Assembly (NCBI GenBank): GCA_937922805.1
Contig: CALAJV010000014.1
Span: 1 to 64,000 of the forward strand
DNA from: an uncultured Acidimicrobiales bacterium
Lineage (GTDB): Bacteria > Actinomycetota > Acidimicrobiia > Acidimicrobiales > SZUA-35
Reading direction: 5' to 3'
DNA length: 64,000 nucleotides
Part shown: in pieces, positions 1 to 64,000 of the stretch
Layout: every line of letters starts with the position of its first letter
Position numbering within the stretch: position 1 is the stretch's first letter
Made by a program: the position numbers and the translations under genes
The notes under the pieces: generated by a model
What the model was told of the DNA's origin: nothing
Databases searched by the model: none
The model's input: the letters and a program-made list of their open reading frames with translations, nothing else

Positions 1-2143
1 CCATCTCAGCATCCTGACGAGCAACCAACTCAGTCAACCGATCAGCAAAATCATCCCCATACACATCACCATCCAAAAACTCACCAAGCTCACCCTCATG
101 AACCAACACCAAATCCGAAACCGGATCACCACCTAACCCACTACCGGACGAACCGGACGACTCTTCGACCCCGGCCGCTCGCTGTTGTGCTGACGACCCA
201 TCTATGACTGCTTCCTCACCGTCGGGAATCGCCACATTAAACGGGTCCGGCACATCACCAGAACCACTCTCCAAAACATCACCAGAACCACTTGGCGGAA
301 CATCGCCAGACTCACTTGCCGGAACATCACCAGACTCACTCGCTGGAACAGCGCCAGAACCACTCGCCAGAACATCACCAGACTCACTTGCTGGAACAGC
401 GCCAGAACCAACAACCGGATCCCCTGGGCCACCAAACGCAACCAACTGATCGCCAAGCGCAACATCAGCTTCCACGTCCTGGCCCAGTTCGCCAAGCGCA
501 CCGACCTCACGAGCAGCATCGATCGGAGTACCAAACGGGTCGTAGGCAATATCGGGAACGCTTGTTGCGTCAGTAGTGTCATCGACTTCTACTCCGGAGG
601 CAGTGGTGTCGCCAGCGTTGGTCGGCCCGTACGAGACAACGCCCGGGTTGACGGTGTCGGGGTTATCTAACCCTGAAAACAACGCGTCGGGTGCTCCAGA
701 CGTGTTGGCTAAGCCTAGTGGCGTATCCTCTTCTACTTCTTCTAGTTCAGAACCGAAGGTCACTGATACGGACCCGTCATCAAGATCGGTATCGTCGCTT
801 ATCTGGGATTCTCCTAGTGCCAGCGCCTCATCGAATTGCCGTTCTTCAAGATCCATCGCTCGGTTGGCCAAAGCATCGTGTTCAACCTGATGTTGCGAAG
901 CAAGCGCGGCCATTTGATCAGGAGTTGCTGATGGTTGGGCTTGCAAAGCAGCCATTTCTTCAGTCTGGCGGGCATTAATGGCATCTTGTTCAGCGTAGAC
1001 AGCTGCTTGTTCCTGGTCGTGGATTGTGTGAAGCGTCGAGATCTGGGCGTTACGCTCAGCCTGCGCATTGTCAAACTCCACCGGTTCGCTAGCAGGGATC
1101 TCGTCGTCAACTTCGACAAAACTGGCGGGAATTTCTACTACGGTCAGGTGGTCGTCCAGCCCGGGAATGTCGATAGTTGCTAGCTCAGAAGGTTCAACGT
1201 TGGCGTCACGACTTCGTTGTTCTTCATCCGCAGCCCGCTGGTTCGACGCATCAGCGTCAACCTGCGAATCGAACATGTTTCCGAAATCGTCGGAGAACGT
1301 ATTCGACTCGAAAGGGTCGGTTGGCGTAGTCGCGAGCTCAGCCTCAAAATCGGCTAGATCGACACGAGTATCGCTACCGGTGTCATCAACGTCTGCAGTT
1401 TCAGTATCGGTAGTTGAAGTGTTGTTTGCGATAGGTTGGCTGGAATCGGTGACTAGGTCACCGAACGGGTCATACGTTACAAGTCCGGCCTGAGAATCGC
1501 CTTCAGTCACGCTGCTGGAATTGTTCTGATCAACGCTGCGATCGAACGGGTCGTCGTTTTGGGTATTGGAGTCCGGGATTGGTGTGTTGGTATCGGCTGG
1601 CGCACCAAACACTGCGTCGAAGTTGTCGGACAAACCGTTCGCTTCGAAATAGTCAACTGAAGAACCACCAGCAACCTCGGCTACAGAGTCCTCGGCCGGA
1701 CTCGCTGCGGCTTGATACCCACCGCCAAAAGAGTCAGAGGTGTTAGAGATTGTCGGACCTGGCCCGCCAAACGCATCCAGCGACTCGTAAGAAGTAGCGG
1801 TAGCAGCGGCGGCCGCGGCTTGTTCAGCTCGCTCATCTCCACCCGACTTCTCACCACCGAATCCAGAACTACGCTCAGGCTCAGGCTCAGCGTTGTTGCC
1901 AGCGGTATCGATATTGTCGCCTTCGTAGCCAGCGTCGGCGCTGGCTGGGCTGACGCCTCCGATTGACAGCCCGGTGATGCTCATCGCAGCCGCGGTCGCC
2001 AAAAGTAGTTTCCGACCTTTACGGACCCACGTCCCGCTGCCAACGATGCTCACATAACTTGAGTCGACCGGCCGTTCAACTACATTCTCGAATTCACCAC
2101 TCGGCTTTGCATCGCCGATTCCTGGAAAACGCTCTTTACTCAC
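1..2143 (-). CDS. Large exported low-complexity protein, partial (C-terminus beyond left edge)
   Basis: An open frame runs from a GTG at 2143 to the left edge without a stop, giving at least 714 residues; the C-terminus is missing. After a basic stretch (VRKGRK) comes a hydrophobic segment at about residues 41-64 ending in ASA-DA, which reads as a signal peptide or anchor. The rest is acidic, rich in Ser, Thr, Gly and Ala. It carries several scattered DPF motifs (YDPFG, DPFD, DPFE, DPFN), two AFGGPG motifs, a Gln/Glu/Ala-rich helical stretch likely to form a coiled coil, and an 8-residue tandem repeat of the type SGSGDVLE encoded at 252-410. There are essentially no cysteines, unlike the two giant genes upstream. 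I recognise no enzymatic domain. A promoter candidate lies just upstream and overlaps the end of the next gene. The function is unknown; a surface or secreted structural role is an inference. Confidence 0.75.
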   Translation of the reverse strand, partial: MSKERFPGIGDAKPSGEFENVVERPVDSSYVSIVGSGTWVRKGRKLLLATAAAMSITGLSIGGVSPASADAGYEGDNIDTAGNNAEPEPERSSGFGGEKSGGDERAEQAAAAAATATSYESLDAFGGPGPTISNTSDSFGGGYQAAASPAEDSVAEVAGGSSVDYFEANGLSDNFDAVFGAPADTNTPIPDSNTQNDDPFDRSVDQNNSSSVTEGDSQAGLVTYDPFGDLVTDSSQPIANNTSTTDTETADVDDTGSDTRVDLADFEAELATTPTDPFESNTFSDDFGNMFDSQVDADASNQRAADEEQRSRDANVEPSELATIDIPGLDDHLTVVEIPASFVEVDDEIPASEPVEFDNAQAERNAQISTLHTIHDQEQAAVYAEQDAINARQTEEMAALQAQPSATPDQMAALASQHQVEHDALANRAMDLEERQFDEALALGESQISDDTDLDDGSVSVTFGSELEEVEEDTPLGLANTSGAPDALFSGLDNPDTVNPGVVSYGPTNAGDTTASGVEVDDTTDATSVPDIAYDPFGTPIDAAREVGALGELGQDVEADVALGDQLVAFGGPGDPVVGSGAVPASESGDVLASGSGAVPASESGDVPASESGDVPPSGSGDVLESGSGDVPDPFNVAIPDGEEAVIDGSSAQQRAAGVEESSGSSGSGLGGDPVSDLVLVHEGELGEFLDGDVYGDDFADRLTELVARQDAEM
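252..410. repeat. 24-bp in-frame tandem repeat, about 6.6 copies
   Basis: Units start at 252, 276, 300, 324, 348, 372 and 396 (the last partial) and follow acat/gc-cgccagaac/ctcact-type sequence with substitutions between copies. Each unit encodes eight residues of the S-G-S/E-S-G-D/A-V-x type in the minus-strand gene. Because 24 is a multiple of three, copy-number changes would keep the frame. Confidence 0.85.
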
Positions 2144-2204
2144 GCTAGACCCACCATCTAAACACGGCCGGAGTCAAAACTTCGACCTATATTTCTAACT
2201 GACT

Positions 2205-2232
2205 TCTATATTTTCTAACTGACGTAACTCAA
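2205..2232 (-). promoter_or_regulatory. Candidate sigma-70 promoter for the leftmost gene
   Basis: On the minus strand there is TTGAGT (2227-2232), a 16-base spacer and TATAGA (2205-2210), about 60 bases before the GTG at 2143. It is overlaid by a direct repeat of tatatttctaactgac (2188-2203) and a near copy (2207-2223), spaced by about one and a half to two helical turns, which could be an activator or repressor site. This is assigned from sequence resemblance only. Confidence 0.4.
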
Positions 2233-2240
2233 TGCATGCC

Positions 2241-5200
2241 TTAGTTGCTCGACGCTTGATCAGCGCAGGCTGCCTTAGGATTGCTCGTGTAATAGCGAAC
2301 CGTAGTTTGCAAAACACTTTGGAAATCGTAGGTGTTTCGGGCACCGCTAAGGTCTCTGGCTAATCGAGTATTAGCGGCGGTTACTTCGGAGTTCGTGCAT
2401 CCCTGCAGAAACGAAGCAACAATTTGGAGGCCCTGCGTTGCCATGTAGTTACTGACGACGTTGGCCCGCCTGTCGTTGTCATAGCTGTTGGATACGTACA
2501 GGAAGAGCAAGTTCCCAAACTGGGTCACTCCGGCAGAAGGCGCCGCACCATCGGCGGTCAAGGCCGAGACAAACTGAGTCCTCGAGTACTGACCGGCCAG
2601 TCTAGACAAGTACTTCTCAAGCTCAAGTTCTAGATTCTCAACCGATTTGCTGTTCTGAACAACCTTTAGAACTTCGTAACTTACCTTTTGGAACAGCGCC
2701 TCTCGACCGCCCTCAGCGGTAACGAACCGTTGTCCGGCTGATGCCTCGATCTTTGGCAAAACGTTACGGAAGAAGAAATTCTGAAGGTCCGATGCCTCAG
2801 CGCCGGCTAATCCAGAGGCATAGCCGGCAAGAACCAACAAGGCTTTCCCTACCTCGGCCCATTGTGGGCTCAGATGCTCTCCGATTCGTGCGTTGACGCT
2901 ACCGGCTACATCTTCGCCGATGTAGTTCAAGGCATACGCCTCGGCGGCGTCTCCCAGAACGTTCCACTTTCCTGGATTTTTGAGAGCGGCGGTCAGTATT
3001 TCTTCTACAAGTCCCCCGACGAATTCTGACACATTCTCTAGCGCTGCTAGCTTGGCGCCGAGCCCATTCAGTTGATGACCAACGAAGTTGGCGAACAGCC
3101 TCTCACCTAACGTGCCTCCACCTTCGCTGAAGAGATTTGATTCCATTACCGACAGCGCTATCCGTTGACCGGTAGTAAGTGTTCCCAGGCTTTTGAAGTG
3201 TCCGATTCCACCGGTTATTCCACCGGTCAAAGCCCCTTCCAGAGCTTCTTTGACGTCGCCGGTGGCGATGAACGTGGCTGCGCCGCTCGAAGTGGCACCG
3301 ATAATGACTTTGGAACCGAGGCTCAAAGTAGGTGCTGCCACACTGGATGCTCCGGCAGCTCCCGCCGTTCCACTTGCGACACTTGGGGTTGCTAGGGCGG
3401 CGCCCATACTCGCACCGATAAGCGCGGCTGCGGCGATAGCCAGCACACCCCGCAAATAGCCCGTGTATCGAGACCTAATAGATTTGCTGGCCATTACGAA
3501 CACTTCTAGGTAAGGGCGGGCCAGATCCCAGACCGCTGGTTCGATGCCATAGGCCCGAGCTCGCTCATGCTCAGTCGAGCTGTTGAAGAGCTCTGAGAAA
3601 GGCGTCGGCGTATGAACATACTCCGGCCCCTCCTCGTCGTTAACGAAGCCGACGACTCTCTTTATCGGATAATAACCCTCCGTGATTGTCTGATACACCT
3701 CGCGAATCGTTTCGTTGTTGTTCTCGCCTATGAGGCCCTTAGCTACATGCTTTGAATAGGCTTTTAGTGAGTTGGTCTCGCCAGACCCTGGCTCTCGGTC
3801 GCCGATCCGGTTCAACAAGGTTTTCAAATTCTGAGCGTGAGCAACGACGTATTCGCTCCGTACCTCTTCGGAATTCTTGAAGGCCAAAATATTCAAGAAC
3901 GGCGACTCAAGGCCATACTCCGGCAACTGAACGCCAACGTTGACCCCTCGAAGCGGCGTCGCTATTCGACTTAGCAACGTATCGGCTAGCAAAACAGAGG
4001 TCTGCCCGGCCAACTCAGCATCGGTCAACCCGAAGCCGGTTCCGCCAAGAGCTCGCAATTCGTTGTTGAAATCAATGACAACTTGACGCAACTGAGCGGT
4101 TTCTTGTTCCCGTAGCGAGTAGACGATCTGCAACTTCGACGCCAATCGCTCGACATCGGTTCCCGTGGTACCAAGCAGTTCCGCGAGGGCATCGACATAC
4201 AATGCCGGGATTTCCACGCTGCTCGCTGGCAAATTACTGTCGGCAGGGTCGACTTCTCCGTCGGCACTCGCCGGTCCGTCACCTTGATCCGTGACTGCAA
4301 TCAGCGAGGAAGGAGCGATAAGTACGACGGGCGACTCTTCACCTCGGATCTGTACGCCATCGCGAGTGGTAATCGCCACCACTGAATAAGCGACATCAAC
4401 ATCGTCTTGCAGGAACCGGGTCGAAGTGTCGGTGAATGTGCGCCCTGGATACGTTAGGCCTACGTCGAACGTCGGTTCTTCGACCAGCATCGGCCGGCCA
4501 TCAGTGCCCTGGAGAAATACTCCGTTTCGTTTGATCTGGTAGCCGTCAATGTAGCCCTGTTCCCAACCCGGAGGAGCGTTCCAGTTCAACTGGATACCTC
4601 CGTTTTCGACCTGACTGGCGGAAACGCCAGTCACCATGTCTGCGGTGATCGACGTTGGCACTGGCACGACGGGCTGCGACTGCACAGAGAGATTTGGGCC
4701 AAACGTTCGAGGAGTTGATACGGAGTCTGCGCTGTCAAAGAACGGAGTGATCGTGTAGGTGTAGCTCTTCCCGGCTTCTACGTCAGCGTCGTAAAAGAAC
4801 GGAATAGGAACGAGGCCTTGGTCAACGCCATCGCGATCAACCCGATAGCCCGACGGGTTCGGACCTTCATTGGCCGGAGCCCAAACGACGACAAGCTCAA
4901 GCCGGAATTCCGTTTGTGCCACGCCAAGGTTTAGGACCGGACGGGCTGCACCGCCGGGATAAATCTCGTTGCTGGTTTCAGCGGCGACAATTTCCACTTC
5001 CTGATCTGAGCCGAATGAGTTCAAGTGACCTTGAGCTGGATCAAAGAAAAATCCAACAGTGACGGGCGCTCCGTTGACTGGCCGAGCGCCAGAGTTGTCG
5101 GCTGCGTATACCGTATACCGGTGGTTCTGACCGGACACGAAGCCGAGATCTAGGTACGTGTTGACGGCTCCGGGGCTGACCGATGCTAGGTAAACGTCGT

Positions 5201-7451
5201 CACGCAATACGTCGTAGCGGGTTGGCGAACCATACAACGGAGCGTCCCATTCGACTAAGCCTGCTCCTACCGAGGTGGCACCGGCTCCCTGGCGAACGCT
5301 GTGTGAGACTCGAAGGTTCTGGACGATGCCAAGCCCAGTTGGGCTGGCAGAGCCCTCAGCTATTGGAGGCCCTCGGACAACGTTGCACCAGCGACCACCC
5401 TGGCGACCCTGCTCGAACCCGGCTTCGACCCAAGCAGCTACTGTGCATGGCTCGTCAGTCGCTGGCGAAAAGTTCAGTACAAGGCAGGCCATTGCATGCT
5501 CACTTGCCTGTTCGTCGCCTTCGATCACGGTTCCACCACCAGCCAGCGTTGCTTTACATAGTGGCAGGTCGCTATTGGCCGGAAGTTGAACAACGACAAC
5601 GTCGCTGTCTACTCCGTCAACGACGGCCGCCTCCGTCGAAGGGTCTTCGACATCGCTAGCAGCGGCCGGGACAGGGGTCGTCATTGCTACGGCAGTATCA
5701 CCGGTGCCGCGGACAACCTCGCACATTTGTCCGCCGACTTCACCGTGGGTAAAGCCAGCCTTTTCCCACGACTCGATGCTGCAAGCGGGTAGCCCGCCGA
5801 TTTCAACAATTGGCTCCGCCTTGCACGACATGTTGTTTTCCCAACCGAATCCGCCGTTGTCGTTGGCGAGGCAGAACGGATGATCACCAGGGCCTGCGAT
5901 TGGGGCTATAAGTTCTCCGCCGCCAGAATCAGAACCTCCGCTATTCGAAATGCCCTCAGCTTCCTTAGCCCGACATGACCTTGCGTTTTCCCAACCGAAC
6001 GCCCCAACGACGTCTGCCACACAGATCGGGTGCTCGGCCGTTGCAGTAGGCGGAGTTGCGAGAGCCGGGTCGACTCCCGCAACTTCCTCAACCGAATTTC
6101 CAACAACCAAATCAACCAGAGCGTCGGCTGGGTCCACCGCAACATCAGCCGGCTCGACCGGAGAGTCGGCTACCTCGATTGGCACCTCGACCAGATCGGT
6201 ACCTGCCTCGACCGGAGTGTCGGCTACCTCGATTGGCACCTCGACCAGATCGGTAGCTGCCTCGACCGGCACAACCGGTTCATCAACCGAAGCATCAATC
6301 ACCTCGACCGGCACAACCGGTTCATCAACGGAATCAACAGAAGCCTGTTCGGCTTCTATCGAATTGTCCGAAGGTGCTTCAGCGGGAATTTCTCGTTCTA
6401 CTACCCGACAAGATTCGCCGTTTTCCCATCCGAACCCGTCGCCATCAGGATCAGAGCCAGCTATTTGGCATTCCTGTTCAACTGCGCTGACCAGCGAATC
6501 ATCTTGACAAAGGTCCAGATCGCTAACCAAGAAACCGCCGTTGAGGCTCGTGATCAGATCGCTTAGCAACTGGGCCACGTTGAACCCGATTGAACCCTGA
6601 TTTGAGCTAAAACCGAGGTGGATATTTTGAGCCAACTGCCCGCTAACCGCGCCCAGCTGCTCACCGCAATCGGCCAACGGCTCCAACTGGCCGTCAACTC
6701 GCCACATAACCGAATCAATTCGGTCCCGAGCTCCGTCCGAAACGACCGCTGCTTCGATCACCAAGCCGGTTGCGTCGATTAAAGGCTCGAAAATCGCAAA
6801 CCTGGCCTCGCCTAAACGGGCCAATACCTGTTCTTCGAACGCCGCAACCTGGCGTTCACGTTCAGAAACGTTGGGTTCAGCCTCCACGTCGGCAACAACT
6901 ACTTCTGGCTCGGGGGCCTCGATTGGCTGTTCAACTTGATGATCAGCCTGCTCAACTTGGTCATCACTAGCCCCGCTGGTTGGAGCCGTCACTCGACACG
7001 ACGCGCCGTTCTCCCAGCCGAAACCATCACCGTCCGGATCGGATCCGGCATCCTGACAATCAGGTGTTCCCGCACTACTCGGCCGCTCTTGCCCTGGAGC
7101 TTCACCCGAATTGTTCTCCCCCACATTCGAAGAATCGGTAGTCGACTCGATGGCTGGATCGGCGACCACTTCATTGGAAACTTGGTCGCTTGCATCGCCG
7201 ACCTGGCAAGTTTCGCCATTCTCCCAACCCCAACCATCTCCATCAGGGTCGGAGCTAGCAGAGACACACGCAACCGCTGCGTCTGTCGGCGTATGGTCGA
7301 CCGCGACCAGAACAGCCGACGTCACCAACAACACAGAAAACACCGAAATCGCCCGAAGCATGCCCGGACGGTAGGTACCCGCCGACCACAGCCGATCTAG
7401 ACCCAAATTCCGGGCCCGGCCCGCACCCATACAACTAGGCGAAAAACGCAT
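2241..7451 (-). CDS. Giant exported protein with repeated GWENG cysteine modules, Fn3 domains and hydrophobic C-terminal region
   Basis: 1,736 residues, ATG start. Residues 31-60 form a basic-hydrophobic export signal (FSVLLVTSAVLVAV). Five short modules follow, each ending in (F/W)GWEN-x-x-(S/T)C, near residues 62-82, 132-152, 328-348, 477-493 and 527-543; the first three contain DPDGDG, which looks able to bind calcium. The GWGWEN..SC core resembles the conserved core of CBM10 carbohydrate-binding modules, but the rest of that family is not obvious. Two further Cys modules have the pattern W-x-x-A-G-F-x-x-G...GG-x-x-C near 557-577 and 669-689. A Val/Glu/Pro repeat region spans about 378-445. 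Fibronectin type III-like domains occupy about 708-1045. The C-terminal third includes a Gly/Ala-rich hydrophobic stretch (1333-1420) with GGITGGIG, reminiscent of pre-toxin or membrane-insertion regions of polymorphic toxins. No catalytic motif is recognised. It is paralogous to the next gene upstream. Confidence 0.85.
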   Translation of the reverse strand: MRFSPSCMGAGRARNLGLDRLWSAGTYRPGMLRAISVFSVLLVTSAVLVAVDHTPTDAAVACVSASSDPDGDGWGWENGETCQVGDASDQVSNEVVADPAIESTTDSSNVGENNSGEAPGQERPSSAGTPDCQDAGSDPDGDGFGWENGASCRVTAPTSGASDDQVEQADHQVEQPIEAPEPEVVVADVEAEPNVSERERQVAAFEEQVLARLGEARFAIFEPLIDATGLVIEAAVVSDGARDRIDSVMWRVDGQLEPLADCGEQLGAVSGQLAQNIHLGFSSNQGSIGFNVAQLLSDLITSLNGGFLVSDLDLCQDDSLVSAVEQECQIAGSDPDGDGFGWENGESCRVVEREIPAEAPSDNSIEAEQASVDSVDEPVVPVEVIDASVDEPVVPVEAATDLVEVPIEVADTPVEAGTDLVEVPIEVADSPVEPADVAVDPADALVDLVVGNSVEEVAGVDPALATPPTATAEHPICVADVVGAFGWENARSCRAKEAEGISNSGGSDSGGGELIAPIAGPGDHPFCLANDNGGFGWENNMSCKAEPIVEIGGLPACSIESWEKAGFTHGEVGGQMCEVVRGTGDTAVAMTTPVPAAASDVEDPSTEAAVVDGVDSDVVVVQLPANSDLPLCKATLAGGGTVIEGDEQASEHAMACLVLNFSPATDEPCTVAAWVEAGFEQGRQGGRWCNVVRGPPIAEGSASPTGLGIVQNLRVSHSVRQGAGATSVGAGLVEWDAPLYGSPTRYDVLRDDVYLASVSPGAVNTYLDLGFVSGQNHRYTVYAADNSGARPVNGAPVTVGFFFDPAQGHLNSFGSDQEVEIVAAETSNEIYPGGAARPVLNLGVAQTEFRLELVVVWAPANEGPNPSGYRVDRDGVDQGLVPIPFFYDADVEAGKSYTYTITPFFDSADSVSTPRTFGPNLSVQSQPVVPVPTSITADMVTGVSASQVENGGIQLNWNAPPGWEQGYIDGYQIKRNGVFLQGTDGRPMLVEEPTFDVGLTYPGRTFTDTSTRFLQDDVDVAYSVVAITTRDGVQIRGEESPVVLIAPSSLIAVTDQGDGPASADGEVDPADSNLPASSVEIPALYVDALAELLGTTGTDVERLASKLQIVYSLREQETAQLRQVVIDFNNELRALGGTGFGLTDAELAGQTSVLLADTLLSRIATPLRGVNVGVQLPEYGLESPFLNILAFKNSEEVRSEYVVAHAQNLKTLLNRIGDREPGSGETNSLKAYSKHVAKGLIGENNNETIREVYQTITEGYYPIKRVVGFVNDEEGPEYVHTPTPFSELFNSSTEHERARAYGIEPAVWDLARPYLEVFVMASKSIRSRYTGYLRGVLAIAAAALIGASMGAALATPSVASGTAGAAGASSVAAPTLSLGSKVIIGATSSGAATFIATGDVKEALEGALTGGITGGIGHFKSLGTLTTGQRIALSVMESNLFSEGGGTLGERLFANFVGHQLNGLGAKLAALENVSEFVGGLVEEILTAALKNPGKWNVLGDAAEAYALNYIGEDVAGSVNARIGEHLSPQWAEVGKALLVLAGYASGLAGAEASDLQNFFFRNVLPKIEASAGQRFVTAEGGREALFQKVSYEVLKVVQNSKSVENLELELEKYLSRLAGQYSRTQFVSALTADGAAPSAGVTQFGNLLFLYVSNSYDNDRRANVVSNYMATQGLQIVASFLQGCTNSEVTAANTRLARDLSGARNTYDFQSVLQTTVRYYTSNPKAACADQASSN
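6154..6261. repeat. 54-bp direct repeat, two copies, followed by a shorter repeat pair
   Basis: Copies at 6154-6207 and 6208-6261 differ at only a few positions. They encode the DLVEVPIEVAD-x-PVEA repeat of the giant protein. Just beyond, a 26-base segment beginning tcgaccggcacaaccgg occurs twice (starting at 6262 and about 6304). All units preserve frame. Confidence 0.8.
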
Positions 7452-7710
7452 CGATTATTCATTCTCCCCTGGCGACATATGTTGTCACCGCACAAAGACC
7501 CACCTAGAACGACCAATCTCGTCGCTGTCGCTTAACCAGATACACGACATTTTCACCACTTTCGATACCGATTTGGGCGAAATTTTTGATGTTGCCCGCC
7601 CCAACCAATCCCGATCACAGATCCCGATACAGAAACCAATCACAGGCACAGAACGGGGTGCTATTGAATTCAAACATCCCGACCGTGAGCGGGCTTGGTC
7701 TGCAACCCAG

Positions 7711-10700
7711 CTACAGACCAGCGTTCCATTCCTCGGCGAGCGCAAATACGTACCGCTCGACGCTTCGGTCGACCGTGTCCATCGTCCCACCACTCATTCG
7801 AACGGCGGCAACGATATCCAAAATTGTTTGGCCGACGTTGGCGTACAACTCTTCTGGTGATCCGTACCGCTCGATGAAGGCACCACCGTGAGTGAACTCC
7901 AGCTTGGGAATCACTTGGTCGAAGAAGAACCGCTTGGCCGTTGCTTCGCCCCCGTCAGACGAGGCCACGACTCGGGCGAACCCGGCGAGTGTTTGTCCGA
8001 GCTCTACCCACTGACGGCTGAGTCCGTCGCCGCTAAATCCTGATAGCTCGCTTCCGATGATCTGAACGAGGAAAGCGTCGGTATCAACCAAGATCTTTTC
8101 CCAGTCGCCGCCGTTGGCCACGGCCGATATTCGAATCACTTCTAGAAGCCGAAGGGCGAACGGTGATGCATTTTCGATAGCGATTATCCGGGCGCCAAGC
8201 CCTTCAAGATATTGTCCGTCAAACACGTCAGAAAGACTCTGTTCAAACGATTCGTTCCCGTCTAAATGTCGTGACAATAGAAGAGCCTTGACAATCGCTC
8301 GCCCCGCTGGCAGCCCCTCAATGCCGGACAAGAATCTGAGGCCGCTGGCGGCGCCACCACTAATTCCGCCCAGGAACGCTGCCTCCCAATCACCTTCGGT
8401 TATGAACAGCGTCGATGCGGTGCCGCCCACCGCACCGCCGACAATGGCGTATGCAGCCGTACCTTCGGCCAAGCCCAGCGCCCCGGCTACAGCCGGACCG
8501 AACTGCGTAGCTAGAACAACGGCAAATCCGAGCTTGACTAGGTTGAATAGGTGGCCTCGGAATCTTCCCCACCCGTAGTTGTCGTCGCGAAAGTTCTCTA
8601 CCCCGACGTAAAGTTCCAGGAACGGCCGCGCTAGGCCCCAGGTTCCAGGGTTAATGCCGTACGCCTGTGCTCGTTCGTCCTCCGACGATGCGTTGAATAG
8701 TCGGGAAAATGCGTTTGGCGCTGGCACATTACGCATCTCGCTGCCGATATCGCCAACATCAACCCGCTGGCGAGTGGTCGGTGTATAGCCGTCGACGATA
8801 TTGCGGTACATCGCTCGCATCTCGACCGCCCGCGTGCCGGTTGCATCCAGCAACAGTCGAGCCACATTTAGCGCTGCGTACTCGATTTCTTTCACTTGGC
8901 CTTTCGGCGGCCTCGACCCTTGGGTGATTCGTTCCAGCTCGGCCCGACGGTCGTGCAGCATTGTCATGTGCTGAACCATCATGTCGGTTTTTTCTTGAAT
9001 CGATTCGCCGTTTGAACGAAGGGTGTTGAGGAACGGCGATGACATTCCGTAGCCTTCGATCAGTACGCCAACGTTGGTTCCTTGATTGGCGGCAGAGATT
9101 CTACGCAAAAGCTCATCAGCAGCTTCAGCCGCTGGAAGCTGGGCTAGTTCTTCATCGGTGAATCCAAGCGCCGCACCGGGCGAAGATCGAACGCCTCGGT
9201 TGAAGGTATAGACCAGATGGTCTTGAAACTCAGCTGTGCCCCTTAGGGTGTGCAGCAAATACAGTTGAGATCCGAGTCGTTCAGCGTCAACTCCTGATAC
9301 GCCCAAAGCAGACGTGACCGCATCGATGAATCGCTGTGGTATCTCTTGAACGGTCGCTCCTGGGGTGGCCGTGACCGGTTCTTGCAGCTCCAGCCCAGTG
9401 CCGGTATCTGTCGTCTGACCAACCGGATCGGTTTCAATTGGTGAGATAACCAGCAGCGGAGAAGCCTCGCCGTACACCCGCTCACCAGACCGGGTGGTAA
9501 CGGGGATTATGGAGTATCCGTATGTTTCGCCTGCTTCGGTCATCGTGTCGAGATATGACCGCTGTTGGTATGGCAATTCTCCAGCAGCGGCAAAGTCCGG
9601 CTCATTGATCGTAGAAATCATCGTGCCGTTCCGGCTAATCACGTATTCGTCAATTAGGCCTTGGGCCCAGCCAACTGGGGCGTTCCAGCTGATCTCGACT
9701 TGGGTTGTCCCTGGCCGTTGTTCAACTGTTACGCCCGACACCGCACTCGACGTAATCGACTCGGGTACCGGCAGGATCGGCTCCGACTGCGTCGACAATC
9801 CAAGACCGTCGACTCGCGTCGCGCTGCCGTCGGCAGCGGTAGCCAAGATAAACGGCGAGACTGTATAGGTGTAGTGTTTGCCCACTTCAACGTTGTTGTC
9901 GTAGTAATACGGGATATCTACTAGCGCCACTACTCGGTCATCGCGAATTATTTGATAGCCGGTTGGGGCTGGCCCATCAGTGGGAACATCCCACGCCGCT
10001 ACTAGTTCAACCTCAAACTCCGTTTGACTGATCCGAAGGTTCCGAATCGGCCGCAACGTGCGATCGTCAAACCCGTCGTCTACATTTCGGGCCGCTTCCC
10101 GGTCAGCGTCTTGGTTGGGGCCAAACTCGTTGAGATGGCCCTGGTCTGGATCGAAGAAGAAAGAGGTGGTCGTTGGAGCACCGTTGATAAGCGTTGCCCC
10201 TGAATCATCCACCGCTGAAACGGTGTAGTAGTGAGTTCGCCCCGACACAAAGCCGAGATCCAGATACGAGTTCACTGCTCCTGGTGTGACCGAAGCGATG
10301 AACTGTCCATCGCGAAGGACGTCATATCTGGTCGGTGAACCTCCCAATGGGGCATCCCACTCAACCAGGCCAGCACCCCAGGAGTAGATCGAGTAGCCCT
10401 GGCGAATAACGTGTTCGACCTTTAGATTCTGGACAACGCCAAGTCCGCTATCGGCCGCCGGAGGAGGGCCACGAACGACGTTGCACCAGCGTCCGCCCTG
10501 CCGACCCTGCTCAAACCCGGTTGCGACCCAAGATGCAACCGTACAAACCTGGCCTGTTTGCGGTGAGAAGTTCAAGACAAGACACACCATGCCTTGCTCG
10601 AACGACGTCTCATCGGCGGCGTTTTCGGTCGATCCGCTCAAGTCAACCGTACCCGAGCCCGAGCCACCGTTCGCACCGCTGTTGCTAGCGGCAGCGTGCA

Positions 10701-13089
10701 TACAGAGAGGGAGGTCGCCCGGAACACCAACTTCTACAATCTGATCTCGAAGCTCTTCGGTTGATGTTGTCGCACCGGTTGGCTCCGGTTCCGGTAGCTG
10801 CAGATCGCCACTAACTATGGCCGACACCGCGTCGATACCTCTTCGTATCGGACCTCGATAGTTAGCCGGGCGAGTCACTACACACCACTGGTTGTTAATA
10901 AATCCATAGGGGAAACCTTTGTCATACCATTCGAGCACTGGGCACTGCAGGCTTGGTTCTTGCGCAAAGTCGCTGATCAAGGCCAGACAGGTCCGACCAC
11001 CTTCAAAGCCGAGACCACCAGATCGGTCGCTGGCGCACACTGGCAAATCACCACGCGCCGCATCGGGTTCAAGTTCGGTACCGCTAGCGTCGGTCTCCGC
11101 CTCGCTACTCGTTGCGGCGCTGTCCTGAAGGTCGTTGTTCGTCGTTTCGGTGGCGGTAGTTTGCAGAGCCGTCGAGTCGAGGCTTTCTACCTCGACTTCA
11201 TTGTCATCGAGACTTATTGGTGCAGAGTTGTCAGATTCGGGGGCTGCCTCCTGGGACGCTCCACTCAGCGTTTCCACATCACTAGGTTCGGGGACCGAAG
11301 CGACAGCGCACGAACTACCGCCAACCTTCCCGTAGACGAAACCAGCATCAATCCATTCTTCAACCGGACAAGTCGAGGTAACGGTCAGGGGCAAAGCGTC
11401 GGCCAGGCACGACATGTTTTGTTCCCAACCAAACCCTCCAGAACGATCACTCAGGCAGAAGGGATATTCGCCGACGTTAGCTATCGTCGCTTCGCCAGCA
11501 ACACCTGAATCTGAGGCTGACTTTTCGCGGTTGCCACCAACGCCACTTGACGCAGTTACTTCCGCTCCCCCGTTGGCCACCGTTTCAACGATTGCCGGCA
11601 CAGCGACATCAACCGACGGCTCAACCACATCAACCAACGGCTTAACCACATCAACCAACGGCTCAACAAGATCAACCAACGGCTCAGCCGAATCAACCGA
11701 CGATTGAACTACATCAACCGAAACCTCAGCCGAATCAACCGACGGCTCAACAACATCAACCAACGGCTCAGCCGGATCAGGATCCTGATTAGGGTCGGCC
11801 TGGCTGGGTGGGTTGTCGAGGGTCGTGTTCGTTTCTTCTACCTCAACGTCTTGTTCGGCAGCGGTGCTCAGATCTGCGACCGAACCACGTTGATCTGACG
11901 TCGCCTGCCCACCGGCTGATTCTTCAGGTGCCAGATCAGCTGAGACATCGACGCCTGGAGTGACGACTCGACATGTTGCGTTGCTTTCCCAGCCGAATCC
12001 GTCGCCGTCGGGATCAATGGCGAGATCGGTGCAATTCGGATAGTCGGTCGCCGATTCGGCGGCACAAACATCTCGGTTGGCAGCAATCTTGCCGTCGCCG
12101 CCAAGTCCCGCTGTCGTTAGGTCGCCGACCATGTCAGCAACCGCCTCGCCGATTGAACTTGAATCCTTGTCGTAGCGTGCAACGAGTCGCTCGGCAAACA
12201 GCTCGCTAACGACAACAGCATGCTCATCGCAAACAGATATGTTTCTGAGCTGGCCTTCAAGTCGCCATAAGACAGAAGCGACTCGGGTGCTATCGCCGTT
12301 CGAGACAACCGCAGCGTCAACAACAAGGCCGACTGCATCGATCAGTGTTTCATAACGATCAAGCTCATCTTGGTCTAGCCGAACATCCAAGCGGTCGGTG
12401 AATTGTGTCGCTTGCCGTTGCCGTTCCGTCTCTGGCGACTCGACTAGCTGCGACTCTGGTGTCTGCTGGTCGGCCGATTGGGCTTCTGAAGGTTGGCCGT
12501 TTTCAACAGGCACACTTGGTTGTGCGTCTGGTTGGTCAGCCTGCTCACTGCCGGGAACCACACGGCAAGTCGTGTTGTTCTCCCAACCGAACCCATCACC
12601 ATCAGGATCTAGACCGGCTGAGGAACAGTCAGGGGTACCCGAGATATTCGGCTTGTTCGACTCTCCCTCGGCTCCGCTTTCGGTTGTATCAACGCCTGGT
12701 TGAGCATTTGGTTCATTCGGGACGCTTTCGTTCGGAGCGGCTCCGTCGACGCTTCCAACTTGATCAGACGGTGCGCTGGCTGCAGTAGCGTTTGGTTGCT
12801 GAGCGTGCCCGTCGTCGATGACCTTACATGTCACCCCGTCTTCCCATCCCCATCCATCACCGTCAGGATCAGACGCTGAAGATCGGCACTCTATTGCTGC
12901 TTCCGATGGCGACGTCTCGACTGTGACTAGGACCGCCGACGTAACTAGAAACACGGCCAGCACGCTGACGACCCGAGCTAGGCCAACGTTGGCCACCAAC
13001 GCTCGCGCCCGATTTGCGACCGATCTCTTGAGAACAGCAAAAAGTAGTTCAGCCGAACCCAAAGTCGCTGCACAGCGGTTCTTTTCCAC
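7711..13089 (-). CDS. Giant exported protein, paralogue of the downstream GWENG/Fn3 protein
   Basis: 1,792 residues from a GTG start preceded by GGTGGGA. An export signal lies at about 40-60 (LAVFLVTSAVLVTV, nearly identical to the paralogue). GWE-type Cys modules occur near residues 68-88, 155-175, 353-373, 545-561 and 685-701; the last is degenerate (GGLGFEGG). The second Cys module type occurs near 574-594, 716-736 and 849-869. A Val/Asp/Pro repeat (EPLVDVVEPSVDSAE) occupies about 441-500. Fibronectin III-like domains follow from about 883 to 1220. A helical region with AQAYGINPGTWGLARPF matches the paralogue, followed by a Gly/Ala hydrophobic stretch near 1515-1590 (AIVGGAVGG, GGISGGAASG). 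Conservation of layout with divergence in the N-terminal linkers suggests an old tandem duplication. Function is unknown; a cell-surface adhesin or toxin-delivery stalk is an inference only. It ends 259 bases before the next gene. Confidence 0.85.
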   Translation of the reverse strand: MEKNRCAATLGSAELLFAVLKRSVANRARALVANVGLARVVSVLAVFLVTSAVLVTVETSPSEAAIECRSSASDPDGDGWGWEDGVTCKVIDDGHAQQPNATAASAPSDQVGSVDGAAPNESVPNEPNAQPGVDTTESGAEGESNKPNISGTPDCSSAGLDPDGDGFGWENNTTCRVVPGSEQADQPDAQPSVPVENGQPSEAQSADQQTPESQLVESPETERQRQATQFTDRLDVRLDQDELDRYETLIDAVGLVVDAAVVSNGDSTRVASVLWRLEGQLRNISVCDEHAVVVSELFAERLVARYDKDSSSIGEAVADMVGDLTTAGLGGDGKIAANRDVCAAESATDYPNCTDLAIDPDGDGFGWESNATCRVVTPGVDVSADLAPEESAGGQATSDQRGSVADLSTAAEQDVEVEETNTTLDNPPSQADPNQDPDPAEPLVDVVEPSVDSAEVSVDVVQSSVDSAEPLVDLVEPLVDVVKPLVDVVEPSVDVAVPAIVETVANGGAEVTASSGVGGNREKSASDSGVAGEATIANVGEYPFCLSDRSGGFGWEQNMSCLADALPLTVTSTCPVEEWIDAGFVYGKVGGSSCAVASVPEPSDVETLSGASQEAAPESDNSAPISLDDNEVEVESLDSTALQTTATETTNNDLQDSAATSSEAETDASGTELEPDAARGDLPVCASDRSGGLGFEGGRTCLALISDFAQEPSLQCPVLEWYDKGFPYGFINNQWCVVTRPANYRGPIRRGIDAVSAIVSGDLQLPEPEPTGATTSTEELRDQIVEVGVPGDLPLCMHAAASNSGANGGSGSGTVDLSGSTENAADETSFEQGMVCLVLNFSPQTGQVCTVASWVATGFEQGRQGGRWCNVVRGPPPAADSGLGVVQNLKVEHVIRQGYSIYSWGAGLVEWDAPLGGSPTRYDVLRDGQFIASVTPGAVNSYLDLGFVSGRTHYYTVSAVDDSGATLINGAPTTTSFFFDPDQGHLNEFGPNQDADREAARNVDDGFDDRTLRPIRNLRISQTEFEVELVAAWDVPTDGPAPTGYQIIRDDRVVALVDIPYYYDNNVEVGKHYTYTVSPFILATAADGSATRVDGLGLSTQSEPILPVPESITSSAVSGVTVEQRPGTTQVEISWNAPVGWAQGLIDEYVISRNGTMISTINEPDFAAAGELPYQQRSYLDTMTEAGETYGYSIIPVTTRSGERVYGEASPLLVISPIETDPVGQTTDTGTGLELQEPVTATPGATVQEIPQRFIDAVTSALGVSGVDAERLGSQLYLLHTLRGTAEFQDHLVYTFNRGVRSSPGAALGFTDEELAQLPAAEAADELLRRISAANQGTNVGVLIEGYGMSSPFLNTLRSNGESIQEKTDMMVQHMTMLHDRRAELERITQGSRPPKGQVKEIEYAALNVARLLLDATGTRAVEMRAMYRNIVDGYTPTTRQRVDVGDIGSEMRNVPAPNAFSRLFNASSEDERAQAYGINPGTWGLARPFLELYVGVENFRDDNYGWGRFRGHLFNLVKLGFAVVLATQFGPAVAGALGLAEGTAAYAIVGGAVGGTASTLFITEGDWEAAFLGGISGGAASGLRFLSGIEGLPAGRAIVKALLLSRHLDGNESFEQSLSDVFDGQYLEGLGARIIAIENASPFALRLLEVIRISAVANGGDWEKILVDTDAFLVQIIGSELSGFSGDGLSRQWVELGQTLAGFARVVASSDGGEATAKRFFFDQVIPKLEFTHGGAFIERYGSPEELYANVGQTILDIVAAVRMSGGTMDTVDRSVERYVFALAEEWNAGL
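11606..11773. repeat. 21-bp in-frame tandem repeat, eight copies
   Basis: Eight 21-base units start at 11606 and every 21 bases after, of the form acatcaaccaacggctcaac with substitutions. They encode the seven-residue unit (V/A)EPLVDV in the giant minus-strand gene. Internal copies are nearly identical at DNA level, so slippage or recombination could change length without a frameshift. Confidence 0.85.
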
Positions 13090-13233
13090 CTAGTTCCCAC
13101 CTATAGCCCACCGATGCGGCCCTCTAGCTGCCGCCTACTAACCAAGTGTATGCCCAACTTGTCGAATGAGCAATAATGCGATGGAGTCGCTTTTGCTATC
13201 TTTTACCAATACTCAAGCCTTACAGCGCAAGGC

Positions 13234-13926
13234 TCAGCCTTCGGCTGCAGCGTTCCACAACGCCTGCATTTGCGCGGCGTCAAGAGTTCCTGCGGACCGG
13301 GCAACGACTTGGTGATCAGCGTCAAGGTAGACGACAAATGGGAATCCGGCTGGCCCGACACTGTTGTATGCGGTCAGCTCAGAATCATCGCGAAGAACCT
13401 GGGGGGTAAATTCCTCGGAGTCAAGCCATACGTCCGGAGGAAAGTTCCCACGAGTGGAATCAACCGCGGTCGAGATGGCGTAAACATCGAGCGTCTCTGG
13501 TTTTTGACCGTCGTTGATAAGACCTTGCACAACCGGTACTTCAGCCTGGCAGTGAGGGCACCAGTGGGCGACGAAGTAAAGGGCTTTGGCCCGACCGTCC
13601 GGTTCAATCCGAATCTCGTCACCTTCAAAGTTCGTGCCAATAAGGGTGGGAGCGACCGTTCCGACAGCCGAATCGTTGCTGGCATCGGCGATCGGGCCGA
13701 CGTCGGGCATCGCCGGAAGGGCCTCGCCGACAATTTCAACAGTAGCCGGCTGGACAAGATCGTTTTCATTCCCATCGCCGCGGGTGACAAAGAAGGCTAC
13801 CGCCGCCAGAACGAGGACTGCCCCAAGAGCGAGCGCAACCAGTACTTTCTGATTGCCTTCAGAAGATGGAGCCTGACCACCACCGCCGGTTGCTGATCGT
13901 TGTTGTGATCGTTGTTGTGAGGCCAT
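13234..13926 (-). CDS. Membrane-anchored thioredoxin-fold thiol oxidoreductase with CPHC active site
   Basis: 230 residues. An N-terminal Gln/Ser/Gly-rich cytoplasmic tail is followed by one membrane segment (residues 28-47), then an extracytoplasmic TlpA/redoxin-like domain from about 88. The active site is WCPHC (122-126), and a cis-Pro loop is seen as GFPF (194-197). CPHC is the dithiol seen in DsbA-type oxidases rather than the CGPC or CxPC typical of thioredoxin and reducing TlpA proteins, so an oxidising role in disulfide formation outside the membrane is likely. A DsbB-like gene lies 94 bases upstream on the same strand, which fits an oxidase plus recharging pair. The cysteine-rich giant proteins encoded downstream are plausible clients. 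Whether it oxidises, reduces or isomerises cannot be told from sequence alone. Confidence 0.85.
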   Translation of the reverse strand: MASQQRSQQRSATGGGGQAPSSEGNQKVLVALALGAVLVLAAVAFFVTRGDGNENDLVQPATVEIVGEALPAMPDVGPIADASNDSAVGTVAPTLIGTNFEGDEIRIEPDGRAKALYFVAHWCPHCQAEVPVVQGLINDGQKPETLDVYAISTAVDSTRGNFPPDVWLDSEEFTPQVLRDDSELTAYNSVGPAGFPFVVYLDADHQVVARSAGTLDAAQMQALWNAAAEG

Positions 13927-14020
13927 GAGCGCTTCCTTACTATCTCGTCCTTACTTACTATGACGGTACCTTGATTTAGTCGATCCGACGTCCGTGGTTG
14001 GCCTATCTGATTTTACGCAA

Positions 14021-14605
14021 CTACGGCTCGGTCCGAGCACGAAGTGAAAATACTGCGATCGTTGCGAACCCTATTGCCGCCATGGTGGGAATGGTCATGA
14101 AGCCAAAGTGATTTAGCCATCGGGCGGCGCATGGAACGGCAGGATCACACAAACTTCCGACACCGCCTTGAGACTGTTCGTAGCGATGAAAGACAGCTAT
14201 TCCTAGTCCAACCACAGAAACCAAGCCAACAACATTTGCCAACCAGCTAGAGGCCGCAATTCGACCGCTTGCAAACCGTTTGTCGATCACAGCTCCGATT
14301 AGAATCACCGCCAGTGGATACATCGCTGCCCGCTGAGCCCAGCACAAGCGACAAGGCTCGAAACCGGCACCCTCAGATAAGTACAACGAACCAAGGGCGG
14401 CCGTTGTGGCAACGGCTGCAATGAGTTCGAGACGTAGCGGCTCGACAAGGTTCAGGAAAAGGAAACGATCACCGATCAGCCTCGACCCTACGGCCAAGAC
14501 CACGAGCGAACCAGACATAACCGCTAGCAGAGCGAGAAAAAGCGTTACTGCTCGAACGTCCACAACCGAACCATAGACCGAACGGCCTTGAATGAGACGG
14601 CACAA
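14021..14605 (-). CDS. dsbB: DsbB-family disulfide bond formation membrane protein
   Basis: 194 residues. The DsbB hallmark C-R-L-C-W-A-Q-R is at residues 85-92, with a second periplasmic-type pair at C153 and C159 (CDPAVPC), followed by GFMTIPTMA. Four to five hydrophobic segments are visible; the N-terminal one (about 19-40) is extra compared with the classical four-helix DsbB. In the family, the quinone-linked protein reoxidises a DsbA-like partner; the CPHC protein immediately downstream is the obvious candidate. The frame can start at a TTG at 14605 preceded by GGGAG, or at a GTG at 14563. The gene sits between the double TetR-like gene and the thiol oxidoreductase, all on the minus strand. 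Confidence 0.9.
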   Translation of the reverse strand: MCRLIQGRSVYGSVVDVRAVTLFLALLAVMSGSLVVLAVGSRLIGDRFLFLNLVEPLRLELIAAVATTAALGSLYLSEGAGFEPCRLCWAQRAAMYPLAVILIGAVIDKRFASGRIAASSWLANVVGLVSVVGLGIAVFHRYEQSQGGVGSLCDPAVPCAARWLNHFGFMTIPTMAAIGFATIAVFSLRARTEP

Positions 14606-14652
14606 ACTGCTCCCGGCACGAGGTTCCTGATCGATATCGATCAGCGGCTAAC

Positions 14653-16272
14653 CTAGTCGTCGAATTCTAGAAGTTGGGACATGACCGAATTGATCACAAA
14701 GTCATCGAGCGCCGGAAACTGAGTGCTCCCATTCCGATCGATGCAAGCAACCGTGGAAGAAGATTGCCCTCGTGGCCCCAAGGACTGTTGCAAGTCAGAT
14801 CCACTCTTCACTACGCGCCCAGCTACCGCAGTCAGCAAAGACACCTGATCGATGTCGATACCAAGGTGGCGGTTTTCTCTGAGGCCGTAAGCAAGTACGT
14901 GAGTCCGCACAGCACGTTGCAGCATGAGCGTATGTCTGCTATTTGTTCGCTGAAGCCGCTCGGCTAACTCAGAAACTCTCACATCAGAGTCATTCCGGAA
15001 ACCCATCAACGCGCACTTGAGGAGCAAAGTCCGATAGTACGACCCGGTTCTACCTTCAAACAGGTTTCGATCGGCCGCCTGCTTCTCGATGGCGGCCATT
15101 AAGCTTCGCCTCTGGTCGACGTTGCCATCCGAATCAAGGATCGGTGCTAACGCCTGGTCCGTGGCGGTGACCTCTGTGTAAAACCGGGCTCTGCTGGCGG
15201 CTTCAGCCAGGACTTCCAAGCGAAACGAGTCGTGATTTTCCCAAAATCTCTTGTGAACAGAACTTCTATTGACGGTGAATCCTTGGGTTCGTTTGATCTG
15301 ATCGAACACAGCCCGATAAGTAAGTGATGACAGTGTGAGTTCGATTCCCTGTTGGTTGATCAGATCAACCCCTGTTTGGACAAGAAGGCTACGAAGCTCT
15401 TCGCGGGTTCGCCTCTTCGAATCCGTTGATTGGAATACGCAATCCTGTCGCTCTCGCGACGGCTCAAATAGATCAGCCTTGTTAGCGGCTGGGACTGCGG
15501 GGCGACCGCCAGGAACACTTTGTTCGAACAAAGCCATCGTGACCGAATAGAAGACTAACCCAAGAATGGTCCACGGTTTTGCCTCCGTCGTGCCCGGGGA
15601 ACGAAGGAGAAGAGCGTCGCCTCCGTATTCGTTACTTTTGCCTTCATCAAGCACAAAACCGCACATCACCCGAGCGGCCGTCGTGACGAACAGGTCCATA
15701 ATTTTCGGCAGGGTCTCATTAATCTCAGCTTTTGGAGCCAGGTTGAGGCGATGGGCCATCTCCTGATAGCGAGCGGCCCAAAGCACTCGCTCGCCATTTG
15801 CTTGATGAATATTCAGTTCCTGAAATTGCTTGGTTGCTTCCGAATCGCCCGATCGTCTCGCCGCGGCGAAAAGTAGGACCATCTGAACCCCGCGCCACAA
15901 TCCGGCCCTGGCCGACAAGTGGTTACCAAGTAGACGAAAGAACTCGCGGGTTCGCTCATCTGGATCTATGTTGCTTGGCAACGTATCGAAAATTGCCATG
16001 ATTTGTTCGAGCGAATCAAGACGATGGGTAGCGTCCTGTCGGTAGAGTTCGGCAACCACGTCAAGCCGGAAATGCTCTTGGCTTGGCCAAATTCGCCCAT
16101 GAACGGAACTCCCAGTCACCGTTATTCCATGCGTTCGCTTGAGCTCACGAAACACGTTGGCGTAAGACACGGTCTCAAGGTCAAAGCTCAGCCCAACGTC
16201 GTCGAGCAGCTCCAAACCCGCTTCGACGATCAAACTCTTCAGTTCTTCTGCGGCTGGTGAGAGTACGGCCAC
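14653..16272 (-). CDS. Tandem (duplicated) TetR-like transcriptional regulator
   Basis: 539 residues, about twice the length of a usual TetR protein. Two halves align: residues 7-75 (LKSLIVEAGLELLDDVGLSF... SSVHGRIWPSQEHFRLDVV) and about 285-355 (LRSLLVQTGVDLINQQGIEL... SSVHKRFWENHDSFRLEVL). Each looks like a TetR N-terminal helix-turn-helix with a modified recognition region (SSVH-x-R-x-W), followed by a helical ligand-type domain. The two-domain fusion would place two DNA-binding heads in one chain. Its upstream region has several GTTAA/GGTTAA motifs, possibly an autoregulatory operator. It is followed closely by dsbB (47-base gap), so it may control the downstream export and folding genes; this link is inferred from position only. 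Confidence 0.75.
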   Translation of the reverse strand: MAVLSPAAEELKSLIVEAGLELLDDVGLSFDLETVSYANVFRELKRTHGITVTGSSVHGRIWPSQEHFRLDVVAELYRQDATHRLDSLEQIMAIFDTLPSNIDPDERTREFFRLLGNHLSARAGLWRGVQMVLLFAAARRSGDSEATKQFQELNIHQANGERVLWAARYQEMAHRLNLAPKAEINETLPKIMDLFVTTAARVMCGFVLDEGKSNEYGGDALLLRSPGTTEAKPWTILGLVFYSVTMALFEQSVPGGRPAVPAANKADLFEPSRERQDCVFQSTDSKRRTREELRSLLVQTGVDLINQQGIELTLSSLTYRAVFDQIKRTQGFTVNRSSVHKRFWENHDSFRLEVLAEAASRARFYTEVTATDQALAPILDSDGNVDQRRSLMAAIEKQAADRNLFEGRTGSYYRTLLLKCALMGFRNDSDVRVSELAERLQRTNSRHTLMLQRAVRTHVLAYGLRENRHLGIDIDQVSLLTAVAGRVVKSGSDLQQSLGPRGQSSSTVACIDRNGSTQFPALDDFVINSVMSQLLEFDD

Positions 16273-16319
16273 AATCCCTCGGCTCTATCCCAAAAATTGA
16301 AACTACGAAAACTCTAGTC

Positions 16320-16373
16320 GTTAACTACCAAGCAGTTAAACGGTTAAGCCATTTAGGTGGTTAAAGACTAACC
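16320..16373. promoter_or_regulatory. Cluster of GTTAA/GGTTAA motifs upstream of the double TetR-like gene
   Basis: GTTAA occurs at 16320 and 16335 and GGTTAA at 16342 and 16359; the last forms an inverted pair with TAACC at 16369-16373 around a 5-base centre. Spacing and symmetry suit an operator for the adjacent regulator. This is resemblance only. Confidence 0.4.
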
Positions 16374-16442
16374 GAACCATACTCCAGCTGCCAATAAATT
16401 GCATCCGAAGCGATCGTTTAACCAGCGAACTTTGATTCAGGT

Positions 16443-16482
16443 ACGAACGAACCGGTCGATGGACATCGACCGGTTCGTTCGT
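16443..16482. terminator. Perfect 17-bp inverted repeat after rpoC, probable terminator
   Basis: Arms 16443-16459 and 16466-16482 are exact reverse complements around a 6-base loop (TGGACA), about 50 bases beyond the rpoC stop. A weak T-containing tail follows on either strand. It separates rpoC from the divergent-function minus-strand block downstream and most likely ends the rpoBC transcript. Confidence 0.75.
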
Positions 16483-16534
16483 CTTAACTATTCGCTTGCT
16501 GGTCGCCGACTACGTCGTGACCAGAAAAACTGGA

Positions 16535-19500
16535 CTAGCCGATTTCATCGGGTGCTGGCGGAGACGGCAAGCGGGAAATTTCTGCCGCCTGTTCGGCCCC
16601 GATTGTGGCTAACCACTGTGCTGGGTCCTGCTCTTCACCTTCTGAGGAGTAGAACGACATCGGTTGATACTCGGGAGCTTTAGTTTCTAGCTCGCGGTGA
16701 CGCATCAGACCAGTTCCAGCCGGAATCAGTTTTCCAATAATGATGTTCTCTTTGAGGCCGATCATATGATCGGATTTTCCTTCGATGGCAGCCTCGGTCA
16801 GGACTCGAGTCGTTTCCTGGAACGATGCGGCCGAGAGCCAGGAATCGGTTGCGAGTGAAGCCTTAGTGATGCCCATGATTTCCGGACGGCCCTCAGCTGG
16901 TCGCATACCTTCGGTAACGAGGCGCTTGTTTACATCAGCGAACTGCCACTGATCACATCGTTCGCCGGGCAAGAAATCCGAATCTCCTGGTTCTTGAATA
17001 GCGACACGACGAGTCATTTGTCGAACGATAAGTTCGACGTGCTTGTCGTGAATCGATACACCTTGATCTCGATAGACCTTCTGTACTTCTTCAACCAAAT
17101 ACTGCTGGGTCTCGCGGATGCCTCGGATCTCAAGGAGTTCCTTCGGATCTCGGGGCCCGTCAACAATGGAGTCGCCGGCAGATATCTCTTGGCCGTCAAC
17201 TACTTCTAGTCGAGCTGCCAGTGGAACTGTGTAGTCATCTTCGGTTCCGTCTTCACCGACGACGGTGATAACTTTGCCCTTGCCTTCATCTTCGGCTATT
17301 CGAACTACACCAGAAATACGAGCTAGTGTTGCTTTGCCTTTCGGGCTTCGAGCTTCGAACAGCTCAACCACACGAGGTAGACCGCCAGCGATGTCGGCGC
17401 CACCGGCCACACCACCGGTGTGGAAGGTGCGCATGGTCAACTGGGTTCCAGGCTCACCGATTGACTGAGCGGCGATAACGCCAACCGCTTCGCCAACTTC
17501 GATGTCTTTACCGGTAGCCAACGACATTCCGTAGCTATCACCGGTGATACCAATTGGAGAATCATCGGTTAGCGGCGACAGGCATCGAACTCGATCTACT
17601 GTCGGGTCGTCTCGCAATGTTTCCATCTCTGGCTCGCGAACCATGGTGCCTCGTGGCATAACCGTGCCGTCTTCGAGGGTCACATCATCGGCCAAGACCC
17701 GGCTGTAGAGCTTGGTCTCCAGATAGGTTCGAACCATCCGAGCATCTGGATCACTAGCATCCGAAGGCTTGCCGGTGTTCTTGTTGTAGTAACCGTCAGG
17801 CTTAACATCTTCGATGAACAAGCCACGCACTGGCCTACCATCTTCGAACGGATCACGATCGTTAATGATTACTTCCTGGGCAACGTCAACTAGTCGACGG
17901 GTTAGATAGCCCGAGTCAGCGGTACGAAGCGCAGTGTCGACAAGGCCTTTACGAGCACCCGGAGTAGCAATGAAGTACTCCAACATCGAAAGACCTTCAC
18001 GGAAGTTCGACTTAATCGGACGAGGGATAATGTCACCACGAGGGTTGGCGACCAACCCGCGCATACCAGCGATCTGACGCACCTGCATCATGTTGCCTCG
18101 AGCACCAGAGCCAACCATCATGTCGATCGGGTTGAACTGCTTCGACCGAAGTTCGATTTCCATTGCTTCTCGAACTTCGTCGGTAGCGGCGGTCCAGATC
18201 TCCACTTCCTTCTGGCGTCGCTCACCGTCGGTGATGATGCCTTTACGGAACTGTCCTTCGATCTTTTCCGCCTCGATCTCATGCATGTCAAGAATGCTCT
18301 TCTTGGAGTCTGGCGTCTTCACGTCGTTAACCGAGACGGTCAACCCAGACTTGGCGGCGAAGTGGAAAGCCAGGCTCTTGATTCGGTCAAGACTTGCCGC
18401 AACTTCGGCCTTCGGGTACTCACTCGCCAACTTATCTACGATTTCACCAATATCGCGTTTAGCGACTACGTGGTTTACGTAAGGGAAGTCGTCGGGCAAC
18501 GCCTCGTTGAACAGCACTCGACCAGCCGTGGTCAGATGATATGTCGCGGCCGAACCGTTCTTAGGCTGATCCAACAGATCAGGGTGTCGGAACGTGATCG
18601 GAGCGTGGAGTTGAATATGGCCAGATTCGTAGGCCCGCTCAACCGAAGCAACGTCACGATAGGTCCCGCTGCCCGTTTCGGTGTCGACGGCCTCGGTCAG
18701 GTAGAACATACCGATGACCATGTCTTGGGTTGGGGTAACCAACGGCCGACCGTGCGCCGGAGACAATACGTTGTTGGCCGACAGCATCAACACTCGAGCT
18801 TCCGCTTGGGCTTCGGCTGAAAGCGGCAGGTGAACAGCCATCTGGTCGCCATCGAAGTCGGCATTAAACGCAGTGCAAACAAGCGGATGGATTTGGATGG
18901 CCTTACCTTCAACCAGAACCGGCTCAAACGCTTGAATACCAAGGCGGTGCAACGTTGGGGCTCGGTTCAACATGACCGGGTGCTCCTGAATCACATCTTC
19001 AAGAACCTCCCAAACCTGAGGCCGACGACGCTCAACCATTCGCTTAGCTGATTTGATGTTCTGCGCTAGTTCTTGATCGACGAGCCGCTTCATAACGAAC
19101 GGCTTGAACAGCTCAAGAGCCATGATCTTCGGAATTCCGCACTGATGGAACTTTAGGTTCGGTCCGACCACGATGACCGAACGGCCAGAGTAGTCAACTC
19201 GCTTACCGAGAAGGTTCTGACGGAAACGACCCTGCTTGCCCTTCAACATGTCTGACAGAGACTTGAGGGGCCGAGAACCAGGTCCGGTTACTGGACGACC
19301 GCGCCGGCCGTTATCGAACAAAGCGTCCACTGCTTCTTGCAGCATTCGCTTTTCGTTGTTAACGATGATTTCCGGAGCACCAAGATCAAGGAGCCGCTTC
19401 AACCGGTTGTTGCGGTTGATGACTCGTCGATACAAGTCGTTCAAGTCGGAGGTGGCGAACCGGCCACCATCAAGCTGAACCATCGGACGAAGCTCTGGTG

Positions 19501-20518
19501 GAATCACCGGTACAACATCGAGGATCATAGCTCGAGGATCGTTTTGCTGAATGCCGTTCTCGTCGCGACGGTTAAAGGCAGCAACGATCTTCAGTCGCTT
19601 AATAGCCTTCTGTTTACGCTGAGCTGAAAGCGGCTTAACGCCCTCTTCCGGGTCAATTTGGGCCCGCAGCTTCACCTCTTCGTCGTCGAAGTCGATTCGA
19701 TCGATGAGTTGAGCAATGGCGTCGGCGCCCATGCCGCCTTCGAAATAGTCGCCGAAACGATCGGCCATTTCGCGCCACAGCATCTCGTCTTCCAAGATCT
19801 TGCGACCGAACAAGTCCTTGAACTCGTCCCACGCTCGTTCCAGTACGTCGATTTCCATCTCGTACTGTTCACGAGTGATTGCTAGCTCTTTTTCAAATGA
19901 ACGCTGACGGGCCCGGATTTCGGTGTCCTTAGCCTTGTCTTTTTCCATTTGCTTGATCTCTTTTTCGAGATCTTCATGTTGTTCGGCGAGGCGAAGCTCC
20001 ATCTCTTTGTTGATGGTTTCTTTCTCGGCCAACACGTCGGCTTCGAGGTTCGGGAGATCTTTGTCGCGCTTCTCCTCATCGACCCAGGTCACGAGGTTGG
20101 CTGCGAAGTAGATAACCTTCTCAAGCTGTTTCGCTTTGAGTTCTTCTCGGGGCTCGGTGCCCATAAGAAGGTAGGCAAGCCACGATCGGGTGCCTCGAAG
20201 GTACCAAATGTGCACGCACGGCGCGGCCAGTTCGATGTGGCCCATTCGCTCTCGTCGCACCTTGGATCGAGTGACTTCTACCCCACAGCGCTCACAGATA
20301 ATGCCCTTGAACCGAACTCGCTTGTACTTACCGCAAGCACACTCCCAGTCCTTAGTTGGACCGAAAATCTTCTCGCAGAACAGGCCGTCTTTTTCTGGCT
20401 TAAGCGTTCGATAATTGATGGTCTCAGGCTTTTTGACTTCGCCGTTTGACCACATTCTTATCGAGCCTGCTGTTGCCAGGCTTATGTTGAGCTGATCGAA
20501 ATCGTTTACATCAAGCAT
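16535..20518 (-). CDS. rpoC: DNA-directed RNA polymerase subunit beta-prime
   Basis: 1,327 residues, a normal actinobacterial length. The first zinc site is intact (C60, C62, C75, C78: CACG...CERC). The catalytic Mg loop NADFDGDQM is at 552-560, and the bridge-helix/trigger-loop region with [16 protein letters not shown] is at 1021-1036. Unusually, the second zinc site normally formed by four cysteines is missing: the first position reads RDPFEDG (about 888-894) and the usual CxxCYG stretch reads GITGDSYG (990-997), with only one nearby Cys (C979). The start ATG follows AAAGAGG. It lies 18 bases after rpoB and the two are surely cotranscribed. The genes that follow rpoC in many bacteria (rpsL, rpsG, fusA, tuf) are absent here. 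Confidence 0.98.
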
Positions 20519-20536
20519 CGTTTAGTCCTCTTTCGA

Positions 20537-23500
20537 TCAGCGCGGCTGACCAGCAGCACGGGCAGCGTCATCTTCATCTGAGCCTCGTTCAGGTCGACTG
20601 AGGTCGATACCCAACTCTTCGGCCGTGCGGAACAACTCATCGTCGAGCTCCCGCATCTCAATTTCGTTTCCGTCTTCGGCAAGAACCTCTACGTTCAAGC
20701 AAAGTGCCTGCATTTCCTTGATGAGAACCTTGAAGCTCTCAGGAATGCCTGGTTCAGGAATATTCTCGCCCTTCACGATGGCTTCATAGACCTTAACTCG
20801 GCCAAGAACATCGTCGGACTTGATCGTCAACAACTCTTGCAGACAGTACGCAGCACCGTAGGCTTCGAGCGCCCATACTTCCATCTCACCAAAGCGCTGG
20901 CCACCGAACTGGGCCTTACCACCAAGTGGCTGCTGAGTGATCATCGAGTATGGACCAGTTGAACGAGCGTGAATTTTGTCGTCAACCAAGTGAGACAGCT
21001 TCAAGATGTACATGATGCCGACCATGATTGGATTGTCGAACGGCGTGCCAGTGCGACCGTCGTACAACGTGGCCTTACCGTCAGAACCGATGAGTCGAAC
21101 GCCGTCGCGAGACTCTGGGTTCATGTTCTCAAAGATGGCTTGAATCGTCGGGTGTTTGCCCGCCAACTCTTGCTCATCCCATTTCGCTCCGTCGAATACT
21201 GGTGTTGCCACCAGGGTTGAAGGAGTCGTGAACGGTCGGGTTTTGGTTTCGGTGCCACGCAATGGCGGCTCGCCGACGGACTCGCCTTCAACGTTCCAAC
21301 CCCAACGAGCGGCATAGCCAAGGTGGGATTCGAGAACCTGACCGATGTTCATACGAGACGGAACACCAAGCGGATTCAAGATGATGTCTACCGGCGTGCC
21401 GTCCTCTAGGTACGGCATGTCTTCAACTGGCATGATCCGTGAGATCACACCCTTGTTTCCGTGGCGGCCAGCGAGCTTGTCGCCAACGCTGATCTTTCGC
21501 TTCTGAGCCACATAGACCCGAACCAGTTGGTTCACGCCAGGTGGTAGCTCATGGCTCTCGTCTCGATTGAAGACTTTAACGTCGATGACCTTGCCGGTCT
21601 CGCCGTGTGGAACCTTGAGCGAGGTGTCTCGAACTTCTCGGGCTTTTTCACCAAAGATCGCTCGGAGTAGTCGCTCTTCTGGGGTCAGTTCGGTTTCACC
21701 CTTAGGGGTGACCTTTCCGACCAACACATCGCCAGGACCAACATCGGCACCGACTCGTACAATTCCTCGCTCATCAAGGTCACCCAAGATGTCTTCAGAA
21801 AGGTTCGGAATATCTCGGGTGATTTCTTCCGGTCCGAGTTTGGTATCCCGAGCGTCAATCTCGTGCTCTTTAATATGGATCGACGTCAACACGTCGTCAC
21901 GAGCTAGTCGTTCCGACAGGATGATGGCATCCTCAAAGTTGTAGCCTTCCCATGGCATGAAGGCCACGACAAGGTTCTTGCCTAACGCAAGCTCACCGTT
22001 GTCGGTCGAAGGACCGTCGGCCAAAAGGTCACCGGTCTTGATGATGTCGCCAGCGGCAACCCGAGGCTTTTGATTTATGCAGGTGTCTTGGTTCGAACGA
22101 TCGAACTTGAGAAGCCGGTGAACCTTGCGGCCCGACTCTTTATATTCAACTACCAGCTTTTGGCCGTCGGCTTCAGAGACGACACCGTCTTCTTCAGCAA
22201 TGAGGGTGTCGGCGGCATCAGATGCTGCTCGACGCTCAATACCAGTTCCGATGTAGGGAGCTTCAGCGGTCAACAACGGCACGGCTTGGCGCTGCATGTT
22301 GGCGCCCATGAGCGCCCGGTTAGCGTCATCGTGCTCGAGGAACGGAATCAGTCCGGTGCCGATCGATACGATCTGCTTCGGTGAGACGTCCATCATTTGA
22401 ACTTCGTCGGATGGAACCTGCGATATCTCGGTGGTAGCACCGAAGAAAACGTCTCGTTCCAGCTGCAGTTTCAAATCCCGCAGCGACGCCGCTTGCGGTG
22501 AACGTCGAGCGAGAACTCGGTCGCTAACAAACGTAAGGTCGTCGTTGAGTTTCGAGTTGGCCTGGGCAACAACGTATTCCTCTTCCTCATCCGCGGTGAG
22601 GAAGACGATCTCATCGGTGACCTTGCTGTTAACCACCTTGCGGTAAGGGGTTTCAAGGAAGCCAAAATCGTTGACTCGGGCGTAGCTAGACAGGTAGCCG
22701 ATCAGTCCGATGTTTGGGCCTTCGGGAGTTTCGATCGGACACATGCGACCGTAGTGGCTGAAGTGAACGTCTCTGACTTCGAAACCAGCACGCTCTCGGG
22801 ACAGACCGCCCGGACCTAACGCTGAAAGTCGGCGACGGTGGGTAAGCCCCGACAGCGGGTTCACCTGGTCCATGAACTGACTGAGCTGCGAAGTTCCGAA
22901 GAACTCCTTAATAGAGGCAACAACCGGTCGGATATTGATCAGCGTTTGAGGCGTAATCGCTTCAACGTCTTGGGTGGTCATGCGCTCACGCACAACTCGC
23001 TCCATCCGGGACAGGCCAATACGAACCTGGTTCTGGATGAGCTCGCCTACAGAGCGAACTCGACGGTTAGCAAAGTGGTCCTGGTCATCGAGGCGGTAGC
23101 CAGGCTCAGCCACCATCAGGTGCAAGAGGTAGGTCGCAGCAGCCAAAACTTCACAGCGGGCCAAGACTGGTTGATCAATCTCAGGCTTATCGAGGTCGAG
23201 CATTGGGAAAAGCTTTTCCAGCTTCTCGATCTCAGGACCGAGCTTACGGTTCAGCTTGTATCGACCTACTCGAGACAGGTCATAACGACGGTTCTCGAAG
23301 AAGGCATTGCGCAGGTAAGTGCGGGCCGCTTCAAGTGTCGGAGGTTCGCCGGGGCGAGCTCGCTTGTAAATCTCGACTAGGGCTTCATCCTGGGTGGGAG
23401 CGATTTCTCGATCCTTCTCCCACTGACCTTCGAGGAACTCGAAGTGCCGGACAAACGCTTCAAGGAAGCCCGGAGCGTGCTCTTCGTCGTAGCCGAGGGC

Positions 23501-24121
23501 TCGCAGCATGGTAAATACCGAAAGGCGACGCTTTCGGGCCACACGAACACCAGCTGTTGGATCCTTACCTGGTTTTTGTTCAACGTCGAACTCGATCCAC
23601 TCACCCCGGTATGGGTGAACTGTTCCGGTCACCATCTGGTGCTTGGCCAAGTTACGCAAACGGAACCGCTCACCAGGCTGGAAGATAACGCCAGGCGAAC
23701 GAACCAGCTGAGAAACCACGACACGCTCGGTGCCGTTGATCACGAAGGTTCCCTTGTCGGTCATCATGGGGAAGTCACCCATGAACACCGTCTGCTCTTT
23801 GATCTCGCCAGTTGTGGCGTTGATGAAGCGAGCTCGAACGAAAATCGGTGCAGAGAAGGTCATGTCCTTCTCTTTGCACTCTTCAACCGAGAACTTTGGA
23901 TACGGCTTCAGATCCTCGTCATGAGGGTCGAATTCGAGTTCGAGCTGAAGTGTTTCGGTAAAGTCCTTAATTGGACTAATATCTCGAAACGCATCGGCTA
24001 AACCATTTTCAAGGAACCAACGGAATGAATCCCGTTGGACCGCTATTAGGTCCGGTAACGCTAAGGTCTCTTCGAGATTACCGAAGGAATAGCGGTCGCG
24101 GACAACAGTACGTGCAGGCAA
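20537..24121 (-). CDS. rpoB: DNA-directed RNA polymerase subunit beta
   Basis: 1,194 residues. Conserved core blocks are present, including the rifampicin-pocket segment around [13 protein letters not shown], the motif [38 protein letters not shown] and [10 protein letters not shown]. The frame has no ATG or GTG near the expected N-terminus; the reading [15 protein letters not shown] starts at a TTG at 24121. In the rifampicin pocket the residue matching E. coli N518 is Val, while the equivalents of D516, H526 and S531 are retained. A long leader separates it from the rplL terminator, so it may have its own promoter or receive read-through. Confidence 0.98.
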
Positions 24122-24457
24122 GGGGCACCACCAGGAGATCGATCACGAGCTACGGAATCGTGCTGTGACGCGGTGAACCGGTAACCGAAAAAATCTCGGC
24201 ATTGATGGTACAGGCGAGCAAGCACGGCCTAACAATGTTACCTGCAAGCAAGGCCGCACCAACCGATTTTGGCCATGTAATATACGAGTTTCAGAGTTGA
24301 AGGTCAAGGTTCTTGTTGAAAGAGCCAGACTTTTCAGCCGAAACCTCAGTATCCAAGCGGATTTGGTACCGAAAAAGATCTCTGAGCAATCGTTCCTGCC
24401 AACCAAATTTTCTTGACCAAACCCTTGCTTTTTCGACGCAAACCGTCGGGACTAGAA
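24122..24457 (-). other. rpoB leader / intergenic region without a convincing gene
   Basis: This stretch lies between the rplL terminator and rpoB. An 87-codon frame (24143-24406) exists but has unusual composition (Phe, Arg and Leu rich) and no family resemblance, so I do not call it. The region could hold an rpoB promoter and 5-prime leader; I see no clear -10/-35 pair. Confidence 0.5.
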
Positions 24458-24498
24458 ACCAAAAGGGCCTCGAGACATAATCCCGAGACCCTTTTGGT
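24458..24498 (-). terminator. Intrinsic terminator after rplL
   Basis: In the minus-strand transcript the arms (24482-24498 and 24458-24474) form a 17-bp stem, ACCAAAAGGG... to ...CCCTTTTGGT, with two G-U wobbles that pair only in the minus-strand RNA, followed by a short U-rich tail. It sits about 100 bases after the rplL stop and would separate rplJL from rpoBC, at least partly. Confidence 0.85.
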
Positions 24499-24596
24499 CT
24501 AAATCCTTATGTTGATTCCAGCCAGCAAAGCGATTCGACGACATAGTTGTCGATCAAACGCCTTGCGGTTGAACAATCAATTTTTAACCAAGATGA

Positions 24597-24971
24597 TTAC
24601 TTGAGGTCGACGCCGCCGCCAGCCTCTTCGATCTTGGTCTTTGCTGCCTCAGCGTCTTCTTTGCTGGCGCCTTCAACAACGCTTACTGGAGCGCCCTCGA
24701 CCATGTCCTTGGCTTCTTTCAAGCCGAGGCCGGTGAGCTCGCGTACTGCCTTGATGACGGCAATCTTCTTGTCGCCAGCAGAGGTTAGGACTACGTCGAA
24801 CTCGGTTTGCTCTTCACCGCCACCGCCGCCGTCACCGGCAGCTGGGGCCATAGCGACAGCCGCTGGGGCTGCTGCGGTTACGTCGAACTTCTCTTCGAAG
24901 TCCTTAACTAGCTCTGATAGTTCCAACACGCTCAGGTTGGAGATTGCTTCTAGGATTTCTTCTTTTGACAT
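24597..24971 (-). CDS. rplL: 50S ribosomal protein L7/L12
   Basis: 124 residues, the usual length. It shows the N-terminal dimerisation helix pair ([21 protein letters not shown]), an Ala/Gly/Pro hinge (about 32-52) and the C-terminal factor-binding domain with [20 protein letters not shown]. It forms the ribosomal stalk with L10 and recruits translation GTPases. The start is 2 bases after the rplJ stop, so the pair is translationally linked. Confidence 0.98.
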
Positions 24972-24973
24972 TG

Positions 24974-25747
24974 TCAGTCCTCGTCTTTCGCTTCGTCTTC
25001 AGTGACGGCGTCACTGGCTTCGTTCTCAGCATCTGGCTCTTCAGGCGCAGCTTCTCCGCTGGCCGCAGGAGCTTCGTCGCTGCTTGATTCTTCTACCGCA
25101 GGAGCTTCGTCGCTGCTTGATTCTTCAGTTTCAGGCGCGGCGTCACTGGCCTCAGCGGCCGGTGCGTCGTCAGTAGTTGCTGGCGCATCAGCTGGCGCCC
25201 CAGGGGCACCACCTTGATCGGCCAGAGCCTGCAGTCCGTATGCCATGTTGCGAGGCAATGCTTGCATTGCGCTTGCGAACTTCTGCATTGGAGCTTGCAT
25301 GAGTCCAGCCAACTTAGCTAGCAGAACCTCTCGTGGTTCTACGTCAGCAAGTGCCTTTACGCCGTCGGCGTCGATGGCTTCGCCTTCGAAAAGGCCTCCC
25401 TTAATCACTAGGTCTGGGTTCGCCTTAGCAAAGTCTCGAAGGACTTTGGCTACGGTTACCAAATCGCCAGGTGTTCCGTCGGGAGTATCTTCGGTAAATG
25501 CCAACGCTGTTGGCCCGATTAACGTCTCGGTATCAAGGTTGACACCAGCGTCATCAACGGCTCGGCGGACCAAGGTGTTCTTATACACCTTGTACTTTCC
25601 GCCCAACGGGCGGAGCTGCCCGCGTAACTCAGCCAGCGCTGCCACAGAAAGTCCCCGATATTCGGTGACTACCACGCCAGACGACTGCTGAAGCCGATCT
25701 TTGACTTCGTCTACGATTGCGACCTTTTCCGGTCTTGGGTTTTCCAT
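24974..25747 (-). CDS. rplJ: 50S ribosomal protein L10 with long acidic C-terminal extension
   Basis: 257 residues. Residues 1 to about 175 are a normal L10 ([15 protein letters not shown]..., [26 protein letters not shown]). The remaining 80 or so residues are an Ala/Ser/Pro/Asp/Glu-rich tail not found in typical L10, with a nearly exact internal repeat (ESSSDEAPA twice, encoded by a repeated stretch of about 30 bases at roughly 25063-25126). The start at 25747 is chosen because a strong AGGAGGT lies just before it; the frame extends further upstream but without L10 similarity. L10 anchors L7/L12 on 23S rRNA and in many bacteria represses its own operon by binding the leader. Confidence 0.97.
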
Positions 25748-26113
25748 CGCACCTCCTCTCTTTGTGTTTGGTCTTTGGTTATTGGTTTGCTCAGCTTTAG
25801 ATATGTTCGAAGCCGGCTCGTGGTTTACCCAGCGCCGACCTACCACATCTAAACCGCAAACCTCACCTGTACAAGCCTTTGAGGCCGGACCAGAGGGGGT
25901 GTGTTTGTTCAGAAGAAGAACGATCGCCTACTCCAGGATTTACCGACCGGTGACTTTGCTAAGCGATAGCTCATCTTGGTTCTACCTGAGGTCTCGGGCG
26001 AGACGGATTCGATTTTCACCCGGCCGAAGCCGGGCCTAATGCAACTGAGAACTTTACCGGACTAAATCGCAAGTTTCCTCGCATCCCTAGTCCCGGAGAT
26101 ATATCTGTACTTC
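25748..26113 (-). promoter_or_regulatory. rplJ leader region, probable L10 autoregulatory leader
   Basis: About 365 bases with no convincing gene precede rplJ. A hairpin with the stem GGCCCGG/CCGGGT-type and a TTCG tetraloop (26018-26037) lies near the beginning of the leader, about 125 bases after the rplA stop; it may be an rplA terminator or an attenuator. The position matches the L10 leader known from many bacteria, but I could not match its conserved kink-turn by eye. Confidence 0.5.
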
Positions 26114-26159
26114 GAAATACTAACTAGAAATACTAACTAGAAATAGTGGTTAGAAATAG
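26114..26159. repeat. 13-bp tandem repeat directly after rplA
   Basis: Three 13-base units (gaaatactaacta twice, then gaaatagtggtta) plus a partial fourth run from 26114 to 26159, ending one base before the rplA stop codon region. It is AT-rich and non-coding. It shares the 10-mer GTTAGAAATA with the direct repeats upstream of the leftmost gene. Confidence 0.75.
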
Positions 26160-26160
26160 A

Positions 26161-26862
26161 TCAGACCGCTACTTCATCCAGTCGGGTTGGATCAATCTTA
26201 ATTCCAGGACCCATCGTCGATGAGATGGTTACCTTTTTGATGTACCGGCCTTTGGACGAAGCCGGCTTAGCCCGGTTGATCTCCTCCATTAGCGTGGCGA
26301 AGTTCTGCTTCAGGCCAGCAACATCGAAGCTTGCCTTGCCCACTGAAACGTGAACGTTCCCGGCTTTGTCGGTGCGGTACTCGACGGTGCCACCTTTGAA
26401 GTCGTTGACTGCTTTGGCGGTGTCATTGGTGACGGTGCCAGTCTTGGGGTTTGGCATAAGGCCTCGAGGTCCGAGAACTCGACCGAGCTTGCCCACCTGG
26501 GGCATCAGCTCTGGGGTTGAGATTGCGAGATCGAAGTCGATCATTCCGCCCTCAACCTCAGCTACGAGTTCCTCGCCACCAACCAGGTCGGCGCCGGCCT
26601 CGGTCGCCGCAGCAGCCGCATCACCGGTAGCGAATACGGCTACTCGAACGGTCTTGCCGGTTCCGGCGGGAAGAGCAACGGTTCCCCGCACGATTTGTTC
26701 TGCCTTGCGAGGATCGACTCCAAGTAGGAGCGAAACGTCGACCGATTCATCGAATTTGGCTCCAGCCAAACCCTTCACTAGGTCAATCGCTTCCGCCGGC
26801 CCGTGGAAATGCTCCCGGTCAAAGCGCTTTGATGCATCGCTATATCGTTTTCCTGTCGCCAT
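26161..26862 (-). CDS. rplA: 50S ribosomal protein L1
   Basis: 233 residues, full length. It has the L1 signature region with [19 protein letters not shown], preceded by the VRVAVFATG core, and the C-terminal [14 protein letters not shown]. It binds 23S rRNA at the L1 stalk and can repress its own operon mRNA. The start is set by AAGGAGGG just upstream. It is the second gene of the rplK-rplA pair. Confidence 0.98.
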
Positions 26863-26996
26863 AAGGCTCCCTCCTCCTTTTTAAATGGGGCAGGGCGAGG
26901 TCGTCCCTGTCTCCCATGTCACGCTGGCGAGCTTATTCGGCCCGTCTCAGCTTGTATGTTTCCATCTTTTCGATCTATTCGATCTTGGTCGAAGCG

Positions 26997-27425
26997 CTAG
27001 CCGCGGACTGAGATGCCCATCTGGCGAGCAGTTCCTACTACCTGCTTCTTGGCCGCATCGATGTCGTAGGCGTTAAGATCAGGCATCTTGATCTGAGCGA
27101 TCTCTTCGACCTGCTTATCGGTGATAGACCCGACTGGTTCGCGGAGAGGATCGGCAGCGCCCTTCTTCAGCTTGGCCGCCTTCTTGATCAGCTCGGAGGT
27201 CGGCGGCGTCTTAGTGACGAACTTGAAGGTTCGATCCTCGAAGATTGTGATCTCAACCGGAATGATCTGGCCTCGGTCACCTTCAGTACGAGCGTTGTAT
27301 TCCTTGCAGAAGTCCATAATTTGGATTCCGTGAGGACCCAGCGCAGTACCGACAGGCGGAGCAGGCGAAGCCTGACCGGCCGGGATTTGGATCTTTACTA
27401 TCGCGAGTACTTGCTTCTTAGCCAT
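26997..27425 (-). CDS. rplK: 50S ribosomal protein L11
   Basis: 142 residues from the ATG at 27425 ([17 protein letters not shown]); an in-frame upstream extension of ten residues is discarded because it lacks L11 similarity. [20 protein letters not shown] and the C-terminal rRNA-binding domain ending in QMGISVRG are typical. It forms the GTPase-associated centre with 23S rRNA. Upstream, a small inverted repeat GCAACC/GGTTGC lies close to the ribosome-binding region. Confidence 0.98.
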
Positions 27426-27632
27426 TGAGATTCTTTCTACGGAGTTCTTCTGCAACCCATCAGGTTGCCTGCGTCCAGCTCAAGGCCGGAGGCGGCCACG
27501 TTGTGAGCCAACCGAACGGTGAACCGCTGAGTTCAAACGGGAGAACCCGCTTTTTCACAACACATCAGTCTGCCGACTGCAAGGCGCTACCGCAACCTTG
27601 ATCAATACAGCGCAAGCTATATCTTGCCAGCT

Positions 27633-28472
27633 CTAAATTTTTCCAACCTCGGCAAATTGCAGCTCAACCGGGGTTTCTCGACCGAAGATGTTGACCAGAA
27701 CCTTGAGTTTGAGCTGATCTTCGTTGATTTCGACGATTTCGCCCTGGAAGTCGGCAAATGGACCCTCTTTAACTCGGACGGTTTCACCCATGCCATATTC
27801 GAGCCTTGGACGTCCTTTGCGAGCCGCTTGCTCATCACCTTCGTCCTTGACGCTGAGAAAGTTCTCGACGTCACGGCGAGGTAGGGGCGATGGCTTATTG
27901 CCAGCGCCGATAAATCCGGTAACACCAGGGGTGTTGCGAACCACGAACCACGAATCATCATCGAGACGCATGCGGGTCAGAAGGTAACCAGGGAAGACCT
28001 TCTTTTGAACAACAACCTTTTTGCCGTTCTTGAACTCAACCACATCTTCAAGCGGGATTACCACTTCGAAGATCTGTTCTTCCATGTTCATCGACTGGGT
28101 ACGAGCCAACAGGTTGTCACGAACCTTGTTCTCGTAGCCCGACTGGGTATGGATTACATACCATCGACCTGGTTTATCGTACGGAGAGCGCCGTTTTGGC
28201 GCCTCGACCACTTCTTCCTCATCGTCAGCTGAGGAAGCCTCTTCATCATTGGCTACCGCAGTCGCAGCGTCATCAGTGTCGATGGCCGCATCGTCGGACG
28301 GTGACTCGATCGACTCTTCGCCTTCTTGCTGGGCTGTTTCGGTCACGGCCGCATCATCACCGTTCGTCTCTTCCGATAGCGCTTCTGGCGCCTCGGATGT
28401 GTTTGACGTCTCTTCCGAAACGTCGACGTCGGCAGCCTGAGCAGCCGTTGGATTCTCAGTAGTGTCACTCAT
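27633..28472 (-). CDS. nusG: Transcription termination/antitermination protein NusG with acidic N-terminal extension
   Basis: 279 residues. The NGN domain begins at about residue 102 ([20 protein letters not shown]) and the KOW domain closes the protein ([19 protein letters not shown]). Before it lie about 95 residues rich in Asp, Glu, Ala, Ser and Thr with no hydrophobic segment; acidic N-terminal extensions are known in actinobacterial NusG, and this is a long one. NusG binds the RNA polymerase clamp and couples to Rho or the ribosome. It lies 19 bases after secE and is cotranscribed. Confidence 0.97.
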
Positions 28473-28491
28473 GATTTCCTGGGTGCTGGTG

Positions 28492-28791
28492 CTAGTTGCC
28501 AGCTTCTAAGAGGGCTTTGAGCCCTTCAGCGAATACGTAGTCGAGCAGCATCACAAGTCCGGTGACGGCAATGAGGGTGATCAACACAACGATGGTGTAG
28601 TTGATTACTTCCTGGCGGGTTGGCCAGATCACACGCTTCATTTCAGAAACGACTTCAGATCCGTACTCGCGAGGAGTAACCCGATCAGGTCGGGCCGGGC
28701 GCGAGTCACGCCTAGTTGCTATTGGGTTACCTTCGTCATCGAGCTGACCCTGACGTTGCAGGTAACGGCGTTGCTCGCGGTTCATCGCCAT
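28492..28791 (-). CDS. secE: Preprotein translocase subunit SecE
   Basis: 99 residues: a charged cytoplasmic N-terminus, the conserved amphipathic helix ([17 protein letters not shown]) and a single C-terminal membrane helix (about 65-90). It is a component of the SecYEG channel. Its place between tRNA-Trp and nusG is the standard order. The rpmG gene often found nearby is not present. Confidence 0.97.
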
Positions 28792-28981
28792 GTTGGTTGT
28801 CCTTGTTCAGCCACCCTCTGTCTGGGCTGCTCAGCTCAGCTCGGCTAGAGGATGGTTTCTTAGAATATCTGTCGAAATGAGTTCGTAAATTGTGTTGATT
28901 TACTGGCTTAATTTGCTGCGTACTATCTATTTGCTGTCCGAATTGTGTAAAAACTACGTCTTGCTATTGCACACGTTGCTG

Positions 28982-29054
28982 CAGGGCAGGAGGGATTTGA
29001 ACCCACAACCGTCGGTTTTGGAGACCGGTGCTCTGCCAATTGAGCTACTGCCCT
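28982..29054 (-). tRNA. tRNA-Trp (CCA)
   Basis: A 73-base cloverleaf can be folded: acceptor AGGGCAG/CTGCCCT with discriminator G, D arm GCTC..GAGC, anticodon loop CTCCAAA (anticodon CCA), and T arm GTGGG-TTCAAAT-CCCTC with one weak pair. No encoded CCA end is seen. It precedes secE, its usual location. Confidence 0.95.
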
Positions 29055-29132
29055 CTGAGGAACATACTGAGGCTAGCAGGTCTCAGCGGTGGAAACGCTC
29101 TGTATAGGTCGAAGCAACCGAACTGTCAGGCA

Positions 29133-29489
29133 CTAGCTTGCCACTTTTTCCCGACTTGCCAGCCTGGCGGCCAACACAATTGCCCCGGCGGCACCGGCTG
29201 CGGCGATACTACTTATATAGGCGACCTTGCGATGCTTGTGGTTCAACCGATGGAGCTTATGGACCGTCGCTGGCGGCTGCACGGTGGCCAAAATCTCTTC
29301 CAACAGGCCATCGTCAGGGACGATGAACTCCCCTTGCAGCGACGTGAGGCCACGGAGAATTTTTTTGTACTGAACCAACTCCGCCTGGCAGCGAATGCAG
29401 CGCTCGACATGGACGCGACTGTCATCGACCAGCTCGGCGCTTCCGTCGGCGATCTCGGCCAGTTCAAGGCTAATGGTGCTACACAGCAT
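29133..29489 (-). CDS. Zinc-binding anti-sigma factor (ZAS type)
   Basis: 118 residues from the ATG at 29489. The zinc motif H-x-x-x-C-x-x-C is present at H27, C31 and C34 (HVERCIRC). A membrane segment at about 88-108 precedes a short extracytoplasmic tail. In the family such proteins hold the cognate ECF sigma factor inactive at the membrane. The start overlaps the end of the sigma factor by 11 bases, so the two are translationally coupled. A start further upstream inside the sigma gene is possible but adds no family similarity. Confidence 0.85.
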   Translation of the reverse strand: MLCSTISLELAEIADGSAELVDDSRVHVERCIRCQAELVQYKKILRGLTSLQGEFIVPDDGLLEEILATVQPPATVHKLHRLNHKHRKVAYISSIAAAGAAGAIVLAARLASREKVAS

Positions 29490-30051
29490 GAGCTTGATCT
29501 TCCTCTCCCATGGGGTAGAGATGTTCACGAAGCCGCTTTCGAGCCCGATGCAATCGAACCTTTGCCGCCGATTCGGTTATGTCAAGCTGTTCGGCAATCG
29601 ACTCGTGTGACAGATCATAGATGTCACGAAGTACCACCACTGAACGGAGTTTCGGTGGAAGCTTCATCAACGCATCGCTGAGTTGCGAGCGAAGGTCGGC
29701 GACATCGGCTCGGTTGGTTGGATCTCGATCTGGGTCTTCATCTACCGGGTCTAGCCCATCCAGATCACCATGTTGATGCTTGTTTCTGCGAGTTAGGTAC
29801 GTCGACGCACAGTTAGCTGTTATTCGATACAGCCATGTAGTTAGCTGCGCGTCGCCCCGAAACTTCTTGATGCCCTTATGAGCACGAAGGTAAGCCTCTT
29901 GCACCACGTCGCGAGCATCCTCCTTATCACCAACTAGCCGGAAAGCCAGCGTGTAGGTATCGGCATAGGTATCGCGAACCAATTCCTCGAACGCGCGGTG
30001 ATCTCCGGCCTGTGCCTCTTCGATCAATTTGCCAAACTCTTTAGAGTCCAC
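29479..30051 (-). CDS. ECF RNA polymerase sigma factor
   Basis: 190 residues with only regions 2 and 4. Region 2 includes DVVQEAYLRAHKGIKKFRGDAQLT-type sequence with TWLYRI, and region 4 LPPKLRSVVVLRDIYDLS followed by the HTH ITESAAKVRLHRARKRLRE. It redirects RNA polymerase to a stress regulon, not identifiable here. The anti-sigma gene overlaps its 3-prime end. Confidence 0.92.
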   Translation of the reverse strand: MDSKEFGKLIEEAQAGDHRAFEELVRDTYADTYTLAFRLVGDKEDARDVVQEAYLRAHKGIKKFRGDAQLTTWLYRITANCASTYLTRRNKHQHGDLDGLDPVDEDPDRDPTNRADVADLRSQLSDALMKLPPKLRSVVVLRDIYDLSHESIAEQLDITESAAKVRLHRARKRLREHLYPMGEEDQAHAV

Positions 30052-30182
30052 CCTGTTTGACTCCGATCAGCCGTGCCGCGTTACAAATCGTTGCCCTAAT
30101 AAGGGTATCTTGCCCGCAACTAAACCGTAATACGGGTCGTTCAGGGTCGGACAATCGACTGCTTGAGGTACAGAATTGTGCG

Positions 30183-30689
30183 TTACCGGTTGACGTAGGC
30201 TCGGCCAATGAAGAACGCCATCAAGGCTGAAATGTAGCCAACCGCAAGCAACGCAGCCAGGAAACGCGAACTCCGTCCAGAGTCACCTCGAGCAAACCAG
30301 CCGCCAGCAAGAAATGCCCCCATCGGGATAAGGCCGCCAACGTAGTGAATGTACAGCTGGGAGATCCCCTGCCCCTGATCGAGCAACTTGATACCGACCA
30401 AAATCTGTACCGCCAACGCTAGGCCCGCTACCGCAACCGCAATTCCAGTCAGCCTCGTGATTGCTTGATTGGCTATGGCGTGGCGGAGAACCAGTCCAAA
30501 CGCAACAGTCATGGTGACCAAAACGGCCATGCCTGCATACAAATGGGCGGAGCGATCAATAATGAGATTGTCGATCCGACCGTCACCCAGACCACTTGTT
30601 TGAAACGCTTGGAACTTGATCACGCCAGAAGAAACCTTCGAGGTCGCAGTAAGAATGGTCGCAGTCACTGCACGAATGGTAAGCAGCAT
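30183..30689 (-). CDS. Four-helix integral membrane protein of unknown function
   Basis: 168 residues with four hydrophobic segments (approximately 48-68, 78-100, 112-132 and 140-163). Two histidines lie at helix edges in the motifs SAHLYAGM and YIHYVGG, a spacing that could suit heme or metal binding, but no family is recognised. It lies between the ECF pair and a lipoprotein gene on the same strand; 58 bases separate it from the latter's stop. Confidence 0.7.
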   Translation of the reverse strand: MLLTIRAVTATILTATSKVSSGVIKFQAFQTSGLGDGRIDNLIIDRSAHLYAGMAVLVTMTVAFGLVLRHAIANQAITRLTGIAVAVAGLALAVQILVGIKLLDQGQGISQLYIHYVGGLIPMGAFLAGGWFARGDSGRSSRFLAALLAVGYISALMAFFIGRAYVNR

Positions 30690-30747
30690 GGACGCCAGAA
30701 TCCAACTGAAGATCGTGAGCTAAATGCCGACTCCTCCCGCGTGGCGG

Positions 30748-31572
30748 TTACCGGTCGATAGTTATCTCAGCTGGTATTGATTCATTCCAGTGGAAGTCGA
30801 ACGCGACAATCGAGTAGGTAACGGTGCCCGATGTTGGCGGACGATCATCAATGAATGACGTCTGTTCGAGGTCATACGTTGTAGCCATCGAATCTGGTTC
30901 CCCACCGTTTACGCTTCGCAGCACTCGATAGCCGTGAAGCTCATAGTTCTCTTCCGGCCGAGTCCACGCAACCAACACCCCATTTTGGTCTGCCTTTGCC
31001 GACACCGGTTCGGCTGCAGCCGGGGGTTCGGTGTCGGTGACAGCGTCGGCTCGGTGCCAGCCATGGCCGACCTGGGCTCCATCAGGTGACAAAGCTCGCA
31101 CTCCATACCAGTAGCGAACGCCAGCTGTTACCTCTGCGTCGACGAAGCGACCGATGTCATCAGCAACATGGATTTCGTTGTCAGCGGTCATTACGGCCGG
31201 ATCGGGTTCGACCTCTGACGACCATGGAACTCGGTGCAGGTGGTACTTCGCTGCGTTGTTATGCGACCAGGTCAATTCGATGCTGGTAGCACTCATAGCA
31301 ACCCTTGAGATATAGGCCGAGGTAGATTCCTCGTCGATCGTGGTGGTTGGATTCTCGTCGAACGGTTCAAGCGGTGAGATCGATGCGATCGATTCAGCGA
31401 TCTCGCTTGCTTGAGTTGTCTCGGGTTGGCCGTCGCCGTCGTCGAATACCGCTGAGGCCGACGGGGTCGGTTGGGCCGTAACCTCTACCGCCTGGCCTGA
31501 CGAGGAGGAACAGCCAACGAAGGCAAGACTTACGGCCAGTATCCACCAGCGTTTGGGTCGCATATCAGCCAT
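30748..31572 (-). CDS. Lipoprotein with two fibronectin III-like domains
   Basis: 274 residues. The N-terminus has a basic start, a hydrophobic core and a lipobox-like FVGC with Cys at 21, followed by a Ser-rich linker. Two Fn3-type beta-sandwich domains follow (approximately 90-175 and 180-274), with the typical hydrophobic pattern IELTW...YHLHR and VLVAW...YRVLR. It is probably an extracytoplasmic binding or spacer protein. Partner and ligand are unknown. A Fn3 relationship to the giant proteins in this window is only by fold. Confidence 0.75.
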   Translation of the reverse strand: MADMRPKRWWILAVSLAFVGCSSSSGQAVEVTAQPTPSASAVFDDGDGQPETTQASEIAESIASISPLEPFDENPTTTIDEESTSAYISRVAMSATSIELTWSHNNAAKYHLHRVPWSSEVEPDPAVMTADNEIHVADDIGRFVDAEVTAGVRYWYGVRALSPDGAQVGHGWHRADAVTDTEPPAAAEPVSAKADQNGVLVAWTRPEENYELHGYRVLRSVNGGEPDSMATTYDLEQTSFIDDRPPTSGTVTYSIVAFDFHWNESIPAEITIDR

Positions 31573-31646
31573 GCTGAAGCCTATCTACTCTCTCGGTCGA
31601 GTCGCCGCTTCATGTCGGACCGCCCAGATTGAACCGACTCCGCACA

Positions 31647-31701
31647 ACAACGCCGTGCTAACAACGCCGTGCTAACAACGCCGTGCGCTAACAACGCCGT
31701 A
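31647..31701. repeat. 14-bp tandem repeat near tRNA-Met
   Basis: Units acaacgccgtgcta at 31647 and 31661, a 16-base variant at 31675 and a partial unit at 31691-31701. It is non-coding, between the lipoprotein start and tRNA-Met. Confidence 0.8.
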
Positions 31702-31753
31702 CCCGCAGTAGTGTCTAACAGTACTGTGGCCAGTGGCGTGGACCAGTAACTTG

Positions 31754-31827
31754 TAGCGACGGTGGGACTTGAACCCACGACCTCTCGATTATGAGTCGAG
31801 CACTCTTACCAACTGAGCTACGTCGCC
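31754..31827 (-). tRNA. tRNA-Met (CAT), elongator type
   Basis: A 74-base cloverleaf: acceptor GGCGACG/CGTCGCT with one G-T pair, discriminator A, D arm beginning GTAGCTCAGTTGGTAAGAG, anticodon stem CTCGA/TCGAG with loop CTCATAA (anticodon CAT), T arm GTGGG-TTCAAGT-CCCAC. The pairing of the first acceptor base argues against initiator tRNA. A lysidine-modified tRNA-Ile2 also carries CAT and cannot be fully excluded. Confidence 0.9.
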
Positions 31828-31930
31828 CCGAGTTACTGCCGCTAAGGCTACCGAGCCGGGTAGGCAGTCACAATCGAATTTGTTGGCAATAAGACAGATG
31901 AACGTCTGCCTCAAGCTATTTCAACCGAGG

Positions 31931-32941
31931 CTACTCACCAGCAACACAAACGATGACTTCCATCACATTCGACTCAGCGTTCTGTCGATTAATCGTGAAG
32001 GTGTCGATAGCTACCGGAACTTCAAACTGGTGACTCTTCCAGCCGCCAACTCCGTCTAGCTCGATATTGAACCCGTCGCCGGGGATACCAACGGCGATCA
32101 GGCCGCTGACAGCGTTATCGGAGTCCTGAGCCAGTCGAATCTCCGAAACCAGAACTGGTTGTTGAAGGCCGAGCTCGACGGTGACCGAAGAGTCATATCC
32201 CGGTTCCCAGCCCTTGAAATAGTATGGCCCGTCTTGTTCGTCGACCAGGTTGACCATTCGCATCCAGCCAGTGTTCTCGCCGACATAGCGCAACGAGGCT
32301 CGCTCCAACGGGGCGCGACGGCCGGACGGGCAAATTGAAACGTCGACGACAACACCTTGATCAAGCTCGGGAAGCGGGTCGTCGGTGCCCGTCGTTGTCG
32401 TAGAGTGAACAGTCGTGCTCGGCGCAGAGCCCTCATCGGTACCTTCAGTAGCCGACGAGATTTCTTCTGGATCACCGTTTTGCGGCTCATCAATCGAATC
32501 TTGTTCGAGCTCGTCGACAACCAGCGTCTCTTCTACGTTTGTTCCAGCGGAACCAGCCAGTCCGTCGGTTGCCTCCGGACCTGAGTTCTCTGTCTCGCCA
32601 TCTTCGATCAAAGACCCTTGACTGTTGGAGAGGCCTTCACTGCTTCCAACCTCAATCTCAACTGCTGATTCTCGGCCCAGCGGGCCAGCAACGGCCCATG
32701 CGCCGCCGGCGACGACGAGCAAACCAGCCGCAATAGCCAGCACCCGGCTCGCGAGTTTCGGCTTTGGATAGCTGTCCAACTCGTTGTTGGTTACAGAAGA
32801 CAGATTCTGAGCCGGAGATTGGCTAGCGGTAAGACTGTCGGATTCAAGACGAGTCGGCTCAAACTGGCGGCCACCCACTCGGCTACGAGTGCTGTCCAGC
32901 CGTCGCTGATGAGCGGCGCGAAGTTGTTGGTCAAGATCCAT
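31931..32941 (-). CDS. Single-pass membrane partner of the sigma factor with discoidin-like C-terminal domain
   Basis: 336 residues from the ATG at 32941. A short cytoplasmic N-terminus (MDLDQQLRAAHQRRLDSTRS) is followed by one membrane helix (about 64-86), a Ser/Thr/Glu/Gly-rich linker with TTTTG-like runs, and a C-terminal beta-rich domain (about 195-336) whose pattern (YFKGWEPGYDSSVTVELGL, FEVPVAIDTFTI) resembles F5/8 type C or discoidin carbohydrate-binding folds, bounded by two Cys. The start overlaps the end of the sigma gene by 11 bases. By position it probably anchors or inhibits that sigma factor, sensing an extracytoplasmic signal; it has no zinc anti-sigma motif. Confidence 0.75.
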   Translation of the reverse strand: MDLDQQLRAAHQRRLDSTRSRVGGRQFEPTRLESDSLTASQSPAQNLSSVTNNELDSYPKPKLASRVLAIAAGLLVVAGGAWAVAGPLGRESAVEIEVGSSEGLSNSQGSLIEDGETENSGPEATDGLAGSAGTNVEETLVVDELEQDSIDEPQNGDPEEISSATEGTDEGSAPSTTVHSTTTTGTDDPLPELDQGVVVDVSICPSGRRAPLERASLRYVGENTGWMRMVNLVDEQDGPYYFKGWEPGYDSSVTVELGLQQPVLVSEIRLAQDSDNAVSGLIAVGIPGDGFNIELDGVGGWKSHQFEVPVAIDTFTINRQNAESNVMEVIVCVAGE

Positions 32942-33467
32942 TGCTTGACTCCATGGTTGGTAGCGGGTCGCCGTCTTCTTCGTTCGAAACGTGATCAAGT
33001 AAGTCGGCTAGCTTACGACGAGCCTGACTGAGATGTGACGTTGCAGTCGAGACAGTGCAATCGAGAATCTCGGCAATCTGAGCGGTTGAGGCATCTTCTT
33101 GGTAGAACAGCGCAATGGCAGCCCGTTGCTTTGGGGCCAGGGTTGCTACTGCTTCCCAAATTCCAGCGTCTTCGGTGGGCGACTCCGGACTTGAGATTGT
33201 CTCCAGCTTGTGGCGTCCGAGTCCGACAACTTCTCGCATACTTCGACGGCGACGAGTGAGCGCTAAGTTGATCGTCACCCGCCGAAGCCACGCTCCTGGT
33301 TTGTCATAGCCAACAAGTTGTGGCCATCGGTTGTGAGCGCGGGTCATCGCTTCTTGAGCCAGATCTTCCGCTAGTTGGCTGTCGCCGCAGATGGTGTGGG
33401 CAAGTGCGACCATGGCTGGGAACTCAACTCGGTAAAACGTCTCGAAGTCGTCTTCGGCGTCAACCAT
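32931..33467 (-). CDS. SigE-like ECF sigma factor
   Basis: 178 residues from the ATG at 33467; the frame extends 50 codons further but the added part is Arg/Gly-rich without sigma similarity. Region 2 shows EDLAQEAMTRAHNRW followed by PGAWLRRVTINLALTRRRR; region 4 shows LAPKQRAAIALFYQED and the HTH CTVSTATSHLSQARRKL. It closely resembles the sigma factor at 42233 in this window, suggesting a common group. It overlaps its membrane partner. Confidence 0.88.
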   Translation of the reverse strand: MVDAEDDFETFYRVEFPAMVALAHTICGDSQLAEDLAQEAMTRAHNRWPQLVGYDKPGAWLRRVTINLALTRRRRSMREVVGLGRHKLETISSPESPTEDAGIWEAVATLAPKQRAAIALFYQEDASTAQIAEILDCTVSTATSHLSQARRKLADLLDHVSNEEDGDPLPTMESSNGS

Positions 33468-33712
33468 TTGAGCCCCACTGCTGATTTGTCGACGTATTCT
33501 GCGTCCCCGATCGCATCGGGCAGGAGAGCCGCCGACGGCAACGGCTAGCGCGACGCCCATCGTTGGCATCACTGGCATGAGCGAGCGTGAGACCGTGGAC
33601 TGCATACCTACACACACTCACCACCACCCCGGATTGTCTAGTTTCCCAAGCAAATTCTTGCCAGTTTCTTCAAAACCAGCTGATTTAGCCGAACTTCGCC
33701 GAATATAGCCCC

Positions 33713-34924
33713 TCAGTTCAAACTATCGACACAGGCGTAGACTGCGTCGACCAACGCTTGACCCCGACTATTCAGAAGAATTCCAGGCCCCATATTGTTC
33801 ATGGCATACCCGAAAGCCAGTTTGTTTTCTGGGTCAGCGAATCCGATGCTCCCGCCCGCCCCAACGTGACCAAATGCGCTGCGACCAAGGACAACGCTGT
33901 CTCGGTCCCCGTCGACCCGACGACGGTTGTCCATTGATTTCATGAACCCGAGGCTGAACCGAGTTGGCAACAACAGCGTGGCATCTTGATCGGTCGCTAC
34001 CGATACGTCACTCATCTTGGAAATTGCGTCCTCCGAGAAAACCTCTCCGCCACCAGTGGCGAGCGGCGTGTAGAAGCGAGCCAATCCACGTCCGTTCGTT
34101 AGGCCACCGGCCCCGCCAATTTCGGCTCGGCGGACCGAAGGGCTATTCGGATCGAAGCCTCCGGTATTAAGTAGAGCAAGTCGCTGCAGCGACCCTGGCT
34201 GATCGATAACGACCCGAGCGAAATACGACATTTCCTCCAAGTTGGGTTTCGGTTGGAATACCGGAGCAGCTCGATGCTCATGTTCCTCTGGGAGGCCGAT
34301 CCAAAAATCAGCATCGAACGGTTCAGCTATCTCTTCGGCGAAGAATTGACCAAGAGATTTTCCCGACACCCGTCGAACGAGCTCGCCCACCGTCCAACCG
34401 AACGTCAGCATGTGATAGCCGTTGCGAGTCCCGGGATCCCACCACGGTTCCGCAGCCGCGATCGCTTCAACCATGTGGTCCCAATCTCGACACACCCCGT
34501 CAGCTAGCCGTTCCCGTAGCGCGGGAACGCCAACCGAGTGGTTTAGCATCATTCGGACAGTAGCTTTTTCTTTCCCGTTGACGGCAAATTCCGGCCAGTA
34601 GTCACCTACGAGAGCATCCAGATCAAGGAAACCTCGGTCAGCCAAAAGGTGGGCGCAGGCTGCGGTCGCTCCCTTGGTACAAGAGAACACAACCACAATC
34701 GTGTCCTGATCCCACGGACTGCCGTCGCCATCTTTGACCCCACCCCAAAGGTCAACCACTCGTTGTCCACCAACGGTGACATGCACTGATGCCCCGTGCT
34801 CGCCTCGAGCCACAAAGTTACGTTCAAACTCAGCTCGGACCTGCTCAAAACGCTCATCGCAGTGACCAGTGATCGGACCTTCAACCAACGGAGTACTCAC
34901 CGACTCACTCGGTGGTGAACTCAT
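33713..34924 (-). CDS. Serine hydrolase of the beta-lactamase/esterase (class C-like) family
   Basis: 403 residues from the ATG at 34924, set by AAAGGAG just upstream. The nucleophile motif S-x-x-K appears as SCTK in VVVFSCTKGATAAC, and the second catalytic Tyr motif as NGYHMLTFG. A late G-H-V-G-A-G-G (FGHVGAGGSIGF) fits the KTG-like position. No signal peptide is seen, so it is likely cytoplasmic. Families of this type (EstB, LACTB-like) are carboxylesterases more often than antibiotic-destroying enzymes. It shares the strand with aat and may be cotranscribed (58-base gap). Confidence 0.9.
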   Translation of the reverse strand: MSSPPSESVSTPLVEGPITGHCDERFEQVRAEFERNFVARGEHGASVHVTVGGQRVVDLWGGVKDGDGSPWDQDTIVVVFSCTKGATAACAHLLADRGFLDLDALVGDYWPEFAVNGKEKATVRMMLNHSVGVPALRERLADGVCRDWDHMVEAIAAAEPWWDPGTRNGYHMLTFGWTVGELVRRVSGKSLGQFFAEEIAEPFDADFWIGLPEEHEHRAAPVFQPKPNLEEMSYFARVVIDQPGSLQRLALLNTGGFDPNSPSVRRAEIGGAGGLTNGRGLARFYTPLATGGGEVFSEDAISKMSDVSVATDQDATLLLPTRFSLGFMKSMDNRRRVDGDRDSVVLGRSAFGHVGAGGSIGFADPENKLAFGYAMNNMGPGILLNSRGQALVDAVYACVDSLN

Positions 34925-34982
34925 AATCCGCTCCTTTGTTCGTCGGGACAGTGGCACCAATCCCGGTCGCCGACATTAGTGG

Positions 34983-35678
34983 TCAAGGCTCAATATGAGA
35001 CCGATCCGGGCCCAATACCAGTCTCGGAAACGGGCCGGGCGCAGCGAGAGCCTCAGCCAACTCAGATTGATAACTATGGCGCGATATTTCTTCGGCTCCA
35101 AGCGACTGCAGGTGGTTAGTTTGCCATTGGACATCAATCAGAACCGGCTGAGTCGAGCCAGGTTCTGGTTGAACAAGCTCGACAAGTCGCATTAGTGCCA
35201 CTTTGGAAGCATCGGTCCGCCGATGAAACATTGACTCTCCGGCAAAGAACGACCCCATGCCGACACCGTATAACCCACCGGCTAGAGAGTCTTCATCCCA
35301 AATCTCAATTGAGTGAACCCAGCCCATTCGATGCAGCTCGCTGTAGGCAGCCAAAATCTTGTCGTCAATCCAGCTACCGGTTCGCAGAGGGTCGGCGCAT
35401 CCAAGAATAACTTGGTCAAAAGCAGTGTTGATGGTGGTCCGAAAACGTCTTGCCGACTTTCGAAGAGACTTCGAAACCCGAAGCTTGCTCGGTCGAATGA
35501 TCCCCCTGTGCTCGGGACTAAACCAGCCGAACGTTCCATCCACCGGCATCGGGAAACAACCGTGCTGATAGGCGCTGAGAACAGTTCCCGGATTTAGGTC
35601 GGCCCCAATCGCAACCAAATCTTGCCCTTTGGGCATTTGACCGAACAAAGGGAATTCCCATTGAGTAGGAACCGGCAT
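34983..35678 (-). CDS. aat: Leucyl/phenylalanyl-tRNA-protein transferase
   Basis: 231 residues, the usual length. Family blocks include AYQHGCFPMPVDG, WFSPEHRGII, GWVHSIEIWDEDSLAGGLYG and GSFFAGESMFHRRTDASKVAL. The enzyme transfers Leu or Phe from aminoacyl-tRNA to N-terminal Arg or Lys of proteins, marking them for ClpAP/ClpS degradation in the N-end rule pathway; it acts in the cytoplasm. No clp genes are in the window. Confidence 0.97.
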   Translation of the reverse strand: MPVPTQWEFPLFGQMPKGQDLVAIGADLNPGTVLSAYQHGCFPMPVDGTFGWFSPEHRGIIRPSKLRVSKSLRKSARRFRTTINTAFDQVILGCADPLRTGSWIDDKILAAYSELHRMGWVHSIEIWDEDSLAGGLYGVGMGSFFAGESMFHRRTDASKVALMRLVELVQPEPGSTQPVLIDVQWQTNHLQSLGAEEISRHSYQSELAEALAAPGPFPRLVLGPDRSHIEP

Positions 35679-35785
35679 CGTCGGTGCTAATGGTGGTATT
35701 CGGATTGGTTCAGCCGTTGTCAGCTCATCGATGTGTCCATAGTAGCTGGCCTTAGTTGGCAGGCATTGTTCAGTGCAGGTGCAAC

Positions 35786-37066
35786 CTAGACGTCGTTAGT
35801 ACGACGATCGACGATTCGGTTGTCGATGGCTTGCGCCATCCGATGGTCGTAGATGGCGAACTGGTTTCTTCCTGCCGCTTTGGCCTGATAAAGAGCCATA
35901 TCAGCTCGCCGCAGAATCGACTCCGACTCCGTTGTCGTGTTGTATACGGCGATACCAACCGAGCAGCTCCTGGAAATGGTTCGGCCAAGGATGCGATACC
36001 GCTCTCGCAGAACATCTATTAGTCTCTGAGCCACAACTGATGCCTGTTCAAGGCTAGTTCCGCGAAGCAAAACAACGAACTCATCGCCACCAAGGCGAGC
36101 AAGGAGATCGTCGCTAGAGACTGTGTTTTGCAAGCGACCAGCAATCGCGCGCAACATCTCGTCGCCCGCCTCATGCCCGAGCGTGTCATTCACCGACTTA
36201 AAGTCATCGATGTCCAAGATGAGCACGGCAAACGGTTGCCCCGACATCTCAGCGTTCTCTAGTTCATGCTCTAACAGTTTTCGATTCGCAACCCGAGTCA
36301 ACCAATCGGTCGAAGCTTGAATCTGCAAGGTTTCATTGAGTTGGCGTAGCTCGTTTTCGCGAGCCACCGTGTCGCTGATGTCGCGCTCGACTGAATACCA
36401 AAGGTTGGTTTCTTTGTCGAACGACGCGCGAATAGCTACAGGAACTTCGGTGCCATCAACCCGAGTCACCGTGGCCCGAATTTCGCCTTGTCCGCTCCTA
36501 AGAACCGCGACCATTTCGTCGTGGTACTCCTCGTCGGGGACAAAGAAGTTCCGCACATCCATGCCGAGAGGATTCTCAATTCCACCCAGTTCCGCTGCTG
36601 CCCGGTTGCAATATTTCACCCGCCCGTTGGTATCGGATACGACGAATCCATCAGAAGCCAGGTCTGCCAGCTTCAGCAAGTCTGACAGTTTCGAATCAGA
36701 TGCTAGTAGTCGCTCCATTGGTCGACCAATGAGAAGGCCTTGTCGGTCAAGGTCGTCTAGTTGGAGACCAACAAAGTTGTAGTTAACAAACATGCCGTCG
36801 TTGCGAAGCATGAGTCGATCGAATGAAACCACTTCGCCTTCGCTCGCTCGTTGCCGCAATCCAGGTGGTGCCTGGTCATCGGGAATGCAGAATCTGTGGA
36901 GCTTTTCTCCGATCATTTGATCTGGGGTCCATCCGAGCCCGTTAGCTCCATCAGCGTTGACATCGGTGATGTAGATAGCGGTCGGATCCAAGATCAGCAC
37001 CAAATCTGGCAGGCGGTCGAAGACGTACCTCAACGCCTCTGCAGGTAGATCCGACCGCTCACTCAT
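35786..37066 (-). CDS. PAS-PAS-GGDEF diguanylate cyclase
   Basis: 426 residues from the ATG at 37066 (RBS AGAGAGGT). Two PAS domains (about 8-120 and 130-250, with GRVKYCNRAAAELGGIENP and a YSVERDISD PAC segment) precede a GGDEF domain (about 270-426). The active-site loop is intact (RLGGDEF), as are DIDDFKSVNDTLGHEAGD residues that bind Mg and GTP. The inhibitory RxxD site expected just before GGDEF is absent (VSSDDLLARLGGDEF). There is no membrane segment, so it is a cytoplasmic sensor making c-di-GMP. It is divergent from the ECF sigma gene at 37266. Confidence 0.93.
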   Translation of the reverse strand: MSERSDLPAEALRYVFDRLPDLVLILDPTAIYITDVNADGANGLGWTPDQMIGEKLHRFCIPDDQAPPGLRQRASEGEVVSFDRLMLRNDGMFVNYNFVGLQLDDLDRQGLLIGRPMERLLASDSKLSDLLKLADLASDGFVVSDTNGRVKYCNRAAAELGGIENPLGMDVRNFFVPDEEYHDEMVAVLRSGQGEIRATVTRVDGTEVPVAIRASFDKETNLWYSVERDISDTVARENELRQLNETLQIQASTDWLTRVANRKLLEHELENAEMSGQPFAVLILDIDDFKSVNDTLGHEAGDEMLRAIAGRLQNTVSSDDLLARLGGDEFVVLLRGTSLEQASVVAQRLIDVLRERYRILGRTISRSCSVGIAVYNTTTESESILRRADMALYQAKAAGRNQFAIYDHRMAQAIDNRIVDRRTNDV

Positions 37067-37265
37067 ACCTCTCTTTTCGGCATAGATAGAAGGTCTTTTA
37101 GGACTCAGTCGCCACACTTGCCGGATTCAACGTTCCCCTTAAGCTCTGGCGCCTCGGTCGAGCAGTTGAGAATTGACAGCAATTTTTGGAAGGATTTGGC
37201 GAATCTTGGCGTCTAATGGTTGTGACAATCCCAAATCCAGCCCAAACAGCGGCGAACGATCAGCG

Positions 37266-37829
37266 ATGATGGTCGATGTGACCGAGCCGCCGACAACCGA
37301 CCTGGACCTGATTAGGCGAGCGATCAACGGTGACCATCAATCGTTCGCTCATCTAATTCAGACTCACGACGACCGAATGAGAGCAGTCGCGTACCAAATG
37401 ATGAGCGATCGCAACGCCATGGACGACGTTCTCCAAATTTCTTACCTAAAAGCGTTTAGAAGTTTGGCCGCGTTCCGAGCCGAAGCCAGCTTCAGCTCTT
37501 GGCTTCACCGAATAGTGGTCAATGTCTGCCTCGACGAAATAAGGAAGACACAGCGAAAGGCCGAAGTCTCGCTCGAATCGGTGGCGAATCTCGCCTCGTC
37601 CACGTCGATCGAAGATCAATACGCAACCAGCGCATCGCTACACACCGCACTGCAACGACTATCCCCAGACATGCGTTCCGTCGTGATTCTGGTTGATGGT
37701 CAAGGGCTTAGCTACCAAGAAGCAGCCCTAATCCTAGACACACAGGCCGGCACCGTCGCCAGTCGCCTAAGCCGAGCCCGAACCGCACTACGCCAGCATC
37801 TTGGCCTCCCCAAGGAATCAATCCAATGA
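37266..37829 (+). CDS. ECF RNA polymerase sigma factor
   Basis: 187 residues. Region 2: RAVAYQMMSDRNAMDDVLQI and SFSSWLHRIVVNVCLDEIRK. Region 4: RLSPDMRSVVILVDGQGLSY with HTH TQAGTVASRLSRARTALRQH. The start is taken at 37266 (MMVDVTEPP), where sigma similarity begins soon after; an in-frame upstream extension is possible. The stop overlaps the next start as ATGA, so the large membrane protein downstream is its likely regulator. Confidence 0.9.
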   Translation: MMVDVTEPPTTDLDLIRRAINGDHQSFAHLIQTHDDRMRAVAYQMMSDRNAMDDVLQISYLKAFRSLAAFRAEASFSSWLHRIVVNVCLDEIRKTQRKAEVSLESVANLASSTSIEDQYATSASLHTALQRLSPDMRSVVILVDGQGLSYQEAALILDTQAGTVASRLSRARTALRQHLGLPKESIQ

Positions 37830-39766
37830 ACAACAATCACAACCCCGGTTCTCGCAACGAACAACAAGACCCAGATCTGGCCGAACTATTCCGAGTCGAC
37901 GAAGTTCCAACTCACAAATCGAGCTTTTGGAGCGACCTGCAAACAGATCTTCGAACCGATGCAGCTGTCCGGAAGAGCCAACCGAAAAACGCAACAGCGC
38001 CCGACCCGACCACCGTCTACCAGGCAGGGCCGCAGCCTATAAACGATGGCGAGCAACCCCCGATTGTCTCTCTCGATCAGGCTCGGCGGAACCGGCGGGC
38101 GATGCCTCTAGCTGCAGCAGCCGCGGTAATCGCTGTCCTTGGTGGCGTCGCAATTTGGTTGGGCGTAACAAACATCGACTCAGTCGAGGTTACAGAGACC
38201 GCTGCTGAGCAACCGGAGCCAGGTCAACTCGCCGACGACGATCTCGATGTTGGCAGTAGCGGTGACGTATCTGGCTCAGCGCGGGGCCTTGAACGCTCCG
38301 ATGGTGATTCTTCGAGCGGAGCAACAACAGACGATCAAAACGCTACTAGCGATTCAGCTGCCGACGGCTCATCAAGTCCATCTGTCGACTACACGGTCGG
38401 CAACCCGCAGATGGCGAACCTTGGCCGTGGCTCGTTCTCAGGTTTCAGCCCCAATAACGAACGTGTTCTGGTCGTTGACCTTCTCGGAAACGGACAAACC
38501 GGATGTGAGGGGGCCGAGGTTTTGGCCTTGTACAGCCAAGACTTGCGTGCTGGCGACCGGGTGATTGCGCTACGTGACAGTTTCGTTGAAACTGGAGGCC
38601 TTGATCTGAAAATCCTGGGCCCGGTTGAAAGCGACGGGACCGTCAAAGTGGCCGGAACGGACTTCTGTGATGGTTTCCGGAATACAACTTGGACCGCGAC
38701 CATGACCGGAGAAGGCCAGCTCACCGATGTACAAAAGCTGGCAATCGATGAAGATGTCGAGCTTGACGTTGGGGTGGCCTTTGTCGATGACCCGTTCGAA
38801 CAAGGTGACGTCATTTCTCTAAGTGACGGCGCGACTGTAGCGTCGCCTGACGGTCAGTTCGAGCTAGTTAGAACCGCCGATTCGCTCGTCATAGCAGATC
38901 AAGATCAACAACGCTTTGAACTCCCCTTCGCGACCGATGATCTGTATCCGGAAATAGCATGGAGTCCGAATGACGGCGTTGTGGCCATTTCTACCAGGGA
39001 CAGCCAAGGGCGGCGAAGTACCTACCTCTGGGATTTCCAAACTGGAAAAACAAGCCAGTCCCTAACCGACGAATGGACACGGGATCTCGCTTTTGACTCC
39101 AGCGGTCAACTATTGGGAATGACAGTTGTCGACGGAGCCGAGCAATCGATTCTTGTGGTCAATTTCGGAGAGAAAAAATCGTTCAGCACTGCCAACGCCG
39201 CCTCATCGCCGAACGAGGACAGCGCGACACCGGACAACCCAGGTCAACCAAGCGCTTCCAAACCTTGTTCTGCTTCGGCCGCACCCCCAGGCGCCTTAAC
39301 CAGCAACGGTGTAACCCCAGCGGCAGCTGAGACAATGGCCAACATTGATTTGGCGGCCTCGATGTGCGACTGGGATTTGTTCGAGCAGCTGGTCGACGAT
39401 AACTTCACTGCTAGTTTCGGAGGAGGAGAAGCAATCGAGTTGTGGCAAGCTTCGGAACAGTTCTGGTTCGATGGAGACATGGGCCGAAAGTCGACGATGC
39501 AACTCCTCCGTCAATTGCTTCGGGAGCCGAGCGGACCCCTTTCCGATCGAAGCGAAGACGGGACAGCCGCAACCGTTTGGCCTCAAGTATTTAACTCCGA
39601 TCGGGGTTGTGATAGCTATACCGACGAAGACATCGCGAGCATGGGTCGGCTCGACTACGGACCCGATGACATTGACGCAGGGTGCGAGTTTGCTGAAGGC
39701 TACATTGGGTTCAGAACCGCGATAGCCGATGATGGCCAATGGATGTTTTTCATCGCTGGAGACTAG
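37826..39766 (+). CDS. Membrane-anchored protein with beta-propeller-like extracytoplasmic domain, probable anti-sigma partner
   Basis: 646 residues. A cytoplasmic N-terminus of about 90 residues (ending DQARRNRRAMP) is followed by one membrane helix (93-117), a Ser/Asp/Gly-rich linker, and a large extracytoplasmic part. Residues about 330-450 contain TolB/WD-like blade motifs (TVASPDGQFELVRTADSLVI, EIAWSPNDGVVAISTRDSQG, STYLWDFQTGK). The C-terminal 150 residues have several Cys and no recognised domain. ATGA coupling to the sigma gene and the membrane topology suggest an anti-sigma role with an unusual sensor domain. There is no zinc anti-sigma motif. Confidence 0.75.
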   Translation: MNNNHNPGSRNEQQDPDLAELFRVDEVPTHKSSFWSDLQTDLRTDAAVRKSQPKNATAPDPTTVYQAGPQPINDGEQPPIVSLDQARRNRRAMPLAAAAAVIAVLGGVAIWLGVTNIDSVEVTETAAEQPEPGQLADDDLDVGSSGDVSGSARGLERSDGDSSSGATTDDQNATSDSAADGSSSPSVDYTVGNPQMANLGRGSFSGFSPNNERVLVVDLLGNGQTGCEGAEVLALYSQDLRAGDRVIALRDSFVETGGLDLKILGPVESDGTVKVAGTDFCDGFRNTTWTATMTGEGQLTDVQKLAIDEDVELDVGVAFVDDPFEQGDVISLSDGATVASPDGQFELVRTADSLVIADQDQQRFELPFATDDLYPEIAWSPNDGVVAISTRDSQGRRSTYLWDFQTGKTSQSLTDEWTRDLAFDSSGQLLGMTVVDGAEQSILVVNFGEKKSFSTANAASSPNEDSATPDNPGQPSASKPCSASAAPPGALTSNGVTPAAAETMANIDLAASMCDWDLFEQLVDDNFTASFGGGEAIELWQASEQFWFDGDMGRKSTMQLLRQLLREPSGPLSDRSEDGTAATVWPQVFNSDRGCDSYTDEDIASMGRLDYGPDDIDAGCEFAEGYIGFRTAIADDGQWMFFIAGD

Positions 39767-39886
39767 GTCAGCGCTACCCAATCACAGCGCCAACGCGCCT
39801 GGTCCACCTCACGGTCGACTAGCCTGCTGGCAGTAACCTAGTTGCGAGCAACTCGTAGGTTTGTCAGCACAAAACTCTCTGTCAAT

Positions 39887-39915
39887 ACAGCACGCTGTCT
39901 AGAACCAGCACGCTG
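39887..39915. promoter_or_regulatory. Paired short palindromes upstream of a membrane-protein gene
   Basis: ACAGCACGCTGT (39887-39898) is a 5+2+5 palindrome; CAGCACGCTG recurs at 39906-39915, about 18 bases on. The pair lies 35-60 bases before the ATG at 39950 and may be an operator. No regulator is assigned. Confidence 0.35.
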
Positions 39916-39949
39916 TCGGTACAGCACTGAGCCACGATAGGTAGAAGCA

Positions 39950-40732
39950 ATGAGCGACGGTCCAAACATCCCATCAAGCCTCATCCCCGAAGAACCCTCA
40001 GCCATGGGGCCAGGGAGCGGAATCCTTGCTCCGACCGAGGAAGAACCAACAAAGGGCCGACGACGAGGCAGGCGATCCCGAGCGACGAAGAAAGCCGGCG
40101 TGGCGTCACGGTTCGGGGGTCTCGTTGCAACACTGCTCGGACTTCTTGGCGTCTTAGCTTCGATCGCCATGCTTTGGTTCGTATTTCGACTTGGCTTCGG
40201 CGCCGCCGATACCGCCAACGATCTAGCCGACCCTATAAGGTCCTCAGTGGACCGGCTTGAGGATCGAATCGACGAAACCGATGATCTCGTTGGCCGCGAT
40301 GGTATTCAAGCTCAGAATCTAAACGAGCTTCGAGCCCGGGTAGACAGTTTGTCGGATCTTAGTGCCGGTGCTCGACGGGGTTTCTCGCTTATCGAAGATC
40401 ATCCAATCTACGGTCAGCTACCAGCCGAACTATCAGAGCTCGACGCAGCACTTCAGGGTTTCGAATCTTCGTCGACCAGCATTACCGAACTAGTTGGAAG
40501 CCCTGGTGATCAAGTCGACGCTTCAGCAGCTGAGAACGTGGGCGAACAGCTAAACGCCATGCAGTCAAAAGTTTCCGACATCCAATCGGTCATTGACCGA
40601 GCGACCTCCTCGTTGACCAGGTGGATAAGAGTCGGCGCTCTCGCCGGATTCGGATTGACTCTGTGGAGTCTCTGGAGCCAACTCTGCCTGCTAAGACGTG
40701 GCCTTCGAGGCCTTAGAGGTCGGCAAGTCTAA
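39950..40732 (+). CDS. Membrane protein with coiled-coil middle region, unknown function
   Basis: 260 residues. A basic cytoplasmic stretch (GRRRGRRSRATKKAG) precedes a first membrane segment (about 51-75), then a long helical region (80-225) rich in heptad-like Leu/Ile/Asp (VDRLEDRIDETDDLVGRDG) and a second membrane segment (about 229-248) with a basic tail. This resembles hairpin-type membrane proteins with an extracytoplasmic coiled coil. No family is recognised. It ends 8 bases before the end of the convergent PASTA gene. Confidence 0.75.
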   Translation: MSDGPNIPSSLIPEEPSAMGPGSGILAPTEEEPTKGRRRGRRSRATKKAGVASRFGGLVATLLGLLGVLASIAMLWFVFRLGFGAADTANDLADPIRSSVDRLEDRIDETDDLVGRDGIQAQNLNELRARVDSLSDLSAGARRGFSLIEDHPIYGQLPAELSELDAALQGFESSSTSITELVGSPGDQVDASAAENVGEQLNAMQSKVSDIQSVIDRATSSLTRWIRVGALAGFGLTLWSLWSQLCLLRRGLRGLRGRQV

Positions 40733-40740
40733 CTGACCGT

Positions 40741-41979
40741 CTACTCAACTGGCGAGACGGGATCAGCCGGATCCGCCTCTACCGCCACGGAGAACCGAAC
40801 AACTGCTTTGTAACTTACGGTTACGCCCGCTGCCGCAGATTGTTGAACAACTAGCCCGTCATTCGGGTCGCCATAAGGCACGGCTACAGATTGGCCACTT
40901 GGAGTTAACCCAGCGCTAGTCAGCGCTTGGGAAGCTTGAAGTTCGCTCTTTCCAACAACGTTCGGAACTAGCACTTTGCCGTAGAGGGTAACGGTCGAAT
41001 CAGCCGGAATCGTCTGCGAATAGCCTCCCACTATGCGGCCAAGTTGTCCGGATGAGCCGGTGGGCAGTACCACAACAGATCCTACGCAACCAGCGGCCTT
41101 AATCATTGATTTGGCTTCAGCGATCGAGGCTCCCTCCGGAACGGAAAAGGAACAGTCGCGATCCTGATGAACAGTGCTCGATGTTGAGCTACTGGTCGAC
41201 GATGAGGCCGACGTAGTCGTTTGTGCTGTTGTCGAGGGGGTGAGAGTAGTTGACGGTCGGGTGATCGAGGTTCGCAGAGTTGTCGTTGATCGCACAGTAA
41301 GGGAGCTCGTCGCCTTTGAACTCGTCGTCGGGAATTCCCTCGTCGTCGAAGTCGCACCGATCGATGTCGGCGGCCAGGGCAACAGAGTCGATCCAGGGTC
41401 GATCGTGGATGTGGACCCCAAAGTGGTTGACGACGCCGAATCATCGACACCGTCAAGTGACAAATCGCCAGAATCTTCTAAACCACCATCATCTCCCAAA
41501 CGTTCCTCACCAGATTCAGTTTCTAGCTCACCTGAGTCGTCTCTCCCGCCGTCGTTTGTCGTTGTCCGACTTTTCGCCGACGAAGTTCGTTCTGATCGGC
41601 CCGGATCATCACCGGAGTCGGCGGACTTGCCCTCGTAGTTGGTCAAACCCCCATTGCCACCGCCGCTATTGAACTCTCCTCGGGCATTTTCGGGGTCGCC
41701 CCCTACGCCGAGAGCTCCAACTTCTCCGGCTGATGGCTTTGAGCTAATAAGGGTGTCCGATTCCAAACCGCCAACTAGGAAAAACCCGCCCATCACCATA
41801 GCTGCACAGGCCACGGTAATAGATCCGAACCCAAGCCCTCCAATGCCTCCAAGGCTTCCGCTCAGTGAAAAACGGCTCGGCTTAGCAACAACAAAATCAG
41901 CTAGCTTCTGATTCGGATCGATTGCGTGCTCGGCATCTGTTACTGCCGACTGAAACGCCTCTGTTACCAGTTCTTCCAC
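40741..41979 (-). CDS. Single-pass membrane protein with Ser/Thr-rich stalk and PASTA domain
   Basis: 412 residues from a GTG start preceded by GGAG. N-terminal cytoplasmic segment (EELVTEAFQSAVTDAEHAID), one membrane helix (about 50-72), acidic Gly/Asp-rich region, a long Ser/Thr-rich mucin-like stretch (about 200-280), then a Cys-paired module (C282, C303-like) and a PASTA domain (VPNVVGKSELQASQALTSAG). PASTA domains bind muropeptides or other cell-wall ligands. It is a paralogue of the gene at 42757 and lies divergent from that sigma-PASTA pair, but has no sigma gene of its own. Confidence 0.8.
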   Translation of the reverse strand: MEELVTEAFQSAVTDAEHAIDPNQKLADFVVAKPSRFSLSGSLGGIGGLGFGSITVACAAMVMGGFFLVGGLESDTLISSKPSAGEVGALGVGGDPENARGEFNSGGGNGGLTNYEGKSADSGDDPGRSERTSSAKSRTTTNDGGRDDSGELETESGEERLGDDGGLEDSGDLSLDGVDDSASSTTLGSTSTIDPGSTLLPWPPTSIGATSTTREFPTTSSKATSSLTVRSTTTLRTSITRPSTTLTPSTTAQTTTSASSSTSSSTSSTVHQDRDCSFSVPEGASIAEAKSMIKAAGCVGSVVVLPTGSSGQLGRIVGGYSQTIPADSTVTLYGKVLVPNVVGKSELQASQALTSAGLTPSGQSVAVPYGDPNDGLVVQQSAAAGVTVSYKAVVRFSVAVEADPADPVSPVE

Positions 41980-42232
41980 GTTGTTACTCCGCCACGGTTA
42001 TTGAACAAAAGCCACTCGTCGAGAGCCTTCGAGTGCAGCAATGACAAATGTTCTACGTCCCTAGAACGAGTAGACGGACCAAAACGTTTACCCAATTTTG
42101 AAACTTCTGAGATTTTTGGTGAGTGCAATGAGGGCAGATCTGCTCACCGGGGGTTCTCACCCTGTACTTCTTCCCGTTTTTCAACTCAGTACCCGTAGAT
42201 CTGACGCTTGTGGCTTCAGCTATCCTGAACTC

Positions 42233-42760
42233 ATGCGAACGAAGGGGAACGGCCGAACGGTGGATACTGCGTTCGCTGATCTCTATCGCAAGAATTTCGC
42301 CCGTCTGGTCGTTCTCGCATCCGCAGTTTCGGGAGAAACCACGTTCGCAGAAGACATCGTTCAAGAAGCAATGGGCAAGGCTCATGACCGTTGGGAGGAA
42401 GTTGGCAACTTCGCTAGTCCTGAGGCGTGGGTCCGACGATTGGTGGTGAACGCGTCGATCGATAGGAAAAGGCGAATTATTCGCGAATCAAAAGCCCTTC
42501 TAAAACTTCGACCAACCACCGACAACGTGTCGTATATGCCAAAGTCGTATCCGGAAGTCTGGGAGGCGATCGGCAAACTAGCGCCGCGTCAGCGAGCGGC
42601 AATCGCCCTGTTCTATCTCGAAGGGCATTCGACGGCTGAAATTTCTGAGATCTTGGGTACGAAAGAGTCCACGACCAGGGTTCTTCTTCACAAGGGGCGA
42701 AACGCCCTCAGGGACAAACTAGGCGACCCGGCCCTTCTGGCCGAGGTGGGAGTGGTATGA
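42233..42760 (+). CDS. SigE-like ECF sigma factor
   Basis: 175 residues. Region 2: AEDIVQEAMGKAHDRWEEVG and SPEAWVRRLVVNASIDRKRR; region 4: LAPRQRAAIALFYLEGHS and HTH TKESTTRVLLHKGRNALRD. The ATG at 42233 (MRTKGNGRTV) is preferred over an upstream in-frame start that adds 45 residues without similarity. It overlaps the PASTA membrane gene as ATGA. It is the sister of the sigma factor at 32931. Confidence 0.88.
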   Translation: MRTKGNGRTVDTAFADLYRKNFARLVVLASAVSGETTFAEDIVQEAMGKAHDRWEEVGNFASPEAWVRRLVVNASIDRKRRIIRESKALLKLRPTTDNVSYMPKSYPEVWEAIGKLAPRQRAAIALFYLEGHSTAEISEILGTKESTTRVLLHKGRNALRDKLGDPALLAEVGVV

Positions 42761-44145
42761 GTTCGCTGGGCGACAAGCGATTCGACAGCGAGATAAAGGA
42801 TGCGTTCCGTTCTGCCGTTGACGACGCTGAGGCATCAATAGACGTTACTAGCCGGCTAGCCGAGTTCACTGGCCGGTCAAGCGGGGGTTGGTTTTTCTTA
42901 CCCCGCACCACTAACGCTCCTGACCGTCGATTTCTGACGTTGGGGGGAATCGCTGTCGTCTCTGCGGTCGTTACCGTTCTCGCCGCTGCCTACTTCATCA
43001 TCCCTTCTCCACTTCCCAATGATTCAGCAAGTCAGAGGATCGCAGCAGGCGAGCAGCAGACAGAGGACATTGCCAACAACTCGGAAAATTTCCAGGGTCG
43101 ATCAGAGAACGGCGAAAGCAACGCGGGACGAACCGACTATTCAAAAAGCGGAAATTCCACTGATAGCGGTGATCCGGAATCTCAATCAGAAACCTCCGAT
43201 AAGGCAAAAGATCCTGCCGGAATCTCTTCCGGACAAGTAGCCGAAGGTTCTGAACTAGGTACTGGCGACGATTCGGGTTTATCGCCAACCGATCAACCCG
43301 ATATCGACGAAACCTCAGATTCTGGCTCCGGTGCATCACCAGCCGCTCCAATAAGTGGTCCTGTTAGCGCTACACCATCGGATTTGGGAAATGCTACTGA
43401 TCGCAGCGATACAGACGCTGACCGACAGAACTCAGCCGGTTCCCAATTGGGAACAACCTCGACCCAAGGTCAAACAGCCGAGCCAACGTCGACTCTTTCG
43501 CTTCGAACGTCTACGTCGTCGCCCCGAACGACGAGAACCACTACAAGACGTACCGTAACCGAACCATCGCCGACCCAGCGAACGTCACTTCCGTCAGCCT
43601 TTAGAGATGTCGCACCAACCCCTCCGGCGACGGAAAGCCAGCAGCGGGAAGCTACGTCAACGACCGACGCCGGGCAACGATCCACAACAGAGCCGTCAAC
43701 GACGGCTGGGTCGACATCAGTTGCCACTACCGCACCAACGACCGAGCCCGTTACGTGCAGTTTCACCATAGGTGGCGGCAGCGTGAGCGAAGCCACCACC
43801 GCTATCAGAGCGGCCGGTTGCAATGGTCCCATTTCTTTAGTTCCACCAAACGCCACCGGATCGTTAGCTCGGGTTGTCGGCGGAATGACCCAGACCATCA
43901 ACGAAGACGAGCCAATCACCCTGATCGGCTTCGCCCAAGTTCCCGACGTCGAGGGCCTAAGCGCGGCCGCAGCGGCGGCGACGCTTAAGGCCGCCTCATT
44001 CACAGCCGTTGCTGAGTCAGAATACGTTGCCGACGACGACCCCCGTATCGGGACCGTGATTGATCAATCGCCCCGCCGTCGAACTCGTCAAGAGGCGCAA
44101 AGTGTTGTTCGGTACACCGTGGCCCTAGCGAATCCCGCTAGCTGA
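42757..44145 (+). CDS. Single-pass membrane PASTA protein, probable regulator of the coupled sigma factor
   Basis: 462 residues. A cytoplasmic N-terminus (FDSEIKDAFRSAVDDAEASI, alignable with the divergent paralogue) leads to one membrane helix (about 68-90), an acidic Ser/Asp-rich linker, a Thr/Ser/Pro/Arg stalk (about 230-330), a Cys-paired module (TCSFTIGGGSVSEATTAI...AAGC) and a PASTA domain (VPDVEGLSAAAAAATLKAAS). Coupling by ATGA and topology suggest it transmits cell-wall status to the sigma factor. The inhibitory mechanism is unknown; no zinc anti-sigma motif is present. Confidence 0.8.
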   Translation: MSSLGDKRFDSEIKDAFRSAVDDAEASIDVTSRLAEFTGRSSGGWFFLPRTTNAPDRRFLTLGGIAVVSAVVTVLAAAYFIIPSPLPNDSASQRIAAGEQQTEDIANNSENFQGRSENGESNAGRTDYSKSGNSTDSGDPESQSETSDKAKDPAGISSGQVAEGSELGTGDDSGLSPTDQPDIDETSDSGSGASPAAPISGPVSATPSDLGNATDRSDTDADRQNSAGSQLGTTSTQGQTAEPTSTLSLRTSTSSPRTTRTTTRRTVTEPSPTQRTSLPSAFRDVAPTPPATESQQREATSTTDAGQRSTTEPSTTAGSTSVATTAPTTEPVTCSFTIGGGSVSEATTAIRAAGCNGPISLVPPNATGSLARVVGGMTQTINEDEPITLIGFAQVPDVEGLSAAAAAATLKAASFTAVAESEYVADDDPRIGTVIDQSPRRRTRQEAQSVVRYTVALANPAS

Positions 44146-44177
44146 AAAACATAACCTAGAGCGTCTGAGAATCGGAT

Positions 44178-44792
44178 CTACTGCCAGGCGGCGAGTCCGT
44201 CACCGCTCAAGTCGTCGAGGACCGGCCGATTGGCCAACGCCATCAGTATTGCCTCGCCACTCCCATTGATCTCCGGGCCGTCGCCGAAGGTCCAGTCCAT
44301 GTCGTTTGCGACTAGTTGAACGCCTTCAATCGCTCGCCGCTCGACCAGCGTCGTCGCCATCTTTTCGGTGGTGAGAAAGTCCAGGGTTTGTCGGACCAGA
44401 TCTGGATCCGGAGCAGAGTCCAACCCCAATGGCCGCCGAATGTCTTGACCGTGGATTACGACATCGGCAACAGTCATCGACTCCGGGAACATCGGCAGCG
44501 GAGCAGATTTCGTGGCCTTAGACCGCAGTGTGGCGACAACGTCTTCCACTGGTCGGGCCAATTGCTTGTTCGCCATGAGTATTGATGTCTTGTCGAAGTC
44601 AAAGCCGGCCTTAGCCATTGAGACAAAAAACGAAACGGCGTTGGTCTCGACGAAGCTAGTGACATGAGCCAACACGCCTCGTGCTGTCCAATCGCTACAC
44701 AAACTCTGTTGGTCGAGCTGTTCGGCGGAAAGGGAATCAATCATGTCAGCAAAGTCATTTCGGGCTTTACCTGCGGTAGACCATGTAGCCAA
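44178..44792 (-). CDS. DinB/MDMPI-fold (maleylpyruvate isomerase family) protein
   Basis: 204 residues. The fold is indicated by LCSDWTARGVLAHVTSF near the N-terminus and MTVADVVIHGQDIRRPLG in the middle, matching the two metal-ligand helices of mycothiol-dependent maleylpyruvate isomerase-like proteins (TIGR03083-type). Here the usual Glu of the E-x-x-x-H motif appears replaced by Val, so the metal site may be altered. Such proteins are mycothiol-dependent transferases or isomerases in actinobacteria; the substrate is unknown. Confidence 0.8.
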   Translation of the reverse strand: MATWSTAGKARNDFADMIDSLSAEQLDQQSLCSDWTARGVLAHVTSFVETNAVSFFVSMAKAGFDFDKTSILMANKQLARPVEDVVATLRSKATKSAPLPMFPESMTVADVVIHGQDIRRPLGLDSAPDPDLVRQTLDFLTTEKMATTLVERRAIEGVQLVANDMDWTFGDGPEINGSGEAILMALANRPVLDDLSGDGLAAWQ

Positions 44793-44880
44793 CGTACTCT
44801 CCTATCAACTGGGCGAAACCGTCAATGACAACGGCATCTCTGGTGAACATCGATTCCACCATAGATGATTGGATGCCACC

Positions 44881-45663
44881 TTACCCGTGGGTGCTGATCC
44901 CACCGTCGACCGGGATGACGGCCCCGGTCAAATACGATCCGGCCCGGCTAGCCAGAAACAGAACTGTTCCGGCGATATCTTCGGGCCGTCCAATGCGACG
45001 CATCGGGACCGAGGCTTCAATCCCCGACCGAACCTCTGGATCATCGAGCAAGTAGCCCATCATCTTCGATTCGAACGGACCGGGGGCGATGCAGTTAACC
45101 GTCACGTGGTCGTCGTTCAAGAAATGGGCCATATGGCGGGCCAGCATATGTATCCCGGCTTTTGACGCTGAATACGAGAAGTTGTCACCCACCGGGACTC
45201 GTAAACCGTCAATGGACCCGGTCATGATCACCCGAGCTGGGTCATCGGCGGTTCCAGCTGCCCTAAGTTTTGGAAGAAGTTGCTGGGTCAAAAGGAACGG
45301 TGCTTTCACGTTGATATCGAGCACTTTGTCGAATCCACCCATCGGAAATTCATCGATAGGAGCGCCCCAGGCGGCACCAGCATTGTTGACGAGAATGTCC
45401 AGCTGGTCTTCATTGTTGCCAACCTCCGAAACGACTGCAGCCACACCCTCTTCGGTCGAAAGATCTGCCGGAACCGAAATACACTCACCGATAGTTGACA
45501 GTCGAGCGGCCGTGGCATCGCAGGCCTCGGCCTTGCGAGCCGTGATATAGACCTTAACTCCGTTCGATACCAAGCCTTCGGCGATCATCTCACCTATGCC
45601 TCGGGATCCCCCGGTTACAACCGCCACCTTGCCGCTTACATCAAACAGCTCCGCAATTTTCAC
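44881..45663 (-). CDS. Short-chain dehydrogenase/reductase
   Basis: 260 residues. The Rossmann motif TGGSRGIG, the NNAG motif, the catalytic Ser (MTGSIDG) and YSASK (Tyr and Lys) are all present, with PVDGG near the C-terminus as in FabG-like oxidoreductases. NAD(P)H-dependent oxidation or reduction of a hydroxyl/keto group is expected; the substrate is not predictable. It lies on the minus strand between the MDMPI-like gene and the O-methyltransferase. Confidence 0.93.
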   Translation of the reverse strand: MKIAELFDVSGKVAVVTGGSRGIGEMIAEGLVSNGVKVYITARKAEACDATAARLSTIGECISVPADLSTEEGVAAVVSEVGNNEDQLDILVNNAGAAWGAPIDEFPMGGFDKVLDINVKAPFLLTQQLLPKLRAAGTADDPARVIMTGSIDGLRVPVGDNFSYSASKAGIHMLARHMAHFLNDDHVTVNCIAPGPFESKMMGYLLDDPEVRSGIEASVPMRRIGRPEDIAGTVLFLASRAGSYLTGAVIPVDGGISTHG

Positions 45664-45822
45664 GTCGAACCTTTGCCTATTCCTGCACCCGATAGCTACT
45701 ACCTGGCAGCTGCGGCTTTCGCAGCCGCCCCGACCCTAGCAACGGTGGCGGCCGTGGGCACATTTACGGCCGAGAGGCGCTTGATGATCCGGCCCACGTT
45801 CTATGGTTGCGTGACTTCACCT

Positions 45823-46485
45823 TTACTTCTTACGGGCCAGCGTTAGACCATCACCGATGGGTAGCAGAACCATTTCCACTCGCATCTCGCTATGCACATA
45901 CGAGTTGAACGCCCGGATATTCTGCGTCGAGTTCTGATTGTTGTCTGGATCGGCTACCCGACCAGACCAAAGGGTGTTGTCGACAGCAATGACTCCGCCT
46001 TGTCGCACCAGTTCGAGACATCGCTGGAAATAGTTGATGTAATTGCCTTTGTCGGCGTCGATGAAAGCAAAGTCGAAACTCGCAGCTTCCCCATTGTTCA
46101 AAAGGCTATCCAATGTTTCGATGGCGGGAGCCAACCGAAGCTCTACCTTGTCGGCCACATCTGCCTTGGCCCAAAATTCACGGGCAATATCGGTATCGCT
46201 AGCGTTGACATCACAGGCAATTACTTGACCGTCGGCTGGCAAATGAAGCGCCGCCACCAACGAGCTGTAACCTGTGAACGTTCCGACGTCGAGCGTTCGC
46301 TTAGCGCCGAGAAGTTGCAGTAGGAACCCCATGAGCTGTCCCTGCTCGGGGGCTAGAAGCATTCCGGCCTGAGGATGTCTGCTCGTTCTTTCCCGCAATT
46401 CAGCCAAGATTGGATGTTCCCGCATCCCACTTTCGGTCAGGTAGGCATGAAGTTGACCCGACATGGGAATTGATTTTGGGGACAT
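45823..46485 (-). CDS. Class I SAM-dependent O-methyltransferase (CCoAOMT-like)
   Basis: 220 residues from the ATG at 46485; a longer frame overlaps the upstream gene and is not used. SAM motif I is LDVGTFTGYSSL, then ACDVN, the metal-binding FIDADKGNYINYF and VDNTLWSGRV are as in the cation-dependent O-methyltransferase family that includes caffeoyl-CoA and tRNA (TrmR) methyltransferases. It follows the TrhO gene by 4 bases. Because TrhO hydroxylates tRNA wobble uridine and TrmR of this family methylates that hydroxyl, the pairing suggests a tRNA role; this is inference. Confidence 0.9.
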   Translation of the reverse strand: MSPKSIPMSGQLHAYLTESGMREHPILAELRERTSRHPQAGMLLAPEQGQLMGFLLQLLGAKRTLDVGTFTGYSSLVAALHLPADGQVIACDVNASDTDIAREFWAKADVADKVELRLAPAIETLDSLLNNGEAASFDFAFIDADKGNYINYFQRCLELVRQGGVIAVDNTLWSGRVADPDNNQNSTQNIRAFNSYVHSEMRVEMVLLPIGDGLTLARKK

Positions 46486-46489
46486 TTGG

Positions 46490-47338
46490 CTACTCCGATT
46501 GTGCTTTGGCGTCTCGACAAGACGAACAACATAGGCCTGATTCGAAATCTCTTGATATTTGATCTTGACCGTCGAACGGGTCGCCGCAGGTTTCGCAGAA
46601 TCGGAACCCACCAGGGGCAACTCCGTGAGTTACGGTCACTCGTTCATCAAACACGAAGCACTCGCCGTTCCATTTACTTCGATCTTCGTCAACCTCGGCC
46701 AGATACTGGAGAATCCCGCCCTCAAGGTGATAGACATTTTGAAAGCCGCGCTCGAGCATATAAGAGGTAGCTTTCTCGCATCGAATTCCGCCGGTGCAGA
46801 ACAGCGCCACCTTTGGGTTGGTTTCGGGCGTAAGTTCTTGGTCGACAAAGGCAGTGAAATCGCGGAACGACTTGGTCTTTGGGTCGATCGCATTCTCGAA
46901 CGTACCAATCGCAACTTCAAAGTCGTTGCGGGTATCGATCACGGTCACCATCGGGTCGTTAATCAGCTCGTTCCATTCGGATGCGGCAACATAGGTGCCA
47001 ACGGTTTGGGATGGATCGATGTCAATGTCGCCAATGGTGACGATCTCTTTCTTGAGCCGCACCTTCAGTCGCTGGAACGGTGGCCGTTCGTAGGTCGATC
47101 GTTTTACAGCCATCCCAGCGAACCGATCATCGGACTGCAACAGAGCGATTAGCCGCTCTACCCCTTCGGGAGGGCCGGCCACCGTAGCGTTGAGCCCTTC
47201 AGGCGCTAACAAGATCGTGCCTTTGATCTCGTTCTGTTCACATTCGGCCCGTAACAACCCTTGCCACCGCTTCGCGTCAGGCAGAGACACGAACGTATAG
47301 AAGGTGGCAACGAGACTATTTGGTGGCGAAATGGCCAT
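46490..47338 (-). CDS. trhO: tRNA uridine(34) hydroxylase TrhO (rhodanese domain)
   Basis: 282 residues. An N-terminal UPF0176 acylphosphatase-like domain (FYTFVSLPDAKRWQGLL, GTILLAPEGLNATVAG) precedes a rhodanese domain with active-site loop CTGGIRCEK, and a C-terminal Cys cluster (CETCGDPF... CCSSC) likely to bind metal. The family makes 5-hydroxyuridine at tRNA position 34 using prephenate-independent oxygen chemistry. The adjacent O-methyltransferase may convert it to 5-methoxyuridine. Confidence 0.93.
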   Translation of the reverse strand: MAISPPNSLVATFYTFVSLPDAKRWQGLLRAECEQNEIKGTILLAPEGLNATVAGPPEGVERLIALLQSDDRFAGMAVKRSTYERPPFQRLKVRLKKEIVTIGDIDIDPSQTVGTYVAASEWNELINDPMVTVIDTRNDFEVAIGTFENAIDPKTKSFRDFTAFVDQELTPETNPKVALFCTGGIRCEKATSYMLERGFQNVYHLEGGILQYLAEVDEDRSKWNGECFVFDERVTVTHGVAPGGFRFCETCGDPFDGQDQISRDFESGLCCSSCRDAKAQSE

Positions 47339-47715
47339 AGATTTGCGTCCGTCACATAGTCGACAAGTTCAGACCGATCCAAGCTGGACGGGCCAAGCTC
47401 GAATTGTAGCTAGCAGCACCCAAGCATTGGCGAGCGGTCAATTCGTGCCTCCATCGATTCGGCGACGTCGATGAAATCGGTCGAAATGAGTGAGAATTTC
47501 TGTCCGTTTTGGCCAAACTAGGCGGCAAACGGGGCACCTTTAGCCTCGAACGCCATTTCTTTTTTAGGTAATCCTGCCTGTGCCGTTTTCGCAAAGTCTT
47601 GATATTGCCGACTAGATGTATGGCCAATAATCGACAACGTTCGAGTTTCGTATTCCTGGGCGAGTCATTCGGACTACGAATCATTATGCGGGCCTCAAGA
47701 AAAGCCCTACAATAA
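47339..47715. other. Intergenic region between divergent trhO and conservon genes
   Basis: 377 bases with no convincing gene. A 10-bp palindrome TTTGGCCAAA lies at 47508-47517. AT-richer sequence with TTGATA (47599-47604) and nearby AATAAT could be promoter elements for the plus-strand conservon, but spacing is poor. Confidence 0.5.
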
Positions 47716-50643
47716 GTGTTCAAGTTAGACGAGACTGCGTTTTGCGAAAGCCAACGTGGTCATGTGGCGGGTGTTGCGTTGAGCGGGCAAGTTTCAAACA
47801 GAAACTCTGAGAACACTGAAAGTCTCAGTTGGGAAGAACCTCGAGAGGCGATTAGCTTCGCCGACTCGATCGCCGGGAAGATAACCTTGCGGTCGCTGCT
47901 ACTCGCAGCGACGCCAGTTCTTATCGTAGGACTGTTAACGATCATCAGTCTTTTCCTACTCTCTCGAAGTGCGGGAAATAACCTGGACGAGAGTCGGACT
48001 GAACTGGTTCAGTCGGCGGTGGGTGAACGGCGAGCCGAGCAAGCCGATCTTGTATTGGACAAGATGGATTCTTATATCGCCGAACGGGTAAACGACGTAA
48101 TTGACTGGAGTCGAACGACTGAGGTCCGAGCAGCGGCGACAGCGAACTACCCTGCGATCGAAGATCTCGAAGGTCTCTCCATTGACGAAATCGAAGCTCG
48201 GTTTGATGCTCGACGATCGCTCGACGTCGATGGCTCAACTGCTGTGTTTCTTCAACAGCAAATCCAAGGCCGGCTGGTCGAAGACGACACCCCGGAGCTT
48301 ACTGACAACAGACTAATCTACGCCGAAGTCTTATTCACCGAGGCAAACGGCTACATCGTCGGTGCTACCGGTCTTACCTCCGACTTTGTACAGAGCGATG
48401 AGGAATGGTGGCAGATCGCCTGGGAGCAAGGGATCTTCATCGATCAGCTTGCTTTCGATGAGTCAGCTAATGCCAACTCGTTCGACGTTTCGGTTCGAAT
48501 CGACGATAATCGTGGCCAACCCATTGGAGTTATGAAGGTCTCGATCGACGCTTCGGTACTTCAGGTCTTCGCTGACGATTTCGCCCGAGACGACGTTGAG
48601 GTTCGGGTAGTAAGCAGCAGCGGCCTCATCTTGGCCGATACCGCTAGCGACCACCAATTAGTAGGTGAAGATGCCAGCATCTCTGCCATTTTCCAGAACG
48701 AGCAGGCCATAGCCTTCAACACTGCTAAAGAGAGCCTTGATTCTTCAGGCTTCCTATCCTACGAGAACACAGTGTTTGGGTTCTCTAAAACATCCGACAC
48801 TCGCCGAATCGAACGGCTCGGTCTCGATGTCGAGAATCAGTCCTGGCTGTCGTTCGTAGAACAACCGTCAGAATCAGCGTTCCGACCACTCGACGGCCTG
48901 GCTGATGTACAGAACGAACTCAATTTCTCAACCCTGTTCCTGACACTCGTTATCGGCGGCCTTATTATCATCACGTTGTTGCTCGCCTACCTCGTCTCGA
49001 GGCTGGTAGCTAACCGTATCGCTGGGCCGATCAATGACTTGAGGGCTGAAGCTAACTGGGTTGCCGACTACCAGCTGCCTGAATTGGTAAGCGTTCTCCA
49101 GGATCCGACTACGAACACCATTCCAGCGGTCGAACCGATTGATGTCGGCACTGGCGGCGAGGTTGGAGAATTGGCGTCCGCGTTTAACGCGGTTCGGTCG
49201 ACTGCTATCGAACTCGCGGGCAACCAAGCCATCGGTCGAAGTCGTGACGTTGCTGGAATCTTGATGAACTTGGGCCGCCGTAACCAGCAGCTCATCGGTC
49301 GCCAGCTGCAATTTATCGATCAGTTGGAACAAAGCGAGTCTGATCCCGACACGCTTCGTAACTTGTTCTTGTTAGACCAGATGACCACCAGGATGCGTCG
49401 AAATGCCGAAAGTCTTTTGGTTCTAGCCGGTGAGGATTCACCTCGTCGAGGTACAGCACCACTGGCCATCGAGGACGTAATCCGTGCTGCTTCGGGCGAA
49501 GTTGAAGACTACGCTCGAGTCCAAATCGACTCAGTCGAATCGGTCATGGTTCGACCTGACGTTGTCAGCGACCTTACTCACCTTCTGGCCGAACTTATCG
49601 AGAACGCCGCCAGCTTCTCGCCTCCAGATACCGACGTTGAGATCGTCGGTAGCCAGGGATTCGACGGCTCCTACACCATCTCAATCGTTGACCATGGTGT
49701 CGGCATGACCCGAGAGAAAATGGAAGAGGCCAACCGACGTTTAGCTTCGCCAAGCTTTAGCGAAGGCGTTTCAACATCGTTCCTTGGCTTGTTCGTAGTC
49801 GGCCGACTTGCCGGACGACATGGCATTAACGCTCGGCTAGTGGAATCTGCCACGAGCGGTATCACCGCTAAGATCGGGCTTCCAGCCTCGTGCATGGCTA
49901 ACGAGACTGGCGATAACGCAGGCTTCCTCGATCGCCAGCTGGCACCAGTTGGGGCTTTGCCAGCAGCACCGCAAGAACTTTCGGCTGGCACAACCGGACA
50001 AATGCAACAACTAGCGCCACCTCCGGCACAGTTCACCCCTCCGAGCGAACCAGCCTCTTACCCGCCTCCACAACCATATTCTCCGCCCGCTCCAGCCGAG
50101 CCCGGAGTTCCTATCGGGTTCGATGATCTCGGACTAGATCCTTTGCCGGTCGAGGTCGGGGAAAACGAAGTACCTCTTCCTCAAACCGAAGTGCGCCGAC
50201 CGGGTGCTCAGACCCCAGGCTCGTTGCCTGGCGGAATCAACCTGCAAACCCCGTACGGAGGGGCGCCAGCTACTGGTGACGCCGACACCGGCGACACTAA
50301 CTTTGACGCTCATGCAGATGGCGGCGTTCCATCAGTACTGCCTGCGAGTCCGACTCCGGCCGCTGCTCCAAGCACAGCTGTCGCAGAACTGCCAGCTGAT
50401 CTGGATGGCGGCGATGTACCGATCCCACCATTCGAAAAACGGGAGTCAAAAGCCCCCGTTGCGGGTGAGACCGTTACTTGGGTAGCGGGCGACAAAGACG
50501 AAGCAGATCGACATACCGCTGTCGGTGATGATGCCAGCCCTGAAGAAGTTGAAGACAAAGCAGAACGGGCCCGAACGTTGCTAAATTCGTTCACCCGTGG
50601 GCAAAAACAGGCAATCAATGGCAGCCCTGAGGAAACGGAATAG
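47716..50643 (+). CDS. Conservon sensor histidine kinase-like protein (CvnA type), phospho-acceptor histidine missing
   Basis: 975 residues from a GTG. Membrane helices at about 58-83 and 405-428 flank an extracytoplasmic dCACHE-like sensor (86-404); HAMP follows (429-500). A helical DHp-like region contains NLGRRNQQLIGRQ and LDQMTTRMRRNAESLLVLAG (553-572), then an HATPase domain with N box HLLAELIENAASFSPP (622-637) and G box DHGVGM. In related CvnA proteins the first motif reads LDHxxTRM; here the His is Gln555, and no other His occurs between HAMP and the N box. The C-terminal 250 residues are Pro-rich. It is the first gene of a four-gene operon with roadblock, DUF742 and GTPase. Some authors call these nitrate/nitrite-type kinases by similarity; no ligand is implied. 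Confidence 0.93.
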   Translation: MFKLDETAFCESQRGHVAGVALSGQVSNRNSENTESLSWEEPREAISFADSIAGKITLRSLLLAATPVLIVGLLTIISLFLLSRSAGNNLDESRTELVQSAVGERRAEQADLVLDKMDSYIAERVNDVIDWSRTTEVRAAATANYPAIEDLEGLSIDEIEARFDARRSLDVDGSTAVFLQQQIQGRLVEDDTPELTDNRLIYAEVLFTEANGYIVGATGLTSDFVQSDEEWWQIAWEQGIFIDQLAFDESANANSFDVSVRIDDNRGQPIGVMKVSIDASVLQVFADDFARDDVEVRVVSSSGLILADTASDHQLVGEDASISAIFQNEQAIAFNTAKESLDSSGFLSYENTVFGFSKTSDTRRIERLGLDVENQSWLSFVEQPSESAFRPLDGLADVQNELNFSTLFLTLVIGGLIIITLLLAYLVSRLVANRIAGPINDLRAEANWVADYQLPELVSVLQDPTTNTIPAVEPIDVGTGGEVGELASAFNAVRSTAIELAGNQAIGRSRDVAGILMNLGRRNQQLIGRQLQFIDQLEQSESDPDTLRNLFLLDQMTTRMRRNAESLLVLAGEDSPRRGTAPLAIEDVIRAASGEVEDYARVQIDSVESVMVRPDVVSDLTHLLAELIENAASFSPPDTDVEIVGSQGFDGSYTISIVDHGVGMTREKMEEANRRLASPSFSEGVSTSFLGLFVVGRLAGRHGINARLVESATSGITAKIGLPASCMANETGDNAGFLDRQLAPVGALPAAPQELSAGTTGQMQQLAPPPAQFTPPSEPASYPPPQPYSPPAPAEPGVPIGFDDLGLDPLPVEVGENEVPLPQTEVRRPGAQTPGSLPGGINLQTPYGGAPATGDADTGDTNFDAHADGGVPSVLPASPTPAAAPSTAVAELPADLDGGDVPIPPFEKRESKAPVAGETVTWVAGDKDEADRHTAVGDDASPEEVEDKAERARTLLNSFTRGQKQAINGSPEETE

Positions 50644-50646
50644 TTT

Positions 50647-51096
50647 ATGACCAACACAAACAATAATGGCGGGTTAGGTCGGAGCGCATCTGAACTCAGT
50701 TGGCTCCTAGGTAGCTTCGCCGAACGGACAGTTGGCGTTTCTGAAGCCGTCGCCGTGAGCGCGGACGGCTTCTTGCTGGCGGCTTCGGTCGGCAGACACC
50801 GAGAAGGCGTGGAGCAATTCGCTGCGATCGTCTCGGGTTTAACCAGCTTGACCTTCGGAGCTGCTGAGCTCTTTGGGCTCGGGAGCGTTAACCAGCTCAT
50901 CGTCGAAATGGACCAAGGCTATTTCTTCGTGATGTCGGTGAACGGAGGATCGATCGTCGGCGTTCTCGCCGAAGCCGATTGTGATGTCGGTTTGATCGGT
51001 TATGAAATGACCTTATTGATTCAACGAGTGGGAACTGTATTGACGCCGGCACTCATCGATGAGCTAAAGAACTCGATTAGTGGCCGCGCCAGTTAG
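50647..51096 (+). CDS. Roadblock/LC7 domain protein (CvnB type)
   Basis: 149 residues. The roadblock/LC7 fold is seen in AVAVSADGFLLAAS, followed by the central helix EQFAAIVSGLTSLTFGAA and the strands LIVEMDQGYFFVMSV and GVLAEADCDVGLIGYEM. In conservons this protein binds the GTPase and acts as a GAP-like or scaffold partner. It starts 3 bases after the kinase stop, so it is cotranslated. Confidence 0.93.
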   Translation: MTNTNNNGGLGRSASELSWLLGSFAERTVGVSEAVAVSADGFLLAASVGRHREGVEQFAAIVSGLTSLTFGAAELFGLGSVNQLIVEMDQGYFFVMSVNGGSIVGVLAEADCDVGLIGYEMTLLIQRVGTVLTPALIDELKNSISGRAS

Positions 51097-51107
51097 GAAT
51101 CAGCGCT

Positions 51108-51500
51108 ATGTCGGACAAATATCCAGACGGCTATGCGACCCAGGGTCGCAGATCAGAAGACAATAAGAGCCCGGATGATAGTGGTGCCGGCTTGTTGCGG
51201 CCCTATATCATCACCGGTGGCCGAACTGAGGCTGCCAACTCGGATCTTTCGATCGAGTCTGTAATTCAAACCAAAGACGGATTCGCCGGTCTCGGCTTTG
51301 AAAAACGCGCAATCGCCAAGCATTGCGCCGAACCGAAGTCGATCGGTGAGATAGCGGCTCATCTCAAGGTGCCGCTCGGAGTTGCTGTCGTGCTTGTTTC
51401 AGACATGTTGGCAGAAGGCCTAGTAATCGCCCACAAACGGGCTAGCGCGAACGACACAGGATTAATCGAACGGCTCATCGAGGGGATTCGAGCAATATGA
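51108..51500 (+). CDS. DUF742 protein (CvnC type)
   Basis: 130 residues. The DUF742 hallmark is LLRPYIITGGRT, followed by a winged-helix-like region (EPKSIGEIAAHLKVPLGVAVVLVSDMLAEGLV). The function in conservons is unclear; it probably joins the GTPase complex at the membrane. It overlaps the next gene by 4 bases (ATGA). Confidence 0.93.
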   Translation: MSDKYPDGYATQGRRSEDNKSPDDSGAGLLRPYIITGGRTEAANSDLSIESVIQTKDGFAGLGFEKRAIAKHCAEPKSIGEIAAHLKVPLGVAVVLVSDMLAEGLVIAHKRASANDTGLIERLIEGIRAI

Positions 51501-52057
51501 CCGCACTACAACATCCCGAGGTTCCGCCGCAGTCGGCCAAAATCGTTATCTCTGGCGGGTTCGGTGTGGGTAAAACCACGCTGGTAGACACCATCTCAGA
51601 AATCACGCCAGTTCGCACTGAAGCAAACATGACTGCCGCCAGCATCGGTCACGACGACCGACAGCATCTGCCCGACAAGAACAAAACCACTGTTGCTTTG
51701 GACTTCGGCCGAGTAACAATCGACGAAACTCTTCGCCTCTACCTATTTGGTACCCCAGGCCAAGATCGCTTCGGTTTCATGTGGGACTATTTGGTGAACG
51801 GCGCATTGGGCGCAGTCATCTTGGCTGACACTCGACGCTTGTCTGATTGCTATCCCGCTATCGACTACTACGAGAGCCGCCGAATTCCGTTCATTGTTGC
51901 CATTAACCAGTTTGAAGGTAGCCCTCAGCACCGGCTCGATCAGGTTCGAATGGCCCTCAACATTCCTGGACGCATTCCAGTGGTCAGATTTGACGCTCGC
52001 GATCGGGACGTATCGAAAGAGGTTCTGATCGAGCTTCTTTCTCTGCTACTTCGCTGA
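51497..52057 (+). CDS. Small GTPase-like ATP/GTP-binding protein (CvnD type)
   Basis: 186 residues. Walker A motif GGFGVGKTTLVD, a switch region with TVALDFGRV, the G3-like motif FGTPGQDRFGFMWDYL, and a G4 position reading NQFEG in place of NKxD, as common in this MglA-like family. It likely cycles with the roadblock partner to relay the signal from the kinase-like protein. No cytochrome P450 gene (cvnE) follows. Confidence 0.93.
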   Translation: MTALQHPEVPPQSAKIVISGGFGVGKTTLVDTISEITPVRTEANMTAASIGHDDRQHLPDKNKTTVALDFGRVTIDETLRLYLFGTPGQDRFGFMWDYLVNGALGAVILADTRRLSDCYPAIDYYESRRIPFIVAINQFEGSPQHRLDQVRMALNIPGRIPVVRFDARDRDVSKEVLIELLSLLLR

Positions 52058-52100
52058 TTTCGATACCGGAATCCTTGATGTAGGTTGGCCCATATCTGGG

Positions 52101-53126
52101 CTAATCTTCGGCTGTCCGAATGCTAGTCAAGACGGGTTCGAGCCTGGCGTCTCGATAGGACTGGGCTACTTGAGCCAGCTGAAGAAACGCTTGGCCCCCT
52201 TCCTCACCCCATTGACGACCATAGACTTCGCACAATTTCAGCTGGGCGTACCTTTTATATATCTCGCGTACGCTGGCGCCTTTGTCGGTCAGATCCCATC
52301 GAGGGCGTCCTTTTGACGACGGGATCTTGGTTACCCATCCCCGCTCTGACGCCCGGTCGAGGACCGACAGTACAACTTGTCGAGTTAGTACTGAGTTCAA
52401 CTTGCAAATTGTGGCCACGTTGAGGCCGCTTTGAATATCGCGGTGGCGGGCGAACCCAATAGCGTCCATCACCCTACGATCACTCATGCCGACTCCCATC
52501 GGCGCGGTTTCTCGTACAATCAAATCGCTCAGGTAGAAGTGCACGCTGCGAAGTGCTTGCCAATTTGTTGTGGTTAATTCGGTCGCTCGACTCTGACCGA
52601 TGTAGTCAAGAATGGGAATGACTCGGTCGTTCATAAAGGCCAAAGCGCTTCGGCCGATGTCGAAAAGTACATCCCGAAGATCTTCGCCGGCTTCGCCGTA
52701 GAGTCGCTGAATTACCTGCTCGGCGATCTGTCCATACAGCGATCGAACTTGTCGCCCTGAGTCAGTGAGTTGCCATTGCTGTCGTTTTGATCCGTCGCTG
52801 TCCGCCTTCGATATGACCCAAGATTGTTCTACCATTCGTTGCAGCGTTGAAAGTGCAGTCGAGTGTTTCATTGGTGCCTGAACAATGGCACAAAGAACTG
52901 ACGTTCCGACCCAATCTCGGCCGCTCTCTTCGGCGTATCCAAGAGCGTCCAATAGTCGCCTTTCCAAAACACCGACCCCGATCTGTTCTGTTTCCCGCAG
53001 AATCAGATCGCCGGTGTAAAAGTTGACTCGACGCAACACAACCCAAACGTTGTCGTCATCGGTAGTGTCGACTTTGAAGTGATCGTCAACAGATCTTGGA
53101 TCATACGGATTCGCCTTTGAGTCCAT
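52101..53126 (-). CDS. Duplicated winged-helix regulator-like protein
   Basis: 341 residues from the ATG at 53126. Two halves repeat each other: WVVLRRVNFYTGDLILRETE with GVLERRLLDALGYA at the start, and WQALRSVHFYLSDLIVRETA with GMSDRRVMDAIGFA in the second half. Each is followed by a wHTH-like segment (QRMVEQSWVISKADSDGSKR and RASERGWVTKIPSSKGRPR with W-x-LTD). This fits a tandem duplication of a MarR/PadR-type domain with an extra conserved N-terminal motif. It is convergent with the conservon, sharing only a 43-base gap, and is followed by a further regulator gene 21 bases upstream on its strand. Confidence 0.75.
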   Translation of the reverse strand: MDSKANPYDPRSVDDHFKVDTTDDDNVWVVLRRVNFYTGDLILRETEQIGVGVLERRLLDALGYAEESGRDWVGTSVLCAIVQAPMKHSTALSTLQRMVEQSWVISKADSDGSKRQQWQLTDSGRQVRSLYGQIAEQVIQRLYGEAGEDLRDVLFDIGRSALAFMNDRVIPILDYIGQSRATELTTTNWQALRSVHFYLSDLIVRETAPMGVGMSDRRVMDAIGFARHRDIQSGLNVATICKLNSVLTRQVVLSVLDRASERGWVTKIPSSKGRPRWDLTDKGASVREIYKRYAQLKLCEVYGRQWGEEGGQAFLQLAQVAQSYRDARLEPVLTSIRTAED

Positions 53127-53147
53127 TTTTTCCCTCATAGTTTCGCT

Positions 53148-53906
53148 CTATTTCTGTTCCTCAACCCAGGGTTCCAAGTGCTGGTAGTAAGCCCGGATGA
53201 ACGACCGATGCTCGGTTACGAACCGAACGAAATCAGCGGCCCGAAATCTCTGTGACTCGTTGGCCCCTGATGGCAACAAGCCCCCGTCAAAGGCCAATCG
53301 ACCAACTTTCGACATCCGGTTCTTGGTAGTACCTTCGGCTAGACCCAATTTGCGGGCCAACTGGCTCCAGGTGCTCCAATCTCGATCGGTGGCCGCCAAG
53401 AACAACAGCTCGGTCAGTGAGGGGTCATCCATCAACTGCCCCAGGTCCATCGAGGCCCCGTTTAACAGCAGCGGTTCGGGTATCGCTCCGGTGGTTCGGA
53501 AGAGATCGCCCGATTGGCGGGCAGCCCGATCGACTTGTTCAACGATTTGTCTGGCGTGGCAGTTTGGCCGCGGATAGTGAATAAGGATTCGTCGATGACA
53601 GTGTCCGTCTAATGCGTGCTTGATCCACATCGCATGAGAACGGCCCTGGGCGGTTCCGATTGCGACTATCAACGTGGTGGGCGGCACGAAGCCGCTAACT
53701 AAACATGGGCCTTCGATCCGACCGTTGCCTTCTTGCAACGGCCCGATTACGACTACATCGGGGAACGGGGCTTTAGGAAGGTGGTCGGGATTCGAGTAGT
53801 ACTCGATCTGGTGACCTCGTGCCTGGTGCTCCCCTCGATATGCGCCTAATGCCAAGTCCATATTTGGACCGACATAGCCGACTCGGATCGGGGGCAACCG
53901 TGACAT
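53148..53906 (-). CDS. Receiver-like/HTH regulatory protein
   Basis: 252 residues from the ATG at 53906, set by AAAGGAAGTC. The first half (PIRVGYVGPNMDLALGAY... PDVVVIGPLQEGNG) has a Rossmann-like alternation similar to a response-regulator receiver but without a clear phosphorylation Asp. The second half contains a helix-turn-helix (TWSQLARKLGLAEGTTKNRM) like that of LuxR/NarL or sigma-region-4 proteins. It precedes the duplicated wHTH gene (22-base gap) and the two probably form an operon. No DNA target is known. Confidence 0.7.
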   Translation of the reverse strand: MSRLPPIRVGYVGPNMDLALGAYRGEHQARGHQIEYYSNPDHLPKAPFPDVVVIGPLQEGNGRIEGPCLVSGFVPPTTLIVAIGTAQGRSHAMWIKHALDGHCHRRILIHYPRPNCHARQIVEQVDRAARQSGDLFRTTGAIPEPLLLNGASMDLGQLMDDPSLTELLFLAATDRDWSTWSQLARKLGLAEGTTKNRMSKVGRLAFDGGLLPSGANESQRFRAADFVRFVTEHRSFIRAYYQHLEPWVEEQK

Positions 53907-54341
53907 GACTTCCTTTCTATGAAATCTGTTGTGGATCTCGTGATGATGGTTATCTCGTAGTTCGTCTGCTTTAACTTGTTGATTTTGAACTTGTTGATCT
54001 GAATTTCTGGTGTCGCCCAGGCCTAAGTGTTGTCGAAGTCGATGGAACTGTCGAATCAGTTTCATCACTGATCATTGAAATTGTTGATCTTTTTGGGTGA
54101 ATAGATCCGTTCGAAAATAACTACTGTCATCTGACAGGTGTCATCTGTCATCTGTCATTCGGCGCTGAAACACGGTTGATTTGGACACCTGACAGGCGAT
54201 CGGCGTAACAACGGATTCGATTACGATCTATACGAACCGACCCCGGTTTTTGGTTCAGAATTGGTGTATGAAATTTGAAGACCACCACCGGGAAGCGCTA
54301 TTCGACCGAGGAGCCGCGACGACAACAGCTTGGCCAGCCCC
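53907..54341. other. AT-rich intergenic region with repeats between divergent genes
   Basis: About 430 bases upstream of the regulator gene. It holds repeats of aacttgttgat near 53980-54000 and a TGTCA cluster (54125-54196). An in-frame N-terminal extension of the regulator to 54068 exists but is Gln/His-rich without similarity. A short frame at 54268-54351 is not supported. Confidence 0.55.
54125..54196. repeat. Cluster of TGTCA-type repeats, putative operator
   Basis: TGTCATCTGACA (54125-54136) is an inverted repeat of TGTCA around two bases; further TGTCATC/TGTCATT copies follow at about 54140, 54147 and 54154, and TGACAGG recurs at 54132 and 54190. The density is far above chance in this non-coding region and suggests a binding site for one of the adjacent regulators. 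Confidence 0.55.
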
Positions 54342-54566
54342 ATGTTCTTGACTGTTGTTTTGTTCCTCGCTCTCGCTTTTTTCTATGGCGCCATCGCGAC
54401 CAATCTTGGCAAGACGGTCGATCTCTGCCTTAGCGACCTTCACCGAGCGGACCGACTAGCCAATCCAAAAATTTCCCGCTACGAATCGAGCGATCATCGA
54501 CCTCGACTAACGACAACACGAGCCGAAAAGCTCAAGCTATTTACCGGAGAGTTCAGCTACCCATAA
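54342..54566 (+). CDS. Possible small membrane protein
   Basis: 74 residues from the ATG at 54342 (a TTG at 54330 is an alternative). One strong hydrophobic segment (MFLTVVLFLALAFFYGAIA) is followed by a charged tail. No clear ribosome-binding site and no family match by eye, so support is weak. Confidence 0.35.
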   Translation: MFLTVVLFLALAFFYGAIATNLGKTVDLCLSDLHRADRLANPKISRYESSDHRPRLTTTRAEKLKLFTGEFSYP

Positions 54567-54614
54567 GCTCGACCGCCTCGCACCCGGCCCATAGCCGAAA
54601 GGAGAAGCACCCTG

Positions 54615-54839
54615 ATGACGTCAACAGCGCAACCGTCCGAACCGGAACGGCCTTCGAAGCTACATCCAAGTCGGCGAGTCTTGTTCGTCATGACGGTGTT
54701 CTTCGTCAGCTCAACCCAGGGCCTGTTGGCCGCCACGATATCGCTGAGTGACGTTGACCCTGTGCTCGGTTTCGTCGTAGCGACGCTATCGGCGACGTGC
54801 GGGATCACGCTCGTGTTCGCTGCTGGCCTTCAAAGCTAA
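54615..54839 (+). CDS. Small membrane protein, unknown function
   Basis: 74 residues with AAAGGAG about 9 bases before the ATG. Two hydrophobic segments (VLFVMTVFFVSSTQGLLAATI and VLGFVVATLSATCGITLVF) flank a short polar loop. Better supported than the preceding small frame because of the ribosome-binding site. No family recognised. Confidence 0.5.
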   Translation: MTSTAQPSEPERPSKLHPSRRVLFVMTVFFVSSTQGLLAATISLSDVDPVLGFVVATLSATCGITLVFAAGLQS

Positions 54840-54916
54840 CTCATCGGCCTAGCTGGTTTGATACCTATCGGACCAGCTGGGGCGACGAAGCACTCTTGCG
54901 GGCCTACCATGCATAC

Positions 54917-55804
54917 GTGACTACGACCGTGACGATTACTGGCACTGGAACTCCCATTGTGGATCCGAATCGAGCTGGCCCTGGGGTGCTTGTTCACTTC
55001 GAATCTCAAGCCAACGGGTCAGATGGTAAATCGGAGCCGCACCATACTCGCCTGCAATTCGATGCTGGGCGCAATACGGTGGCCCGACTGGCCGGCGCTG
55101 GCGTTGCCACTCAAGATCTAGATGCAGTGTTTCTAACCCATTTCCACAGCGACCATTTGGTTGGGTTGCAAGATCTTGTCCTGACTCGTTGGATTTTGGA
55201 TCGAGACGACGCCGTTCCTCACTTAGACATCGTGGCCCCGAACGGAGCGACGAACCGATTCTGCCATCGGATGCTTGAGATCTGGGACGATGACTTAGCT
55301 GTTCGCAGTCACCATAATCATCGGGACCCAAGCCCAAGAATCACTATCGAAGGATTCGATTGTCCGGCGGTCCCGACCGAAGTTTGGTCGAATGATCACG
55401 TCAGAGTACTGGCTGGCCCAGTTCGCCATGAACCAGTCGAGAACGCTGTCGGCTATCGAATCGAGACCCCCGACGGCGTGGTCGCTATCAGTGGAGACAC
55501 CAATGTTTGCGACGAAATGTATGAACTGAGTGATGGTGCTACGGTCCTAGTTCATGAGGCGATGCGAACAAAACTAATCGCGGAGCGCCCCGCCCACCTT
55601 CAATACATCATCGATTATCACAGCGATACCGAGGAGCTCGGATCGCTCGCGGCCCGGCTTGGGGTTCCTCATCTGTTGTTGACTCACCTAATACCGCCGC
55701 CGCAAAGTCCGGAAGAAAAGGCGTTGTTCGCCAGCGAAGTTAGAGCGGGTGGGTTTGGCGGGAATTTGATTGTTTGCGATGATCTCGACAGCGTTAGTTT
55801 TTAG
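54917..55804 (+). CDS. MBL-fold metallo-hydrolase (RNase Z/arylsulfatase-like)
   Basis: 295 residues from the GTG at 54917 (VTTTVTITGTGTP), where the fold begins; a longer frame upstream lacks similarity. The dinuclear metal motif THFHSDH is intact, with later ligands GDTNVCDE and a terminal HLIPPP. GxGTP near the start resembles the RNase Z-like group, which includes arylsulfatases, phosphodiesterases and lactonases. Function is not assignable further. It is convergent with the MerR gene and overlaps its stop by about 11 bases. Confidence 0.88.
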   Translation: MTTTVTITGTGTPIVDPNRAGPGVLVHFESQANGSDGKSEPHHTRLQFDAGRNTVARLAGAGVATQDLDAVFLTHFHSDHLVGLQDLVLTRWILDRDDAVPHLDIVAPNGATNRFCHRMLEIWDDDLAVRSHHNHRDPSPRITIEGFDCPAVPTEVWSNDHVRVLAGPVRHEPVENAVGYRIETPDGVVAISGDTNVCDEMYELSDGATVLVHEAMRTKLIAERPAHLQYIIDYHSDTEELGSLAARLGVPHLLLTHLIPPPQSPEEKALFASEVRAGGFGGNLIVCDDLDSVSF

Positions 55805-56582
55805 GTTGGCTACTAGCCAGCTGATGTATGTAGTCGTCAGCAAACCGTCTGAAGTGTTCATGAAGTTCTGCGGTGACGACGGCTGTAGCCAGGCTCGATA
55901 GCTTGCTTGCATCGGTGACTACCGAATCCAAAGCGCCGCGCTCCGACTTTACTGATTCGACGTCGGACCAGAGGTGGCGCTCGAATAGCTGTCGGAACCG
56001 GTCGGCGATTTCACGGATAGATTCCTTTACCAGTTCGTACTGATCAAGAATCTCACCGACCGGGATGCCGAGCTGCGCTATCTCCGGTCCGATTTCGACG
56101 AAAGCGGGAACTGGTACGACCACTTCCGCTCCGTCAAGCTCGACCAAGCCCAACAAGGCCGCACGTTGAATGTCGGCTTGGGTCAGGACCACACCCTCGA
56201 AGCGGGCTAACAACTCGGCCATGGAAAGTCGTAGCGGTTGCCTTACTAACAGTGGGGCGACGTCGGTTACGCCCAGGTGATGATCGAGGCTTTGTCCAAC
56301 CTCCCAGGCGTCGAGCGACTCTTTGATCGCCGCGAGTGAGAAGCCTCGCGTTTGGAGGTGGGCGATTAGAACGAGTCGCTGCCGATGTTGTTCGCCGTAG
56401 TAACCAACCCGGCCTCGACGTTCCGGCCGGGGGAGGATGCCTTTGTTCTGATACATCCTGACGGTGGAGACGGGGATTTTGGCGAACTGAGCGACCTCAT
56501 CAATTGTCATGCTGTGATGAACAGCATCGTCAAGCTCATCTCGTTCGTTCGAATCAGTTGCTGGATCCGCCGTGAGGTTCAT
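55794..56582 (-). CDS. MerR-family transcriptional regulator
   Basis: 262 residues. The MerR N-terminal winged helix is clear (MTIDEVAQFAKIPVSTVRMY and GILPRPERRGRVGYYGEQH), with a dimerisation helix next. The C-terminal effector part lacks the Cys pairs of metal-sensing MerR proteins, so a small-molecule or unknown signal is more likely. It is divergent from the YndJ-DUF1990 gene with a 154-base gap and may control it. Confidence 0.88.
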   Translation of the reverse strand: MNLTADPATDSNERDELDDAVHHSMTIDEVAQFAKIPVSTVRMYQNKGILPRPERRGRVGYYGEQHRQRLVLIAHLQTRGFSLAAIKESLDAWEVGQSLDHHLGVTDVAPLLVRQPLRLSMAELLARFEGVVLTQADIQRAALLGLVELDGAEVVVPVPAFVEIGPEIAQLGIPVGEILDQYELVKESIREIADRFRQLFERHLWSDVESVKSERGALDSVVTDASKLSSLATAVVTAELHEHFRRFADDYIHQLASSQPKN

Positions 56583-56736
56583 GATGGTTCGTTCCGATCG
56601 CGATATCTTGCTAACGTTTACTAACTAAGTATATACTATCTCATAAGATAGAGACAGCACAATGTGAAAACTGGCCTGCAATCCCCGGATACCTCTATTA
56701 GGGCAACTGGCGATGACAACGACTGGAACAGATTGA

Positions 56737-58329
56737 ATGGCGGACACTGCGAAAGAAACCAAGCCAAGGGTCGATGAATCGGCTGACCCGCTACTGGCCC
56801 GACTGGAAGGGCCGTCGATTTTACCAACCGTCGGAGGCGCTGTCTGGCTACTTTGGTCCGTCGTTACCCGCCCTGAGTGGACGGTTGTGATTTTGATGAT
56901 GTCGCCTTTCGTTCTCGTCCCGCTAGGCCTTCGCCTGGCCAGCGACCCGAGCACAGGCCCTACGACCGATTTGTTGAGACGAATCAGAACCGCCTCCATC
57001 CCACTCGCCCTAGTCGCCGCTCTCTCGTTTTCAGTTGATACTGGAGCGGTAGCAGCGCTGCTAACGGTGCCCTGGCTCTTACTTACCATTACGGTTGCCA
57101 CCGTTGGCCTTTTCCGATTCCTTTCCCGTCGCCGGTTCGATGAGCCGGGCATTGGGGTCGACGCTGGGCTCGCTTTCCTCGCCGTCGGCGGCGCCTGGCT
57201 CACGTTGACTCGAATGGGAGCCAACCCGCTCGGCTTCAGCGACGTGATCGTTCGCCTCACCGCGGTTCACTTCCACTACGCCGGCTTTGCCCTTCCGATT
57301 GCCGCTGGCTTGGTCGCCATTCGAAGCAAACGCAGTTGGTTGTTTCCTCTGAGCACCATTTTCGGGGTTCCTCTGACCGCTATTGGAATTACTACTGGCG
57401 GCTTACTGGAGTGGTTCGCCGCTACCGTCATGGCCTGTGCCGGCATCGCTGTCGCCGGCACCATGATCCGTCATGCCGGCGAGCTCAGCGGATGGCCCAG
57501 TCAACTACTTCGACTAGCCGGTTGCGCTTTGATCGTTGGGATGGGCCTGGCCTTGCTGTACTCGTGGAGTAATGGCTTTGATCTTATTGGCCTCGATTAC
57601 CTGACCATCCCAACCATCGACTGGATGGTTCGCACTCATGGAAGCTTGAACGCGTTGGGGTTTGGACTACTAGCGCTCGTTGCGCTGACCGCTACGCAAT
57701 CTTTCGGTAGCTCTACCGGTGTCAACCACCGTCGGAACTCGTTTCACCTGGGCCGGCCGAGCAATGATCATCTGGCGGCACTGCAAGCAGAGGCGGCCAC
57801 GACCGAGCCAGACACAAGCGTTGGATTACTGTCGGATGGTCAGCCGAATGGAGAAATACCTGATGGTTTTCGTCTCGACATCTGGCAACGCCCGATTGAC
57901 AATTTTGACGACGCGAAAGCGGCCATCGTCGAGTGGGCTGGCCACAAGCGAGCTGGAATCGCGTGTTTTCCTAGTCGGGCTCCAATCGAGGTAGGGCAAA
58001 CGGTAAGCCTTGCGATTCCGGTCGGACCGATCTCGACAACGGCCACCAGCCGAATCGTCGACGTTATCGACGAAGTCGACCGGTTTGGGTTTACCTACTT
58101 AGCACTCCCCCATCACCCTGAACGGGGAGAAGAAAGCTTCATAGTGCATCGCCGGAATGATCAGCCGAGCGTCGCGTCGGATGCCGACCTCGACGCCACA
58201 GGTGGGACCGTTGAAGTTACGGCGGTTTGGAGTACCGGAGGGGTCGCCAGTGACCTCCTACGTCCGCTAACCCGGTTCCTTCAACGTCGGGCGATCGAAC
58301 GATACTTGGTTGGTATCGCTGGCCGATAA
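56737..58329 (+). CDS. YndJ-like membrane protein fused to a DUF1990 domain
   Basis: 530 residues. The first 335 or so have about nine to ten hydrophobic segments and the YndJ-like motifs AVHFHYAGFALPIAAGLVA and MVRTHGSLNALGFGLLAL. The last 200 (from about VNHRRNSFHLGR) match the DUF1990 type (GFRLDIWQRPIDNFDDAKAA, FTYLALPHHPERGEESFIV). Neither half has a known biochemical role; both histidine motifs suggest a metal or heme site in the membrane part. Divergent from the MerR gene. Confidence 0.85.
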   Translation: MADTAKETKPRVDESADPLLARLEGPSILPTVGGAVWLLWSVVTRPEWTVVILMMSPFVLVPLGLRLASDPSTGPTTDLLRRIRTASIPLALVAALSFSVDTGAVAALLTVPWLLLTITVATVGLFRFLSRRRFDEPGIGVDAGLAFLAVGGAWLTLTRMGANPLGFSDVIVRLTAVHFHYAGFALPIAAGLVAIRSKRSWLFPLSTIFGVPLTAIGITTGGLLEWFAATVMACAGIAVAGTMIRHAGELSGWPSQLLRLAGCALIVGMGLALLYSWSNGFDLIGLDYLTIPTIDWMVRTHGSLNALGFGLLALVALTATQSFGSSTGVNHRRNSFHLGRPSNDHLAALQAEAATTEPDTSVGLLSDGQPNGEIPDGFRLDIWQRPIDNFDDAKAAIVEWAGHKRAGIACFPSRAPIEVGQTVSLAIPVGPISTTATSRIVDVIDEVDRFGFTYLALPHHPERGEESFIVHRRNDQPSVASDADLDATGGTVEVTAVWSTGGVASDLLRPLTRFLQRRAIERYLVGIAGR

Positions 58330-58426
58330 GTTACGAGACGGTTGGGGCCCGTGTTGTCGAGAACGCTCTGCTCCGCAGCTATTGTGTTTCGACTTTCGGG
58401 GTGGCCGTCATACGATCGTCAACGTC

Positions 58427-58449
58427 TCGCCATAGATGGCGACCTTTTA
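58427..58449 (+). terminator. Candidate terminator after the YndJ-DUF1990 gene
   Basis: TCGCCAT (58427-58433) pairs with ATGGCGA (58436-58442) around two bases (realistically a smaller stem with a tetraloop), followed by CCTTTT. It lies about 100 bases after the stop and before the SulP gene. Confidence 0.5.
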
Positions 58450-58581
58450 GGTCTAAATGCTTAAGTCAGGACCATTGGTGACCGATGGCACGGCAGCGTG
58501 TTCGGCACCGGTCGGTACGATCGACGCAAGCGCCGTGGTTCAACTGCGTTCTACCTTCCGATCGCATCAGCCAAGGTGTCC

Positions 58582-60054
58582 ATGTCTTTCCAGCAATTCC
58601 GCCTCGATCCGCGCACAAACCTGCTATCAGGTCTGGTTGTCGCCCTGGCCTTGATTCCCGAGGCCATCTCATTCTCCATTATCGCTGGCGTCGACCCCAA
58701 GGTTGGGCTGTACGCATCGTTTTCGATTGCCATCATTATCTCGTTCGCTGGTGGTCGCCCAGGCATGATTTCGGCCGCTACTGGAGCGATGGCGCTGGTT
58801 ATTGTCTCGCTGGTCGAACAGTACGGAACTGGCTACTTGTTCGCGGCAACGATCTTGGCTGGCGTAATCCAGGTTGGACTGGGTTACCTCGGCGTTGGCG
58901 AGCTCATGCGTTTCGTGCCGAGGACGGTGATGATCGGCTTTGTTAATGCTCTTGCCATCCTGATCTTCCTCGCTCAGATTCCTCACATCTTTTTGACCGA
59001 GACCGGCGCGCCGCAAACGATGAATCTGTTGTTCATCGCTGCTGGACTCGCAATCATTTATGGGCTTCCCCGCATTAACAAGGCGGTACCTTCGCCTCTC
59101 GTTGCAATCGTTGTGCTTGCCTCTATAACTATGGCTCTCAACCTGGATCTCCCAACCGTTGGCGACATGGGCGAGTTGCCGAGCACGATCCCATTCTTCG
59201 GTCTTCCTGAGGTCCCGTTGGGGCTTGAAATGTTCCAGGTTATTCTCCCGTATTCGATCACGCTGGCTTTGGTTGGCCTGCTTGAATCGCTCTTGACGGC
59301 CCAGCTTCTTGACGACCTGACCGACACTGGTTCTGACAAAAACATGGAAGCTCGCGGGCAAGGAGTTGCCAACATCGCAACCGGCTTCCTTGGGGGCATG
59401 GCCGGATGCGCCATGATCGGTCAGTCAATGATCAACCATCAATCTGGTGGCCGAACCCGCCTCTCGACCTTAGCGTCGGGCGTATTTCTGTTAATTCTGA
59501 TTCTGGGCCTAGGCGACCTCGTGGCTCAAATTCCGATGGCGGCGCTGGTTGCGGTCATGATCATGGTTTCGATCGGCACGTTCAACTGGTCAAGTATTAA
59601 GCCCGAGGTTGTTCGTTCGGTTCCAGTAGCCGAGACGCTCGTTATGATCACCACCGTTGGGGTCGTAGTGTTTACTCACAACTTGGCCTACGGCGTTGGA
59701 GCTGGCATCGTGTTGTCGGCTGTCTTCTTCGTCCGCCACGTTTCCCATGTGGTCAACGTCACGAGTGTGGTCGACCCAGACAATGCTGAACGTTTATATG
59801 CAGTCCGGGGCGAACTTTTCTTCGGTTCCACCAACGAGCTCGTTCACTCGTTCGACTACGACTCGGTAAACGTGCCGTTGGTTGAAATCGACCTCACCGA
59901 AGCTCGAGTCTGGGATACCTCAGCAGTTGCTGCGCTCGACACAGTCGTTGCCAAGTTCGCCGACCGAGGTATTGAAGCGAAGCTAATCGGCCTGAACCGT
60001 CACGCCGAACGGCTCCACGGTAAAACCACCGGGAAAGTCTCAACCGGACACTAG
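58582..60054 (+). CDS. SulP-family anion transporter with STAS domain
   Basis: 490 residues from the ATG at 58582; an upstream in-frame extension is basic and polar and is discarded. The SulP core signature is seen at the N-terminus (RTNLLSGLVVALALIPEAIS, SIIAGVDPKVGLYASF) and at GGMAGCAMIGQSMINHQSGG, with about ten to twelve hydrophobic segments. A STAS domain ends the protein (VRGELFFGSTNELVHSF, VWDTSAVAALDTV). The family carries sulfate, bicarbonate or other anions by Na+ or H+ symport or exchange. Substrate is unknown. Confidence 0.92.
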   Translation: MSFQQFRLDPRTNLLSGLVVALALIPEAISFSIIAGVDPKVGLYASFSIAIIISFAGGRPGMISAATGAMALVIVSLVEQYGTGYLFAATILAGVIQVGLGYLGVGELMRFVPRTVMIGFVNALAILIFLAQIPHIFLTETGAPQTMNLLFIAAGLAIIYGLPRINKAVPSPLVAIVVLASITMALNLDLPTVGDMGELPSTIPFFGLPEVPLGLEMFQVILPYSITLALVGLLESLLTAQLLDDLTDTGSDKNMEARGQGVANIATGFLGGMAGCAMIGQSMINHQSGGRTRLSTLASGVFLLILILGLGDLVAQIPMAALVAVMIMVSIGTFNWSSIKPEVVRSVPVAETLVMITTVGVVVFTHNLAYGVGAGIVLSAVFFVRHVSHVVNVTSVVDPDNAERLYAVRGELFFGSTNELVHSFDYDSVNVPLVEIDLTEARVWDTSAVAALDTVVAKFADRGIEAKLIGLNRHAERLHGKTTGKVSTGH

Positions 60055-60145
60055 AAGCACAACTCGTTCTGTCCGTTTCGCAGGGCTCGGTCGTGTACTC
60101 GTTGGTTTCGGACTCTGTTGCGTTCTGACCGGGCACCAAGAACGT

Positions 60146-60940
60146 TCACCCATCGTTAACTTGTTCAGCCATCCACTGTCGTTTCACCTTTCGCCAATCC
60201 TCATCGGTGTGGAGTCGACGCCAATAGGGTGAAATTGAGGCGCCGTTGAGATCAATGCCTCGGTCGATGGCTAGGTGACGGCGGACTGCCCGAACTTCGG
60301 CCGCTTCGCCGTGAACGAAGATGTCGAACGTGCCGTCTGGAAATGCTGCTGCGGCAACTGAATCGGCCACCCATTGCTCAGAGTCAGCGGCCTGTTTGCG
60401 GTAGAGCCAGCGGATCTCGACGTCGTCAGCTTGTGGGAGCTCGATTTCGTACCCTGGTCCATCGACGACTACGAAAACAAGTCCGCGACCGCCGGGGCCG
60501 ATCCGCTGCAAGCTGGCACCGATCGCTCCGACAGCGCTCTCATCTCCTACAAAAAGGTGCCAGTCAACGTTCGGTGATGGGGCATATGAGCCTCCTGGTC
60601 CGTCAAATTGAAGCCGATCTCCAGGCTTGGCCCGTTGGGCCCAACTACCGGCGTACCCGGAATCACCGTGGGCAACGAAGTCAATAGACAGCGCTTGACT
60701 TTCTGGTCGCCATTCCCGGATCGTGAAGCGCCTTGGCCGGGGGCGGTATTCGTCTGGTATGCCGACGAGATCTTCGGGCCCAAACGGAACGGTAACCGGC
60801 GACTCTGCCGGAAGGAACCGGGCGTTGATATAGGCGTCGGTTGCGGTGGCACCCTCGAACTGATCGAGGGTGCCACCGGTTAGAACGACGCGCAGTACAT
60901 CTGGGCTGAGTTTTTCGACGTGGTCAACTTCTGCATACAT
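60146..60940 (-). CDS. Siderophore-interacting protein (FAD-binding ferric-chelate reductase family)
   Basis: 264 residues. The FAD-binding motif RPRRFTIREW matches the RxYTxR-type site of the ViuB/YqjH group, with IDFVAHGDSGYAGSWAQRA and the C-terminal FVHGEAAEVRAVRRHL and GASISPYWRRLHTDEDW. Members reduce ferric-siderophores in the cytoplasm to release iron. It follows a VOC gene on the same strand by 50 bases; a possible IdeR/DtxR box lies upstream of the pair. Confidence 0.93.
   Translation of the reverse strand: MYAEVDHVEKLSPDVLRVVLTGGTLDQFEGATATDAYINARFLPAESPVTVPFGPEDLVGIPDEYRPRPRRFTIREWRPESQALSIDFVAHGDSGYAGSWAQRAKPGDRLQFDGPGGSYAPSPNVDWHLFVGDESAVGAIGASLQRIGPGGRGLVFVVVDGPGYEIELPQADDVEIRWLYRKQAADSEQWVADSVAAAAFPDGTFDIFVHGEAAEVRAVRRHLAIDRGIDLNGASISPYWRRLHTDEDWRKVKRQWMAEQVNDG
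60844..60878. repeat. Perfect 15-bp inverted repeat within the siderophore-interacting gene
   Basis: Arms 60844-60858 (CGGTGGCACCCTCGA) and 60864-60878 are exact reverse complements around a 5-base loop. It lies at about codons 21-32, close to the start of the gene, and would form a very stable mRNA hairpin. Confidence 0.9.
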
Positions 60941-60990
60941 AGGTTTCTCCTTGAGTCTGAATTGTGCTGTTGGTTGCTTTGGGGCGAGCT

Positions 60991-61389
60991 CTACACCGCT
61001 CCGATGGCGTGATTGGAGTTCACGACGAGGGTGTTACCCTCGGGATCGGTTGCGGTGAAACGGTCGTGGGGGTGGCCCCGCTGGATCACCGACGGTGTTG
61101 CCCCTTCGGCCTTGAGAACGGCTCGGGTTTCGTCAATGTCGTCAACAATCAGGTCTAAGGTTGCGACTCCAGGTTGGCCGGATTGAATGATTAGATGGGT
61201 TCCACCCCGAAGCTCAACGATCGATGCCCGACCCATGTTCACCACAAGGCGCATGCCGATTGCGGTGTAGAAGTTGGTCATTGTGTTTACGTCGGCAGCC
61301 GAGATGGACATGTGGCCGATTCCGAATCGAGGTCGAAGATCTTCATTTTCGCTACGAGTGGTGGCCGGTTTGCGTTGCAATACTGACAT
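60991..61389 (-). CDS. VOC-superfamily (glyoxalase/dioxygenase-like) protein
   Basis: 132 residues from the ATG at 61389, with AAGGAG seven bases upstream. One VOC half: FGIGHMSISAADVNTMTNFY, then THLIIQSG and FTATDPEGNTLVVNSN at the end. The ligand positions H and possibly E are partly present. Substrate is unknown. Its partnership with the siderophore-interacting gene and the upstream box suggest iron-linked regulation. Confidence 0.8.
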   Translation of the reverse strand: MSVLQRKPATTRSENEDLRPRFGIGHMSISAADVNTMTNFYTAIGMRLVVNMGRASIVELRGGTHLIIQSGQPGVATLDLIVDDIDETRAVLKAEGATPSVIQRGHPHDRFTATDPEGNTLVVNSNHAIGAV

Positions 61390-61415
61390 TAAGATAATCT
61401 CCTTCAAGAGGTTTG

Positions 61416-61434
61416 TTAGGTAAGGTTAACAACC
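61416..61434. promoter_or_regulatory. IdeR/DtxR-like iron box
   Basis: TTAGGTAAGGTTAACAACC matches the 19-base IdeR/DtxR consensus TTAGGTTAGGCTAACCTAA at 13 positions (8 of 9 in the left half). It lies about 30 bases before the VOC start in the minus-strand operon that includes a siderophore-interacting protein. Confidence 0.5.
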
Positions 61435-61567
61435 GACGTCTAGTCTGCTATATTCCCCTTCAGAAAAGAAATTGCCCAGAGACTCACGAACTCCCTGTTC
61501 AAGCCGAGTTTGAACCAAACCCGACGAGGCGTTAGGGTCGGGCGACCCCGTTATTAGGAGAACCAGA

Positions 61568-62536
61568 GTGACTCGGCTTGGCTACCAAATTCCGAACTTT
61601 ACCTATCCTGGCGTCGATGAATCCGACATCTTCGCTTCGGTGATCGCTCAGGCTAAGGCGGCCGAGGCCGCCGGTTTCGACCGGGTGTTCGTGATGGATC
61701 ACTTCTACCAATTGCCGGGGATAGGAGCACCCAACGAACCAATGTTTGAGTGCTACACCATGCTCTCTGCGCTTGCCCAACATACTGAAACGGTTCGCTT
61801 GTCATCGCTAGTAACCGGGAACACGTATCGTCACCCCACGTTGCTAGCGAAGACAATTACCGCGCTCGACCATGTCTCCAACGGTCGAGCCACACTTGGG
61901 ATTGGAGCCGGCTGGTTTGAGCTAGAGCACAATTCGCTCGGATACGAGTTCGGGACGTTTACCGATCGTTTCGAGAAGCTAGAAGAGTCGCTTCAAATTA
62001 TCGGTCCGATGCTGCGGGGCGAGCCAGTAAGCCTAGACGGGAAGCACTATCAGGTTGTTGACGCCATCAACTCCCCTGCTCCGATTTCTCGGATCCCAAT
62101 CATGATCGGCGGAAACGGTGAGAAAAAGACGTTACGTATGGTCGCTCAGTATGCCGATGAGTCGAACCTTGCCACTGGGCCGATCGAAGAGATACCGCGC
62201 AAACTCGATGCGCTCGCCGCTCATTGCGAGCGACTTGGCCGCGATCGCTCCGAGATCAAGGTGACCAAGCTGCAAATGGTGCTGGTAGCTCCGACTATGG
62301 AAGAAGCCGAATCCGACTTAAACAACATTGCCACCGTTAAAGGATGGAACGACGAGGTCATCGAGGTCGTGAAGAGTATTTTGATCTACGGCGACGCCGA
62401 CACGGTTGGCGAGCGACTCCAAGCCTGTATGGACACCGGTATCGACGGCATGACCATTAACCTTCCGGGCAACGGCCACGACACCGACCGAATTGGTCTC
62501 CTAGGCGAGATTGGACTAGCGGCCACAGCCAGCTGA
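61568..62536 (+). CDS. LLM-class F420-dependent oxidoreductase
   Basis: 322 residues from a GTG with TTAGGAG upstream. TIM-barrel luciferase-like pattern: FDRVFVMDHFYQ, RLSSLVTGNTYRHPTLLAKT, GRATLGIGAGWFELEHNSLG and PIMIGGNGEKKTLRMVAQYAD, as in F420-dependent oxidoreductases of actinobacteria. Substrate is unknown. Divergent from the VOC/SIP operon. Confidence 0.92.
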   Translation: MTRLGYQIPNFTYPGVDESDIFASVIAQAKAAEAAGFDRVFVMDHFYQLPGIGAPNEPMFECYTMLSALAQHTETVRLSSLVTGNTYRHPTLLAKTITALDHVSNGRATLGIGAGWFELEHNSLGYEFGTFTDRFEKLEESLQIIGPMLRGEPVSLDGKHYQVVDAINSPAPISRIPIMIGGNGEKKTLRMVAQYADESNLATGPIEEIPRKLDALAAHCERLGRDRSEIKVTKLQMVLVAPTMEEAESDLNNIATVKGWNDEVIEVVKSILIYGDADTVGERLQACMDTGIDGMTINLPGNGHDTDRIGLLGEIGLAATAS

Positions 62537-62674
62537 TGCCAGCCGGTTCACACCAGGCAAACCCCGTAGCGCCTCGCTAATCAGGAAGTTCCGGGACGAG
62601 CTGGGATCGGCAAGCTGTGTGACTGCTCCCAGACCAGTTGAGGAAGCTGCTTTGACTGCTCGCTGCGTCGAACC

Positions 62675-62944
62675 TCAGCCGTCGTTACCGGAGGCTGGCT
62701 CAGACGCTGTTTTGGCGTTTTTGACCCTGATTCGCTCGCCGTCGAGATCGGTTCCGTTCAAGTTGCGGACCGCTGCTTTAGCGTCGCCAACTTTCGGCAT
62801 TTCAACGAACCCGAACCCTTTTGACCGTCCGGTTTTCGCGTCGGTCACGATGGTGCACGATTGGACCGCTCCGTACGCTTCGAACAGATCTTTTAGGTCA
62901 GACTCGGTTGTTGATCGGTCAAGGTTACGAACGAGCAGTCTCAT
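62675..62944 (-). CDS. RRM-domain RNA-binding protein
   Basis: 89 residues from the ATG at 62944. RNP2 is LLVRNL at the N-terminus and RNP1 is KGFGFVEM, with a complete single RRM and an acidic tail. Small bacterial RRM proteins of this type bind single-stranded RNA and are often cold-induced. An upstream in-frame extension lacks RRM features and is not used. Confidence 0.9.
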   Translation of the reverse strand: MRLLVRNLDRSTTESDLKDLFEAYGAVQSCTIVTDAKTGRSKGFGFVEMPKVGDAKAAVRNLNGTDLDGERIRVKNAKTASEPASGNDG

Positions 62945-63190
62945 TGTCTGAGTCTGCCACTGCTGGCCGAGCACCCACACGCCAACAGCAATTCGAGACA
63001 TGACTGCCAATCAATTCGACCATAACTAGCCGATCGCTGGTCTCGGAACGTCCGGTTGTTCGCTGAGGTTCGAAAACGGCTTCGTCGCTCACTTCGCGAA
63101 GTTGCTAGTTCCGCCCCGCTAAATCCACTGGAAACCACTGCTGCTGGCATCTGGTAACGGACCGAACCTCATGAAGGTTGGAACTCAACA

Positions 63191-64000
63191 ATGACCGCTC
63201 GTGGCCGACGCGATTCTGTGGCCACTCCAACCCGACAGAAGCGATCCAAGCGAAATCGGTTGGCCGCGTTTGTACCACTGGGAATTCTGGTCGTGGCGTG
63301 GTTAGCGGCGGCGTGTACTTCTTCCATCGCAGCGGATAGGGCAACGGGTGAACAAGGCGCTGGCGCCGAGCCAGCACTAACTTCAGGTTCTACCACAACC
63401 TTTGAGCTACCAACACCGTCAACAACGTCAACAACGCTAGGTTCAGCCAGTCGACCGTTCTACCGGTCGCCGCCGCTCACGGCCCCGGGCACGACGTTAA
63501 CTCCGGTAAACCCGACGGTTTTGGCGTTTGTGGCGCCAGCTTCTTCTGGCCAGTTCGTCACCGCAACAAGCGAAGGACAAGTTGCAGGCCGTGGTCCCTT
63601 GCAGACCTACCGCGTCGAGGTAGAAACGACACTCGACTTCGATGTGGCCGAATTCGCCGAAATCGTCGATCGGACGTTACGTTCGCCCAGAAGCTGGATT
63701 GGTGATGGGTCGATTTCGCTACAGCGAGTCGCAAGTGGCGCTAACTTACGGATCGTGCTCGCTACCCCTGACACCACTGATCGGCTTTGCGCTCCGTTGC
63801 GAACTAACAACTATTTCTCCTGCCGCTCGGGTGATGACGTTGTAATCAATGCCAGCCGATGGGCGAACGCTACAACGGCTTGGCAGTCGTCGATCGACGA
63901 CTACCGTGCCTATGTGATCAACCACGAGGTTGGCCACTTCTTGGGCTACGGCCATGTCGGCTGCCCGAAGGCTGGTGCTTTGGCGCCAGTCATGATGCAA
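63191..64000 (+). CDS. DUF3152-type secreted zinc metalloprotease, partial (runs off right edge)
   Basis: An open frame of 270 codons from the ATG at 63191 to the window end, C-terminus missing. A basic N-terminus (RQKRSKRNRLAAF) precedes a hydrophobic segment (about 25-43, VPLGILVVAWLAAAC), whose last residue could be a lipobox Cys. A Thr/Ser/Pro-rich linker follows. The catalytic motif HEVGHFLGYGHVGC near residue 247 is the extended metzincin-like HExxHxxGxxH, and the trailing APVMMQ is typical of DUF3152 proteins of actinobacteria. Proteolysis is inferred from the motif. Confidence 0.88.
   Translation, partial: MTARGRRDSVATPTRQKRSKRNRLAAFVPLGILVVAWLAAACTSSIAADRATGEQGAGAEPALTSGSTTTFELPTPSTTSTTLGSASRPFYRSPPLTAPGTTLTPVNPTVLAFVAPASSGQFVTATSEGQVAGRGPLQTYRVEVETTLDFDVAEFAEIVDRTLRSPRSWIGDGSISLQRVASGANLRIVLATPDTTDRLCAPLRTNNYFSCRSGDDVVINASRWANATTAWQSSIDDYRAYVINHEVGHFLGYGHVGCPKAGALAPVMMQ

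What the first reader, a model, noticed from the sequence alone, without database searches (positions are those of the whole stretch)
2241..13089. Tandem giant exported proteins built from GWENG cysteine modules, Fn3 domains and a hydrophobic Gly/Ala C-terminal region
Two paralogues of 1,736 and 1,792 residues share the order export signal, several DPDGDG(W/F)GWE..C modules, a second W..GF..G..GG..C module type, Fn3 domains and a GG-rich hydrophobic part. The GWGWEN..SC core recalls CBM10, but I know no described family with this architecture. The hydrophobic C-terminal part resembles pre-toxin or membrane-insertion regions, so a contact-dependent or surface-display system is conceivable.
Basis: partly seen in the sequence, partly recalled or inferred. 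Interest (0 to 1): 0.75.

Follow-up and report, generated by a model that had tools for sequence, protein, structure and literature searches.

The report
Toxin-like giant proteins without toxin
Two neighbouring giant exported proteins of an uncultured actinobacterium share a C-terminal domain that relatives place in front of nuclease-type toxin ends, yet they stop where the toxin would begin, and they carry a small cysteine module that this genome also puts near the ends of dozens of other exported proteins.

Summary
P1 (2241-7451) and P2 (7711-13089) are intact minus-strand paralogues with the described layout. (1) The GWENG modules pass Pfam's CBM_10 cut-off. (2) The last 659 (P1) or 546 (P2) residues form a domain without a Pfam or NCBIfam match. 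Homologues: a third paralogue in the same genome, two proteins of a same-genus genome, one of another taxonomic family. In all three proteins outside this genome the domain is followed, in one frame, by a PT-HINT self-cleaving domain and a C-terminal tip (WHH nuclease above cut-off; weak nuclease match; no match). (3) The three proteins of this genome stop at or before the end of this domain; the genome has no PT-HINT match. Saturated silent sites with 29-39% core identity show purifying selection: they work without a tip. (4) In this genome I count 86 GWENG modules in 42 ORFs; 37 of the 42 have one near the N-terminus or within 12 residues of the C-terminus, none at both. Best reading: a toxin chassis kept as a glycan-bound surface fibre. 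Most novel: GWENG is a genome-wide terminal anchoring or docking tag.

The parts
2241..7451 (-). P1, 1,736-aa exported giant protein
   Evidence: Pfam CBM_10 E 1.8e-13
7711..13089 (-). P2, 1,792-aa exported giant protein, paralogue of P1
   Evidence: 41% identical to P1; CBM_10 E 4e-10
7272..7451 (-). P1 N-terminus with export hydrophobic segment (residues 29-55)
   Evidence: hydropathy; coordinates
12892..13089 (-). P2 N-terminus with export hydrophobic segment (residues 28-61)
   Evidence: hydropathy; coordinates
7206..7268 (-). P1 GWENG (CBM10-type) module 1
6996..7058 (-). P1 GWENG module 2
6408..6470 (-). P1 GWENG module 3
5973..6023 (-). P1 short GWENG module 4 (no DPDGDG)
5823..5873 (-). 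P1 short GWENG module 5
12826..12888 (-). P2 GWENG module 1
12565..12627 (-). P2 GWENG module 2
11971..12033 (-). P2 GWENG module 3
11407..11457 (-). P2 short GWENG module 4
10987..11037 (-). P2 short GWENG-like module 5
5721..5783 (-). P1 C..W..GF..G..GG..C module 1
5385..5447 (-). P1 C..W..GF..G..GG..C module 2
11308..11370 (-). P2 C..W..GF..G..GG..C module 1
10882..10944 (-). P2 C..W..GF..G..GG..C module 2
10483..10545 (-). P2 C..W..GF..G..GG..C module 3
6462..6929 (-). P1 N-terminal segment with a conserved Cys pair (C262, C315), shared with P2 and the third paralogue
   Evidence: coordinates, limits approximate
12040..12507 (-). P2 N-terminal segment with the same Cys pair (C287, C342)
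   Evidence: coordinates, limits approximate
4221..5369 (-). P1 Fn3-like tract
   Evidence: Pfam E 0.053, below cut-off; aligned to P2; coordinates
9352..10458 (-). P2 Fn3-like tract
   Evidence: BLASTP E 3e-20 to the Fn3 tract before the core in G449; coordinates
2244..4220 (-). P1 pre-toxin core domain (predicted mostly helical, hydrophobic Gly/Ala stretch, terminal Cys pair)
3384..3455 (-). P1 hydrophobic Gly/Ala stretch in the core (residues 1333-1356)
7714..9351 (-). P2 pre-toxin core domain, lacking the last ~110 residues
8485..8541 (-). P2 hydrophobic stretch in the core (residues 1517-1535)
2..2143 (-). downstream exported ORF of at least 714 aa, cut by the contig end; its leader resembles those of two other GWENG-bearing ORFs of this genome

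Best explanation
P1, P2 and a third paralogue on contig C4 are relatives of secreted HINT-type polymorphic toxins that lack the toxin end. They are exported (inferred from the leader). CBM10-type modules near the mature N-terminus bind a glycan, either of the cell's own envelope or matrix or of a substrate (inferred from the family). A shaft with many cysteine pairs, acidic linkers and, in P1 and P2, Fn3-like domains carries the C-terminal core outward. In relatives this core sits ahead of the self-cleaving HINT domain and the tip, so it is the presentation or membrane-contact part (position shown; activity inferred). In this genome it is the end of the protein. I think it acts by surface contact, adhesion or membrane engagement, without delivering an attached toxin. 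Purifying selection shows that the tip-less form has a job.
For: Core homology without circularity: BLAST from P2 alone finds both G006 proteins (E 8.8e-19 and 1.1e-16), and a profile made without G449 finds G449 (E 1.5e-52). The 3 of 3 non-G000 members continue in one frame to PT-HINT above cut-off and a tip: WHH nuclease E 2.9e-11 above cut-off; DNA/RNA non-specific endonuclease-like E 0.0076 below cut-off; no match at E<=5. The HINT strings CNSFPTGT and VLVHN are in all three and in none of P1, P2, C4. PT-HINT matches in the window's genome: 0. P1 and C4 end at the domain boundary with a terminal Cys pair. Four-fold third positions at identical residues differ at 56/80, 66/85 and 64/89 while core identity is 35, 29 and 39%. 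CBM_10 above cut-off. The Fn3-then-core order is shared with G449.
Against: No function was measured. The core models are of low confidence (mean pLDDT 62.0 and 63.6) with no significant fold match, so membrane contact is a guess from composition. A central 19-residue hydrophobic peak of 1.6 or more is seen in 4 of 6 members; G6b reaches 1.58 there and C4's highest peak lies elsewhere. The nearest downstream ORF of each HINT-bearing relative is not a recognised immunity gene (upstream and more distant genes were not tested), so even these are not shown to be complete polymorphic toxins. Only one of the three tips has a toxin-domain match above cut-off. The window's genome is 94% complete and the gene after P1 runs off the contig, so a separate cargo gene could be missing.
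Confidence: 0.5

Rival explanations
1. Substrate adhesins: P1 and P2 hold the cell or its enzymes to plant or algal polysaccharide through CBM10 modules, and the C-terminal domain merely spans or anchors; the toxin link is only ancestry.
For: CBM_10 above cut-off; in the same genome the module is joined to two GH12 glycosidases and a carbohydrate esterase.
Against: The module is also joined to enzymes not aimed at glycans: six M91-RTX proteins and two subtilases. A tip-bearing relative, G6a, combines two CBM_10 modules with the same core, HINT and a tip.
Confidence: 0.25
2. Two-part toxin: P1 and P2 are delivery shafts whose effector is a separate protein, for example one of the exported M91-RTX proteins or the truncated ORF at 2-2143.
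For: Three intact tip-less shafts under selection; six M91 'effector' proteins in the same genome carry GWENG modules; an exported ORF lies directly downstream of P1.
Against: No conserved pairing of a cargo gene with the core was seen: neighbours differ among the loci read. The truncated ORF has no NCBIfam match (Pfam was not run on it).
Confidence: 0.12
3. The C-terminal core is itself a membrane-active toxin that needs no tip.
For: Predicted helical, with a Gly/Ala-rich hydrophobic stretch.
Against: The hydrophobic peak is modest in P2, C4 and G6b; no immunity gene recognised. The fold searches gave nothing usable either way.
Confidence: 0.08
4. Decaying remnants of toxins that have lost their end.
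For: P2 has also lost ~110 residues of the core and its terminal Cys pair.
Against: Three long intact frames, and saturated silent sites with conserved protein sequence.
Confidence: 0.05

Closest known systems
HINT-type secreted polymorphic toxins (Zhang et al. 2012, PMC3482391; only passages seen)
   Same: Export signal, long modular central part, and a domain that in relatives stands ahead of HINT and a tip.
   Different: P1, P2 and C4 have no releasing peptidase and no toxin domain; no immunity gene was recognised; the core has no Pfam or NCBIfam match.
CBM10 / fungal dockerin family (Pfam PF02013; PDB 1e8r matched at E 0.003; fungal double dockerins described as CBM10 in PMC12120621, only passages seen)
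   Same: GWGWE..C core with two central aromatics and a closing Cys; tandem pairs; terminal placement, which for dockerins I recall rather than took from a call.
   Different: Only the GWGWE..SC half matches 1e8r; the DxDGDG half gives only non-significant matches to EF-hand loops (E 0.34 and above). The module is used on proteases and toxin-like shafts as well as glycosidases. No cohesin partner was sought.
Bacterial teneurins (PMC13018210; only the search listing and start of abstract seen)
   Same: Putative surface toxins in bacteria whose metazoan relatives serve as adhesion receptors; an analogy for reuse of a toxin chassis.
   Different: No homology was tested.
Umb1 umbrella toxin particle (PDB 8w20)
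   Same: Row 2 of the VIA-align list for the core model (Z 5.0, rmsd 4.8, 77 residues).
   Different: Tied with unrelated rows and below the level the tool calls meaningful for helical models; not evidence.

Membership tests
Polymorphic toxin (HINT type) | N-terminal export signal | tested here: met
   Hydrophobic segments at residues 29-55 (P1) and 28-61 (P2); hydropathy only
Polymorphic toxin (HINT type) | Domain homologous to the part ahead of HINT in toxins | tested here: met
   3 of 3 homologues outside G000 continue to PT-HINT
Polymorphic toxin (HINT type) | Releasing peptidase (HINT or other) | tested here: not met
   No peptidase match in P1 or P2 at E<=1; PT-HINT 0 in G000
Polymorphic toxin (HINT type) | C-terminal toxin domain | tested here: not met
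   P1, P2 and C4 end at or before the core's end
Polymorphic toxin (HINT type) | Adjacent immunity gene | tested here: inconclusive
   The nearest downstream ORFs of the three HINT-bearing relatives match no immunity family; the window gene after P1 is cut by the contig end
CBM10 | Pfam PF02013 above gathering score | tested here: met
   51.2 and 40.5 bits against 23
CBM10 | Binds cellulose or other glycan | not testable with these tools
   Only the aromatic pair G(W/F)GWE is conserved; its role in binding is recalled, not from a call
Dockerin (fungal CBM10 type) | Binds a cohesin on a scaffold protein | not tested
   No partner sought; only terminal placement and tandem pairs seen
Fn3 | Pfam PF00041 above cut-off | tested here: not met
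   P1 14.2 bits against 25, P2 none; but P2's tract is homologous to a Pfam-recognised Fn3 tract in G449

The most novel reading that the evidence does not exclude
The GWENG module is a genome-wide terminal tag: a small CBM10-derived module, probably closed by a disulphide and perhaps metal-binding (DxDGDG), placed at one end only of dozens of exported proteins, singly or as a tandem pair, by which this bacterium docks enzymes, RTX-metallopeptidases and toxin-derived fibres onto a common receptor or matrix on its surface: a dockerin-like display system. P1 and P2 are among its largest clients.
Probability: 0.3. Interest if true: 0.75.

Novelty: new variant of a known kind. Interest (0 to 1): 0.58.

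Why it matters
If true, it shows a toxin chassis kept for another task after losing, or never having, its toxin, in a natural set: tip-less copies in one species, tip-bearing copies in a same-genus genome. It also supplies a roughly 600-residue domain without a Pfam or NCBIfam model that marks a HINT-protein lineage in Acidimicrobiales. The terminal GWENG module gives a simple, testable handle on how a poorly cultured actinobacterial group dresses its cell surface: one module of about 25 residues, some 40 ORFs, and perhaps one receptor.

Tried and rejected
Disulphide machinery as a partner: a DsbB and a thioredoxin-like gene sit directly upstream of P2. The order rpoC, DsbB, thioredoxin is present in 8 of 8 same-genus loci read (8 of the 11 sister hits were fetched), with 4-5 kb between rpoC and DsbB in three of them, and none of the eight gave a P1 or P2 match at E 1e-3. 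One of the eight, L075, has only 1.1 kb beyond the thioredoxin gene. So the pair is not specific to P1/P2.

Fold search: two AlphaFold2 models of the core (mean pLDDT 62.0 and 63.6) are nearly all helix. Foldseek with the first found nothing at E<=0.001. The VIA-align list for the second tops at Z 5.1 with unrelated proteins. I do not claim a new fold.

Wider spread of the core: none in plasmids at E 1e-3 (P2's core); none besides the window's own genome in 395 class and 396 phylum genomes sampled; 3 of 397 in the order. These are samples, and at most 3 candidates per genome were scored in those three searches. A pattern scan of GTDB contigs with the G000 cores matched 44 stretches, none a relative. 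A scan with the HINT region found 10 loci, of which only the three already known have the core; three of the other seven (L148, L149, L152) are cut by a contig end upstream of HINT, so a core there could not be seen.

Module counts: the genus-wide search gave 82 matches in G000 at E<=0.1 (150 of 159 candidates scored), 10 in G009, 4 in G006, 3 in G007, 1 each in G010 and G001, 0 in 6 others. The order-wide search scored at most 21 candidates per genome, so its counts are floors; 6 of 397 genomes have a match at E<=0.001. My own count of 86 modules in 42 ORFs used a bit-score floor of 8 and ORFs in fetched loci; several ORFs are cut by contig or stretch ends, so two could be parts of one protein, and the shorter second-type modules score low. 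In one search the expected numbers come from random placement along each protein.

Papers: no paper in the library holds the letters GWGWE, DGDGWGW or DPDGDGWGWE; none holds Acidimicrobiia with polymorphic toxin, Acidimicrobiales with CBM10, or polymorphic toxin with PT-HINT and Actinobacteria. CBM10 with Actinobacteria is in 18 papers; I saw the listing of 15 and read none. These are searches of one open-access library only.

Full report
What is there. P1 and P2 are adjacent minus-strand genes at the positions given. They are 41% identical. Each has an N-terminal hydrophobic segment, three full and two short GWENG modules, two (P1) or three (P2) C..W..GF..G..GG..C modules, an Fn3-like tract and a long C-terminal domain. 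Of the 21 cysteines in each, one lies ahead of or at the start of the leader and the other 20 can be read as neighbouring pairs (positions; the pairing is my reading), which fits disulphides. CBM_10 is above Pfam's cut-off in both. The second module type was found by pattern only in P1 and P2 among the ORFs scanned, which did not include L014 and L034.

A third copy. The same genome holds a shorter relative on contig C4 (L015 7034-10015, 993 aa) with two GWENG modules, the Cys-pair segment and the core; Pfam shows no Fn3 in it.

The C-terminal domain is a pre-toxin core. Searching with P2's last 575 residues in 61 genomes (the window's own and 60 relatives) hit only the window's own genome and G006, a same-genus genome. 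The two G006 proteins are 1,525 and 3,267 aa (G6a, G6b); both continue past the core to PT-HINT above Pfam's cut-off. G6b ends in a WHH nuclease (E 2.9e-11, above cut-off), G6a in a stretch with only a weak endonuclease match (E 0.0076, below cut-off). A profile of the five cores, built without G449, found G449 of another family in the order (E 1.5e-52). Its 2,908-aa protein has seven Fn3 stretches, the core, PT-HINT and a tip without a Pfam match at E<=5. Fn3 tract and core travel together in P2 and G449: P2's tract matches the one before the core in G449 (E 3e-20).

The copies in this genome have no tip. Two HINT strings are absent from P1, P2 and C4 and present in the other three. PT-HINT has no match in the genome, while 3 of 12 genus genomes have some. 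C4 is followed at once by a convergent gene, P2 by P1, and P1 by another exported ORF that the contig end cuts, so assembly gaps do not explain all three. P1 and C4 end with a Cys pair aligned to the end of the core; P2 stops ~110 residues earlier. Silent positions look saturated (70-78% of four-fold sites differ at identical residues) while 29-39% of core residues are kept: long purifying selection on tip-less proteins.

What the core looks like. Two AlphaFold2 models from six sequences are nearly all helix with low confidence. There is no significant sequence match in the PDB (best E 0.25) and no significant fold match. A Gly/Ala-rich stretch with a hydrophobic peak lies in the middle of most members. 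Membrane contact is therefore inference.

The GWENG module is a genome-wide feature with a preference for protein ends. A profile of 19 modules gave 82 matches at E<=0.1 in the window's genome against 0 to 10 in the 11 other genus genomes. In loci fetched for these hits I counted 42 ORFs with 86 modules (bit score above 8), P1, P2 and C4 included. The last module lies within 12 residues of the C-terminus in 15 of 38 ORFs with a known end (random placement: mean 2.0, highest 7 in 2,000 trials). The first module starts within 110 residues of the N-terminus in 22 of 36 with a known start (random: mean 11.9, highest 20). No ORF has both; 5 have neither, 4 of them cut at one end. The absence of both is partly expected, since only ORFs with at least one module are counted. 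Many N-terminal ORFs, P1 and P2 among them, have further internal modules. Of 30 of the 42 ORFs given to Pfam, 13 have an enzyme domain above cut-off: six M91 with RTX, two subtilases, two GH12, one M23, one GDSL, one carbohydrate esterase. The module is thus not tied to one substrate. CBM_10 itself is rare in the order: 3 of 248 sampled genomes at E<=0.001, 2 over the cut-off, the window's own included.

Mechanism. Shown: homology of the core to the part ahead of HINT in three larger proteins; lack of HINT and tip here; purifying selection; CBM10 membership of the modules; their preference for protein ends. Inferred: export and surface location; glycan or receptor binding; contact or adhesive function. 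The simplest account is a toxin chassis used as a surface fibre, held by its GWENG modules. Whether the ancestor had a tip cannot be told: the three cores of this genome are more like one another (27-38%) than like the others (18-23%), so one loss or one gain would do.

Novelty. The parts belong to known kinds (CBM10, Fn3, polymorphic toxin), but the core has no Pfam or NCBIfam match, the tip-less set is unusual, and I found neither it nor the GWENG expansion in print.

Noticed in passing
G000, 42 ORFs in loci L015-L017, L065-L071, L113-L137, L139 and window: GWENG (CBM10-type) modules, 86 copies; 15 of 38 ORFs with a known end have one within 12 residues of the C-terminus, 22 of 36 with a known start have one within the first 110 residues.
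   Followed up: yes
L067, L068, L071, L114, L117, L119-L121, L124, L126, L134 (two), L136: 13 of 36 GWENG ORFs with a known start begin with an M-C-x(2,3)-C motif ahead of the signal segment, and 16 of 36 have a W-x-R-x-(G/R)-x-(K/R) motif in the first 100 residues; 0 and 2 of 296 other ORFs over 150 aa in the same loci do, many of which are not real genes.
   Followed up: partly
L113, L115, L116, L122, L137 (two): Six exported RTX-repeat proteins with an M91 'effector protein' metallopeptidase domain; five end in a GWENG module.
   Followed up: partly
window 2-2143 (-): Exported acidic ORF of at least 714 aa after P1, cut by the contig end, with a leader like those of two other GWENG ORFs (L122, L124).
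   Followed up: partly
window 13234-24121 (-): rpoB, rpoC, DsbB and thioredoxin-like genes; the order rpoC, DsbB, thioredoxin is kept in 8 of 8 same-genus loci read.
   Followed up: yes
L126, L132, L136: Three GWENG ORFs share a C-terminal tail like AADTYS(G/N)G(D/S)L(G/D)GEF; whether they are otherwise related was not tested.
   Followed up: no
L151, L153, L039: PT-HINT-type proteins in other Acidimicrobiales loci that lack the core.
   Followed up: partly

Follow-up and report, generated by a model that had tools for sequence, protein, structure and literature searches.

A conservon sensor kinase homologue without a histidine in its DHp helices in an uncultured Acidimicrobiales bacterium

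The 64,000-nucleotide stretch of contig CALAJV010000014.1 analysed here (the window) encodes a complete conservon whose sensor, CvnA, has no histidine in its DHp helices. In actinobacteria, it is mainly conservons that connect kinase-like sensors with Ras-like GTPases. Natural CvnAs that lack the histidine and have intact ATP-site residues are ready-made tests of the need for histidine phosphorylation. The sequences show that the window protein keeps its ATP-site residues and its operon, its Asn-type relatives evolve under purifying selection, and the missing histidine has been replaced repeatedly by Gln or Asn in the family. We infer ATP binding, conformational coupling, and a role for the residue on alpha2. 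On balance, we lean slightly towards a CvnA that binds ATP, has no phospho-acceptor, and acts conformationally on its roadblock, DUF742, and GTPase partners, with the alpha2 histidine of its relatives serving in hydrogen bonding and not as an acceptor.

A complete conservon with an unusual sensor

The conservon occupies positions 47716-52057 of the + strand, with HATPase_c, Robl_LC7, DUF742, and GTPase matches in the order cvnA-B-C-D. Residues of CvnA are numbered from the GTG at 47716.

47716..50643, + strand: cvnA, membrane sensor kinase homologue, 975 aa from GTG (other starts possible)
49240..49335, + strand: DHp helix alpha1, residues 509-540 (AlphaFold2 model, mean pLDDT 88.9)
49279..49281, + strand: Arg522, invariant (191/191 CvnAs)
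49285..49287, + strand: Gln524, at the column of the CvnA8 acceptor His183 (PMC13343842)
49297..49299, + strand: Gly528, at the column of the LxHRQ histidine
49345..49425, + strand: DHp helix alpha2, residues 544-570 (AlphaFold2 model)
49378..49380, + strand: Gln555 in LDQMTTRM, in place of the near-invariant alpha2 histidine
49567..49884, + strand: HATPase_c domain, residues 618-723 (PF02518, 43.4 bits against a cut-off of 26.4)
50647..51096, + strand: cvnB, roadblock/LC7 protein (PF03259, 5.9e-14)
51108..51500, + strand: cvnC, DUF742 protein (PF05331, 3.5e-22)
51497..52057, + strand: cvnD, small GTPase with P-loop GGFGVGKTT (PF03029, 2.2e-24)
52101-53138, - strand: next gene after cvnD, weak PadR/MarR-like matches, no GAF match

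CvnA consists of a Cache-like region, HAMP, DHp, HATPase_c, and a long Pro-rich C-tail. Two hydrophobic segments were recognised by eye, and the profile matches of the extracellular region (to dCache) and of HAMP were weak and below cut-off. Alignments identified a CvnA-type DHp-CA core with the alpha2 signature LDxxxTRMRR. Profile searches gave no receiver domain match in the four operon genes and the next two genes, and no GAF (CvnF) or P450 (CvnE) gene was recognised adjoining the conservon. The two minus-strand genes that follow it (52101-54068) have weak winged-helix matches and are not found beside orthologous conservons; in a comparison of neighbours made in search of a clue to the output, no gene outside A-D kept its place beside them. 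Elsewhere in the window, two minus-strand ORFs (2241-13089) each exceed 1700 aa.

The histidines of the window CvnA are residues 16, 313, 622, 660, 702, 866, and 933; a sequence scan found none in the DHp helices and none between residues 313 and 622, as an earlier note on this DNA had said of the interval from HAMP to the N box. His622, invariant throughout the family, is itself part of the N box (LTHLLAELIENA). The motif LLDQMTTRM starts at residue 552, and the translation confirms the Gln555 reported in that note, encoded by CAG. Two orthologues from other genomes (68% and 59% identical) likewise carry LDQMATRM, so that Gln555 is not a sequencing slip. The note had also described LIGRQ as standing in for LxHRQ: LIGRQ is indeed present from residue 526, but the LxHRQ histidine is not the norm in Acidimicrobiia, where this residue is mostly Asp (LLDRQ). 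Compared with a phosphorelay histidine kinase, the window CvnA has the N and G boxes and lacks both an acceptor histidine in the DHp and a response regulator in its operon. Its membership of the conservons stands despite the absence of the near-invariant LDH histidine, because the alpha2 histidine is no published defining feature, and the protein is a variant within a known system.

Position of the acceptor in CvnA

The only CvnA with demonstrated autophosphorylation is CvnA8 of Streptomyces coelicolor, in which H183A abolished the phospho-shift and most of the ATP turnover (PMC13343842). The TM2-to-histidine distances place this residue nearer to the membrane helices than the LDH motif could be. 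A Streptomyces protein (L238/L266) was equated with CvnA8 on four features and not on the deposited sequence: its length of 505 aa, membrane segments at about 33-80, a GAF gene that follows cvnD, and His183 in LAMREHALVG. Its LAMREHALVG aligns without gaps with LGRRNQQLIG of the window, which pairs His183 with Gln524, and its LDH histidine is present as His214. In its AlphaFold2 model, computed without three plasmid-derived rows, His183 lies on alpha1 and His214 on alpha2. Two candidates for the published acceptor were discarded in this way: the LDH histidine, by the distances and then by the position of His183 on alpha1 of this protein, and the LxHRQ histidine, which the distances had suggested, since His183 lies four residues earlier.

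In structural alignment, the acceptor residues of CpxA, HK853, EnvZ, WalK, RetS, and DivL all fell on alpha1 of the window protein, at residues 520-522; in the CvnA8-type protein, those of HK853, EnvZ, and DivL fell on residue 180. Because these positions were read off at range ends, they could be wrong by a few residues, though not as to the helix. The invariant Arg522 sits, in this alignment, at the slot of the canonical acceptor histidine of ordinary histidine kinases. Structure searches found no close solved structure of a CvnA. Because the His183/Gln524 alignment, the AlphaFold2 helices, and the structural alignment agree, the proven acceptor is placed on alpha1 and Gln555 on alpha2 of the modelled DHp. 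The view of LDHxxTRM as the usual phospho-acceptor, on which the earlier note was based, is not supported by this mapping. That note had counted an alignment placing the true acceptor elsewhere as evidence against itself; the alignment does count against the LDH motif as the usual acceptor and leaves in place the conclusion that the window protein has none.

A CvnA8-type protein of Streptomyces sp. HM190 (L173) keeps His183 and has LDQ for LDH in a core about 99% identical to that of L266, providing a natural, ready-made test of the alpha2 histidine.

Recurrent replacement of the alpha2 histidine

Three DHp columns were compared in 191 CvnA cores, 113 of them from Acidimicrobiia. A histidine was found at column 524 in 5 of the 191, at column 528 (LxHRQ) in 45, none of them from Acidimicrobiia, and at column 555 in 165. 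The column-528 histidine is seen in many Streptomyces and relatives. Twenty cores, the window CvnA included, have none of the three. Among the cores without LDH, five (four Streptomyces and Rhizocola) keep the column-528 histidine alone, and only that of Streptomyces sp. HM190 keeps His183 alone. The result on the CvnA8 acceptor is not simply transferable to the family, since that residue is His in so few of the sampled relatives. As 111/113 Acidimicrobiia cores have no alpha1 histidine at 524 or 528 (58/113 have Asp at 528), what distinguishes the window protein within its class is the further loss of the alpha2 histidine.

A pattern census of 395 Acidimicrobiia genomes that allowed any residue at this column found 60 CvnA sites (56 H, 3 Q, and 1 N), the patterns requiring TRMRR-like codons and missing about one-fifth of known sites (27/33 found). 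Six further matches in the class with residues other than His, Gln, or Asn proved to be no CvnA. A group with LDN[IV]VTRM was found again in five genera (family, 39 genomes). In a tree of 115 cores computed without the trait columns, at least five changes to a residue other than His occurred in Acidimicrobiia, at least four of them forced by well-supported branches; the wider tree of 191 cores, a fast tree, has about 12 changes from His, all to Gln or Asn. A search for the Gln form across 84,980 species added CvnAs from Rhizocola, several Streptomyces, and Paractinoplanes, and Gln counts outside Acidimicrobiia are inflated because the search there targeted this form. The Asn form also occurs in another actinobacterial family (L185), and an ordinary Streptomyces search returned a further Gln form (L254). 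No residue other than Gln or Asn replaced the alpha2 histidine in the sampled CvnAs. With every single-base change of a His codon taken as equally likely, the probability that five unbiased events all gave Gln or Asn is about 0.007, which is no more than suggestive. In Streptomyces sp. CB02400 (L177, 3-7998), two divergent conservons lie back to back, one with an LDH CvnA and one with an LDQ CvnA.

Signs against decay

When columns conserved to at least 85% in 99 His-bearing CvnAs were compared with the 16 Gln/Asn-bearing ones, column 555 alone had changed throughout; D554, R562, H622, E626, N630, D659, G661, G663, N673, G691, and G715 were kept in all 16. The N and G boxes of the window protein are likewise intact (H622, E626, N630, D659, G661, G663, N673, G691, and G715). 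In the window, as in each non-His locus of Acidimicrobiia that is fully covered, the set cvnA-B-C-D is intact; no B-C-D genes were seen near the Paractinoplanes CvnA (L171). Core dN/dS ranged from 0.05 to 0.09 in Asn-type pairs; in His-type paralogues, most of which come from the same genomes, it was 0.045-0.135. These values point to purifying selection on the Asn-type relatives; within the Gln group of the window, divergence or saturation makes the comparisons hardly informative. A decaying or wrongly sequenced cvnA is therefore extremely improbable: the assembly has 39 contigs and is 94% complete, which leaves some room for error, but the LDQ shared with orthologues at 59-68% identity, the intact boxes and operon, and the low dN/dS of the Asn-type relatives rule it out.

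A proposed conformational mechanism and its alternatives

According to the mechanism that we propose, the window gene would encode a working conservon sensor with no DHp histidine to phosphorylate. ATP would be bound by the intact GHKL domain, and a nucleotide- and stimulus-dependent change in the shape of the DHp-CA dimer would probably be the signal. This change would act directly on the partners, of which the roadblock protein is GAP-like and the DUF742 protein GEF-like, and through them on the GTPase. How firmly the partners grip the GTPase most likely depends on the ATP state of the dimer, because CvnA9 has ATPase activity and contacts CvnB9 and CvnC9 (PMC8510531), these interactions depend on kinase and GTPase activity according to a review (PMC4316618), and the mycobacterial homologues of CvnB and CvnC are a GAP and a GEF (PMC9769811; PMC13343842). 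As amides alone take the place of the alpha2 histidine, its role is probably in hydrogen bonding or docking and less likely that of an acceptor. Repeated swaps to Gln and Asn without decay suggest that this group of sensors probably controls the small GTPase by shape and not by phosphate transfer. The non-phosphorelay route through the roadblock-GTPase module suggested in the earlier note is thus the best reading of a protein with no acceptor-like DHp histidine, intact ATP-site residues, and no receiver domain in its operon.

Two observations weigh against an acceptor-less CvnA. CvnA8 demonstrates that at least one CvnA uses histidine chemistry and that losing His183 can cripple the ATPase, and a histidine as strongly conserved as that on alpha2 could also be the acceptor in other CvnAs. 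The main competing explanation, which we consider unlikely, builds on the latter: in most CvnAs, LDHxxTRM on alpha2 would hold the true acceptor, with CvnA8 as the exception, and the window protein would be a pseudokinase from one of several lineages of true loss. The frequency of His555, far above that of any alpha1 histidine, favours it, as do the lack of any other DHp histidine at the three candidate columns in most Acidimicrobiia CvnAs and the choice of the CvnA8 acceptor by its authors as a "highly conserved" histidine (PMC13343842). In CvnA8, however, H183A abolished the phospho-shift, although the CvnA8-type protein retains His214. The motif also lies on alpha2, while known acceptors map to alpha1. 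The acceptor and the N-box Asn of known kinases are about 104-112 residues apart; alpha1 sites 520-524 are 106-110 residues from Asn630, and column 555 is only 75. Replacement by Gln and Asn only, under unrelaxed constraint, likewise speaks against an alpha2 acceptor.

Phosphorylation might instead involve a partner or another residue. The source genome has four conservons by DUF742 count (on C14, C10, C6, and C18), whose CvnAs carry Q (window), N, H, and H at the alpha2 column. Several conservons also occur in relatives, against a published typical count of one per genome in Acidimicrobiales (PMC13343842, PMC13015309). Acceptor-less CvnAs could be halves of heterodimers that transphosphorylate or regulate a His-bearing paralogue of the same cell, as in RetS/GacS, which we regard as quite improbable. 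Besides the two LDH and one LDN paralogues of the window genome, most genomes with a non-His CvnA also have LDH CvnAs, but every non-His CvnA at a fully covered locus of Acidimicrobiia has its own complete operon, and the His-bearing paralogues lack the alpha1 histidine too. An obligatory His-bearing partner is ruled out because one genome, 97% complete (G033), has a single CvnA, of the Gln type. Even less probable is a shift of autophosphorylation to Tyr, Ser, Thr, Asp, or a His outside the DHp: the Asp common at column 528 in Acidimicrobiia would suit it, but the window has Gly there, its core has no conserved replacement histidine, and its remaining conserved histidines (622 and 702) lie in the CA domain and are conserved family-wide or nearly so.

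The conformational reading may extend beyond the window. It is possible, though less likely than not, that most CvnAs are GHKL-ATPase conformational switches for the roadblock/GTPase module, with an alpha2 histidine that docks or hydrogen-bonds and tolerates Gln or Asn, and that histidine autophosphorylation as in CvnA8 is a minority trait.

Comparison with known systems

The window operon shares gene order and domains with conservons (also AGPS; CvnA-D), including Cvn8 and Cvn9 of S. coelicolor and mycobacterial MfpE-D-C-B. It differs from them in a CvnA with none of the histidines that CvnAs carry at three DHp positions, in an extracellular region that is Cache-like and not annotated NIT, in the lack of a recognised adjoining CvnF or CvnE gene, and in the lack of the LPxR motif described for the C-tail of CvnAs. 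This motif is missing from the window CvnA (region 49885-50643) and from both of the LDQ orthologues, and present in all 10 LDN proteins and in 41/95 LDH proteins of the class. With CvnA8, the window protein shares the DHp-CA fold, the LDxxxTRMRR signature, and the ATP-site residues; CvnA8 has histidines on alpha1 (His183) and alpha2 where the window has Gln524 and Gln555, and the fifth, GAF gene (CvnF) of the CvnA8 subfamily is absent from the window operon. Classical HisKA kinases (HK853, CpxA, and EnvZ) have the same DHp-CA architecture, with the acceptor histidine and response regulator that are lacking here. The pseudokinase DivL of Caulobacter is an earlier example of a histidine-kinase fold that functions with no acceptor (PMC4211667). 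Its structure matches the window model with a VIA Z of 15.9 (17.9 for the CvnA8-type model), and in both proteins the canonical acceptor is replaced in a full DHp-CA fold, as judged by model and structural alignment. DivL signals conformationally, as we propose for the window CvnA, but its input is a phosphorylated response regulator and its ATP binding is poor, whereas the window protein has intact N and G boxes and a GTPase module alongside.
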